Source: Pseudoips prasinana (lineage: Eukaryota > Arthropoda > Insecta > Lepidoptera > Nolidae). Taken from it: a stretch of DNA of 64,000 bases. The stretch covers positions 11,228,001-11,292,000 of the forward strand of contig OX621263.1 in the NCBI GenBank assembly GCA_951640165.1, written 5' to 3'. The position numbers were made by a program, and so were the translations under genes. This document shows positions 1 through 64,000 of this stretch, piece by piece (within the stretch, counting starts at the first letter, position 1; each line of letters starts with the position of its first letter). The notes under the pieces were generated by a model that saw only the letters and a list, made by a program, of their open reading frames with translations, did no database searches and was not told the origin of the DNA.

Positions 1-1267
1 AAACTTTAGGTTTTGAAAATTCTTGTAGGTCGGGAAAACCTCTCGGCTCTTTAAGATCTTTTATATATTCGTTATACGTAACGCTATCCAGTTTCTGTGA
101 CAAAAGATGTACTACCAGCGGATCCCATTGTGTAATATCTAATCCGATGTTTGTCAATCCGTTCAGACACTCTAGCATGACGTCATGAAGTTTTCGTATA
201 CTGGCGGCATTTGCTTGTTGAATGTTAGATTGGTTTAGTAGAGTATTTACATAAGATGTAAATAAAAGTCTTTTGTTGTCGTAACGGTGAGTAATTATGT
301 CCCAACAGGAAGTATAATTCTCGGCACTGATGCTAAGATGCTGGATTAACTTCTCTGCTTCGCCCTTTAATTTGGACTTCAAATGCTGCATTTTTTGGGC
401 CTTAGAAAGTATAGGGTTGTTATGTACGCTTTCCGTATAGAGGTCCCGAAAACTTAACCATTGATTATAGTTGCCATAAAAATCCGGTATTATGATTTTC
501 GGCGTAGACTTTTCATAATGAGCATTGTTCCATATGGTGTGTTGTATTTTCTTACGTATGTTGTCATAAATATTTTCTAATATATCATACTTTTGTCTAT
601 ACTTAGGGTCTTCTTCCTGTAGCCAATAATCTAGCTGCCAGTGTGCTTTCTCCACTTGTTGCCATTTAGATTTTATGATAGTTAGATTATCTTCCAATTC
701 CCATTTTTCCAAAGATGTTGACAAATCCATCTTTTCCACGGCACTTTCAAAAGCTCTAAAGTTACAGTACTGCACTCGCAAAAGATCCTGTTCCTTTTCC
801 GACGATTCGTCCGTTTTTCGAGGCGGTACGTGGAAGTCCCCTTCATCGAAACTAAATCTCGTAGTAAGTTTAGCGTCGCTCGTAACTGAAGAAGTTCCTG
901 TCTTACTTGTACTCTGAGGGGGTAGCTCCTCCTTACTAGCTGTTATTGTTGCTTTAGTCGGTGTCGCCGATGTAAGCTCCGACTTACGTTGTAGTATGTC
1001 TTGTAAAACACTCTCATACATACGTTTTGTGTTGTTAAAAACGTCGTCTATAAAGTATTGGCTTTCCGTTGTTCCGGTCGATTCCAATAGTTGGTGGTTA
1101 TGAACGAATTGTTCCCAACAGTTGTTTAGTCTCGTAAGACGCTCTTCTAGATATTCTAAGGTCTTCCTAGTAGGGCTGTCTTTCTTGTAGTTAGCACATA
1201 TTTGTTTTAACGTGCAAAAAGTAGCCTCTTGTTGGCTCATAACCTCCTCGAAATTTTGACCCATCAT
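1..1267 (-). CDS. BEL/Pao retrotransposon gag-like protein (partial, runs off left edge)
   Basis: An open frame of about 422 codons starts at the ATG whose complement is at 1265-1267 (a second ATG follows directly) and has no stop before the window edge. It encodes a capsid-like protein of the DUF1759 type that opens BEL/Pao gag-pol polyproteins. The recognisable block is PDFYGNYNQWLSFRDLY at about residues 260-276, followed by LKGEAEKLIQHLS near residue 300 and then NYTSCWDIITHRY; this order (fold start, 'LKGEA', 'RY') is the family's usual pattern. The N-terminal third is charged and probably helical, with a Ser/Thr-rich linker. The protein would form retroelement particles in the cytoplasm. 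Protease, RT and integrase would lie to the left, outside the window. No break is seen in the visible part. Assignment to BEL/Pao is from the domain type; a non-BEL element with the same gag is less likely. Confidence 0.75.
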   Translation of the reverse strand, partial: MMGQNFEEVMSQQEATFCTLKQICANYKKDSPTRKTLEYLEERLTRLNNCWEQFVHNHQLLESTGTTESQYFIDDVFNNTKRMYESVLQDILQRKSELTSATPTKATITASKEELPPQSTSKTGTSSVTSDAKLTTRFSFDEGDFHVPPRKTDESSEKEQDLLRVQYCNFRAFESAVEKMDLSTSLEKWELEDNLTIIKSKWQQVEKAHWQLDYWLQEEDPKYRQKYDILENIYDNIRKKIQHTIWNNAHYEKSTPKIIIPDFYGNYNQWLSFRDLYTESVHNNPILSKAQKMQHLKSKLKGEAEKLIQHLSISAENYTSCWDIITHRYDNKRLLFTSYVNTLLNQSNIQQANAASIRKLHDVMLECLNGLTNIGLDITQWDPLVVHLLSQKLDSVTYNEYIKDLKEPRGFPDLQEFSKPKV

Positions 1268-1764
1268 TGTTAATTAGTTACTTAGTTAAAGTAATAGTTA
1301 TAGCAAGCCTTCAGTAGTTGTTTCACCGTAGGCACTAGTTCAGTTTTTTTTTGCAATATGTTCGCAGATTGTAGTTAGTATTGGTACTTACTGTGTTTAG
1401 TTCCTCGTCCGATATGTGCGTCTTTGTCTCAATCCAACTGGGGCGACCCGCTTCTGGGAGACCAGTTCGACCGATTCGCTATCGGCACTAAGAACACTGC
1501 CACACGTAGTACCAGCACTTTTCACTTCTCGAAGGACCAAAACGGATGTACGGGTCTCGAGGTGGTGTGTAGATAAACGAGTTGAGTTGACTTAAAACCA
1601 CGTTTATTACTCAAGTATACAATATAAGTTATTTGGATGCTAATCTGTTCGTTGTTATTGTTATTTGTCAACTAACTATATTAATGTCGAAAGTATGTAT
1701 AAGTAATGCGCCGAAACTAGGTTAAGGCGGCGTAAGCAAAATAAGCCTGTACGTGAACCGTACA
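1268..1764 (-). mobile_element. Probable 5' LTR and leader of the BEL/Pao element
   Basis: On the minus strand this stretch lies directly upstream of the gag start and has no long frame, as expected for LTR plus leader. A plausible LTR start is TGTACGGTTCACGTACA, a short palindrome read leftwards from 1764, and it coincides with the edge of the neighbouring palindromic MITE. The LTR end and primer-binding site were not fixed; a TGG just after the run around 1430-1445 is one candidate. The matching 3' LTR is outside the window, so the limits are inferred. Confidence 0.4.
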
Positions 1765-2009
1765 GGGGCTCTACCGGCTAAGTCGCCGAACATTGATTTC
1801 TTAAATGGCGTTCAAATAAATAAAGGTTAAAAATGACTTAATCAATCGTTAAATCGGGTTCCATGAGCACATGTGACGTCATAAATGGTCCGGAATCGAT
1901 TGTCAACGTTGAAAGCCGATTTAACGATTGATTGAGTCATTTTTAACCTTTATTTATTTAACGCCATTTAAGAAATCGATGTTCGGCGACTTAGCCGGTA
2001 GAGCCCCTG
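1763..2009. mobile_element. Palindromic (foldback) MITE
   Basis: The left arm begins CAGGGGCTCTACCGGC and the right arm is its reverse complement, ending GCCGGTAGAGCCCCTG. The two arms stay complementary for about 100 bp each, including AATGACTTAATCAATCG against CGATTGATTGAGTCATT, leaving only a short centre around ACGTCATAAATGG. The whole 247-bp unit could fold into one hairpin. One arm of the same family recurs at 16141-16268. There is no coding capacity, so it must be non-autonomous. Confidence 0.8.
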
Positions 2010-2018
2010 ATTGGTTGT

Positions 2019-2710
2019 TTGGTAAAAAAAAATCCACTAGCAATCTGTAAGGAAACCGATCGATATTTGATGGCCCTGATGTTGCTGACACATCACTACA
2101 CGTCAATAATTTCGATGAAAGCTTGGTGCGTGATCAATTGTTCTGCCATGTTACGGGATCGGCTCCTCAGAGCCGATGATATGACTTTGAATGCAGTAAA
2201 GATTTGGCAAGCCAACAACTTTTCTACAAAGGAACAACAGGACAATGAAAGAGTATATCGACAATTGTGGTACGAAACGTAACATTAATCGATTAAAATG
2301 TTTTCAATAGAAATCCGTAGGCAAACCGATCGATGACTATGTGATGGCCCTAATGTTGCCCACACATCACTGCACATCAATCATCTCAATGAAGGCTTGA
2401 TGCACGACGAATGGTGTGCCGTGTTACGGGATCGGCTACTCAGAATCGAAGATCCGACTTTAAATGCAGTAAAGGCTAAACAGGTTGCATACAGAGGAAC
2501 AGTGGCCAAATCAGGTGATCCAGATCCTAAGCCCGGACAGCAAAGGTATGTCTACAATAGTGGTGAACGCGATATAGGTACATGTGGTGGCTGATAGTGG
2601 CGTCTTTTAGTGCAATATGGTGATAATACACTGAAAAATCTGTGTTTTGCGTGTGGTAATAGTAATTGTGACGGTAATACGCATCCGAAAAAATGTATAA
2701 AGTGTTAAGT
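2019..2710 (+). pseudogene. Decayed gag-like retrotransposon remnants, partly duplicated
   Basis: Two diverged stretches (about 2040-2215 and 2320-2490) both encode a block like MLRDRLLRADDMTLNAVK or VLRDRLLRIEDPTLNAVK, matching the 'LRDRLLRE..LTL.KA' motif near the end of Ty3/gypsy gag capsids. They align with each other as an imperfect tandem pair separated by stops. Near 2641-2708 a short frame encodes a Cys-rich LCFACGNSNCDGNTHPKKC, perhaps the remains of a zinc knuckle. Frames are broken and short, so this is a dead fragment. The family call rests on two short motifs. Confidence 0.4.
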
Positions 2711-3685
2711 AATTTGGACGAAGTCATTTAAAAAAAATGTGTACCCAATTAAGAGGTTGCGTGTTCTTATGGCTGAAGCTGGTGACACGGGTAATGACAG
2801 CGAGGAACTGGACTACATTTGAGCGATATCGTGACAACGATGCAGTCAAAGTTTTTAATGGGGCTTATGACATTTTTTAGCTAAGTTTAAGTTCTGATTG
2901 GAAAATCATAAAAAAAATATTGGGATTTCCTTTTAAACTTATACTGGAGATACAACAAAAGCACAATTGGATTTTTTTATATGTCAATTGAGTATTGTTT
3001 AATTTAGGCAGCTATTAGAATTACAGGCAATGACTTTGAAATCTGCAATGTTATCAGTGGGGCAGAGTCACCTTCTTTGTATAAATACTTCTGTTATAAT
3101 TAATAATTCAACCTACCGATCACCTGACTCAAGTTTGCCAGAAAAGTTTGCAAGGCACGGCTCAAATTGCAAGTAGACAGTGCTTACCTATTCATCTCAT
3201 TTGTCCCTCCCGCCGCAAAACCGTCTGGAAACAAGTTCCTGTGGCCAACCTGGAAGAAAACAGACTCTGGAGCCAGGCTGGTCGAAGTGAGGAAAACCTG
3301 CTCAGGTGGGATTTTGAAACGGTTTCAACGTGTCGTTCTGTCCCTCAAACTATGGCATAGTTGTTAAAATGTCCTGCGTGCCCTAATTCCTGTACTTTAC
3401 AAGAATAATGGACGCTACTGACGCTCAACTCATAGCTGAATTCTGGGCTGACTTATTTTAGATTGCCATCGACACGCTAAGAAGAAGGCCTGATTCAAGT
3501 TGTATTATAACCGCAAAAATCTAAATACCCAGCGCAACAAACTCAGCGGATTCACACACAATTCACAAAATTTCATTTTTTTTTTCACATAAATTCGGAC
3601 ACAATTTCTGGTCGCACGGTTGTTCGATCGGTTGAATTATTTATTTCCAGCTATTTATTTGAACTTTTTGATATTATTCTTTCAG
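2711..3685. other. Intron or intergenic DNA, no supported gene
   Basis: AT-rich with short frames only. At about 3520-3545 the sequence ACCCAGCGCAACAAACTCAGC resembles a segment repeated at 9350-9372, indicating a LINE or SINE tail fragment. The stretch ends in the pyrimidine-rich acceptor TATTCTTTCAG of the next exon. Confidence 0.4.
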
Positions 3686-6549
3686 AAACTCGTGAACTCA
3701 ACGCCGCCTTTGGCACCAGTCTACTACTCGCCAATAGTCCCATGAGTCCTAAGGTCATGAACGGAACTTATGCGGCAATTTGTGATTACGAGCAAGTGCT
3801 TGCTTCTTGTGCTCAAACCTTCGCACAGCTTAAAATGGAGCCTAAAGATAGCCCTGGTAAGAATTTGGAGGTGTTTGACTGGCATGGTGGTGAGGTGGTA
3901 GTCTTGTCAGATCTCTAATGTTACACTAATTAAAATGTTATTAAATCTTTTTCTAATATAGCTCCTTTGATAAGAACAGAGCATACACTAACTGTCAAAC
4001 TACAAAGACTGCTTCTGATACGCGCAACAGCTACTGGGCGCATTATTAGTCGACATTTTCTAATGTGTCACTTGCATTCTCTCATTTTTAGCGCTAAAGC
4101 TAAATTGAAAATTGCCCACTTTTTCATAAGAACTATGTTAGAAAGAGATGGAACGATATTAAAGTTATTTCAGTTGGTATTGCATAAAATCTGGGGCATT
4201 ATCTATCATTAAATTTAAATATCGTCAAAAAGGTGATGGAATGTTGTAAGTGTGGCAATTACAAATCATTTTTGAAAATGACTTGTAACTGTCGCTAAAG
4301 ATTTTTGTAATTATTGGTTATCATCAATAACTTTAAGTGCCTCCTCAGTACACTTGTCAATAATTAAATTGGTTTTGTGATTGAGTGCTTCTATCTATTA
4401 CATCTAAGAGTCCATCTATATCAATTTTAAACTTTTCATCATCCCCTGTTTTATTTATTTCTATTTGTACTTAGAAATAATTAAAACAAGGTTTCGCCTG
4501 ATGCGTATTTGCTCGTGTGGAGACACAAACGTCAATATGCAATCATTATAATATACAAACGTCTCACATAGTAAGTCAACTATTCACAAGGAAATATATA
4601 AGGAGGAAAATATCTCTGTAGAAAATATCATTTTACCATCTCCTTTTATACGTAATTAAAGCTAAATAGATAGATTGTTACGAAATTTTAGAAGGTTTAG
4701 AATTATAGAGGCATGTAATTTGAATAAATAATATTTTTTCTTTGAATCATATAACAACAGCTTAATGAAACACCGCCGCTACTTAAATAAGACAGTCTTA
4801 ATCAGCTTAATTGGCCTCTTAACTCCACTTTAATATTGCTTTAATACAGCTTTAAAACAGTTACTAACCCTAACAGAAATGCGCCGACGCATCCGTGGTA
4901 TCAAGATGATTGGCAAGAAATTCTCTCTAGATTCGTGCATGGATATGGTACAGGGTCTCATGGTGGAACAGTCTCTCCCACAGTGTAATGAGGATGAACG
5001 TGAGGATATAACTTCTAACGGTGGGTATATAATTCTTGGCATTCTTCATATTGAATTTTTTGTATGTTGCATAGTGTTTTTTCATTGTAACGCAATAATT
5101 CATCTAGCTTGGTTTAAACTTGGCGAAGGTGCTCATAGTACATGATGTTTCTACTTTTTAAAGTATAGTTATTCGTCTTTTTGAATTAATTTTTTAATGG
5201 TTGAATTTCCGTATATATATAGATATATAGGCCTAAAGTTCGGTTGCAGAGCAGACAGAATTACATAAACCTGTTATGACCGGTCTCAGCCGCTCCTGAA
5301 TAAATGAGTTGCGTCATGCTAGCACAATTGTAATGACTACCGTTTTAAGGGATTTAAAGCATTTTCCTGCAACATCGTGGATCTTTTTTCTTTTTGAAAT
5401 ATTTCATGTAAACTCGCTTTTAATACTAAGTTTGTGACCACTGACACTACCTGCTCTGCGACTGCACTTTAGTAGTGTTTTTTTTGTAAAGTAATTACTT
5501 ACAATTTAATAAATTACAATTTTTCTGCTCCCATATACTTTCTTTAAATAAGTGCATATTACTTACTTACTGAAAGTATTGATAAATACTATATTTAATA
5601 TACCGCATCGTGTTATGTATTTTTGGTAGTTGAAGGTCTGTCTGGTTCCTCTTGACAATTTTTAAAACGGCTGCTTTGGTTTAAAAAATCAAGCCTTTTC
5701 AGTACTCCACTTATAATCAAATATTTTTATAGGATCAGAGCCTGAAAGGATTGAAAACAATATTTAAATAAAAGGTAATTTTGATTAAAATACAATGGTG
5801 ATGGGATTATTATACTTAAAAAAACTTACAAATATGGGCTAAATTTACTTTATTCAATTCAATTTTGGAATTCACTTTGTCCGTTTTGCTTTTCTCTTTT
5901 TTAGTAATTAATAAAATTATTGTTCTTTTTCCTTTATAAAGTTAATTAAACTCCAGGATCCAGTCCGGGAGAAAAGTCATCACTCTCATTCTCACCAGCG
6001 ACATCCATCGGAACGATCAAACAAGAACCCAACCAAGACTCAAATCAGCTCCATGTACCAGCAACACCATCTAGACAATACAGGTCAAAATCTGTCGACG
6101 TTTCTCTTTCTGGACTATCACTAGATGATGCTAAAATAACAATAGATGTTAGAAATAGTGAAATAATTATTACTCCCACTGGATCTAAAGATATTGCTGA
6201 AGAAATATCATCTTCCAGTACAAGTTTCAGTGTTCTCGAGGAAAAATTGAATATTGGTGATAAAATCACCCAAGCGTTTGAAAATTTTCAAGATGGCTTG
6301 CAGATGTTAAGCGATTATAGAACTTCTGTTGAAAAAGTGGATAAAACTGATGAAAGTAACACGAAACTCACAATAAGAGGACCTGGCAGTTATATTAAGA
6401 AGTTGATTCAGCAGTTTAGTGAAGGCCCTTTTGAAGTTGAGGACCCTAAACCTGAATCTGAAAGGGCAATGTCAAGTCAGACAATCATTAATAAAGCAGA
6501 CGACTTTTGTAAGAAATGCTTGCATTACAAAGGCAAAATATCTAAGTAA
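3686..6549 (+). CDS. Unidentified host gene, last three coding exons
   Basis: Three exons join in one frame: 3686-3856, 4877-5020 and 5957-6549. All have canonical AG acceptors and GT donors (CCTG|GTAAGA, AACG|GTGGGT) with phases 1 and 1 that agree. They give about 302 residues ending in KISK and TAA; the N-terminus must lie upstream, probably left of the window. I do not recognise the protein. Exon 1 starts TRELNAAFGTSLLLANSP. Exon 2 is basic then acidic (MRRRIRGIKMIGKKFSLDSC ... EDEREDITSN). Exon 3 opens Ser/Pro-rich (SSPGEKSSLSFSPATS), includes IKQEP, and ends with a charged region that may be helical and a final CKKCLHYKGK. There is no signal peptide or membrane segment in this part, so a cytoplasmic or nuclear protein is likely. 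Consistent phase, splice sites and lack of stops argue for a real gene rather than a TE. Confidence 0.72.
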
Positions 6550-9284
6550 TTTAAAAGCAAATACAATGGCGATAAATGTCAGTAATTTTATTATTTAAAA
6601 TTAACAATCATACTATATATTATAAGAACTAAACTGTTATACAGTATAATTCCAGTACTGATTATTTCTGAATCATATTTATATGTTTGTGACTCATATT
6701 TTTTTATAATATTTGTTTTTCTCTCAATTATTTTATTTTTTAAGAATTTTTAGTCTTCTCTTCAGTTATCTCCTTGGTATTAAGGCAGTTTTATAATTAA
6801 ATATTTGTTTTAATTATATACATAAAATTATCTATACTAAAATACTGTAGATGTAGAGCTTGACTTGTATCGGATAAATTGTTTTGAATGTAACTTAGGA
6901 AATTTGTGAACTTATAATAGTATACAAAACGTAAAATTTCGACGCTTGGTACCTAAAAATATATTAACACTGCTCAAGCTTTCGATGTAATTTTGTGATA
7001 TCTATGGAGATGATATAATGTAGAGTGCAGCCGAATAAAATCACTGTATTATATTTAAGTTTAGAGTAATTATGTTACTTTATACTTATTGGGTTGGGTG
7101 TGTTGTATTTTAAGTTAATGCACAATATTTCATTGTAATTAGACTTACTTAGTTTTCGTTTAGTTAAGTAATTTAATTAATTAAAATGTTAACTTGTTCA
7201 CAATGTAAAGTGATTATACTTTAGATTGTACTCATATTCAAACTTACTTTCTTTAGTTTAGATTCTAATTTTAGGATTAGTCAGCAAATGCTGGTATTCT
7301 TTTATTAAAATATTTATTAAATATAAATTTTATTCAAAAACATACTTATTGAAGGAGTTCATTCCAATATAAATTGTGTAGTTATTCAATGTTATTGTTA
7401 TATACTGTTAGAAAATGAACATAATACTGCTGTGCAATATCAATAAAAATGTACAGATTGCTTTAAATGAAATGCAGTTGAAAAGTATTTAAATATAAAT
7501 AAACGTTAAAATTCTATATATAAAAATCCTAGCTGTATATTATGTATCTTAATTAATATTAGATGCTTTATGAAGAAATATACAATTTGAAGCTATAGTT
7601 GATATTCTAAATACCTCAGTGTTAGGATATAGTATCGAAATATTTATATGTTATTGATGGTTCAGTCCGTAATAGGAGTAGCTGTACATGCACCACACTA
7701 CTATTGTACCGGTTTAGAAAACTACTTAACTGGTACGGTATATTTAACTACAGGTTATTGAAATGACATTAAAAACATTTAATTCAGCACAATACATATG
7801 AACATAAAATAAGTACCTAATACAAATCAAAACAGAAATATAAACAAACAGTTCTACAAGACATTACATACAAAGATTTGTGAAAACGCACAAAATTGCG
7901 AATCTTGCCATTCTTGCATGTTATTATGTTATTGCGTCACGGCACAGACTGGCTGAGATCAAAACTGTTATTAGATAGATTTTAGTAGGCCGTGTAAGAA
8001 ACCTGTACGTTGAGATATTATGTAGAAATTTCGTTTCAGTACCCGTTCCTTTAATCTTAGCTTAATTTCATTGAATTTCAAATTTCATCTTTATCTTAAT
8101 TTCATCGAATTTCCTTCGTTCAAACTCATTATAATAATAATAATAATTTCTTTATTCTCCAAAAGATTTGTAGAGATTCATAGTAAATCTAAATAGTACC
8201 TACAATAGTATGGTAGCCCGCGCGTCAGGCAACCCACAACAACGTCTAAAAATTCCTTAGAGTTACTTAAATATTGCAGTACAGTACACGAAGAGCACCC
8301 AATATACATCAGCCCAGAGTGTAATCCAATGAGCATGTTGTACACTAAGTAAACCCGCATACCGAACATAAAAAACATGGTTTGTGAGGTAGTTCATGTT
8401 CTTTTGGGACATGCCTGACCCCGGACTGCCTGACCCGCTGGAGTCTGTACAAATTACTTGTTAAACACTGACTTCCAAACTAGGAGGAAACCTGTGTGAT
8501 GGAAGTAATTTAAAATTTTTAAAGTTCTTTGTAATTTGTGCAGGTGAGTCTTATTTAGGACCCAAATTATACTGCACCAAATTTATGTTCATCAGAAATG
8601 TATGTGAAGATACTTTTCTTTTATGAATTCTACTTGAATGCTACTTCAGTTGCATTTGCTGGACGGATTGATGTTTAGATGGTATTCCAAGTATAGGCTA
8701 CCAGGCAGGGCTCCTTCTTTACGTGTCGATGGAAAACTAACCAAATTTTTTTGGCCCAGAACGTGGCCACCCGGAGTGCCCTGCTTGTAGCATTCTTAAG
8801 ACTCTGCCATGAACATGTGGCGAGACAGGCTAGGACGGATGTAAGGTGCCATTGAGTGGCCATTGATTTAACCGGTACTCCACAAATGTCCATTATCGGA
8901 TTGCTCGACAGTCCCCACCTAGACATGTTTTCTTTGCTCCGGCCCACCTGAGTCCGAAGTCTATAAAATAAAATAAAAAAGGTGTTTACTCACGTAGACT
9001 TTAAAAAAGCGCTTGTAAATAGTCAGAACATGTTTGTAGTAATACAGTTATTATTTCTAGTTACTTATTACAGATATTTAGGTACACGGAATGTTAAAAC
9101 ATTTATACAATTTATTTTATAATGGTAGTGACATTTAGCTAGCTTGTATTAAGTTATTGTCAAGGAGATTATGTTTAGTTGAAGTTTTTAATATTATGTA
9201 TTGAAATTAAAATTTTACTTCATATTGTCTGAATGGTTCTGTCTATATTAAGGTATGAATTCAGTATTATTATTATAACGGACC
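6550..9284. other. 3' flank of the unidentified gene and AT-rich spacer with repeat fragments
   Basis: Very AT-rich sequence with several AATAAA-like motifs (for example near 7036 and 7441) that could serve the preceding gene. An (ATA)n-type tail followed by TTTCTTTATTC at about 8128-8157 resembles a retroposon end. The stretch 8640-8960 is more GC-rich and looks repeat-derived, but I cannot name it. No open frame here carries a recognisable domain. Confidence 0.35.
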
Positions 9285-9440
9285 TTGTGTTTAAAACGAC
9301 GGTCGCGCTTTAATGCTACCACCGGATACAATGCGCCCCAACTGAGAAGACCCAGCGAAACAAACTCAGCAGGTTCATCTACTACCGGTTTCAACACGGC
9401 CCAGTTGAGACGGTCCGGCGAAACATACTCAAGCGGGCAT
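9285..9440 (-). repeat. LINE/SINE tail fragment common in Lepidoptera
   Basis: The minus strand reads CCTGCTGAGTTTGTTTCGC, and a sister segment CTTGAGTATGTTTCGCCGG lies beside it. Both resemble the 'GCTGAGTTT.TTGC.GG' tails of insect retroposons. The two segments form an imperfect internal repeat of about 60-70 bp. A related fragment is at about 3520-3545. Confidence 0.4.
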
Positions 9441-9984
9441 GAACACGGGATCTAATTAGTGACTTCCAGATCGGCCACGGTAATTCATGTCTAGGGAGCC
9501 TTGCAATTCCTTATTCTTTCACAAAAGCAGCGCAGAAGTCAAGAAAAATTTCTTGTTGTTTTAATGGTTAAAATTTCGTTGCCGTTGTTGTCGTGAGTTG
9601 GGTGTGATTGTATGGGATTTACAATCACACCATTTACAAGTTGTGGAAACATTTTTATTATTTCCAAATGTAAAACAGATTTTAGTAGCTTAGATCATGT
9701 ACAGTTACTATTACATATATAGTTGGACGTATCACAATATATAAAATGTAAAAAAATATATACTTGAAAATTCTTACTGTGTTCTATGTAGTGAATACTC
9801 TTAGTAATAGGCCCTAGGCAACTTAGTAAATATATCAGGTATATGTGTATTAAAAATGTATCTACCTATTTTAGCCTTTAAAATTAACGTGCAATAAATT
9901 GTTTGAGGCATTGATATATGTTATTAATTATCCTCCTTAATATCATTCAATTCAATTTCTTTATTAGCTCAAAGCATGGTAATG

Positions 9985-10352
9985 CAGATGTTAATGTCCT
10001 CCTAGCCGGATTTCGGCGGCCAGTCTCAATAGAGATTAGCCCTCTGCGCGGGACATCTTATAGTGCTCATGTGTGTGCGCAAACACGGAGCACTTTCTAT
10101 TCCATCACTCTCATAATCTGATGGGACGCCTAGCGTCACGACCGGAAAGAGGTCAGGTGCAGGACCGACGGCTTTACGTGCTCTCTGAGGCACGGGGGTA
10201 TAATACCACCAACTCCCAGACTTCGGGCTGATGCTGAGAAATTTTTCTTCTTACAGAAAAGTCCCAAAATCGCTTTTGGCCTAACCCGTGATTTGAACCC
10301 AGAAGACCCCCGTTATCTGCGGTTCAAAACGCTACCGCTAGACTAGACCAGC
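9985..10352 (-). repeat. tRNA-derived SINE
   Basis: Read on the minus strand from about 10352, the head has a polymerase III A box TAGTCTAGCGG and, about 45 bp later, a B box GGTTCAAATC. This is tRNA-like spacing but the fold is degraded, so it is a SINE head and not a tRNA gene. The body includes the GGCACGTAAAGCCGTCGGTCC-type segment that recurs in a fragment at 58560-58625. Confidence 0.65.
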
Positions 10353-10429
10353 GAGGTAGTTACGTAAGTGAATCAACGGAGCATCAATATATAAATAGTA
10401 TAAGATTCTATAGAAACTTCCCAATGATA

Positions 10430-10492
10430 TCAGAGAATTTGAACACAGGACCTCGTTCTGTGCGGGTGAACACGCTACCGCTAGCGTAGTTG
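10430..10492 (-). repeat. Second, diverged SINE head
   Basis: The minus strand reads TACGCTAGCGGTAGCG then TGTTCAAATTC, the same A-box/B-box layout as the SINE ending at 10352 but with more changes. The body is missing. Confidence 0.45.
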
Positions 10493-10544
10493 TTAACAAA
10501 GTGGGGTCCTCATATTTTACTCATGGGCATGCAAATACATTGGC

Positions 10545-10720
10545 AAACTACTATCAGGCAAATTACGCCCACGGCTGGACAATAAGCCTCTCCAAAGGAT
10601 GGGGGATATATAATCGCCACGCTTGGCAGACGGGTTGGCGATCGCAGTTTGATGGTCATAGTTCACAGAAAAACGCTGCTGCCCATTCTCTGGTAGGTAT
10701 TCCCTCGGGATGATTTCTAC
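10545..10720 (-). repeat. RTE-clade LINE 3' end fragment
   Basis: The plus strand contains CCCACGGCTGGACAATAAG followed by CTCTCCAAAGGATGG, the complement of the end of the RTE-type reverse transcriptase as also seen at 15793-16105 and 36777-37118. It is short and diverged from those copies. Confidence 0.45.
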
Positions 10721-11547
10721 GCTCCTTCGATTCGCTCGGGGTGAGATGGGGTGATGATATTTTTCGACGTCACCACACAGTGAAACTATCTAAATGGCAA
10801 ACTAAAATTTAAGCCGGCCTCTTAACCATGGTTTATCAAAATTTTCATTTTAAAACACGATTTAACTTTGACTCGCGGTTAAGCCATGTCAAAATTTAAA
10901 CCACGTCGGCCCCTGGTTTAAACCTTGTTCAAATATGGCGGATTTTATTAGCACCAGCTGACGTTTTGTTTGACGTTTGTTTGTTGAATGGAGGTTATAT
11001 AGAAGTTATTAGCTGTTTTAATTTTTAAATAAATACTGAATTCCATTTGGATTCTTATCACAAACTTCAAAATCCACCGAAGAAAATCAATAGTCCTTGG
11101 AAATGCACTGTTACCATCATAAATCTATCATTCCATGTCTACCATATAGGAAAAATCATAAAATTTTGATACATAATCCGATTTAGTCGATTAATTTTAG
11201 TCAAGCTCTATACCAGTCCCAGAAATATGGACAGTGTAAAATAAAATGACGTTACTTAGCTGAGAAACCTTTGAGTAGGGTTTTTAAATAAAGAAATAGT
11301 TGAGCGGGGTTCAAGTGGTTGAGCAGGGTTTAGCTGAGACATGGTTAAGCGGCGGATCACGGAATTATTTTAAATAAGAGTGTAGAGGTTATAACTGTCG
11401 TAGTAATATATAATCCAATAACCATCCGATAATCTGTCAACAACTGCTACATTCATATCATACCCTGTATCTACACGAGCACCAATCACAAGGGTTTTTG
11501 AACTACATTATATATACAGCAGGACAATTTTTTTACTTGTCCCTCCT
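10721..11547. other. AT-rich spacer, no gene seen
   Basis: Contains several AGCCATG/TTAAACC-type motifs in both orientations between 10810 and 10930, which may be the remains of a palindromic element. No supported frame. Confidence 0.25.
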
Positions 11548-12470
11548 AACTAACGGTAAATACCCGAGCATCAAAATATAAAGTTTATGATTTTTTTTTT
11601 GATAATAGTTAAATACTTTTAACAAATTCCCAATGATATTAGAGAATTGTCTACGAATAAGTTTAAAAGAATTATTAAAGCCAAATTGTGTAGCACAAAA
11701 TTTCTGATTATTTAAGTGATAAAAGTGCTTGGGATGGAGTTGTTCTGAGTCAACACACATGATTGTAATTAATCTTAAGTATATTTTATTTTAAAAAAGG
11801 ATTCCTACTGAGTTTTCTGGCAATGTTTCTCAGTAGCTGCCACGTCATGCACTGCACGGTAGGGTAAAAAAAATATGACGATTCCACATAAATGTAAAAT
11901 TTTTTTTTTTTTTTACGGAATAAAGTTACTTTGACTTTGACATAAAAAGGTAGCAATGTCACAATGTTGCCAATATATTATTTTTTATATTAACTATTTG
12001 GATTGTGGTTTCTAATACGACAATTTGTTAAAAGTTACGTATATTATACGTATATCCTGTCGAAAGAAGTCATTTCAAATAAGTAAACATCCGTTGTAAA
12101 AAATTGCGGCTCCTTCAGTTTTTTACAACGATTCTCTCATAGTATATTTTTCTATGAAAATTCATACCTATGCAAATTACGGTAGATTTTGTTACGGTTG
12201 TCATGTTTCAACCTTAAGTGGTAAATTAATGCTGATTACGAAACATCTACCGTAATTACGGTGCACATGGCAACACTGTATTGAAATGTGTCTTTGTTCC
12301 ATTCCGATATCTAGCATATATACACTTTTATAGACGATCCATAATAGTAGTCATATATATATGGCCTTTGCGTCTGTTACAGACGATTTACGGCGCATTG
12401 TCTAAGAGACATTTCTTTTGGTGGCTAAAAACCGATGCGGGAGCGACATAGCCTGCTGCAGGCCTGACGT
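11548..12470. repeat. Tandem duplication, unit 1 (interrupted)
   Basis: From AACGGTAAATACCCG to CCTGCTGCAGGCCTGAC this segment is nearly identical to 12471-13075. Unit 1 is longer because about 340 bp (11601-11941) of a LINE tail is present here and absent from unit 2. The last ~110 bp correspond to the C-terminal end of the LINE reverse transcriptase whose body lies at 13076-14125. Confidence 0.75.
11601..11941 (+). mobile_element. LINE 3' end inserted in duplication unit 1
   Basis: Ends in a T-rich run followed by ACGGAATAAAGTTACTTTG, a typical 3' terminus of lepidopteran jockey/CR1-like LINEs. It is absent from the paired unit at 12471-13075, which gives the empty site. It is 5'-truncated and has no complete frame. 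Confidence 0.55.
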
Positions 12471-13075
12471 TAAGTAACGGTAAATACCCGGGCATCAAAA
12501 ATAAAGTTTATGATTTTTTTTTTTTATAATAGTTACATACTTTTAACATACAAAGGTAACAATGTCACAATGTTGCCAATATATTATTTTTTATATTAAC
12601 TATTTGGATTGTGGTTTCTAATACGACAATTTGTTAAAAGTTACGTATATTATACTTATATCCTGTCGAAAGAAGTCATTTCAAATAAGTAAACATCCGT
12701 TGTATAAAATTGCGGCTCCTTCAGTTTTTTACAACGATTCTCTCATAGTATATTTTTCTATGAAAATTCATACCTATGCAAATTACGGTAGATTTTGTTA
12801 CGGTTGTCATGTTTCAACCTTAAGTGGTAAATTAGTGCTGATTACGAAACATCTACCGTAATTACGGTGCACATGGCAACACCGTATTGAAATGTGTCTT
12901 TGTTCCATTCCGATATCTAGCATATATACACTTTTATAGACGATCCATAATAGTAGTCATATATATATGGCCTTTGCGTCTGTTACAGACGATTTACGGC
13001 GCATTGTCTAAGAGACATTTCTTTTGGTGGCTAAAAACCGATGCGGGAGCGACATAGCCTGCTGCAGGCCTGACA
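12471..13075. repeat. Tandem duplication, unit 2
   Basis: About 605 bp, nearly identical to unit 1 without its LINE insertion. It contains an internal inverted repeat (AATTACGGTAGATTTTG against CATCTACCGTAATTACGG) and a TATATATATGG run. The right end is continuous with the LINE remnant starting at 13076, so the duplication involves the 3' flank and last codons of that LINE. Confidence 0.7.
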
Positions 13076-14125
13076 ACAGAAGTTTGCGGTGGTTGGTGCC
13101 GAGCCGCTTTCATGTCGTTTCTGTCTCTTATCAGTAAGTACTCCGAACCAGGCTTCATCATAGATATTACGACCCTCCACTACACGTTTGCGCCATTCAA
13201 CTCTATTTTCAGCGAGCTTTTCCCAGCTACAGTGGTCAATTTTAAAAGCGGCCATATCTCGCTTGGTGCAGTCTTTAAAGCGAAGCAGAGGTCTACCGAC
13301 ATCGCGCTTCGCATTAGCTACCACACCCAACAGAACACATCGTGGTATTCGAGTGGGTTCCATTCTGTGCACATGCCCCAACCAACGTAAACGCTTCTGT
13401 TTAAGAAACGCTGTCAGGCTAGGTAGCTGTGCTATTTCTAGAACTCTCTCGTTAATGACCCTATCTTGCCATGTAATGCCCAAGATCTTACGGAGACAAT
13501 GCATGTAAAAGGAACCTATTCGGCGCTCCTGTTTCGCATACAACGTCCAGGTCTCTGCTCCGTACAAGAGTATGCTTAAGATGGAGGCCTGGAAGACTAT
13601 CATCTTGGTCTTAATTGTAAGCAGTTTATTGTGCCATACTCTCGTGCCAAGCTTCCCAAACATGGTCGCCGATTTCCCGATGCGAGCATCTACCCTGCGT
13701 TAAGTGAGAGATTATTATCTACGGTCGATCCAAGGTAGAAGAACCGATAAACTTTCTCTAACTGCGTGCCATTCAGAGAAATCTCTGGGGCCACAGGTGT
13801 GCCTTTTGCTAGCACAACTGTCTTTTTTGTATTTATAGACATGGCAAACAGAGAACAGGCCTGAGAAAATTTATCCACCATTAACTGAAGCTCGCCCGCA
13901 GAACTAGCCACAAAGGCTGCGTCGTCGGCAAAGAGAAGACTGTTAACGAAAAGATCCTCACGGTTTCTTTAAGATTTGAGGAGTGAGATGCTCAACATCT
14001 TTCCGGCCGCTCTCGTGTGTAGATGGATACCCTGTCGGCCTTCGCCGAAACCTGATTGTAAATGTAATATTAGCGAAAAATATATTCCGAACAGGGTAGG
14101 TGCCAACACGCAGCGCTGGCGCAGT
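13031..14125 (-). pseudogene. Non-LTR retrotransposon reverse transcriptase remnant
   Basis: Minus-strand fragments in several frames make up the second half of a LINE reverse transcriptase. Near 14100-14050 there is the 'QG(S/C)..(S/A)P.LF' region (TYPVRNIFF or, in the next frame, APTLFGIYF). At about 13930-13910 the palm motif LFADDAAFVASS is visible. 13911-13690 encodes the thumb-side TKKTVVLAKG and LGSTVDNNLSL. 13663-13031 encodes a 210-residue C-terminal part with SILLYGAETWTL, KRLRWLGHVHRMEPTRIPR and the terminal Cys-rich CCQACSRLCRSRIGF. Frameshifts separate the parts, and the endonuclease half is missing. The 'LYGAETW ... RWLGHV.RM ... GRP' C-terminus is typical of RTE/CR1-like elements; I do not fix the clade. 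The element is dead. Confidence 0.8.
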
Positions 14126-14270
14126 AGTCATATACTAAAACGCAATTTTCATTGATTTATTATTATTACGTAGTTAGAAACATTTTTCATTTAGATAGAT
14201 TAAAATACGGTAGAATATAATCACTATAAATTATTTATATCACTAAGCCGAAAGTAAACTGAAACGAAAA

Positions 14271-14370
14271 AAAAATGTGAGCCGTCACGGGACGCCTGGC
14301 AGATGTGAAACATCGACATTATTTTGTAAAAGTAATATGCAGAAAAGAACATATTGTGATAGGAACTAAA
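14271..14370. repeat. Composite interspersed repeat, copy without hexamer array
   Basis: Begins TGTGAGCCGTCACGGGACGC and runs through AAGTAATATGCAGAA directly into AAGAACATATTGTGATAGG. The same unit appears at 15321-15585 and 38211-38285, but there a GTCGAA array sits between the CAGAA and AAGAAC parts. This copy is therefore the unexpanded form. Confidence 0.7.
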
Positions 14371-14390
14371 TATGTCATAATGATAAAATA

Positions 14391-14966
14391 AAACCGGCCA
14401 AGTGCGAGTCGGACTCGCACATGAAGGGTTCCATAGCAGCAAGTATTTCAGTTGATTAAATGAATGCAAATTGCGGTTTATGACGTATGAAAAAAAAACT
14501 ACTTGTTAGATCTCGTTCAAACCAATTTTCGTTGTTAGTTTACATGGTAATGTACATCATATATTTTTTTAGTTTTATCATTCTCTTATTGTAGAAGTTA
14601 GAGGGGGGGACACCCATTTTATCACTTTGGAAGTGTCTCTCGCGCAAACTATTCAGTTTAGAAAAAAATTATATTAGGAACCTCTATATCATTTTTGAAG
14701 ACCTATCCATAGATACCCCACATGTATGTGTACGATGAAAAACAAATTTTTGAGTTTCAGTTCTATGTCCCCCCAAAATAATTGTTCTTTTTCTATTTTA
14801 GTATAAAAATCTTAATGCGGTTCACAGAATACAACTACTTACCAAGTCTCAGTATTACAGCTCTTATAGTTTCGGAAAAAAGTGGCTGTGACATACGGAC
14901 GGACAGACAGACATGACGAATCTATAAGGGTTCTGTTTTTTGCCATTTGGCTACGGAATCCTAAAA
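14391..14966. repeat. Widespread lepidopteran interspersed repeat
   Basis: Starts ACCGGCCAAGTGCGAGTCGG with an internal inverted GAGTCGGACTC, continues into AAGGGTTCC, and ends with GACGGACAGACAGAC and GCCATTTGGCTACGG. The two ends (GGGTTCC and GGAATCC) are imperfect complements. Sequences with these ends are very common in moth and butterfly genomes. There is no protein-coding part. Confidence 0.55.
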
Positions 14967-15105
14967 AGTCGATTGCGCATGGCGACGCGTCGCCACACCG
15001 TACACACTACTATCGTATAGCGTGGCGACGCGTCGCCACTGCATGCGTCGCCACGCCAGAAATCTGTTTTACGTGCGGCTATAGATGTTTCACATAAAAA
15101 AAAAA
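14967..15105. repeat. Repeat with GGCGACGCGTCGCCA palindromes
   Basis: Two copies of a 14-16-bp perfect palindrome (GGCGACGCGTCGCCA) lie 55 bp apart, followed by GCATGCGTCGCCACGCC and a segment ending ATAGATGTTTCACAT. The last ~60 bp recur at 15603-15658, right after the hexamer-containing repeat. Confidence 0.5.
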
Positions 15106-15161
15106 TACATAGGTACTCAACAACGGGTAATACTTATTAATTATTATTGTTTTGTAACTAT

Positions 15162-15288
15162 GTACAAACGGCTACATATCAAGCTGTACATTTTCAATAT
15201 AAGCTGACCTGTAATTGTATAGAAATCCTGTACAACGCGAGCTCAGCTTATACTGGAAATTTATAGCTTGATATGTAGCCGTGTGTAC
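15162..15288. mobile_element. Short MITE with terminal inverted repeats
   Basis: CGGCTACATATCAAGCT at the left is matched by AGCTTGATATGTAGCCG at the right, and the interior also pairs in part (AATATAAGCTGA against TCAGCTTATACT). The unit is about 127 bp and non-coding. Confidence 0.65.
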
Positions 15289-15320
15289 TTAATTAAAATA
15301 CACTAAAAACCCCCAGACAA

Positions 15321-15585
15321 AAATGTGAGCCGTCACGGGACGCCTGGCAGATGTGAAACATCGACATATATTTTGTAAAAGTAATATGCAGAAGTCGAAG
15401 ACGAAGTATAAGTCGCAGTCGAAGTCGAAGTATAAGTCGCAGTCGAAGTGAAAGTCGAAGTCATGTCGAAGTCGAAGTATAAGTCGCAGTCGAAGTCGAA
15501 GTATAAGTCGCAGTCGAAGTCAAAGTCGAAGTGAAGTCGAAGTCCAAGTCGAAGTCGAAAAGAACATATTGTGATAGGAACTAAA
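15321..15585. repeat. Composite repeat carrying a GTCGAA hexamer array
   Basis: Same flanks as 14271-14370, but with about 167 bp of degenerate GTCGAA/GTCGCA/GTATAA hexamers (15391-15557) placed between CAGAA and AAAAGAACATATTG. The array is A/G-rich on this strand. Read on the minus strand it gives long runs of Asp/Phe/Thr/Ser codons that have no coding meaning. Confidence 0.7.
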
Positions 15586-15792
15586 AAAAAAAAATAATCC
15601 ACGGCATGCGTCGCCACGCCAGAAATCTGTTTTACGTGCGGCTATAGATGTTTCACATCAAAAAATTATCGATGGCCTTAATAGTCTAAGGTTAAAATAG
15701 CGATACTGTGGTCATTTAGGTAGATACAGAGATAGGCAATGGACAGTAAATGCGATGCAATGAAACTGACCTACAGGAAAAATGGGTGCATA

Positions 15793-16105
15793 CAAATATC
15801 GATCCCTTCTGTAAAAGGAAGTCTTCTGTTTAAAATCATGGTTAACAGAGAAAGCATATCAGCCGAAAGACGTCCACGGCTGGACAAAGGCCTCCCCCAA
15901 AGATCTCCACAATCGCCGGTTTTGCGCTATCCGCATCCAGCAGTTTCCAGTGACCCGCACAAGATCATCGGTCCATCTTGTAGGGGGCCTGCCCACGCTG
16001 CGTCTTCCGGTTTGTAAATACTGATATACTACATATCTACCTACTACGTTTTTTTTTTCTTTTGTAAATAAATACTTATATAGATAATTACACCCAGACT
16101 AATGA
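15793..16105 (-). pseudogene. RTE-clade LINE 3' fragment
   Basis: The minus strand carries the end of the RTE reverse transcriptase (the GRP.TRWTDDL region, broken here) and 3' UTR. The plus strand shows CGTCCACGGCTGGACAAAGG and GACCCGCACAAGATCATCGG. It matches 36777-37118 almost base for base from AAATATCGAT to ACCCAGACTAATGACAAATAG, so the two are copies of one subfamily. Confidence 0.65.
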
Positions 16106-16140
16106 CAAATAGACATGTTCATGCACACAAATATCTGTCC

Positions 16141-16268
16141 TGGGGCTCTACCGGCTAAGTCGCCGAACATCGATTTCTTAGATAGCATTCAAATACATAA
16201 ATATAGGTTGGAAATGACTTAATCAATCGTTAAATCGGTTTCCATGAGCACATGTGACGTCATAAATG
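16141..16268. repeat. Half copy of the palindromic MITE
   Basis: Starts GGGGCTCTACCGGCTAAG and reaches TGACGTCATAAATG, matching the left arm and centre of the element at 1763-2009. The right arm is absent, so it could not fold or move on its own. Confidence 0.7.
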
Positions 16269-16853
16269 CAAATAAAAAATTTGGGCATCTTTGGAGAGAC
16301 CTTAATAATAGATGAGCTGCTGCCTCAGAGCACCAGCACCCCATGGTCTCCACGGCAAGAGGACAATACGTCGAGCGGCGTACTTTTTTGCCTCTTTTGA
16401 AAATGAGTGCATACAAATATCGATTCCTTTATTTTTAAATGCTCGGGACTAGTCCCTCCCTCTTACCCACCACTGCAACTCCTGTAAGCCAGGATCAACA
16501 GTGGCACACAATGAACTGACACTGAGCGGTGAAGCTCAGGCATGTCCCGGGGAATCGCTTTAACTGTCTTGGATCCCGCAACGAATTTAATCAGAAACAG
16601 AAAAAAGGAGGAGTTAGAAAATGAATAGTTCCACTTCCCTCCAGAGCAAAGCGGGAGACAGAATGATGTAAAGAGGCTATAGCCTCATAAAATGAGAGAT
16701 TTGCAACTAGAGAAGCCAGCTGCAAAAACACCGAGGATCAATTTAAGGGTCCTAAGTGAGCTGTTATATTTGATTCCAATAGTAGGTATGGCAAAAACGC
16801 TTAAATGCACGGAAGTTGTTCCTTGTTGCTACAAGATCCGTATAATAAACTAC
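16269..16853. other. Unassigned repeat-like sequence left of the gypsy element
   Basis: 16290-16395 encodes on the minus strand CPLAVETMGCWCSEAAAHLL, which resembles a 'P.A.ET.G.W...A' motif of some retroelement polyproteins. A scrap of the RTE flank (GCATACAAATATCGATTCC) is at 16410-16430. The rest (16440-16849) shows no clear coding potential. The last four bases, CTAC at 16850-16853, are the left target-site duplication of the gypsy element. Confidence 0.3.
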
Positions 16854-17420
16854 TGTAGAGCGGGATGGCGAACCAACGGCAATAAAAGCTGGACTCTTGT
16901 TACAATGTTTTATTTTTGATGCCAAATATATCAAATACAATACAATACAAACTATCTTCGTAGAACCTATGAGACCTAGCTAGGTAGATGCACATAAGTC
17001 ACAGAAGTTAGTGCTCGAAGAAGACACTTAAATGCTCAAGCAAATGGTTGAGGCATCAAGCGTGCAGTTATCGAGTCCCTATCCGAAGACACTTTGAACC
17101 TGCGAGGTCATCTCACATCCCCTCACGGGGATGGAAGGATTCGGTTCCGGGGCGTTGGCCCCCCGACCGAGGTAGCCATATCGCTGCCCGTAACTACGGG
17201 CAGGTGGTTGGTGTTGTCCTTTGGACTACGGTAAACGATTCCTTAGGAATTGGTCACAGCTATCGCCGTTTAATGATTTCGGGCCAGCCAATACTGGGGC
17301 AGCAGTGAGGGTGGGGGTTTTTACCTCCCCTTGCTTCACGGCGCCGGGAAATCAAAGCCCTACCGGGTGAGACACCTTGTGGTGAGGCCCAGCAGGAGCC
17401 GACCTACAACCGACGCCGTC

Positions 17421-20124
17421 TTAACGGAGGGGGGTCCCTGGTGGCTGTCCCAGTTGACTGGGGGTGGTGCGAGTTACGGCGTCCGCTGTGGCCAAGTCTC
17501 TAGGGAATCGGTGACGGTCCGGGGGGCGGGCGTGGTAAGGTGCGATGGTCTTCAAGTGGTCCCACGAAGAGGTGTCGGCGCGGCTGAACATTTGGTCCGC
17601 CAAGCGCTGGACGAATGTGTCGATGGACTCCATCCTCAGGTCCCTCTCTATGGTTGAATTCCTCACGTAGCGAGGAGCTGCTATGATGGTGCGTAGTGCC
17701 TGACTTTGCTGTGCTCTGATCTTCTTTCTGCTCGACTCGCTCGTGAGGGCGAACCAAGCTGGGGCGGCGTAGGTCAGGCGTGTGCGTACGTACAGTTTGT
17801 ATACGCACAGCTTGGCTCTGAGAGGGAGGGATGAGCTCAACACCGGGTGGAGCAGTGTGCGGACGGCACGTCCCTGCGCGACAACTTGGGTTGTGTGGGG
17901 GGCCATGCTCAGACGATGGTCTATGGTCACGCCCAGGTACTTTACTCTCGGGGACCACTTGATGGCCTCATTGTTTAGTTTAAGTGGTGGTGGTAGGTGG
18001 GAGTGTCACGTTCACCGACAGCTTCCATTTTTGGAGCCATTCAGGGAGTGCATCTAGGCTGCGCTGTAGTTTTGTGGCGGCGAATGCTGCTTGCATAGAA
18101 GTTGTCAGGTATGCTGCGTCGTCCGCGTACAGCGCAAGCTTCGCGTCTTTGTGGACAGGGATATCGTCGGTGAAACGTGAGTAACACACCGGGGAGAGGC
18201 AGCTACCTTGCGGCACCCCTGCGGTCATTCTGCGTTCCGTTGAGACGCTGTTTTCCACCACAACTCTGAATTTTCGATTGGCGAGAAAACTGGAGACGAT
18301 TTTCACGATGCGACGAGGCGCCGTTGACGTGGAAAGCTTGTAGATTAAGCCCTCGTGCCAAACACGATCGAACGCCTTCTCCATGTCAAGGAATACGGCA
18401 GCGGCATATTCTTTCTTGTTGCGGGCTCCTGCCATATCGTGCAGTACCCTTGACAATTGGAGAGTGGTGGAATGTTCCGACCGAAATCCGAATTGTTCTG
18501 CTCTTGGAGTGATATGTGGAATCAGGTGCCGCAGCAGGAGTACTTCGAACACCTTGGAGGTTGTGGGCAGCAGTGTAATAGGCCGATAGCTTTCAGCTTT
18601 TAAAATATTTTTCCCCGGTTTGGGAAGAAGGATCACGTGACCCATCTTCCAGCAGTCCGGGAATCTGCCTGTCCGGAGGATGCCATTGTACAGCCGGGTT
18701 AAGGTGACAATTGTCTTTGCTGGTAGATGGCGCAGAGCGTTGTTGGTTATTCCGTCTGCGCCAGGGGCTTTTTTGGGCTTCATTCTCCAGATTGCCCGTC
18801 GGACCGCTCCCGGGGAAAAGAAGATGGGGTCTTCAGATGTAGCTATCGGGTCTTTGAAGTAGGCTCCAAGGTGTTTCTCCACTGCTGCGGTATGTGCTGC
18901 ATTGGTGGTTGGATTCGGTCGGAACTGGCGCTCGAGGTGTTCGGCAAAGATCTCCGCGCGGTCCGCCGCACGGTATCTTGGTGTCCCATCTGCGTGAAGA
19001 AGCGGGCGAATGGGGGGAGGGGCGCTTGCTAGCCGACGACAAAGGCGGTGAATTGTCGGCCAGTCATTGTTGGTAGCGGTTTTAGTAATGTGATCCTCCC
19101 ATTTCGCCTCGTTGTGACGTCCTATCTCGGCCTTCACTTGTTCCGCTACACGGTTTAGGCTCATCCTGAGTGTTGGGCAGCGTGTTAGTTGCCACCTCTT
19201 GCGCAGGTCCCTTTTCTTCGCGAGAAGTTGGCGAATGTAAGGAGGCAGAGGTGGTAGTCGCGCTGGTGGTGGTGCTGTGGTAGACGCTGTGGTTAAAGCT
19301 GCCTTTATACTCAGAACGAGCTCTTCAGCTAGTGCTTCTACGTCTTCACCGCTGGTGATGGGCCGAGAGGGGGTAGTAGTCTCCAGTTTACTCGCAAAGA
19401 TTGTCCAATCGGTGTGTTTACGTGGCGCTGGGGGGGCAAGTCGAGCGGTATCAAGTGGTATGACGACGAGTACTGGCTGGTGATCTGAAAGTAGCTCGTC
19501 GTCGATCACCTGTTGTGCGATCTGGCAGTGTAGTCCGCGGTGCACCAAGATATCCAATACATCTGGCATTTGGGTGGTATTTTCCGGGTAATGGGTAGGG
19601 ACTTCAGGGCCGGACACTTTAAAGCCGCGGGCCTCCGCGGTACTTAGGAGTCGCCTTCCTGACGTATTTGTGCGTGAAGAGTTCCACGCTGGGTGCTTGG
19701 CGTTTAAGTCACCGCCTATGATGGTGGGCTGTGGAGAGTCCATTAGAGCGGTGAAATCCGAAGGATGGAGGGGGTCGCCGGGAGCTTTGTATGTGGCAAA
19801 CATTCTTATTTGCTCACCGGCGGCATAGAGTTCTACACCCAGCGCGTAAACTGTTTGTAGTGTCGGCGATGTCAGGGGTTGGTGAACGACTCTCCGTTTA
19901 ACCAGAACTGCCAGACCGCGAATGTGGCGTCCTTCGCTCGACTGCACATCCTGCCTATAAACGAGGAAACCTGGGAATTTGATTTTATCTGCAGGTCCCA
20001 GGTGCGTCTCGCTTATTAGCGCCACGTCAATATCCTGTTCCTGCAGAAGCGGCCGAAGGAGATTTATCTTACTCTTGAGGCCACGAGCATTCCAGTGCAT
20101 GATTTTTATAACCTTTTTATCCAT
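17421..20124 (-). pseudogene. Jockey-clade LINE ORF2 (endonuclease-reverse transcriptase), frameshifted copy in 3' LTR
   Basis: Begins with ATG at 20124 (MDKKVIKIMHWNARGL). It has an apurinic-type endonuclease domain (SETHLGPADK, GGDLNAKHPAW, SDHQPVLV; about residues 1-220) and a reverse transcriptase with LPKPGKN, YRPITLLPTTSKVFE, FLDMEKAFDRVW and YADD (ALYADDAAYL). After residue ~705 a net 29-bp deletion near 18008, relative to the copy at 30896-33628, shifts the frame, so the first frame ends at 17980. The last 169 residues (TRLTYAAPAWF and beyond) are in another frame at 17930-17421. It cannot give the full protein in one frame. It would nick target DNA and copy LINE RNA if whole. Confidence 0.88.
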
Positions 20125-20380
20125 TGTAGATGGACATAAAATCAGCTACCCCACCCATTATAAATGGTAGTGGGCTTGTTCCAGCCTGGAGGGCCCCCAT
20201 TATATCTTGGGCGAGTCTCATGGCGAGGGACAAATATCTGGACATATTCGGGGAGGCCAAAATGTTTGCTAGTCCCTCCATTCCTTGTAGGACATTTTGT
20301 CCAGATACTGTTTGGGAGGTCATACCGGGGCCATCACTTCTAAGTCCCGAGGTCCTTGTCTTAGGATCACCTTTGAACAA
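20117..20380 (-). pseudogene. Jockey LINE ORF1 tail (copy in 3' LTR)
   Basis: 87 codons without an ATG-initiated upstream part; an in-frame TGA lies just upstream, in the LTR's tandem repeats. Its stop TAA overlaps the ORF2 start in ATGGATAA, an arrangement that could couple translation of the two frames. No zinc knuckle is present in this remnant, whereas jockey ORF1 proteins normally have them, so ORF1 is 5'-truncated. The identical tail is at 33621-33884. Confidence 0.6.
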
Positions 20381-20570
20381 TTTATCAGTCGGGGTTTTGT
20401 TAATCGCCGGAGAATCTCAACACCGACTTCTAATTTTTCCTGTGGTGCCATCTATTAGTTGTAGGTGGTACTATTGTTAGAGATTATGTTAACCGCCGGA
20501 GAATCTCACCACCGACTTCTAATCTTTCCTGTGGCGCCATCTGTTATTTGTAGGTGGTATTATTGTTACA

Positions 20571-20585
20571 AATGTCCCCCTATGT
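20571..20585 (-). other. Polypurine tract of the gypsy element
   Basis: The minus strand reads ATAGGGGGACATT immediately before the 3' LTR start TGTAACA. This purine-rich run in the right place is the expected plus-strand primer of reverse transcription. Confidence 0.65.
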
Positions 20586-20620
20586 CCATGCAGTCGACTC
20601 GGCAAATAGGACATGCATCA

Positions 20621-23600
20621 TCAATGTCGTTCATTTGAGCGAGCGATACCGCGGAGTTTGGTTACCCTTGTAGCCATGCCCCTCTTGACAGAGTCTTGTT
20701 TCTTAGGCCTTCCTCTTTTTCTAATTGGCAGTGTTGGCTCGGGGACAGTCCCGTCTTCCGTACAATATCGGGTCAGGGCTGACGTGTGATATATACCCAC
20801 AGGGGTATTAGAGTCAGTGCTGGCAATTTCTAATGAACTAGCACCATGCCTTCGTATTATGACATATGGTCCGTCACGTCTGGGAGCGAGTTTAGAGCTA
20901 AAACCTTGACTAGATTTACTCAATACATGAGAAGTAACCAAAACTAAGTCTCCGAGTTTATAATCCGGACTCAGCTGGCGTCGTTGGTCTACATACTCCT
21001 TTCTCTTTTCCTCTTTCATTTCCTGCACCTCTCGTGCCCTGGCCAATGTGTCAGCCATCATGAGTAAGCGGGGCGTCAGTTCTTTTACGAAATTATCGTT
21101 AAGTACTATTTCTCTGAGATCATGCTGCACATCGTCTGGTGTCCTTAGTTCACGTCCGAATGTTAAGTATGCTGGAGTCTGTCCAGTTGAGCATGACGTT
21201 GCCGTATTCATGGCGAAGCGAATAGAAGGCAATTTCTCCTTCCATGTGACATGATTTTCGCCTACCAGGATTGCCAATTGAGTTTTCAGATCCCGATTTC
21301 TTCGTTCCACCGGATTGGTTTCAGGGTGGTATACCGGAGTAAAGCCATGTTGAATACCCAGACAATAGGTCAGTTGTTGCATAACATTGCTTACAAACTG
21401 GGTGCCGTTATCACTTATAAAACGACGAGGTGTACCGTATCTCTATCGAATTTTGGCACATTCCTCCGCTGTGGCTCGCTCTAGCGGGAATATCTCAACC
21501 CAACGTGTAGCAACATCCTCAATTATGAATATCCAGTCGTGGTTGTCAGCTGTGCGGGGTAAAGGGCCAAACAGGTCAAAGGCGACCACCTCAAAACGCT
21601 GATTCTGGGCAGTGGTTTGGAGTAAGCCGGCAGGCTTTTGGTTTGAGCATTTGTAACGTTGGCATTGTAAACACTGGCGAACATAGGTTTCAATATGTTT
21701 CCTCATTCCTTTCCAGAAGTATCGTCTTGCTACGCGTTCAGTGGTCTTATCTATACCATAGTGTCCAGCAGTCGCTGCATCATGATGAGCAGCAATAATA
21801 TTATCTTGTTCGTGTTTGGGGATTACTAACTGACTAGTTTCCCGATTTGAGTCTGGACCATATCGATACAACAAGCCATTGTTCATATGATAACCTTTCC
21901 CACTCCAGTATCTAGCCTTTTCCTCTCCAGCACTTTCCAAGCACTGCACTATCTTGGCTATCTCCTCGTCCTTATGCTGTTCTTCTCTTATTACTTCTTT
22001 GCTCTTTACAGGCATATCTACAATCACCGTACAAACCCCACAGTCTTCCTCTGTTGTCGGTTCGCAATTAGGACGGGACAAAGAGTCGGCAACGACATTT
22101 GTTTTGCCGGAGATATATTTTATATTGAGATCGTATGGCTGTAGTAGGAGAGCCCATCGAGCTAATCGACCGGTTGGTGACTTTATAGACATGAGCCACC
22201 GTAGGGCTTGATGATCGGTTAAGACGGTTATCTTTGCTCCTTCAATGTAACCTCGGAACTTGGAAACAGCCCATACGACCCCTAGGGCTTCACGCTCAGT
22301 CGTGGAATAGTTGCGCTCAGCCCGGGTTAGGAGTCTGCTAGCATACTCAACAGGGTGTTCGGTTTCACCCTCCCCCTGGACCAGAACTGCACCGAGTGCA
22401 TAATTGCTAGCATCGGTCTTAAGGGTATATGGCTTCGTGTGATCAGCTTGAACCAGCACTGGGGCAGACGTTAGTAATTCGCGAAGTCTAGCGAAAGCAT
22501 TAACTTGATCTTCTTTCCATTCCCAAGTAGCGTTTTTCTTAGTAAGACGTGTTAATGGCTCTGCGATCTTTGCGAAATTTGGTATAAACCGTCTGTACCA
22601 TGAGCACATCTGGACAAATGATAGCAGGTGTTTGAGATTTCGCGGGGGCAGCATGTCTAGGAGCGCACTGACTTTATCTGGGTCAGTTTGTAGGCCAGCA
22701 GCAGTGATGTAGTGACCTAAATATTTCACCTTTTGACAACAGAAGTTGCACTTCTCTCTGTTTGCTACCAAATTGAATTCCTTGAGTTTGTTAAAAACAT
22801 CCTGTAAATCTTTAACGTGGTCTTCAAACGTGGAAGACATAACAATTAGATCATCCAGGTATACAATCAGCTTGATGTGGCTAAGTGAGATGTGAAATCT
22901 ATCCATCATTCGTTGAAATGTCGCTGGAGTATTTCGTAGTCCGAACGGCATTCTTATAAATCGGTACGTCCCAAATGGGCAAACAAAGCTCGTTTTGTCT
23001 CGATGCTCCTCTTTGACGCTTATCTGCCAGTAGCCAGCACGAAGGTCTATCGTACTCATGTACGGTGTCGGCTTAGCACTGTGAAGCAGGTCATCAATTC
23101 TGGGCAGCGGGTAGGCATCAGGAGTCGTGATTGCATTAAGCTGTCGATAGTCTACGCATACTCTTGTGCCTCCGTCTTTCTTTGCTACCATTACCACAGG
23201 AGCGGCCCATGGCGATGAACAAGGTTCGATAACCTTTTCGGATAACATTTTACCAATCTCTTTTCTCAGGATCTCAGTTTTCCCGGGAGACAGACGATAC
23301 GTTGGCACAGAAATTGGTGTGTGGTCCCCTGTTTCGATTGCATGCTCGAATCCTTTCGCCGGGTTCCCATTAGATTTAAACACTTCTTGATTCATGTCCA
23401 AGAAATTTTCAAATGCTGTGACATCGACCGATGAGACTGACGTTGATGGGAAGAGTGTATCATCGACTTCATCCAGCTCACATTCTACGTCATAATCTTG
23501 AAGATTATATCTCGCATCTTCATATAAGGCTTTAAGTATCGGAGAATAATTTCCAGGGTAGTTGAGGTGAGATTTCTTCTTGGGAGGTGAGGACAATTCG

Positions 23601-25111
23601 ATTTTATGAAGAGGACCGTATGAACGAGTCGTATTGCTCTCTTCTGGCAATGACGGTGACATAGAAGGGTCATCATCTGAGACGATAACCGCAAGTTCAG
23701 TATTCTGGCTGTAATTAATAAAGCTCTCTTCATACAGTTCAAAAATTTCCGTAGGATTATCGTGGAAGTTCCAAGTGCTTTGAGCCAAACTCAAGTCGAT
23801 GCGGGAGTCCTGAATAAACCCTACGCCTAACAGAGTTTTATTTCGACGGGATTCGGGGAGTACCAAGAGGGTAGTTGGTATTATATGGTCATTAACCTTA
23901 ATGGGAACCTTCGTTACTAGGACATTTTGACGTCTTGGTATACCATCGGCCATCGTTACTCCGATCTTATGTTCATGGAAGGAATATCCCTTTCTCTTCA
24001 ACTCACAGTAAAGAGAGTATGAGGCAATACTTGATTTAGCACAGGTGTCAAGAAATACTGCCCCATTGACGCCTCCAATTTCCACAAAAATTACTGGTCG
24101 ATCTCTCGCGTCGATGAAGGTATATACGGAACAAAATCCAATTTCTGGATGAGGTCGTTGATTCTTATTCGCATGACACGTTGTGCAATTGGACCTTACT
24201 ACTCCAGGAGCACCGCAGCCATAACACTTAAACTTAGCTGGTTGTAATGGGGCGTGAGTCACCACTGCTTCGGTGATGGTGCCTTCGGCCTTTTCCTTTT
24301 GTTGGTTAGCCCGCTGCAGCTTCCTACAATTTTCTGTAGCGTGTCCGAAGTTGCGGCAAAACCGGCACTTGATTTTCTTGATATCACCTTTGACCGGTAC
24401 TCGGGTTTCCTGCGACTTTGTGGTGCTTTGCCCTATAGCAGCATCCTTTTCATAAATTACGTGTTCCGCCGCCTTCGCTGCCTTCAGAAGGTCTTTAAAG
24501 TCTTTGACATCCGCGCGCGGAACCTTATCCCGAATTTCCAGGCGCAGCAAACCATATATTAAGTCCAGCTGCTGGGTTTCAGTTGGTCCTGGAGCCGGCA
24601 GCTGTGAAAACAACATCCGCTTTTGTCTCACGAATGATTCGGTGGTTGTACTTTTTAATTGCTTCACTTGAGTTATGTCCATATATATTTGGTATGCTTC
24701 GCGGACGGGTGCAAAATTTTCACGCAGTTGCGTTTCGAAGTCTGACCATGATGTCACCTCGCCCTTGACACCTAGCCACCAAACGCCGGCTTCACCCTTC
24801 AACAGAATAGGCAATTCGCTTAAGGCGGTCAAATCGCCTATATCTGCAGACCGCTTGTAGATATTTATTGCCGATAAAAATGCTTCTACCACCTCAGCAT
24901 CTTTCTCGCCACTGTACGTGTATTTGCACGAGATGAATGAGCCCTTTTTAGGCTGTGATGCGGCCGGCATCCTCTCCATAAGCTGCGTAAACTGCTCAGG
25001 TGACAGCATACTGGCACTTTTGGTTTTTCTTGTTTTAACGGTGGTAACACGTCCAGTTCGTGTAACAAAAGTAGGGCGTTTTATCTTTGAAGGCTCGCTT
25101 CTTCCACTCAT
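20621..25111 (-). pseudogene. Ty3/gypsy gag-pol polyprotein with one in-frame stop
   Basis: One frame of 1497 codons from ATG at 25111. The N-terminal 250 residues are a capsid-like gag (GEAGVWWLGV, ENFAPVREAYQIY). Two Cys-rich motifs follow (CRFCRNFGHATENC; CYGCGAPGVVRSNCTTC). The protease has LDTCAKSSIAS, with Cys where Gly is usual after Asp-Thr. The RT has YRQLNAITTPDAYPLPRIDD, MPFGLRNTPATFQ and YLDDLIV. RNase H has KTDASNYALGAVL and LTDHQALRWL. The integrase has the HHCC finger (HHDAATAGHYG ... CLQCQRYKC), VVAFDLFGPLP, DNGTQF and HPETNPVERRNRDLK. A TAG at 21443-21445 (codon 1223) cuts the frame inside the integrase between its first and second catalytic Asp; the frame is otherwise open to 20621. 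The C-terminus carries an AT-hook-like RKRGRPKK. Only a truncated protein without full integrase can be made unless the stop is read through. Confidence 0.9.
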
Positions 25112-25213
25112 GAATTGAAGAGGACGCAGTTCGTAGCGCCAGTCGTCTCAACCTCGAAGAACTTCGTCGTAGCACGATGTTACGAACTTCGTAGCGCTGG
25201 TGACGATACGCGC
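25112..25213 (-). other. Gypsy leader, 3' part, ending in a hAT target duplication
   Basis: Sequence between the gag start and the hAT element. The last eight bases, ATACGCGC at 25206-25213, are repeated exactly at 30294-30301 on the other side of the hAT element. Joined across the insertion the leader would be only about 120 nt. Confidence 0.75.
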
Positions 25214-27854
25214 TAGAGATGGGCGTCGAATCAACGAACGGTTTAAATCGACGGTCGACGTAGAAACAACGCGTAGACGGTCTATCATTCAAGCGTGGAC
25301 TAGTCGATTCGTAGACGGCTAAAATCAAAAGTCCACAACGTTCTTACATACGGCCAACTCAACATCGGTGCTTAAACGTAGTCGGTTATTACAAGTTCGG
25401 GCGTTCATACAAGCGAAATTGAACGTTACGTAAGTAGTAATAGAGTGGATTTTATGTGAAATGGTATAATAATGTGAGGGAGTACTGACAGTCGAATACG
25501 TACACGGTCTATCTAAAAGGGTTGCCAACTGTCTTTGGACAAAAATATACAGATTATAATGTTTTAGTAAGACGAAAAAAGTATTAGAATTAAAAAATAT
25601 TTTTCAATTGTTGTATTTATTTATTGTTTCTTCTCTGGAACACAATCGGAGGAAACTCGTTATGTTAAGATGGTCACCCAACCACAGACCAACCTTGGCA
25701 AGCGTTGCTTAACTTTGAAGATTGATCTGTGTTCTATTACTTACACTGAGCCACCAAAAATTAAAATTACGCAGTGGTTAAAAACTTTTCCTGTATGTAC
25801 CAAAAATAAAATAAAATACGTTTTTATAAAAGTATGGTTGGCAACTCTAAGCTAAGGGCGGCGCGAGCGGCGGGCGAATTAAACCGGTTTATACTGGTTA
25901 GAATTTCTTAGAAGTTGAATATTTGTTGTTATTGATATTTGGATTTTTTATTTTAGTGAACATCGTGACGTAATACGAATCGCGTGCAAGGTCATCGTTG
26001 TGCATAAATCGCGGATTGCAATTTCTTTTAAAATAAAGTTGTAGGTAATTAGTCGAACATTCGAAATTAGTGTATATATTATAGTTATCTGGAGTTCTAA
26101 GTGGTATTTACTATATTAAAAAAAAACTGTGAATTTAATTTAATTTCTGTAAATATTGTAGTTAGGTTAATTGTAAATTATTAAATAAAAATATTAGTGT
26201 GACAAAAAAAATGGCGGGACGTAGTGAATTGTGGCATCATTATGAAAAGGACGCTTTAAGTGGCAAAGCTGTTTGTAACTTATGCAAAGAAAAATTAGCT
26301 TATAAGTCTACTACGGCAAATCTAAAAAGCCACCTAAAACGGAAGCATGTATCTGTTTTTGCGTCACTGTCGTCGCAGGCGCAACCGTCTCAAGCTCGGC
26401 AACAGAAAAGCACTGCGGCTGGTGCTGCAGTTGATTCTTACCATTTACCTGGCCCGAGCACATCTACGAACAGTACGAATGAAACAACAGATGGGACTAT
26501 GATTAACGTATGTAAAAAGCAAAAAATTATGGATACATATATCAATAGTAAAAAAATAAGTAACGAGCAAAAACAAAAAAATAATTTAGATTTGCTTGAT
26601 CTGTGCACGGACAGTTTCCATCCGTTTTCGATTGTTGAAGAAAGAGCCTTCCGAAAATTCTGTCGATGGATTCCCGGCTACCAGCTGCCCACCAGAAAGA
26701 CGCTATCCAACTCAATTATGCAGGAGGCTTATACTAAACTGCATGATGCATTGACTAGCCAATTACGCAAAGAGGTGCATAGTATATGCCTAACTGCTGA
26801 CATGTGGACATCTTTAAAAACTGAGAGCTATATTGCTCTCACAGGACACTACCTTACAGATGATCTAGAGTTAAAAACGGTATTGTTAGGCTGTTGTCAT
26901 TTTCCAGGCCATCACACATCAGAGAACATCGCCGCAGAAATAAGCACATTAGTTGACAAATATGACCTAAAACATAAAGTAAACTTTATGATAACCGACA
27001 ATGCTTCTAATATTGTGAAGGCCGTCAAAGAATTATTGGGGTGGAAGCATTTTGGTTGTTATGCACATAGCCTCAACTTAATAGTTGAACACGCGCTGCA
27101 GTTAACGAAACCCCAAATCGACAAGGTAAAACGTATAGTTGTTCACGTAAAAAAAGTACAGTTTCGTCCGAACGACTTCAAAAATATCAAATTCAACAAG
27201 GTCTAGAACCTAAGCGATTGTGCCAAGCGGTCGAAACTCGCTGGAACTCAACATATTATATGTTGAAAAGATTTGTAGAGTTAGAAGATGCTATTCGATC
27301 TACTTTGGCTTTTGCAGACAGAAATTTACCAACAATTAACCCGGAAGACTGGAAGCTATATGACCAACTTTGCCATGTTCTACGACCATTCGAAGAAATT
27401 TGTGCATCGATGAGCGGCGAAAAGTACATAACGGGAAGTTCAATCATTATTGTGACTCGTTGCTTAAAAGAAGCTTGCCAAAAGCTCTTAAATAAAACCG
27501 ATTTGCTACCTCAAGCATACGATACAGTGCTCTTGTTAAAATCAGGTTTAGAAGAACGATTCCGATTTGTGGAAACTAGTGGCACGTTCGCGTTGGCCAC
27601 TTTTATGGACCCTCGCTTCAAAATGCAAGGTTTTTCGGACCAATCCGAAGCGATGAGAACAAAGGAAACGGTACGCAATTTGGTAGCTGCTTTGATTGGC
27701 GAAAAAGAACATGCCACTCCAGCCACTGTCTCCACTGTCGTCGACGGCGAAGAAGCTGAACCTGATCTCAACCCCTGGAATATCTTCGACAAAATGGTAG
27801 CGTCGAGCACTGCTCAGGGGACACCTCTTTCAAGAGCCATAAAAGAGGTAGATA

Positions 27855-29446
27855 CACACATCAACAAAGTCTAGGGATACGTTATTTTGAAATCAAACAT
27901 GGCTTTATTGTTTAAAACCTATTTAGTTTCCTTAAAAAGTTTATTTACAGATTTAAACCTTGTCTATTCTTTATTCAAAATTTAAAAATTAAAATGAGAA
28001 ACAAATGAAAACACGCAAAGCACAGCGCAATCTTGAGTTGTATCTAATTTCAAGAAGTTGCATTAAAATTTTTTTTGCGTGTTAATTGAAGAAAACCTGA
28101 TAAATTGTTTTATTTTCTTTTCTCAATTGGTTGTGTAAGCTTTTTAGCGTCATGCCACGCCATCATTTGAGTCGAGATGAAATGTTACGGGCAGTTGGCA
28201 TGTTACAAAACGGTGCTATTCAACGCGTCGTTGCTGAGTCTCTGGGCACAAGCCAAAATGTGGTATCCAGGCTGTGGTCACGTTATCGCGCTACTGGAGA
28301 TGTGGCAGAACGGCACACAGGTAGATATCGTGTTACCACTCAGAGACAGGATCGATTTCTCCAAATGACCGCCAGAAGACTACCCAATATCACAGCGATG
28401 CAACTAGTGCAAAGGCTCCAGGAGGGTCAGCAGCTGCTGGTGAGCGACCAAACCGTGCGAAGGAGGCTGCATGAAGTTGGTCTTCATGCTCGCAGACCGC
28501 TACGAGTCCCAGCGCTGCGACGTGGCAATCGCGGTAGGCGACTTTTATGGGCTCAAGAACATTTGACATGGAGTGATCAACAATGGTCATTGGTGCTGTT
28601 CACTGATGAGTCCCGCTATGGATTTCATCCAGATTCGAGACGAACACGCGTTTGGAGAACTCCAGGCAGGGTCAGCCGTCTCCGACATCCACAGGAGGTC
28701 CACTCTTACCAAGGCGGGACAATTATGGTGTGGGCAGGAATACGAATCGGCGGACGAACCCAACTCATTTGGATTCAGGGCAGCATGACTGCCCATAGAT
28801 ACCGTGAGGAGGTAGTAGAACGTGTCATTGTCCCGCTCAGGGCCCTAACGGGGCAAGAATTTCAGCTCATGCATGACAATGCACCTTCCCATACAGCGCG
28901 GCTGGTGAGGGCCGCCCTTCGAGAACACGATGTTCAGGTATTAGATTGGCCTCCACAGTCGCCAGACTTAAACCCAATTGAACACGCCTGGGACATGTTA
29001 CAGCGAAGAGCATTGAGGGATTTTCCGCCCAACTTGACAACAGAAGAACAACTTTTCGAACATTTAAAAAGAACTTGGGACTGCATACCCCAGCAAGACA
29101 TTGACACCTTAATTTTAAGTATGGAAAATCGTTGCCGCTGTGTGATTAATGTTAGAGGAGGAAATACCGATTACTGATTATCAGATTTGGTAAGATTTTT
29201 ATTCATTTAATTCGATTGAATAATTTTATAAGAATAAAATGTTTTTGTTCACTCAGTAATTTTCTATGGCTTAATTAATTTAAGACTTTTATTAATTAGA
29301 AAAACAAAATCGCATCGTGTTGTTAATGTTTAAATATCGGCCATGAAATTATCTTTAATTCTTCCATTTACAGTCATAACAAAATGTTTATAGTTTTCTA
29401 GATAATCAATGAAATGTTCAATATCCCTAGATTGTGTTGATGTGTG
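27855..29446 (+). mobile_element. Tc1-type transposon nested in hAT
   Basis: Terminal inverted repeats start CACACATCAACAAAGTCTAG at the left and CACACATCAACACAATCTAG (complement of the right end), with TA duplicated at 27853-27854 and 29447-29448. Length 1592 bp with one transposase frame. Removing it restores a continuous hAT coding sequence (GAGGTAGATATGTACC). Confidence 0.88.
28152..29177 (+). CDS. Tc1-family transposase (DD34E), intact
   Basis: 341 codons from ATG at 28152 (MPRHHLSRDEMLRAVGM); an upstream TTG is not needed. The N-terminal paired-like helix-turn-helix (AVGMLQNGAIQRVVAESLG, SQNVVSRLWSRYRATG) would bind the inverted repeats. Catalytic residues are visible: first Asp in LFTDESRYGF, second Asp in LMHDNAPSHTAR, and Glu in SPDLNPIEHAWD 34 residues later. 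The WAGI and GRTQL segments between are usual for the family. The length is normal and no stop or shift is seen, so it could be active. Its cut-and-paste product would leave the TA duplication seen here. Confidence 0.92.
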   Translation: MPRHHLSRDEMLRAVGMLQNGAIQRVVAESLGTSQNVVSRLWSRYRATGDVAERHTGRYRVTTQRQDRFLQMTARRLPNITAMQLVQRLQEGQQLLVSDQTVRRRLHEVGLHARRPLRVPALRRGNRGRRLLWAQEHLTWSDQQWSLVLFTDESRYGFHPDSRRTRVWRTPGRVSRLRHPQEVHSYQGGTIMVWAGIRIGGRTQLIWIQGSMTAHRYREEVVERVIVPLRALTGQEFQLMHDNAPSHTARLVRAALREHDVQVLDWPPQSPDLNPIEHAWDMLQRRALRDFPPNLTTEEQLFEHLKRTWDCIPQQDIDTLILSMENRCRCVINVRGGNTDY

Positions 29447-30293
29447 TATGTACCTTTCAGATGAACTCCTGCCCCGGAAGGACCAAAAGGGAAATTTAAC
29501 GTGCCCTTTGGAATGGTGGAGAAAACACCAATTTGTATATCCAAATTTAAAAAAAATATTTGTAACCCGGTGTAACATCGTGGCAACATCCGTTCCGTGC
29601 GAACGAATGTTTTCCAAAACGGGTCTAATTATAAATGAAAGGCGAACGAGACTCACTACAAGCAAAGTCGAGAAGATCATGTTTTTGAATGTCAATTCAA
29701 ATAAAGAAAGGTTCGATGGGTTTTGAGTTCTGGCTGGAGCCATGTATGTATATGTGTACATAGAAAAAAAAAACTAAAAAAAAATACAAATGTAAATATA
29801 AAATATTATGTACATAAAATCAGTTGATCTTCTAAATACGCCTGAAATACAACTTTTCAATTTTTATAATTATTTCAACAACATATGTACATACAATATT
29901 AGTATATAGGTACTACTATTGTTATGTTAGCAAAGTTTTTGTATTTAGCCAGTCCTAAGCCTGGAAAAGTATGAAGGGAAGCTCAACTAATAAGTTTTTT
30001 GTACATTTAAGTTATACTAACAGACATATTCTTACGATAGGCCGATAATAAGGCTGATTTTTTTTAAATATTATTAATTTATGTTCAACCACTCTGTCCG
30101 TCCAGGCGTCTAGCCGTCTACCGTCAACTTATGCAAACATAGTCGAACCCAAAAATCGTCGTATACGTTTAGATTAAACGCATCGTAATCAAGTAAACTA
30201 GTCGACGAAATCAACTAGTTGATCGACTCGTCGATGAACGATGATGAACGGTCTAGTTTCGTTAACAAAAATTACCTCGACGACCCATCGCTA

Positions 30294-30328
30294 ATACGCG
30301 CACGATGGGCCCCTAAGTTGAGCGCCAC
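30294..30328 (-). other. Gypsy leader start with primer-binding site
   Basis: On the minus strand the 5' LTR ends CTCTACA and, after one base, TGGCGCTCAACTTAGGGG follows. TGG at this point is the complement of a tRNA CCA end, so this is the primer-binding site. The tRNA is not assigned. The last eight bases of the segment nearest the hAT (30294-30301) are its target duplication. Confidence 0.7.
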
Positions 30329-30895
30329 TGTAGAGCGGGATGGCGAACCAACGGCAATAAAAGCTGGACTCTTGTTACAATGTTTTATTTTTGATGCCAA
30401 ATATATCAATTACAATACAATACAAACTATCTTCGTAGAACCTATGAGACCTAGCTAGGTAGATGCACATAAGTCACAGAAGTTAGTGCTCGAAGAAGAC
30501 ACTTAAATGCTCAAGCAAATGGTTGAGGCATCAAGCGTGCAGTTATCGAGTCCCTATCCGAAGACACTTTGAACCTGCGAGGTCATCTCACATCCCCTCA
30601 CGGGGATGGAAGGATTCGGTTCCGGGGCGTTGGCCCCCCGACCGAGGTAGCCATATCGCTGCCCGTAACTACGGGCAGGTGGTTGGTGTTGTCCTTTGGA
30701 CTACGGTAAACGATTCCTTAGGAATTGGTCACAGCTATCGCCGTTTAATGATTTCGGGCCAGCCAATACTGGGGCAGCAGTGAGGGTGGGGGTTTTTACC
30801 TCCCCTTGCTTCACGGCGCCGGGAAATCAAAGCCCTACCGGGTGAGACACCTTGTGGTGAGGCCCAGCAGGAGCCGACCTACAACCGACGCCGTC

Positions 30896-33628
30896 TTAAC
30901 GGAGGGGGGTCCCTGGTGGCTGTCCCAGTTGACTGGGGGTGGTGCGAGTTACGGCGTCCGCTGTGGCCAAGTCTCTAGGGAATCGGTGACGGTCCGGGGG
31001 GCGGGCGTGGTAAGGTGCGATGGTCTTCAAGTGGTCCCACGAAGAGGTGTCGGCGCGGCTGAACATTTGGTCCGCCAAGCGCTGGACGAATGTGTCGATG
31101 GACTCCATCCTCAGGTCCCTCTCTATGGTTGAATTCCTCACGTAGCGAGGAGCTGCTATGATGGTGCGTAGTGCCTGACTTTGCTGTGCTCTGATCTTCT
31201 TTCTGCTCAACTCGCTCGTGAGGGCGAACCAAGCTGGGGCGGCGTAGGTCAGGCGTGTGCGTACGTACAGTTTGTATACGCACAGCTTGGCTCTGAGAGG
31301 GAGGGATGAGCTCAACACCGGGTGGAGCAGTGTGCGGACGGCACGTCCCTGCGCGACAACTTGGGTTGTGTGGGGGGCCATGCTCAGACGATGGTCTATG
31401 GTCACGCCCAGGTACTTTACTCTCGGGGACCACTTGATGGCCTCATTGTTTAGTTTAAGTGGTGGTGGTAGGTGGGAGTGACGTCCTACTAAGATAGCTT
31501 GCGTCTTACTCACGTTCACCGACAGCTTCCATTTTTGGAGCCATTCAGGGAGTGCATCTAGGCTGCGCTGTAGTTTTGTGGCGGCGAATGCTGCTTGCAT
31601 AGAAGTTGTCAGGTATGCTGCGTCGTCCGCGTACAGCGCAAGCTTCGCGTCTTTGTGGACAGGGATATCGTCGGTGAAACGTGAGTAACACACCGGGGAG
31701 AGGCAGCTACCTTGCGGCACCCCTGCGGTCATTCTGCGTTCCGTTGAGACGCTGTTTTCCACCACAACTCTGAATTTTCGATTGGCGAGAAAACTGGAGA
31801 CGATTTTCACGATGCGACGAGGCGCCGTTGACGTGGAAAGCTTGTAGATTAAGCCCTCGTGCCAAACACGATCGAACGCCTTCTCCATGTCAAGGAATAC
31901 GGCAGCGGCATATTCTTTCTTGTTGCGGGCTCCTGCCATATCGTGCAGTACCCTTGACAATTGGAGAGTGGTGGAATGTTCCGACCGAAATCCGAATTGT
32001 TCTGCTCTTGGAGTGATATGTGGAATCAGGTGCCGCAGCAGGAGTACTTCGAACACCTTGGAGGTTGTGGGCAGCAGTGTAATAGGCCGATAGCTTTCAG
32101 CTTTTAAAATATTTTTCCCCGGTTTGGGAAGAAGGATCACGTGACCCATCTTCCAGCAGTCCGGGAATCTGCCTGTCCGGAGGATGCCATTGTACAGCCG
32201 GGTTAAGGTGACAATTGTCTTTGCTGGTAGATGGCGCAGAGCGTTGTTGGTTATTCCGTCTGCGCCAGGGGCTTTTTTGGGCTTCATTCTCCAGATTGCC
32301 CGTCGGACCGCTCCCGGGGAAAAGAAGATGGGGTCTTCAGATGTAGCTATCGGGTCTTTGAAGTAGGCTCCAAGGTGTTTCTCCACTGCTGCGGTATGTG
32401 CTGCATTGGTGGTTGGATTCGGTCGGAACTGGCGCTCGAGGTGTTCGGCAAAGATCTCCGCGCGGTCCGCCGCACGGTATCTTGGTGTCCCATCTGCGTG
32501 AAGAAGCGGGCGAATGGGGGGAGGGGCGCTTGCTAGCCGACGACAAAGGCGGTGAATTGTCGGCCAGTCATTGTTGGTAGCGGTTTTAGTGATGTGATCC
32601 TCCCATTTCGCCTCGTTGTGACGTCCTATCTCGGCCTTCACTTGTTCCGCTACACGGTTTAGGCTCATCCTGAGTGTTGGGCAGCGTGTTAGTTGCCACC
32701 TCTTGCGCAGGTCCCTTTTCTTCGCGAGAAGTTGGCGAATGTAAGGAGGCAGAGGTGGTAGTCGCGCTGGTGGTGGTGCTGTGGTAGACGCTGTGGTTAA
32801 AGCTGCCTTTATACTCAGAACGAGCTCTTCAGCTAGTGCTTCTACGTCTTCACCGCTGGTGATGGGCCGAGAGGGGGTAGTAGTCTCCAGTTTACTCGCA
32901 AAGATTGTCCAATCGGTGTGTTTACGTGGCGCTGGGGGGGCAAGTCGAGCGGTATCAAGTGGTATGACGACGAGTACTGGCTGGTGATCTGAAAGTAGCT
33001 CGTCGTCGATCACCTGTTGTGCGATCTGGCAGTGTAGTCCGCGGTGCACCAAGATATCCAATACATCTGGCATTTGGGTGGTATTTTCCGGGTAATGAGT
33101 AGGGACTTCAGGGCCGGACACTTTAAAGCCGCGGGCCTCCGCGGTACTTAGGAGTCGCCTTCCTGACGTATTTGTGCGTGAAGAGTTCCACGCTGGGTGC
33201 TTGGCGTTTAAGTCACCGCCTATGATGGTGGGCTGTGGAGAGTCCATTAGAGCGGTGAAATCCGAAGGATGGAGGGGGTCGCCGGGAGCTTTGTATGTGG
33301 CAAACATTCTTATTTGCTCACCGGCGGCATAGAGTTCTACACCCAGCGCGTAAACTGTTTGTAGTGTCGGCGATGTCAGGGGTTGGTGAACGACTCTCCG
33401 TTTAACCAGAACTGCCAGACCGCGAATGTGGCGTCCTTCGCTCGACTGCACATCCTGCCTATAAACGAGGAAACCTGGGAATTTGATTTTATCTGCAGGT
33501 CCCAGGTGCGTCTCGCTTATTAGCGCCACGTCAATATCCTGTTCCTGCAGAAGCGGCCGAAGGAGATTTATCTTACTCTTGAGGCCACGAGCATTCCAGT
33601 GCATGATTTTTATAACCTTTTTATCCAT
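30896..33628 (-). CDS. Jockey-clade LINE ORF2 (endonuclease-reverse transcriptase), intact, in 5' LTR
   Basis: 910 codons without interruption from ATG at 33628, a normal length for jockey-clade ORF2. The endonuclease domain (about 1-220) has HWNARGL, ISETHLGPADK, GGDLNAKHPAW and SDHQPVLV. A linker follows, then reverse transcriptase (about 440-740) with MKPKKAPGADGI, YRPITLLP, FLDMEKAFDRVW, GVPQGSCLSP and LALYADDAAYL. The C-terminal part has CVYKLYVRTRLTYAAPAWF. Key catalytic residues (Glu in SETH, Asp/Asn in GGDLN, His in SDH, YADD) are present. It lies in the same sense as the gypsy genes and inside its 5' LTR, so LTR-driven transcription could reach it. Whether it is expressed is unknown. 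Confidence 0.9.
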   Translation of the reverse strand: MDKKVIKIMHWNARGLKSKINLLRPLLQEQDIDVALISETHLGPADKIKFPGFLVYRQDVQSSEGRHIRGLAVLVKRRVVHQPLTSPTLQTVYALGVELYAAGEQIRMFATYKAPGDPLHPSDFTALMDSPQPTIIGGDLNAKHPAWNSSRTNTSGRRLLSTAEARGFKVSGPEVPTHYPENTTQMPDVLDILVHRGLHCQIAQQVIDDELLSDHQPVLVVIPLDTARLAPPAPRKHTDWTIFASKLETTTPSRPITSGEDVEALAEELVLSIKAALTTASTTAPPPARLPPLPPYIRQLLAKKRDLRKRWQLTRCPTLRMSLNRVAEQVKAEIGRHNEAKWEDHITKTATNNDWPTIHRLCRRLASAPPPIRPLLHADGTPRYRAADRAEIFAEHLERQFRPNPTTNAAHTAAVEKHLGAYFKDPIATSEDPIFFSPGAVRRAIWRMKPKKAPGADGITNNALRHLPAKTIVTLTRLYNGILRTGRFPDCWKMGHVILLPKPGKNILKAESYRPITLLPTTSKVFEVLLLRHLIPHITPRAEQFGFRSEHSTTLQLSRVLHDMAGARNKKEYAAAVFLDMEKAFDRVWHEGLIYKLSTSTAPRRIVKIVSSFLANRKFRVVVENSVSTERRMTAGVPQGSCLSPVCYSRFTDDIPVHKDAKLALYADDAAYLTTSMQAAFAATKLQRSLDALPEWLQKWKLSVNVSKTQAILVGRHSHLPPPLKLNNEAIKWSPRVKYLGVTIDHRLSMAPHTTQVVAQGRAVRTLLHPVLSSSLPLRAKLCVYKLYVRTRLTYAAPAWFALTSELSRKKIRAQQSQALRTIIAAPRYVRNSTIERDLRMESIDTFVQRLADQMFSRADTSSWDHLKTIAPYHARPPDRHRFPRDLATADAVTRTTPSQLGQPPGTPLR

Positions 33629-33884
33629 TGTAGATGGACATAAAATCAGCTACCCCACCCATTATAAATGGTAGTGGGCTTGTTCCAGCCTGGAGGGCCC
33701 CCATTATATCTTGGGCGAGTCTCATGGCGAGGGACAAATATCTGGACATATTCGGGGAGGCCAAAATGTTTGCTAGTCCCTCCATTCCTTGTAGGACATT
33801 TTGTCCAGATACTGTTTGGGAGGTCATACCGGGGCCATCACTTCTAAGTCCCGAGGTCCTTGTCTTAGGATCACCTTTGAACAA
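33621..33884 (-). pseudogene. Jockey LINE ORF1 tail (copy in 5' LTR)
   Basis: 87 residues (ending ADFMSIYNG) whose stop overlaps the ORF2 start by 8 nt (ATGGATAA). The frame has no ATG upstream before an in-frame TGA. Same remnant as 20117-20380. The upstream ORF1, including any zinc knuckles, is missing in both LTRs, which implies that a 5'-truncated LINE copy entered the LTR. Confidence 0.6.
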
Positions 33885-34216
33885 TTTATCAGTCGGGGTT
33901 TTGTTAATCGCCGGAGAATCTCAACACCGACTTCTAATTTTTCCTGTGGTGCCATCTATTAGTTGTAGGTACTATTGTTAGAGATTTGTAGGTACTATTG
34001 TTAGAGATTATGTTAACCGCCGGAGAATCTCACCACCGACTTCTAATCTTTCCTGTGGCGCCATCTGTTATTTGTAGGTGGTATTATTGTTACACTACTC
34101 TATTTTTCTAATAAGATTGCCTTTGGATTTCTCTATTGACGAGCGGTAACGTGAACGAGCTATTTTGAGATTTATATATGCATTATTTAAAACATCGCCT
34201 ACAATTTTACGTTTTT

Positions 34217-35152
34217 TTAGTTTATTATATTTTTACGTGTTCTCCGAAATTCACATCGAACTTTAATTAAGTAGTTATTCCACCAATCGCATCTTCGAAT
34301 ATTAGTGATAGGGACGCGGCCTATGGCAATATCGGCACAGTAGGTAAAAGTGTCCGACATCATTACAGCACATTCCTCTGTTGTTAGTTCATCCCGGGTG
34401 AAATCCCTGGCATGCGCGGCAAAAAGAGCTCTGAAAAAATCCCAATCGGCCCCTTTGAGCCGATATCTATAGTTACCGTAAATAGCCGTAGGTCTTTGTG
34501 CCAACCGAGGAACAAACTCGTACACGATTAAGCGGTGATCACTGGATGAAGCGTCAGGCAAAACACGCCATCCATCTATTCGGACGTCTGAGCTTGAAAA
34601 CGTGACGTCAATAAAAGATTCGCCAGTAGGGCTACAATAAGTAGGCGGTGCATCAGGAGTGTTATGTATTGATAGATTCATCTCAGCGACGAAATCTTCG
34701 ACGGCGTTCCGCCGTTCTGTATCGCTTGAACGGTATTTGCCATACCATAACGTAGAGGATGCGTTAACATCTGCGCCAATAATAATTTTGTGTCCTTTGA
34801 GGGACATCAAAACATGGCGCAAGTGATGTAAATGGGGACCGACAGGATCTGAATACTGAAAATAACAGCTCACTACGTAAACTTTCCAGGATGGGGATGA
34901 TATTTCAGCGACAGCACAGTGTGACGTCATGAGGTTTCGCATAGCGCTTACCGTAAAATTAGTACGCGTTACGTAAATAGCAGCCCGTGATTTGTTGTCT
35001 AGCTGCACCAATTTATTTTTTAAACGCGCATATTGATATTGTTCTTGTACAAGCACTATATCTAAGTTGTATTCATTAACTAAAGTTTCCAACTCTGATG
35101 TCGCAACCCTATCGTTGTGAAGATTTAGCTGCCCTATTTTTAAGTAAGCCAT
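34217..35152 (-). pseudogene. R1-like LINE ORF2, endonuclease domain (truncated)
   Basis: Starts with ATG at 35152, one base after the ORF1 stop (TAATATGG). 311 residues of endonuclease: LKIGQLNLHNDRVATSEL, DIVLVQEQY, IIGADVNASSTLWY, FIDVTFSS and SSDHRLIVYE are the family's blocks, with Glu, Asp/Asn and His in place. 'QLNL.....A..EL' and 'G.D.NA....WG/Y' are typical of R1-clade endonucleases. The frame stops at 34217. A +1 shift lets coding continue (KIVGDVLNNAYINLKIARSR) to the gypsy insertion at 34098. There is no reverse transcriptase. Confidence 0.82.
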
Positions 35153-35153
35153 A

Positions 35154-36473
35154 TTAGTATTTGGTATTTAGCACTAACTGCTCAAGTTTATGCTTAAATG
35201 TGGGGCAGTTGTCCGAGCCGCATTTGTGGTCGTGAGGTTTTTTATATGCTTTACACGATGCACAAACTGGTTTAAATTCTGGGTCATTGTGATGCTTACA
35301 TGATTTTGTGGGATGTGCTTCTGCGCATAAGGCACAGGTAGGTAATTTATTATTACAGTACTTGAAAACATGCCCATATTGCTGGCAGTTTAAACACCGA
35401 ACTACCTCTAAATCATCAATAAAGCGGCATGTAGCCCAGTCGATGAAAAGTTTTTCTTTAGTGCTGACTAAATGTTTTCTAATCTCCGGTTCGAGCTCAA
35501 TTCCCACCCACTTGCGCCCATTAGCTACGTTACCCTTGCGCACAATTTTAGTTTTAGATGTAAAATCGTCTTCGCTGACTTTAAGATCACTATCTTTGAT
35601 ATTTTGCCTGTATAACGCCGTTAAGAAGACCTGGTCGTCCATTGACGACGGTATATCTTTTATAAGTATGCGCGGTCGTCGCCCGGATGGAGTTTGAAGT
35701 TTTAAACCCGCCGAACGAATGGCCTCGACAGGTCTAATTTTATTGAGTTGGGTTTCATTTGCCACTCGGAGTACAACGCCAGAATTGGAAGTTTTTTTAA
35801 CGCCTACTATTTGAAAACCGTCGTCCGCGGGTTTTATAGCCTTCATAAGCGCTTCCTTGGTCGCCGACGAAGTCGCGTACTCCGCTGATAGCTCAGCGGT
35901 GGGATACGCAATAATTGAAGGAACCGGTTTTCGCGTCTGTACTATGGGGGCGGCGGTTTTTTTCGGTAAATGCAGTTTTAATTGTTCCGCGTACGTAGGA
36001 ATCTCAGAATTGGTTTTATTTACGCAAAGATCTAACTGACGTTCTGCGTTCGCCAATTTAGTTTCATTGCATGAAGATTTAAGCGCAAGTAATGAAATAA
36101 TACTGGTAAGGCGCTGCGTACAATCCATCACCGATAGCTTATTCGCGATATTCATACCCGAGTTGGAATCACTGACTAATTCGTTAACCTTTGACAGATA
36201 AACGGAAGCTTGTGTCACAAGATCGCAATAATTATATTCTGCACTGTTTGTATCGCATATATTTAATGAAGACGAATAATCGGATTGAGATCCCCGAAAA
36301 CGTTTTATGTCCGATTCCTGTTGACCATCGGGAGTACAAAACGTCGGTGACGCATCGTCTAACACTCGTTTGTTGAAGCCTGAAGGGGGCGTTCTGGGAG
36401 TCTGTTTACTTCTCCCAAATACGTTTCGCCCTCTATCGGGGGGGACATCATTTATTGTTGACATGTTATTCAC
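35154..36473 (-). CDS. R1-like LINE ORF1, zinc-knuckle nucleic-acid-binding protein
   Basis: 439 codons from ATG at 36473. The N-terminal half is polar. A central region (about 200-330) resembles the esterase/RRM-like PRE/C2 part of LINE ORF1 proteins (GVVLRVANETQLNKI, PRILIKDIPSSMDDQVFL). The C-terminus has CCHC knuckles: CLNCQQYGHVFKYC, CALCAEAHPTKSC and a third Cys/His cluster CASCKAYKKPHDHKC. This is the usual ORF1 of R1 and jockey groups, which packages LINE RNA. It appears intact, one base upstream of ORF2. It may be translated, but the element lacks RT. Confidence 0.85.
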   Translation of the reverse strand: MNNMSTINDVPPDRGRNVFGRSKQTPRTPPSGFNKRVLDDASPTFCTPDGQQESDIKRFRGSQSDYSSSLNICDTNSAEYNYCDLVTQASVYLSKVNELVSDSNSGMNIANKLSVMDCTQRLTSIISLLALKSSCNETKLANAERQLDLCVNKTNSEIPTYAEQLKLHLPKKTAAPIVQTRKPVPSIIAYPTAELSAEYATSSATKEALMKAIKPADDGFQIVGVKKTSNSGVVLRVANETQLNKIRPVEAIRSAGLKLQTPSGRRPRILIKDIPSSMDDQVFLTALYRQNIKDSDLKVSEDDFTSKTKIVRKGNVANGRKWVGIELEPEIRKHLVSTKEKLFIDWATCRFIDDLEVVRCLNCQQYGHVFKYCNNKLPTCALCAEAHPTKSCKHHNDPEFKPVCASCKAYKKPHDHKCGSDNCPTFKHKLEQLVLNTKY

Positions 36474-36733
36474 ACGAAATAAGCTAGCGCTTTAATGTAA
36501 ACAGCACGATAACTAATTTAGCACGATAACAAGTAACTGTGACTATGACGCGGTACCCTCACAAGAAAAAAGTTAAACTTACTCACCGAACGATAATTTG
36601 AACAAAAATCCAGATATTACTTATTAAAACACTTAAAAAACTTACAAATTGTAGTATTTAGCACTAACACTAAAGCTAGAAACAAAACACAGGTCACAAA
36701 ACAATCACGAAATAGCAGAAAAATAATATTATT

Positions 36734-37119
36734 TCACAGCGAACCTCCGACGCACTGAGCCGTAGCGTAGCGGGAAGGGAAATATCGATTCCTTCTGTAA
36801 AAGGAAGTCTTCTGTTTAAAATCGTGGTTAATAGAGAAAGCATATGAGCCGAAAGGCGTCCACAGCTGGACAAAGGCCTCCCCCAAAGATCTCCACAATC
36901 GCCGGTCTTGCGCTATCCGCATCCAGCAGTTTCCAGTGACCCGCACAAGATCATCGGTCCATCTTGTAGGTGGCCTGCCCACGCTGCGTCTTCCGGTTTG
37001 TAAATGCCAACCAATATACTACATATCTATTTTTTTTATATACATATTTTTTTTCTTTTGTAAATAAATATAGAGTATGTATACAAATATAAAATTACAC
37101 CCAGACTAATGACAAATAG
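36734..37119 (-). pseudogene. RTE-clade LINE 3' fragment (second copy)
   Basis: The minus frame 36982-36734 encodes GRPPTRWTDDLVRVTGNCWM, AQDRRLWRSLGEAFVQLW, the C-terminal end of RTE-type reverse transcriptase. From about 36777 to 37118 it matches 15793-16105, including the T-rich 3' tail and ACCCAGACTAATGACAAATAG. There the match ends and the minisatellite begins. Confidence 0.75.
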
Positions 37120-38139
37120 CCCCCAAAAATCTGGGCGGCCCCCAAAAACCTGGTTGGCACCCAAAAATCTGGGTGGCCCCCAAAAAGCTGGGTGGCCCCC
37201 AAAAAGCTGGGCTGCCCCCAAAAAGCTGGGTGGCCCCCAAAAATCTGGGTGGCCCCCAAACATTTGGGTGGCCCCCAAACATTTGGGTGGCCCCCAAAAA
37301 GCTGGGTGGCCCCCAAAAATCTGGGCAGCCCCCAAAAAGCTGGGTGGCCCCCAAAAATCTGGGTGGCCCCCAAAAATCTGGGTGGCCCCCAAACATTTGG
37401 GTGGCCCCCAAACATTTGGGTGGCCCCCAAAAGTCTGGGCGGCCCCCAAACATCTGGGCGGCCCAAAAAATCTGGGCGGCCCCCAAAAAGCTGGGTGGCC
37501 CCCAAAAATCTGGGTGGCCCCCAAAAAGCTGGGTGGCCCCCAAACATCTGGGTGGCCCCCAAAAATCTGGGTGGCCCCCAAACATTTGGGTGGCCCCCAA
37601 ACATTTGGGTGGCCCCCAAAAATCTGGGCGGCCCCCAAAAATCTGGGCGGCCCCCAAAAAGCTGGGTGGCCCCCAAAAAGCTGGGTGGCCCCCAAAAATC
37701 TGGGTGGCCCCTAAAAAGCTGGGTGGCCCCCAAAAATCTGGGTGGCCCCCAAAAAGCTGGGTGGCACCCAAAAATCGGGGTGGCCCCCAAAAAGCAGGGT
37801 GGCTCTCAAAAATCTGGTTGGCCACCAAATAACTGGGTGGCCCCCAAAAATCTGGGTGGCCCCCAAAAATCTGGGTGGCCCCCAAAAATCTGGGCAGCCC
37901 CCAAAAAGCTGGGCAGCCCCCAAAAAGCTGGGTGGCCCCCAAAAATCTGGGTGGCCCCCAAATATCTGGGTGGCCCCCAAACATTTGGGTGGCCCCCAAA
38001 CATTTGGGTGGCCCCCAAAAATCTGGGCGGCCCCCAAAAATCTGGGCGGCCCCCAAAAAGCTGGGTGGCCCCCAAAAATCTGGGTGGCACCCAAAAATCA
38101 GGGCGGCCCCAAAAAGCTGGGTGGCCCCCAAGAAGCTGC
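37120..38139. repeat. 19-bp minisatellite, about 54 units
   Basis: Unit GGGTGGCCCCCAAAAATCT with variants ending AAACATTT, AAAAAGCT, AAACATCT and GGGCGG/GGGCAG starts. The variants recur in a repeated order (for example two AAACATTT units followed by AAAAATCT), suggesting higher-order duplication. Because 19 is not a multiple of 3 and the unit has no stop in any phase, most frames on both strands stay open for 90-340 codons. These are by-products of the repeat and are not called as genes. Confidence 0.92.
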
Positions 38140-38300
38140 TTATTATAATAATTTAATTTATAATCAAAGTGTGTTAATGTAGTCTTTAACGTGGATTTGG
38201 AACAAACTAAAAATGTGAGCCGTCACGGGACGCCTGGCAGATGTGAAACATCGACATTATTTTATAAAAGTAATATGCAGAAGTCGAAGTCGAAGTATAA

Positions 38301-39265
38301 CGCCCGAAATTAATAAACAATCCTAATCCATTTTATGCTATCTACGATAGCAATTTCGATCCATTTGTCTATTAAACCGTGCCAATAAAGCATCCACAGA
38401 TTGAAAAAGCAATCTTTCCGAACGAGCGATCTTTGGGAGGACGGATCATAGAAAAAGATAGGCCTCTGTACTAAAATGACAGGTTGCAGGTGCCAATAAC
38501 CAATCCATTAATTTTGACATAAGCTTCGATAGCCAAAACAATCTAAAGTTGCAATCCTAGCAATTCGGTGGATTGACGATTGGTTCTACAGATAAAATTG
38601 GTGAAATAGTTCATTATATTCCAAAATGGCTTTGCATATAAATAATTAATAATAAGAATATTTTTTTGTTTACAAAATAGGCGGCAACCACTTCACGTCA
38701 CTGTTTAAATTATTTGTAAAACAAACACAGAAATCAATAATAAAATTATTGCTTATCATATCACAATCCATTATAGGTATTATATTTATTAATAAGTAAT
38801 TATTTGTATATTAGTCATAAATGCTTTGCAACAAAAACAAACAACCAACTTACTGCTTTTTTGTTTTTGATCCGATTCGTTTTGCTTGTCAATTTTTGAT
38901 ACGTTCTGTTCCACCAAAACATAATGTTTGACCAATTAAGTTTCATTTTATTATTATATACCCTAGTCGTCTAGTAAAACATTTTAACCTAGCTATAAAT
39001 AAGTCAGTATTGATGACATATCGTTAATATATTTAAAAATGAATTTTCTTTTTAAATTAAATGGTATAATTGTGTCCTGAGTTACCGAGTTCTGCATAAA
39101 ACGGAACGCTGCAGAGGGAAAGGATCGCACCTCAATCTCTGGGCAAAAAATGGATGGATTGATATGTTTTGTTATTGGCACGCAGGTAAAGATCAAGATA
39201 GCGATAGAGCTAATCTAGAGATAGGACTGACTGACAGATTGCGGATCGTTTATTAATTTCGGGCG
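38301..39265 (+). mobile_element. Non-autonomous TIR element, copy A (TAA duplication)
   Basis: Ends CGCCCGAAATTAATAAAC and its complement GTTTATTAATTTCGGGCG, with TAA directly repeated at 38298-38300 and 39266-39268. A 3-bp TAA/TTA duplication is the PIF/Harbinger signature. 965 bp, AT-rich, no transposase frame. Copy B is its reverse complement. Confidence 0.82.
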
Positions 39266-39345
39266 TAAGTTGCAGTCGAAGTCAAAGTCGAAGTCGAAGT
39301 CAAAGTCGAAGTCATGTCGAAGTCGAAGACGAAGTCGAAGTATAA

Positions 39346-40328
39346 CGCCCGAAATTAATAAACGATCCGCAATCTGCCAGTCAGTCCTATCTCTAGATTA
39401 GCTCTATCGCTATCTTGATACCTGCGTGCCAATAGGTAACAAAACATATCAATCCATCCATTTTTTGCCCAGAGATTGGGGTGCGATCCTTTCCCTCTGC
39501 AGCGTTCCGTTTTATGCAGAACACGGTAACTCAGGACACAATTATACCATTTAATTTAAGAAGAAAATTTATTTTTAAATATATTAACGATATGTCATCA
39601 ATACTGACTTATTTATAGCTAGTTTAAAATGTTTTACTAGACGACTAGGGTATATAATAATAAAATTAAACTTAATTGGTCAAACATTATGTTTTGGTGG
39701 AACGGAACGCATCAAAATTTGACAAGCAAAACGAATCGGATCAAAAAACAAAAAAGCAGTAAGTTGGTTGTTTGTTTTTGTTACAAAGCATTTATAACTA
39801 ATATACAAATAATTACTTATAAATAAATATAATACCTATAATGGATTGTGATATGATAAGCAATAATTTTATTATTGATTTCTGTGTTTGTTTTACAAAT
39901 AATTTAAACAGTGACGTGAAGTGGTTGCCGCCTATTTTGTAAACAAAAAAATATTCTTATTATTAATTATTTATATGCAAAGCCATTTTGGAATATAATG
40001 AACTATTTCACCAATTTTATCTGTAGAACCAATCGTCAATCCACCTAATTTCTAGGATTGCAACTTTAGATTGTTTTGGCTATCTAAGCCTATGTCAAAA
40101 TTAATGGATTGGTTATTGGCACGTGCACGGTGCAACCTGTCAATGCCTGTCATTTTAGTACAGAGGCCTATCTTTTTCTATGATCCGTCCTCCCAAAGAT
40201 CGCTCGTACGGAAAGATTGCTTTTTCAATCTGTGGATGCTTTATTGGCACGGTTTAATAGACAAATGGATCGAAATTGCTATCGTAGATAGCATAAAATG
40301 GATTAGGATCGTTTATTAATTTCGGGCG
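39346..40328 (-). mobile_element. Non-autonomous TIR element, copy B, inverted to A
   Basis: Reverse complement of copy A over its whole 983 bp with a few small differences. TAA duplication at 39343-39345 and 40329-40331. It has the same ends and the same kind of target (GTATAAGTCG in the hexamer array). A short frame at 40071-40319 has no counterpart in known transposases. Confidence 0.82.
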
Positions 40329-40512
40329 TAAGTCGCAGTCGAAGTCGAAGAATAAGTCGCAGTCGAAGTCGAAGTATAAGTCGCAGTCGAAGTCGAAGTC
40401 GCAGTCGAAGTCAAAGTCGAAGTCAAGTAGAAGTTGTTAGTTACAAAAATCTTAACCTAATGTTAGTAATTTTACAATATATAAATATAAAATCGCGGTT
40501 CTAGGGCACCGT

Positions 40513-40619
40513 CTACGTCGTGTGCAGTCGTATCCAGTGCTCCAGCATCGGACTATCCCATTTATCACATATGTATTTCAAATTAGGATCCAAATTTTCG
40601 TCGTACCTAACTAGTAATG
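40513..40619 (-). CDS. Possible terminal exon of an unidentified gene
   Basis: After a plausible acceptor (ACATTTACACTTTACAG, read on the minus strand) an open 107-nt stretch encodes LLVRYDENLDPNLKYICDKW and then DSPMLEHWIRLHTT with a TAG stop at 40513-40515. The composition looks protein-like and unlike the neighbouring repeats. No upstream exon was found with confidence; a MITE sits in the would-be intron. It could be chance. Confidence 0.3.
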
Positions 40620-40645
40620 CTGTAAAGTGTAAATGTAATTTAATG

Positions 40646-40784
40646 TACAGACGCCAAATTATCAAGCTACCCCAATCTGTCAAATCTCCCTAATTGAAAG
40701 TGAACCTTGTGCTTTTTTGATAAGTTGAAAATCTACAAAAGAAATTTGACAGATTGTGGTAACTGGAGGTGCTGGCGTCTGTAC
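40646..40784. mobile_element. MITE, TACAGACGCCA family (copy 1)
   Basis: Ends TACAGACGCCA and TGGCGTCTGTA. The interior AGCTACCCCAATCTGTCAAA pairs with TTTGACAGATTG. The same family is at 46512-46641, with about 80 percent of positions shared by eye. 139 bp and non-coding. Confidence 0.7.
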
Positions 40785-41229
40785 ATAATTTTAAATATAA
40801 ATTTTCTCTCAAAATGGAAATAAATAGAAATGCTATTCCGCATGTAATCCCTCCGTTCGAGTCAGCTTCGAGTAGCTTTGAGTTCGTAATTGTTATATTA
40901 CTGCCTATTAACCCAGGACATTTTAAATGATTGGAGTACAAGCAGCAATGTCGCGTCATGTGGTGACAGAACTATATTCCATTTTTGGCATAGTTTTGTA
41001 TGGCTGGAATTGAACATATGTATAGAAGAAAAGAATAGTGTATTGAAATGTTTTATCTTAGCCAATTCTTCAACAATTATTCGTAATAGGTAGGTACATT
41101 GTCGTCTAGTAGAACAAAATATATTCCCATATTAAACCGAAATTATGGTCACTCTGCTCGAACATTGTAAGAGATAACATCATTTTTGAGATTACACGCG
41201 TAGAAAACTGTTCTGAGGGTAAAACAATA
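40785..41229. other. Spacer, no gene seen
   Basis: AT-rich sequence between a MITE and a GC-punctuated repeat. No frame with recognisable content. Confidence 0.3.
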
Positions 41230-41319
41230 TGGCAATCTGATGAGGTTAATATCACGACTAAATGGATGTTCATATCGTATTCTTAACAATTAGGTATAGA
41301 TAATGAGATATTAGCGTTC

Positions 41320-41720
41320 AAAGTAACGTTACGATTGCGCGGCCACGTAACTTTTGTTTTACCTTGATTTCGTCAGTTTAAATAAACTTTGGTGGCATTA
41401 ATTGCTTTCGGTACTTTGTACATATTAAAACCTTTCTTCTAGTAACAGTTTTAATGCATGATATCTTAAGTTTTGAAGAAATAATCGAGATTAAAGAAAC
41501 ATCCAAGTGCACGATTGCGCGGCCATAACTTCCCAGGTGAATATTTCGTGAAATAATCATGTTAATCTTATACTTTTTTCGACAATTGTTGACAAATTAA
41601 ATGTTCAATTAACAAAAAGAATTAGATCTCTATCCCAAGTAGTTGCTGAGATCTCCATGGCCGCGCAATCCTCCACGTTACGTTCGCGCGGCCAACTTAA
41701 AACCGCTGTAACTTCTTTAT
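41320..41720. repeat. Repeat with recurrent GCGCGGCC cores
   Basis: The octamer GCGCGGCC, or its complement GGCCGCGC, occurs at about 41338, 41517, 41661 and 41686, three times in GATTGCGCGGCCA-like contexts and once inverted, in otherwise AT-rich DNA. The spacing of about 180, 145 and 25 bp is irregular. Nature unknown; possibly termini of a mobile element. Confidence 0.4.
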
Positions 41721-42341
41721 TTCTGCTTTGACAAAGTTTTGGTTTGTTTCCTTCGATTTTGACTAATTTCGACAAAAAATTTAGCGATGTATTTTTCTGT
41801 TTGGATAACGTGGCGGAACAATCGTGACTGCCGTGCAGGCCCTGAATGTTCTGATGTACAACATTCAAACTGTTCAGGCCATCCGTGGTCCTTACACCTA
41901 GTTTAAAGTAATTGTTTTAGTATTATTACTACTAACATCCCAGTCATTGTTCATACTATACATAAGTAAGATGGAAGTACCAGGGTCAAATAAATTTAAA
42001 TTGTCTGAGGTTAGAGTAGTGATAGTGCTACTCTGTGATAATCTATGATTATCCGTGTCAATCAAAAAGTTAAATGCCAACAATTAAGTTGTTTTTTATA
42101 GAAATATGGTAGGTACATAGTACCATCTGTCAACTTAAAATTACATGAGTTAGTGTCAAAATAGGACACAAGCTGGTTATGATGGCAAAAGTTACACATT
42201 GTCATGTTACGATCATAAATATACCTATTTTGCTTCTCAGTCAGGGTTGAGCAATAAGGCAGAGCACATAATACTAATAATAGGTGGTCAAATGAATGAA
42301 GAAATAAAACTCAACAATTATCTTAACCGTATATTAACTTT

Positions 42342-49439
<7,098 letters not shown>

Positions 49440-50070
49440 TTTGTTGTGTCAATTTATTGAGAGGAAATCGAAAGAACGTGAAAACAGAAGCACCTACAAA
49501 GACACTTTTCGTTCAGAAATTTCACTGTCAAACTTTGTAGCTAACTTCAGGTCGTCAAATGACTCATCAAAATGATTCTGTTTAAATTCGAATAACAAGT
49601 CAAATTTCTGTAGGAGGCGCAAATTATAACATTATGCATACTTTATTACTTCATTACGTTTTTAAAAATAATACTTAAACGCTTCTCGAAATATTATTTA
49701 TTGATTAGATATTTCTGACCGAAACATTGCACTTCATTTCACGCCGTTTTAAATTGACGATAATTTTAAGTTATGACAAAAACAGTTCACTGGCAATTAT
49801 ATACCTTTGTATGTAAATTATAATGAAAATAGATATATAAATTAATCACTCACAATTTAAGTATGTACTTAATAAATTTATTTATACCTGTTAGTTATAA
49901 AATTGCATATACCTACATAAAATAAAGTGACTATTGCATATCATGGAACGTATTGAAAAACTGTTTGTCATTATCCGTCAAACTCGTTGCGGCTTGTCAT
50001 TGTGTGAGGGTTATTATTTTGTTTCAACAAGGATTTAATTTTAGAGATAATCGCAAGTAATATTATTAAA
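49440..50070. promoter_or_regulatory. Shared divergent promoter region of RpL23 and PSMB4
   Basis: 631 bp separate the two start codons, which point away from each other. It must contain both 5' UTRs and both promoters unless distant exons exist. It is AT-rich and lacks a clear TATA box at a position I can tie to either start. There is no TE signature inside, unlike nearly all other non-coding stretches here. Confidence 0.6.
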
Positions 50071-53000
50071 ATGGCTTTTATGGGTGATATGTTGAATCCG
50101 GCACCTCTCTGGCAGAATGGGCCTGCTCCGGGAGCCTTTTATAACTTCCCTGGCAACTCGTCAAGTATTGGACTCTACAATCATTCAGCACAGGATTTTA
50201 AAGCACAGTAAGTTAAAAACTGGTACTCTTACATTTTATTATGAAGTAGTCGACTGAATTTTTCTTATTTCACTATAAAGATTCTTCTTGTGACTCCAAT
50301 ATTAAAATTATCGTAAAGGTACAAAATGACTTTCGAAAGCAATTATCAAACTTGGCCTGTTTATAAAGGTGGTCTTTATAAACCTGGCAAGTTAAAATAC
50401 GTACTAAAAGAAACAGTCTCGCTAAAAAGAGTGGAACGCCATAATTTTCACTTAGCTGTATGTTTGATGTTATCCGACTGAGTCTGAAAGCAAAGAGCTC
50501 TCTTTTTAATATTCAAATGTACTTTTAGTGTAAATTGGGTTAATATCTCAAATCAAGTCGCCTTCAAACGTAAGTGAATTGAGGGGGGAGTGGCCTACCC
50601 TCCTGTACCATCCCCTCCCCGCGGAACCCCATGGTTATGGAGATATCCATCGTTAATGTTTTTCTAGCGCTCGGCGGCCGCTGCCGCGGCATTTATTTCA
50701 TAAAAGTACATTTTTGCAAAATCATCATGATAGTAACAACGAACTATTCAGTTTTGGATATTTTTCGGAAAATTATATAAAGGCGTTATAAAATTTAAAA
50801 AAAACTTCTAAACATGAAAGCAATTTTTTTACGTTGTTTTACAAAGCTGTAGATATCAAAATTGCTACGAAATGTATCAAAATTGCGTTCTGTTTTATGC
50901 ATTTGTATGAAGTCTTATGACATTAAAAAAATAATCAAAAAAACTAGGTGCTTCTCCGGCAGAAAAAAATGTGTTTTATCACTTAGTACGAACCCCCTTA
51001 ATATATACACTTAACTCAAATTCAGGTGACTTGATATGAGCTCCAACCTGTAAATTGACTTAGCTCACTCCATTAGAATGGGTATTGCAAGCATCCATAT
51101 GTTTAGGGACCGAACACATCAGTAATGCTGTATGCTTGTTGACTTAATCTTGCATTATTATCCTGTTTTACTGAAATAGTGCACCCAAATATGTGAAACT
51201 CATGGCACAGTACAGCATCAAATTATGTTAATGTGGTTGTCTTCACACTAGATTTTTAAATTCACTATTCGTACTACTTTGTTACAGAAAAAGAAGGGAA
51301 GAGAAAGAAATATTAATTTCTCTCTCTTCCCTTCTTGTGTTGACCTAATACTTGAACCAATTCTCAGTATCTATTGATTACATTAGATACTACAAAAATT
51401 ATACTGTCATTATATTCTTCATACCTGCTCGCTGGTTTAGGGTACTTCTGACCTGCCCCTTCTTGAGATCTCTGATTTGGTCAGAGAATGTTCGACAAAG
51501 TGTAAAGGTCGTGACAAAGGGAAATTTATTTAATATTAAGGAAGACCAACAGCACATAAAAACAGTTATAAAAATCTAAATAGTAATTGAAGGCCAATTA
51601 CAGGTCTCCACGAATAGACAGTGGTATACATACAGTGGTAGACAGTGGCTATGGTATCCCTTGTCTCTGCCTACCCCTCTGGGAAACAGGTGTGAGTCTA
51701 TGTAAGTATGTAGGTAATTAACTGTTATTTATTTTTTCTTATTCCCAGTTCAGCATCTCCAATCACTACAACAACTACAGTCATTGGAGTAAAGTTTGAC
51801 AAAGGCTGTGTGATCGCTGCGGACACCCTCGGTTCCTACGGTTCCCTTGCCAGGTTCCGTGATTGTCCCCGTGTATTGAAAGTCAATGATCTGATCCTGC
51901 TTGGCAACGGTGGTGATTATGCTGACTTCCAGTACTTAAAAGATATTATTGAGCAGAAAATGTAAGTTATGTCTTTAAGTTTAGCCTACCTTTAACATAA
52001 TACTTAAGGAGTACTAATGTAGACCTCCATGTGCTAGTCACCCCAGAAATCACTTCTTGACATTTCGCATGGTGAACAGTGAATCAGTGAACAGTTTTAA
52101 AAACTGACTTGACAACAGTGAACAGTTTTAAAAACTGACTTGACAAACATGTTACTACTAGAAATACACATGAGTAGTGATATACATGCATCAGCTTGTA
52201 GAGCCGCTAGTGTATAAACAAATAATAATAATAATGTTTATTCAGTCAACAAACAAAGATAATAATTAAAAGAAAATTATATACATACAGAAGATGTTGA
52301 TGTTGAATAATGTGGGCCACAAAAATTATATGTGTGAGTCTAAATTGGTCCCATCTCAGCACTGCGACATTAACTGTTCTGATGCACTTAACTTATCAAG
52401 CATTGTAGAACATTGTCATCTTACATGTTAAGCTAAAATTGGTCTAATTTACAATATGATTTACCTTATTTGAGATAAAATATCAATAACAATTATTAAC
52501 CCTTTGATGGCTAATGGGACCATCCAATAAACTTGTAAGTTTCCATTAGTCAATGGCTAATGGTGCGGATTTGCATCATCATTCAACAAGTCATTTTAAA
52601 CCTTGTTACTAATGCTTTGAGTTGATTATAGTATGAGTTATAAAACTGCAAAGGACAAAAAATGTGGATTGTCAATAAATAAATTAAAGATGTAAATATC
52701 ACCTCACTGCTCATTATTTCTGTTGTCTGTGTGAAATTAGTAGATAGGTTCTGATTTATTATTTTGTCTCAGTTGTATGCATATAAATTAATTTAACCTA
52801 CTAAAGATACAATTATAATGCAGCCTGTGTATCTGTAGCCATGACTTTACTTTTAAGAATGAAATGATTCCTTTTTCTAATGTAAATGAATATTGTATTC
52901 TTTTTGAGAAAATAAATGTCTTAAACCTGAAAAGATCTGTCCTTTTGAAAAGATTCAGAGAGATACCAAGATCATAACATTTTTTCTCTGTAGAAACAGA

Positions 53001-56000
53001 TCAACTAACTATCTCCATTACTGACAACAGTCTAGGTACTCTATGTTGTGGTTCTGGGTGTAAGTAAGCTCACCAGAGCTCATCAGGGACGGGGCATGAG
53101 TCAGCAAGACCTGTGGATAATGCCATGTGATTTGCAAGAGTCATAGGCTATGGTAGCCACTTACCTTAAAATTTGCATTACAGTATTGATGAGCAGTGTT
53201 TTGGAGATGGTCTGCTACTCAAGCCACGCTCGCTGCACTGCTGGCTAACCCGAGTGCTTTACAACAAGCGCAGCAAGATGGATCCCCTCTGGAGCAACTA
53301 CATTGTTGCTGGAATTCAGGTAAATATGAGTTGCTCTTGTATTATAAATCAATTTGTGTTCCTGAACTCGGCTGCAGCATCAGGTAATATGGTTCAATAT
53401 GCAACCATAATTAGGTTTTGATGTTTAGTGTCAATAAATGACATTTAAAAAAAAAAAAAGGGTTTATTTCCTTTAACTTAAGTTAATCTAATGACAAGAT
53501 TGTTGAGGCCTCGTTTTAGGCATAACATTGCCTGTGTTAGGACGCCCCACTCTTCCACATTCAGGTAATTGTTTACAGATTAAATAGCAAGTTACAGATA
53601 ACATGTTACAGATAAATCAAACTAATTAAATTAAGAATAAATCTAATCAAGTCCTTGTTTTGTGTGTGGGTAGGGTGACCTTTTTTTCGCGTGAGTGTGT
53701 GACCATACATTAACCTACATTACAAATTACTGATTAATATTCTTATGGCGGGTACAGACTGCTGCAACGCAACATGCAATGCAACACGAAACGAGCATTG
53801 CATCAGTGTAGACGCGGGGCGCGCACAACGTGCGCACGAACCGCGCATGTACCTACTCACATCTGTTTCCGAGATGCGCGCGAACGGATCGCTCAGTCTG
53901 CAAAAGAACACGCAAAGGAATGGATCGTGACGACCAATTGCGGGCTCTGATGATAGTCAGTGCTTCATTATTAATAGTGAATCATGTGATAAAACGCAGA
54001 AGACATCGACGTTGGTGGCGTACAGAGTTGTATAGTCAGAGAGCTGGTGCAAAACTAATGGCCGATATGAGATTAACTGGACAATTTCAAAATTTCTTAA
54101 GGATGAGTCCAACGACATTTGAAGATCTACTCAGATTAGTCGGACCAAGAATTTTTCGGAATCGCACACAGTTAAGGGCTCCAATTTCAATCCAAGACAG
54201 ACTGGCAATAACACTTCGTTTTTTAGCTAGTGGTGACTCTTACACAAGTTTACAGTATACCTTCAGAGTATCAAAACAAGCCATAAGTGGCATTATTACA
54301 GAAGTATGCTCCGCCATAATTGAGGAATTAAAAGATTATATCAAGGTAAGTTTTATTCTTAATAAGTCAATTAAAGAACAGTATTATCACATCAAATCAT
54401 TAAAGTCGTCATAGGATTGGTTAGATTCTAGTGACGTTACAGACGATGGCTGTTGGTTCATATATTCTTCGTTCCTTGCCGTGGTATAGCCATAGCGTCC
54501 GGCTTGATTTGTATCTGGAGTTTGCGCGGAAGGCGAGGGACGATTAAATTCGGAAGTTCCAGGACGATTAACATATCCGGTCAGATCCACATAATCTTGT
54601 CCTTCCTTCTGTGATGCATAATAGGATTCTTGGTATGAACTGGGGTAGTTATCCTGCTGTCGATATGATGATTCATAATAACCTCTGTCAGCCTTCATCA
54701 AAATTTCAAAAATTCCATGTTCGACCGAATTCCTGGTTTGAAGGGAATAAGTATTCATTTTAGCTGATATCTAGGAAGCGAAAGTTGTAGTAAAATCTGG
54801 AGCGCCTGAATTTCCCAACTTATTGGCAGTAGTTTGTAATATGCCCACTACATTGGCCAGTACACTGCTGCTTTCATCTTTTTTTGCTTGTTTAGCTCGC
54901 GTAGGTTCATACCGTGTACGTGGAGTAGCAAATTCGTTCTGCAGATTTTCTTCATTAATCGGTTGTTGAACCGCCTCCTGAAAAACATAAAAATAATTTA
55001 TAACTGTAGGTCCCATCTCTTGATATAAACTACTAGATAGTAGATATAACTCTCCAGGAAGGTAGGTATCGTGGCACCGATGGACAAATGTCGAAACGAC
55101 TAAATATTTAGTTCGTTTTTTAGTCTAGTTCAATATAGCTAGCAATAAAATCAAGAGATGCTCACTATAATGGCACCTCAAAAATTGTCACCAGCGAGTG
55201 TTGGGCTACTAAGTACAATGACTGTCTCGTAGCCATAAATTAAATAAAAGTTTTTTGTTTTAGCTTCCAACGACAGAAGAAACTTGGTTGAACATAAGCA
55301 AACAGTTTGAAGAGAAGTGGAATTTTCCACACTGTTTAGGGGCACTGGACGGAAAACATGTTGTGCTTGAGGCACCTATCAAAAGTGGAACTGAATTCTA
55401 CAACTATAAAAACTTCTTTAGCATCGTTCTTTTTGCTTTGGTTGACGCCGATTATAATTTTCTGAAATGAAAATGCATTTGGTATCATATCGTCTGTCTT
55501 TAGAGTTCTCAGAAAACCAATGCTTTTACAGCCTGATAAAGCTGAGCTAGTGGTTATGGCAATTGTCCTTTTACATAATTATTTGAGACGTCACTCTAGA
55601 AATACATATATGAATGACACTGAAGATGAAGTTACGAATGAAGACACACGTAGGCAAAATAATGAAGATATGAGATCACTACTACCTATGAGAAATATTC
55701 CTCGACGATCGCCTGCACATTTGAATGCGTTAAGAGATGAGCTCTCCGATTATTTTATGAAAGAAGGGAAGGTTCATTGGCAAGACAGATGTTCGTAAAA
55801 GAATCAATTCAGTTTTACTTACCGTGTTCGTTCTCTTTCTCGGTTTGTTACGGTTGTCCAAGAACTTCAAAGAATCAAAGGCAAACCATCGACTTTTGTA
55901 TGTCTCCGAGGCACCTGAAAAAATAAAATAATAATCATGAAAAAAATTAAATAAAAAACATAATTCAGTCAGTTTTAAACATAGTTGTTTTTAAGTAAAC

Positions 56001-58135
56001 TTGACTAATAATAATTAATAATATTTAATAATTAATTTGTGATTTCAATCCATTAAAATATTGTAGTTGTTGTCAAAGTTGTCATTTTGTAGAGAAAAAA
56101 GCCAATTTCAATATTAGTCGGCTATGCCAATTTACATTTCAATACACAAACATTTTTGCGGTTTCCAACCTACGATTGTACTAAGAATAAAGTATATGAA
56201 TAAATAATAAATAGTAAATTATTATTATTTATTTACCTTTTCCTGTTCCTTTCGATTTCTTTTCCTTCGCTTTTTCACGACGGTAGGATGATAAAATACT
56301 AATCATTTTACTGTAACATTTTTCTTGTGTTGTTTCCATCAAATTAGCAATTTCCATCCATGCATCCTCTTTAAAATGTTTTTTATAAAAATTCTCATGT
56401 TGTGGATTCCACAAAATTTCCTTTGATCTGTACAGTTCAATTAATTGAAGCACTTTTTCTTCACTCCACGTAAATGTAACCGCCTCCTCCGCCGCAGTAG
56501 CGTCGTCTTGTTCCATGTTCGCGCGCGTCTAGCCGTACACACCACACAACCTGTCCACACTGACGCTCCGCGCATACTGCGCGCCTCTTTGTGTTCGGGG
56601 AAAAAACCGACAAATTTCGGGTCGCTACGCGCAAGAGTTGCAACAATCTGTTCGTGCGCGTAGTAGACGCGGTTCGTGCGCGCAAGGCGTCTACACTATG
56701 GGAATTCTGTTACTTTACATTATACATTGCAGCAATGTGGACGTCAAATTCTTGCATTGCATGTTACATTGCACCAATGTGTACCCGGCTTTAAAGAAAA
56801 GGATTTGTGTTCTATTAAAAGTTCTAGAAATATCAGTATACAATTTATTTGTTGTGTAACCATAATATTCCGCTGATTTGTTGAAGATATAAACTTTACT
56901 TTAAAGTTTAGAGCTACTATTTTGCAACTGACATGATGATGATGATGAGTAACAAACATGCACTATTTTCCTCAGGATGGCGAACCTTTCATGGGCGCGG
57001 TCGACAAGCTAGGCACGGCGTACGAAGATGCGGCGATTGCCACCGGATTGGGAGCTTACATGGCGACTCCCTTGCTGCGCGACGCTCTAGATAAGGGCAG
57101 TCTTGATGAAGAGGGAGCTAAGTAATAATAATAATAATTTAATAATTTCATTTATTCACAAATTTTTTATATACTATTTCCTATGAAGTCCCTGACTTCT
57201 GAGCTAGGTAAAAACCTGTATTACAGAAGTCAGTGCCCTCTCCCAGTTTCGTTCGTTTACAAATTGTGAATAAGAAAATAGTGTGTGTGTGCGTGTGTGT
57301 GTGTGTTTGTATATATGTGTGTGTGTGTGGGTGTGTGTGTGTGTGTGGGTTGTAGGGAATATTAGTTTGTCAGTAATAGCGTTTCAGTTTGGTCGTAATC
57401 TAATTGAAGTAACCAGTTTTTAATTTAATTTAATTAAGTAAGTATGATATCTCATATAATAAATAGCCTGCCTAGAAGAATCTAAAGAATTATTCTTACA
57501 CCCCATTTCATCCTTTGGGGGGCGTAGAGGTCGACCTGAGGGTATATATCTCAGAGAACGGGCAGCATACTACATATATCGTGGCATATCCCTCCAAATT
57601 ATGGCACAACTCCATTGGAAAATTGGAAATCTTTTGGGGAGGCCTAAAAGTGTTTGTGAAGTCCATATAGGAATTTAATTCCCTAGCGCAGTTGTGGACT
57701 TTTTTTTAGGAAAAGAAAGAGTATGTTTTTCTATAATCGTAATCTTATAATGATAGATTGTGATTTTTGACAAACTTCTGGTACTCTTGCAGGCTTAGAG
57801 CACTTCTCACTGTTACAGGCAGTGCATTCCTCAACGGAACAATTTGTACAGTAAATGTGTTGTTAAGGAAATTGGTAAAATACGCTGTACTTGTGGTATC
57901 ACACCTAAAGTACGAAGTGGGCTAGGCTATGCACCGGCTATTGCTCAAATGTTTATGTTGTTCCCTTTTTTTCAGGGCTCTGGTGAAAAAATGTATGGAG
58001 GTATTGTTCTACCGCGACGCACGCGCCTTCCAGCGCTACCAGCTGGGAGTGGTGACCGCCGCTGGAGTGAAGGTCGAGGACATCGCAGAGGTCACGCATA
58101 ATTGGTCGCTTGCGCACATGATACATATGAAGTGA
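50071..58135 (+). CDS. PSMB4: Proteasome subunit beta type-4 (beta7)
   Basis: Five exons: 50071-50207, 51749-51961, 53184-53319, 56976-57121 and 57976-58135, giving 792 nt and 263 residues. Phases agree and all introns are GT-AG. Exon 1 encodes the propeptide ([14 protein letters not shown]...). Exon 2 starts the mature beta fold ([45 protein letters not shown]). Exons 3 and 4 give [16 protein letters not shown] and [18 protein letters not shown]. Exon 5 ends [14 protein letters not shown]. The protein is a structural, non-proteolytic subunit of the 20S core ring, in nucleus and cytoplasm. Exon 4 ends in AA|GTAATAA, so unspliced RNA would stop at once. Intron 3 carries a Harbinger element. 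AATAAA at 58154-58159 is the likely poly(A) signal. Confidence 0.97.
50208..51748. other. PSMB4 intron 1
   Basis: 1.5 kb. It has a GC-rich spot at 50620-50695 with GGCGGCCGCTGCCGCGG, a perfect hairpin around 51289-51341 (AAGAAGGGAAGAGAAAG against CTCTCTTCCCTTCTT), and a retroposon-like tail at 51690-51715 (GTGTGAGTCTATGTAAGTATG). No gene. Confidence 0.5.
51962..53183. other. PSMB4 intron 2
   Basis: 1.2 kb. An imperfect repeat of about 33 bp (GTGAACAGTTTTAAAAACTG twice, 52076-52145) and an (AATA)n tail with GTTTATTCAG at 52220-52245, probably the end of a retroposon. No coding content. Confidence 0.5.
53920..55798 (+). pseudogene. Harbinger transposase with internal deletion
   Basis: Exon 1 is 53920-54345 ([18 protein letters not shown] ... 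[14 protein letters not shown] ... [20 protein letters not shown] ... [13 protein letters not shown]), with donor AAG|GTAAGT. Exon 2 starts at 55264 after TTTTGTTTTAG and reads [20 protein letters not shown] (first catalytic Asp) to VDADYNFLK and a TGA at 55468-55470. Directly there, in another frame, the C-terminal part resumes with [17 protein letters not shown] (catalytic Glu) and continues to 55798. The family normally has roughly 100 residues between these points, including the second Asp in a LGD-type motif. They are missing, so an internal deletion removed part of the active site. The enzyme is dead. Confidence 0.85.
54387..56516 (-). pseudogene. Harbinger accessory MADF-domain protein with one in-frame stop
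   Basis: Three exons on minus: 56237-56516, 55823-55914 and 54387-54977, phases 1 and 0, GT-AG. Exons 1-2 make a MADF (Myb/SANT-like) DNA-binding domain: [58 protein letters not shown], then [14 protein letters not shown] and NRNKPRKR. Exon 3 is a polar tail with possible self-interaction region ([17 protein letters not shown]) and a Tyr/Gln-rich end ([19 protein letters not shown]). A TAG at 54771-54773 interrupts exon 3; the frame is open again to TGA at 54387. Such proteins help the transposase bind DNA and enter the nucleus. The gene lies partly inside the transposase intron, antisense to it. Confidence 0.8.
57122..57975. other. PSMB4 intron 4 with TG microsatellite
   Basis: 854 bp. Begins GTAATAATAATAATAA. 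A (TG)n microsatellite with interruptions is at 57281-57349. The rest (57480-57700) looks repeat-derived but unnamed. Ends in CCCTTTTTTTCAG. Confidence 0.7.
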
Positions 58136-58153
58136 ATACTGTCATTTATTATT

Positions 58154-58159
58154 AATAAA
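58154..58159 (+). terminator. Poly(A) signal of PSMB4
   Basis: AATAAA 19 bp after the stop codon, followed by TATATTGTTTGTAATG; this gives a very short 3' UTR. Confidence 0.7.
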
Positions 58160-58198
58160 ATATATTGTTTGTAATGATATGATGTGTTTTATTTAGAA

Positions 58199-58511
58199 CT
58201 AGCCGTGCCCCGCGGTTTTACCCGCGTTAAGCTTTATAAAGTATCACAGCTCCTTCCCCGTATGTGATAGCGTGATAATATGTAGCCTATATGTTGACCC
58301 GACCTCTTAGTAATATTCATGCAAAATTTTAAGTAAATCCATGCAGTACTTTTTGAGTTTAGCCCGGACATACATACAGACAAACAGACAAAAATTCTAA
58401 AAACTATTTTTTTGGCTTCGATATCGAATGAATATCACGCCCCAAGTATCCTTTTAAAAAAATATTCAATGTACAGTTTTGACTTTCCTACGATTTTATT
58501 ATATGTATAGA
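58199..58511 (-). mobile_element. Non-autonomous Helitron, copy A
   Basis: On the minus strand it starts TCTATACATATAATAAA and ends in a GC hairpin (CGCGGGTAAAACCGCGG) then CTAG, between A and T. These are the Helitron rules: 5' TC, 3' hairpin plus CTRR, A/T target. 313 bp, no gene. Confidence 0.78.
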
Positions 58512-58554
58512 TTTGACTTGAAAAATGTGGTTTTTAAAACTCTAGTTGGCACGA

Positions 58555-58725
58555 ACCAGATTGAGTTCAGATACAGGACCGATAGTTTTACGTGCTTTCC
58601 AAGGGACCGTTAACTTTTTTTATTTCACAAATATATTTGAAAGGTTTTTATTAAGCATAAGCCCCACAAAACCGTGTTACCGGTTTGACTGTAGGATCGA
58701 GTCTCCATACAGCAAGTAATTTAAC
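58555..58725. repeat. SINE fragment
   Basis: CAGGACCGATAGTTTTACGTGC matches the body of the SINE at 9985-10352 (CAGGACCGACGGCTTTACG), and GTAGGATCGAGTC about 110 bp on resembles a B-box region. Degraded. Confidence 0.4.
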
Positions 58726-58762
58726 TTTATATCAAAAATATTACTAGGAAATTTATGATATA

Positions 58763-59076
58763 CTAGCTGTGCCCCGCGGTTTTACCCGCGTTTAACTTTA
58801 TAAATTATCACTGCACCTCCCCCGTAGGTGATAGCGTGATAATATGTAGCCTATGTGTTGACCCGACCTCTCTGTAATATTCATCAAAATTTCAAGTAAA
58901 TTCATGCAGTACTTTTTGAGTTTAGCCCGGACATACATACAGACAAACAGACACACAGACAAAAATTCTAAAAACTATATTTTTGGCTTCGATATCGATT
59001 GTAGATCACGCCCCGAGTATCCTTTTTAAAAAATATTCAATGTACAGTTTTGACTTGCCTACGATTTTATTATTTA
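58763..59076 (-). mobile_element. Non-autonomous Helitron, copy B (5' end clipped)
   Basis: About 90 percent identical by eye to copy A, with the same hairpin and CTAG end. Its minus-strand 5' end lacks the first TCTATACAT because copy C joins at that point. Confidence 0.7.
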
Positions 59077-59229
59077 CTAGCTGTGCCCGCGACTTCGTTC
59101 GCGTGGATGTCGGAACTTAAAAATGTCTTTTTTGTGTATAGCGCTGTGGGAGGATACTGATACAATTTTTTTTTATTTAATTTAGTGCTAATTTATTTTA
59201 CCTGTGGAACATCTGGAGCGTACACAAAA

Positions 59230-60675
59230 ACGTTATTGGGGTTGTTTACGCGTATAGTTGACCATGGGAAAAGCATCCAATACTTAGGTCCACCCCCGCA
59301 ACGGATAATGTCTGGCCCTGAGCTTTATTAATCGTCATAGCATAACAGAGACTGACTGGGAATTGTACTCGTTAGAAAGCGAAAGGAAAGTTTTTAGGAA
59401 TTATAGGTATCCTTGGAATAAAAACAATATCACCGGCGCCGCAACCTGTTAATATTTCAGCTTCGATAATGTTTTGCTGCAGATTTGTGACTTTGAGCCG
59501 AGTGCCGTTACAAAGTTTGGGAGGACATACATTTCTGAGGAGAATTATTGGTACACCGATTTTTAAAACTATTTTGTGGGCTGGCAGTCCGGGTGTGCTG
59601 AGGGAATCCAAAAATTCTACCCTGGTAGTGCGTGGCGTCATCTTCTTCCATAACGGTATTTATTGAGCTATATTCTTTACTATTCCCGGACGCATGAGTC
59701 AATATTTTAAAATTAATTGCCGCAGCTTGGTCATTGCGGGGAGTCAAAATAGCTCGCTGACGTAGCCAAGAACCAGCTTGATTTCCCATGTTTGTGCTAT
59801 CTCCGTACACAGAAGAAATAAGCTCCTGCTGTGATATAACGTAAGAGCAGAGATTACCAATCAAAATAACTTCCATCTTCTTGTACGGGGTATGTGCCAT
59901 CGCCTATTTTTTACAATAAATTGGCAAACTCCTGTGCATTTTCGCAGCCTCTGACTGATCGGGTTCCCTCCTATACTTATAACTATCTCTTAAATAGCCA
60001 ATAAGGACCTGTTGTGACTAATTTCACGTACCATGTCAGGAATTTCTCCATCAGTATTTAGTTGTACATGTCTCGTAAATCTTCAGCAAACTTGTCATGG
60101 TACTTTTGCCATAACTGGTTAGCACCCGATAACGCACAAAAGGTCAATAAGATGGCAAACAAATGTCGCAAGCGATGTGGACTATCGCTCACCCATGCTT
60201 TCCGCTAGAGCGTCATCCCAATGCTGACCTCCATCTAATAAATGGCGTGCTCGGCAAGCGGCCTGGTATGTGGGATGTTCAATATCATCAACTTTACGGA
60301 GCTCAGCAAAAGACGTAGGTCCTCGCACTACATGGACCATACTGTGGGATGAACTCACACGTGAGCACGCCACGTGAACCTGCCCGCCTTCCTTAAGTCA
60401 ATTCCAGCTAACTTGAGAGTTGGACTTTGCGATTTGTTGATGGTTATCGCAACACACACTTTTATAGGGAAATACAGTATTTTAAACTGAAAAGGGAGAT
60501 CATTTGGCACTAACGGAATACGTGACACGAACACTGTTTCTCCCTGGGCGGATCCAGGCATAATAGTAGCCTCTATAACACGATGCAAAGTTTTGACTTG
60601 AAGCCTAGTACCGTTGCAAAGCTTAGGTGGCTTCCAATTCCTCAGAACCATTATAGGTATACCCACACGCAACAT
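59230..60675 (-). pseudogene. Helitron PIF1-like helicase remnants, rearranged
   Basis: Two overlapping sets of helicase segments. Minus 60675-60340 encodes the C-terminal end of a helicase: KPPKLCNGTRLQVKTL, RIPLVPNDLPFQFKIL, AITINKSQSPTLKLAGIDL, HVACSRVSS. Directly after it (60320-60182) comes RGPTSFAELRKVDD, a block that normally lies well upstream in RepHel. 59900-59240 then gives WLRQRAILTPRNDQAAAIN, INTVMEEDDATHY, PPKLCNGTRLKVTNL, RIPIIPKNFPF and [19 protein letters not shown]. So the helicase end is present twice, with part of a second copy's middle in between. Stops and frameshifts are many. No Rep (HUH) domain is in the window. Confidence 0.8.
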
Positions 60676-60894
60676 ACATCCCCTATTATACGCCCTTAGG
60701 GGTGGAAATTCCTAAAATCCTGAAATACATATTTTTATTTTTAACGGAAAGGCCAAGTACCAATTTTCATGCTTTTCACTTAAAAAATTACACACTTTTC
60801 ATACAAACTTACATCCCCTATTTTACGCCCTGGGGGTGGAATTGCCAAAAATTCTAAAATATTTATTTTTATTTTTAGCTGAACTACTAAATAT

Positions 60895-62181
60895 TAGGTC
60901 TTTACCTATGAAATTGCCGTTCTGCAGTACTGGCCATTTCAAATCAAAATAATTTTTGTTTGGCTAAGAATTCTAATTTCAAATTAATTTTATTTTAAAA
61001 ACATGGATTCTTTTTTCCAAAAGTAGTCATTTCTTTATTGATTAGTGTTACATTTTCATCGCATTTCAATCTTTTTCGTCATCATGGATACGTTAAAAAT
61101 TCGAGTAATTATGGAATATGAGTACCGTCGTGGCAGCAACGCGGCACAAGCGGCACGCAACATCAACGACGTTTACGGAGCTAACACTACAAACCAACGC
61201 ACCACCTGTTATTGGTTTGCTCGCTTCCGTTCTGGAAATTTCGACCTGAAAAATGAACCTCGCGGTCGTCCGAAGACTTTGGTCGACAATGACGAATTAA
61301 AGGCGGTTGTGGAAGCTGATGATACACAATCTACGGCTGAATTAGCAGCAGCTTTCGACGTTAGCGTCAAAACAATATTGGTCCATTTGCGTCAAATTGG
61401 CAAGGTAAAAAAGCTTGACAAATGGGTGCCCCACGAACTCAATGATCGCCAGCGCGAAGTACGCGTCGAGACGTGCCTTGCACTGCTCAACAGACACACA
61501 AATGAAGGAATTGTGAACCGCATTGTTACCTGCGATGAAAAATGGATTCTGTTTGATAACCGCAAGCGCTCAGCAAGTTGGTTGGATCCTGGTTCAGCAC
61601 CTAAACAATGCCCTAAACGAAAACTTACCCCTAGAAAAGTGATGGTCACTGTTTGGTGGTCTAGCGCCGGTGTGATTCATCACAGCTTCTTACCAAACGG
61701 GGTGAGCATTACTGCAGATGTGTACTGTGAAGAACTGAGCACAATGATGGAGAAGCTGGCGCATCTCCAACCAGCATTGGTCAATCGCTCGTCTCCGCTG
61801 CTCCTGCACGACAACGCGCGACCTCATACTGCACAGCAGACGGTCTCCAAGTTGCAAGAACTGGGGTTGGAAGCTCTCCGTCATCCGCCCTACTCACCAG
61901 ACCTTGCGCCTACAGACTACTACTTTTTCCAGAATTTGGATAACTTCTTGGCGGGAAAAAAATTCAATACCCGAGAGGCAGTACAAAATGCCTTTGAAGA
62001 ATTTGTTGCCTCCCGTCCAGCTGATTTCTTTAAGAAGGGCATCAATAAACTGCCACTGCGATGGCAAAGATGCATTGATTGCATGGGTGATTACTTCGAT
62101 TAATACAAATAAAAAAATTCATGAAAAAAATTCGTTTAAATTTTTTCATACAAAACGGCAATTTCATAGGTAAAGACCTAT
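60895..62181 (+). mobile_element. Mariner transposon nested in Helitron C
   Basis: Inverted repeats TAGGTCTTTACCTATGAAAT at both ends with only the first base differing, TA at 60893-60894 and 62182-62183. 1287 bp, the usual mariner size, with one complete frame. Confidence 0.9.
61084..62103 (+). CDS. Mariner transposase (DD34D), intact
   Basis: 339 codons from ATG at 61084 (MDTLKIRVIMEYEYRRGSN); an earlier in-frame start is not needed. An N-terminal helix-turn-helix pair (AAQAARNINDVYG; STAELAAAFDVSVKTIL) is followed by the family motif WVPHEL. Catalytic residues: Asp in TCDEKWILFDN, Asp in LLHDNARPHTAQ, Asp in YSPDLAPTDYYFF with 34 residues between the last two. Length and motifs are complete and no stop interrupts it, so it may be active or recently active. 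It would bind the inverted repeats and move by cut-and-paste. Confidence 0.93.
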   Translation: MDTLKIRVIMEYEYRRGSNAAQAARNINDVYGANTTNQRTTCYWFARFRSGNFDLKNEPRGRPKTLVDNDELKAVVEADDTQSTAELAAAFDVSVKTILVHLRQIGKVKKLDKWVPHELNDRQREVRVETCLALLNRHTNEGIVNRIVTCDEKWILFDNRKRSASWLDPGSAPKQCPKRKLTPRKVMVTVWWSSAGVIHHSFLPNGVSITADVYCEELSTMMEKLAHLQPALVNRSSPLLLHDNARPHTAQQTVSKLQELGLEALRHPPYSPDLAPTDYYFFQNLDNFLAGKKFNTREAVQNAFEEFVASRPADFFKKGINKLPLRWQRCIDCMGDYFD

Positions 62182-62183
62182 TA

Positions 62184-63000
62184 TAAGTTTCAATGCCTTT
62201 AACTTCAAAAATGACGGATTTTCATACAATCTTTCATTCTCTATTTTATTTACCCCCTTAGGGTTAGTATTTCCAAAAACCCTTCCTTAGTGAATGTATC
62301 TATCGGTAAAATTTCAAGTCTCTAACCCCAGCCGCTAGCCGTCCAGGCTGTGCGTTGATATGTCAGTCAGTCAGTTTCCTCTTTTACTTATGTAGGTAGG
62401 TATATAGATTTGTGCTGAGAAAATTATGACAGACAGGGTTTATTTACTACATTCAAATACATTCATTCGGACAGGCTCAATAAAATTCGAATCGTCTGTA
62501 CATTCCCGTTACAAACGAATCGACAGCACAAACTTTCGATCGACTGACATTATAATTTAAAATTAAATTATAACAAATCCAACCTTATAGGTACAAAATT
62601 CAATTTGCCCAAAGAAAACAGAATATTTTAATAACCAATTTTTGACAACGACATACTTCTAGGCAACTAAGACCTTATTTCGAAACAATTCAGAACATTC
62701 AAAACCCTATGTAACTCATGCAATCAGCAAACACGGGCAAATCTTAACACCGCGAGTCAAAAGAAATGCACAACGACATCTATCGAAATAAAAATCAACT
62801 ATCAACCTAGTTCATTCAGAAAAGAGATGTCCTAATATGCACAATGACATCTATCGGACAGTTAGGTAATTCAACTATAAACATTAGTTCATCTTGAAGT
62901 AACGAAATGTGTGTTATTTTTTCATGATTACTTTAAAATCTAATATCTTTCGATAGACTGAACCGATTGCAATAAAACAAAAACTAAATGTTACCTCAAG
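62184..63000. other. Helitron C interior, non-coding
   Basis: Continuation of Helitron C past the mariner: a weak copy of the CCCCTTAGGG segment near 62250 and then AT-rich DNA. At about 62770-62870 two similar stretches (AAATGCACAACGACATCTATCG; ATATGCACAATGACATCTATCG) form an imperfect tandem pair of ~66 bp. No gene. Confidence 0.5.
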
Positions 63001-63446
63001 TTACGCTCAATCGTTGTGTATAAAAGTTATCTACATTGCTTTCGTATATTTTACGTGATACCCGAACATATAAACAGACAAACAGACACACAGACAAACA
63101 GACAAAAATTCTAAAAATGCTGGAAATGGGTTCTACTGGTTGTTCTTTAATACCCTGGCTATTCTTTTTGGATTTTCTTTCGATGTACAAAAATTATTTT
63201 TCTACAGATTTATTATATGTATAGATAATATATAATATATTAATTGTTGGATTAAATTAAATCTTATTAGTGTTTTTCAACTTAAATTTTAAGGCTTCGG
63301 GCTAATACTCAGAATTAAACTTAGGAGCAAAATCACTTTTCACCCGAAACGGCATTAGTGGCTAGGCCAACGAAGCAGTCAATCATTTAGAGGAATAAAG
63401 CGTTGAAAGAGGCTGGACAGTAAATAAAACATGTTTATACGTAGGT

Positions 63447-63857
63447 ATACAACATGTAACGTAATTAACGCACACCCTCAAACACCCCAATTAGAATATT
63501 ATATTGTAATCGTAATACATAGGTATGTACACTAAATTTTTATTTTAACATGTATACCTATGCATTGTTATTTACTAAATTAGTTTCTTGGAATAAAGTT
63601 TATTTTTATTTATTTTTTGTTGAATAATAGAATATGTATGAATTCAAATAAAACTGCGATTTAAAAGTCTTAATACTTTAAATTACGGTCCATTTCAATT
63701 TGTTTTGACTGTACAGGGTTAAAATAACGATAATTTCCGTAACTTTAATTATTTTGAAATAAAAAAAACATATATTAAAAATGATATAAATCGATTTAGT
63801 AAACGATTCTGAACAAATTATTTTCAGGATGTGCGTTAATTAAGTTACATGTTGTAT
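63447..63857. mobile_element. MITE with ~30-bp terminal inverted repeats
   Basis: ATACAACATGTAACGTAATT at the left is matched by AATTAAGTTACATGTTGTAT at the right, and complementarity continues into CGCACACCC against GGATGTGCG. About 411 bp, AT-rich interior with no frame. Confidence 0.72.
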
Positions 63858-64000
63858 AAACCAAGAAAGTGCTGTGGCATGCGCTATGCGTTTTACTGAG
63901 CGTTGAATTGCGGCCGGCGGGTTTTGACCGCAAGCCGTGGATGCCGATGGAAGGGGTTACCTCGCCCCGCAACGCACCTACTGAATACTAACTATTAATA
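63858..64000. other. GC-rich end of window, unassigned
   Basis: 63900-63980 is clearly more GC-rich than its surroundings (GCGGCCGGCGGGTTTTGACC). It might be the start of another repeat or an exon; too short to tell. Confidence 0.2.

Follow-up and report, generated by a model that had tools for sequence, protein, structure and literature searches.

Long terminal repeats (LTRs) that contain foreign sequence are known from TRIMs. In Helenus, Ajax and Cassandra, sequence derived from small RNAs or SINEs (tRNA- or 5S-like) lies inside the LTRs, and insertion of a SINE into the LTR of a TRIM has been proposed as the origin of such an arrangement (Kojima, 2024; PMC10886601). The gypsy element that we describe here likewise holds inserted sequence within its LTRs. 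As the TRIM families are described there, however, their inserts are short promoter-type sequences carried by multi-copy families, whereas in our case the insert is a 3.3-kb LINE with an endonuclease-reverse transcriptase (EN-RT) gene, and one such element was found. Our case also differs from these families, as they are presented in that account, in that empty LTRs, a target-site duplication (TSD) and sister copies of the LINE all occur in the same genome.

The components of the locus are otherwise familiar. The element shares with lepidopteran Ty3/gypsy elements that have a single gag-pol frame the same domains (Gag, RT, RNase H and integrase) and a 4-bp TSD, but differs from them in LTRs that are ~8 times longer because of the LINE, in a hAT element in its leader and in one in-frame stop. 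The LINE resembles jockey-like LINEs in its ORFs (ORF1, and an ORF2 with both EN and RT), but none of the copies read has a poly(A) tail. As in ordinary nested insertions, one transposable element lies inside another with its own TSD; however, a nested insertion is normally present in one LTR only, and this LINE is in both. Judged by title or abstract, no paper found in the open-licence literature, outside which most subscription papers lie, describes a LINE doubled in this way. The DNA analyzed, referred to below as the window, is a 64,000-nucleotide stretch of the Pseudoips prasinana assembly.

Results

Anatomy of the gypsy element

A Ty3/gypsy element spans the minus strand of the window from 34094 to 16854 (Table 1). 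Its gag-pol is one frame, interrupted by a single in-frame stop in the integrase. The Pfam domains follow the order Ty3_capsid/Retrotrans_gag, RVT_1, RT_RNaseH and Integrase_H2C2, with rve after the stop, where it scores under its curated Pfam cut-off in the split-off piece of integrase. This order of gag, RT, RNase H and integrase, together with TG..CA LTRs and a short TSD, identifies the element as Ty3/gypsy, in agreement with the initial annotation, and the LTR ends and outer CTAC that it had named are in place. The PBS and PPT that it had located beside the LTRs are likewise present as candidates, the latter a short purine-rich stretch. The gypsy RT region is 90% identical to an unnamed protein and 86% identical to proteins of Choristoneura fumiferana and Colias eurytheme, and for the transposon proteins of the window the best of the named matches are from Lepidoptera.

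The LINE is followed 185 bases downstream by an AATAAA, which is 55 bases from the LTR end; within the LINE there is no AATAAA and one ATTAAA, near the 3′ end. At the LTR start are ~89-bp tandem repeats (20395–20568 and 33899–34092), the number of which seemingly varies between copies (the LTRs of the copy L012 are 537 bp).

Table 1. Features of the LINE-loaded gypsy element and the elements nested in it (window coordinates)
Feature	Position	Strand	Basis or remark
5′ LTR, LINE-loaded, 3766 bp	30329–34094	−	begins TGTAAC, ends CTCTACA
3′ LTR, LINE-loaded, 3717 bp	16854–20570	−	begins TGTAAC, ends CTCTACA
Gypsy 4-bp TSD, CTAC	16850–16853 and 34095–34098	.	outside both LTR ends
PBS-like stretch TGGCGCTCAACTTAGGGGC, candidate	30309–30327	−	adjoins 5′ LTR
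PPT-like purine-rich stretch, short	20571–20584	−	adjoins 3′ LTR
Gypsy gag, RT, RNase H and integrase zinc domain, 1234 codons	21443–25147	−	
Remaining integrase, 273 codons, same frame, split off by one in-frame stop	20621–21442	−	
Jockey-like LINE in 5′ LTR, 5′-truncated, without poly(A), ending ..CTCGCAG(G)	30575–33874	−	empty sites; LINE ends in other copies
Same LINE in 3′ LTR, with 29-bp deletion	17100–20370	−	LTR comparison, empty sites
LINE ORF2 open frame in 5′ LTR, 917 codons stop to stop, 910 from ATG; EN and RT, YADD	30896–33649	−	
LINE ORF2 in 3′ LTR, frame broken by 29-bp deletion	17980–20145	−	
LINE TSD GTTCAAAG, 3′ side, 5′ LTR	30567–30574	−	
LINE TSD GTTCAAAG, 5′ side, 5′ LTR	33875–33882	−	
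LINE TSD GTTCAAAG, 3′ side, 3′ LTR	17092–17099	−	
LINE TSD GTTCAAAG, 5′ side, 3′ LTR	20371–20378	−	
hAT element (BED/DUF659 transposase) in gypsy leader	25214–30293	+	8-bp TSD ATACGCGC at 25206–25213 and 30294–30301
Tc1/mariner element nested in hAT	27855–29446	+	TA target

The stop in integrase and the hAT element in the leader probably leave the present copy unable to move on its own. Elsewhere, at L020 (G000:C19:27353000-27361000), a hAT element that shares ~99% identity with the leader copy adjoins an LTR of the same gypsy family and lacks the Tc1 element. A hAT common to the two loci at the same leader position was ruled out: because the end of the L020 hAT joins different DNA, this copy appears to be an independent insertion.

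Other repeats surround the element. Beside the gypsy insertion, the minus strand carries another LINE fragment at 34220–36491 (an endonuclease domain and an adjacent 445-aa frame). At 37119–38131, there are ~53 copies of a 19-bp minisatellite, GCCCCCAAAAATCTGGGTG, with long open frames on both strands; a Pfam PrP8 match there is probably spurious. Further along are a hAT-like transposase frame (43358–45235) and a mariner (Mos1-type) transposase frame (61042–62100).

The LINE occupies the same base in both LTRs

Each LTR reads up to GTTCAAAG, continues into 3.27–3.30 kb of LINE and then resumes with GTTCAAAG again, such that both hold the LINE at the identical base, in sense orientation, between 8-bp duplications of the LTR. 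The claim of the initial annotation that the LINE is part of both LTRs is thus upheld, but its description of the LINE as whole is not: the start falls inside ORF1, of which only the last part is kept, and only the 5′ LTR has a complete ORF2. The reading of ORF2 as endonuclease plus reverse transcriptase stands for the 5′ LTR, where EN, RT and YADD are all found; in the 3′ LTR the frame is broken by the 29-bp deletion.

The three best-scoring proteins for ORF2, two of them noctuid, are 57–62% identical over 89–97% of the query, and one relative is annotated as an X-element. By the names and identity of its matches the LINE appears to be jockey-like, with the qualification that a poly(A) tail, which is usual for Jockey, is absent from both LTRs and from all 10 copies read outside the window. 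Scanning viral contigs with ORF2 gave no match.

Relatives of the gypsy element have empty sites

Using the first 180 bp of the LTR, the query proposed in the initial annotation for locating other copies, we obtained 44 matches in the source assembly (1.126 Gb) and fetched and read 20 loci around them. Five are two-LTR gypsy copies (L009–L013), with LTRs of 443–537 bp, and none of the five contains the LINE. When the window element is included, all six two-LTR elements have 4-bp TSDs. The uninterrupted LTR site, ATAAATTGTTCAAAGTGTCTTCGG, was present at 23 sites in 18 of the 20 loci when up to 6 mismatches were allowed (four are exact); at this threshold no such site was found in L017. The empty sites and LINE-free two-LTR copies rule out a gypsy family that always carries the LINE. 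Among the four other copies for which the gag-pol frame is listed, it is open over 1513 codons in L010 and L011 and not in the other two; proteins could therefore come in trans.

Two of the fetched loci have features of their own. L025 contains an unrelated insert of ~0.5 kb (~4690–5175), only a few bases from the LTR target site of the LINE. Its ends are inverted (GGATGGCGAT../..ATCGCCATCC), and it appears to be accompanied by an imperfect duplication. L013 (G000:C25:11511000-11520999) is a shortened copy with a matching 4-bp TSD, ACAT, and LTRs of two subtypes that differ at 8 of 443 positions. Its PBS position reads TGGCGCCCAACGTGGGGC; the window element differs there.

Ends of the LINE in other copies

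Ten other LINE copies were found with a query containing the LINE 3′ end. All ten terminate in CTCGCAG (nine with an extra G). The 5′ start points of LINE copies vary, with L041 and L042 being longer and containing more of ORF1 than the LTR copy. Flanking duplications were present in three of four copies checked: L031 and L038 show clean ones, in L043 a 13–14 base repeat is separated from the LINE by ~9 bases, and L037 is ambiguous. Given a TSD, a constant 3′ end and variable 5′ truncation, we infer that the LINE probably entered the LTR by target-primed insertion.

LTR elements capture RNA sequences by template switching, and the gypsy reverse transcriptase might instead have switched to LINE RNA during LTR synthesis, leaving the LINE captured in the cDNA. 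A template-switching model has been put forward for complex insertions (PMC1950507). However, an 8-bp LTR duplication around the LINE is not expected from such capture and speaks strongly against it; neither the exact LINE 3′ terminus nor the 5′ truncation is expected, and both are seen here and in the other copies. Because the LINE lies between 8-bp LTR duplications at the same base, we favor target-primed insertion and reject template switching as highly improbable.

The 5′ part of the LINE matched five other places in the search with the 5′ junction, and the start of ORF2 is visible in four. Three of these four have a frame break near codon 115–118. The fourth, L048 read with L033, has an open ORF2 that is nearly identical across the 890 codons visible; ~20 codons fall in the gap between the two loci. 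Since three other copies are broken and that of L048 and L033 is open and nearly identical, the intact ORF2 in the 5′ LTR has the appearance expected of a recent insertion from a young family, and is not evidence of selection.

Divergence of the LTRs

Over 3717 aligned bases, 4 substitutions separate the two LTRs; in addition, the 5′ LTR has a 20-bp duplication and the 3′ LTR has the 29-bp deletion. As the repeats are >99% identical, they could be the product of segmental duplication or an assembly artefact, a concern that the initial annotation had itself raised. However, the ends of the repeat are the ends of the LTRs, the differing flanks fit the positions of PBS, PPT and TSD, and the LTR copies have different substitutions and indels. 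Since the LTRs differ both in these changes and in their flanks, the concern is not borne out, and we reject this explanation as having a negligible chance of being correct.

The LTR part has diverged in line with the LINE part, as the LTRs differ at 1 of 446 positions in the former and 3 of 3271 in the latter (Fisher p = 0.40). We also compared the LINE with 11 other copies, only 2–3 of which cover its 5′ half. No private substitution is common to both LTRs; two are found in the 5′ LTR and one in the 3′ LTR. At the three LINE positions that differ between the LTRs, one LTR is derived each time, judged against 3, 3 and 11 covering copies. The lack of a LINE substitution private to both LTR copies suggests that the doubling followed LINE insertion closely, within the limit set by the 2–3 copies that cover the 5′ half. 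The private gag-pol changes of the window element comprise 7 synonymous, 12 nonsynonymous and 1 stop; the proportion that is nonsynonymous or stop (13/20; p = 0.31 against an assumed neutral 75%) is weak for separating the rival explanations.

Searches for loaded copies elsewhere

The LINE/LTR junctions were used to search the source assembly, and 40 of 131 and 40 of 85 first-look candidates were scored; whole matches should rank first. The 3′ junction was whole in 2 of 40 matches, which are the two LTRs of the window element (27 others contained LINE only and 11 LTR only), and the 5′ junction in 2 of 61, again these two LTRs. Two weaker LTR matches to the 5′ junction, C30 and C12 (88%), extend ~20 bases past it; the C30 place is L018, an empty site on reading, and C12 is known from the match alone. 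Among the scored candidates in this assembly, no further loaded copy was found, and no loaded progenitor, whether with one LTR or both holding the LINE. The earlier suggestion that the LINE spreads by riding on the gypsy element finds no support among these candidates, of which only the window element carries it.

The lack of a loaded progenitor among these candidates counts against retrotransposition of a loaded element and in favor of another order of events, in which the LINE entered one LTR of a resident gypsy element and was copied to the other by LTR-LTR gene conversion or by unequal exchange between alleles. Members of this gypsy family may undergo LTR conversion or recombination, since L013 pairs two LTR subtypes within one TSD, which suggests LTR exchange. 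There is also a precedent in a canid retroviral lineage, for which putative conversion between LTRs after insertion has been described (PMC6407205). However, gene conversion must transfer a 3.3-kb unpaired block while keeping the outer parts of the LTRs nearly identical: judged from gag-pol changes, an old insertion would predict ~3.9 LTR differences outside the LINE, and 1 is observed (P = 0.096, a weak comparison and one that is blind to conversion of the whole LTR). It also needs one event more than retrotransposition requires. On balance, we consider gene conversion, the main rival, unlikely.

Discussion

We think it quite probable that the LINE inserted in one LTR and that the loaded gypsy element then retrotransposed, thereby bringing the LINE into both LTRs. 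The presence of the LINE at the same base in both LTRs, the CTAC TSD of the element itself and the empty relatives bear out the earlier proposal of one LINE insertion doubled, with LTR replication as the likeliest cause.

How would such an element arise? A young, tailless jockey-like LINE would enter one gypsy LTR by target-primed reverse transcription, in sense orientation, at GTTCAAAG near the middle of the ~440-bp LTR. The loaded element would be transcribed through the LINE and then reverse-transcribed, and strand transfer during LTR synthesis would put the LINE in both LTRs of the new copy, provided that it lay in U3 of the parent's 3′ LTR, in U5 of the parent's 5′ LTR or in R. This copy would integrate at the window locus with duplication of CTAC, after which the LTRs would diverge. 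The hAT element in the leader, with the Tc1/mariner element inside it, is a further nested insertion, which may be older or younger than that of the LINE. Doubling by reverse transcription rather than by gene conversion is the likeliest course. If the integrase stop is older than the move, help in trans is needed.

It is also conceivable, in line with the idea in the initial annotation of an LTR promoter that drives ORF2 in trans, that gypsy transcripts give rise to protein from the complete ORF2 of the 5′ LTR, and that this protein helps to mobilize LINE copies in trans. We regard this as very doubtful; if true, the LTR element would both carry and promote another retrotransposon with a different mechanism.

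Doubling of this kind is expected from the replication of LTR elements; it is for the LINE as the doubled insert that no precedent was found, by title or abstract, in the open-licence literature. One consequence concerns annotation, as software that detects LTRs automatically could report the locus as a family with long LTRs in which an endonuclease-reverse transcriptase is encoded. For the biology of these elements, the locus indicates that an LTR may accept a 3.3-kb foreign retrotransposon, becoming eightfold longer, and still be copied, such that one LINE insertion becomes two. It may serve as a natural test of where the LINE lay with respect to U3, R and U5, and of the amount of additional RNA that a gypsy element can tolerate.
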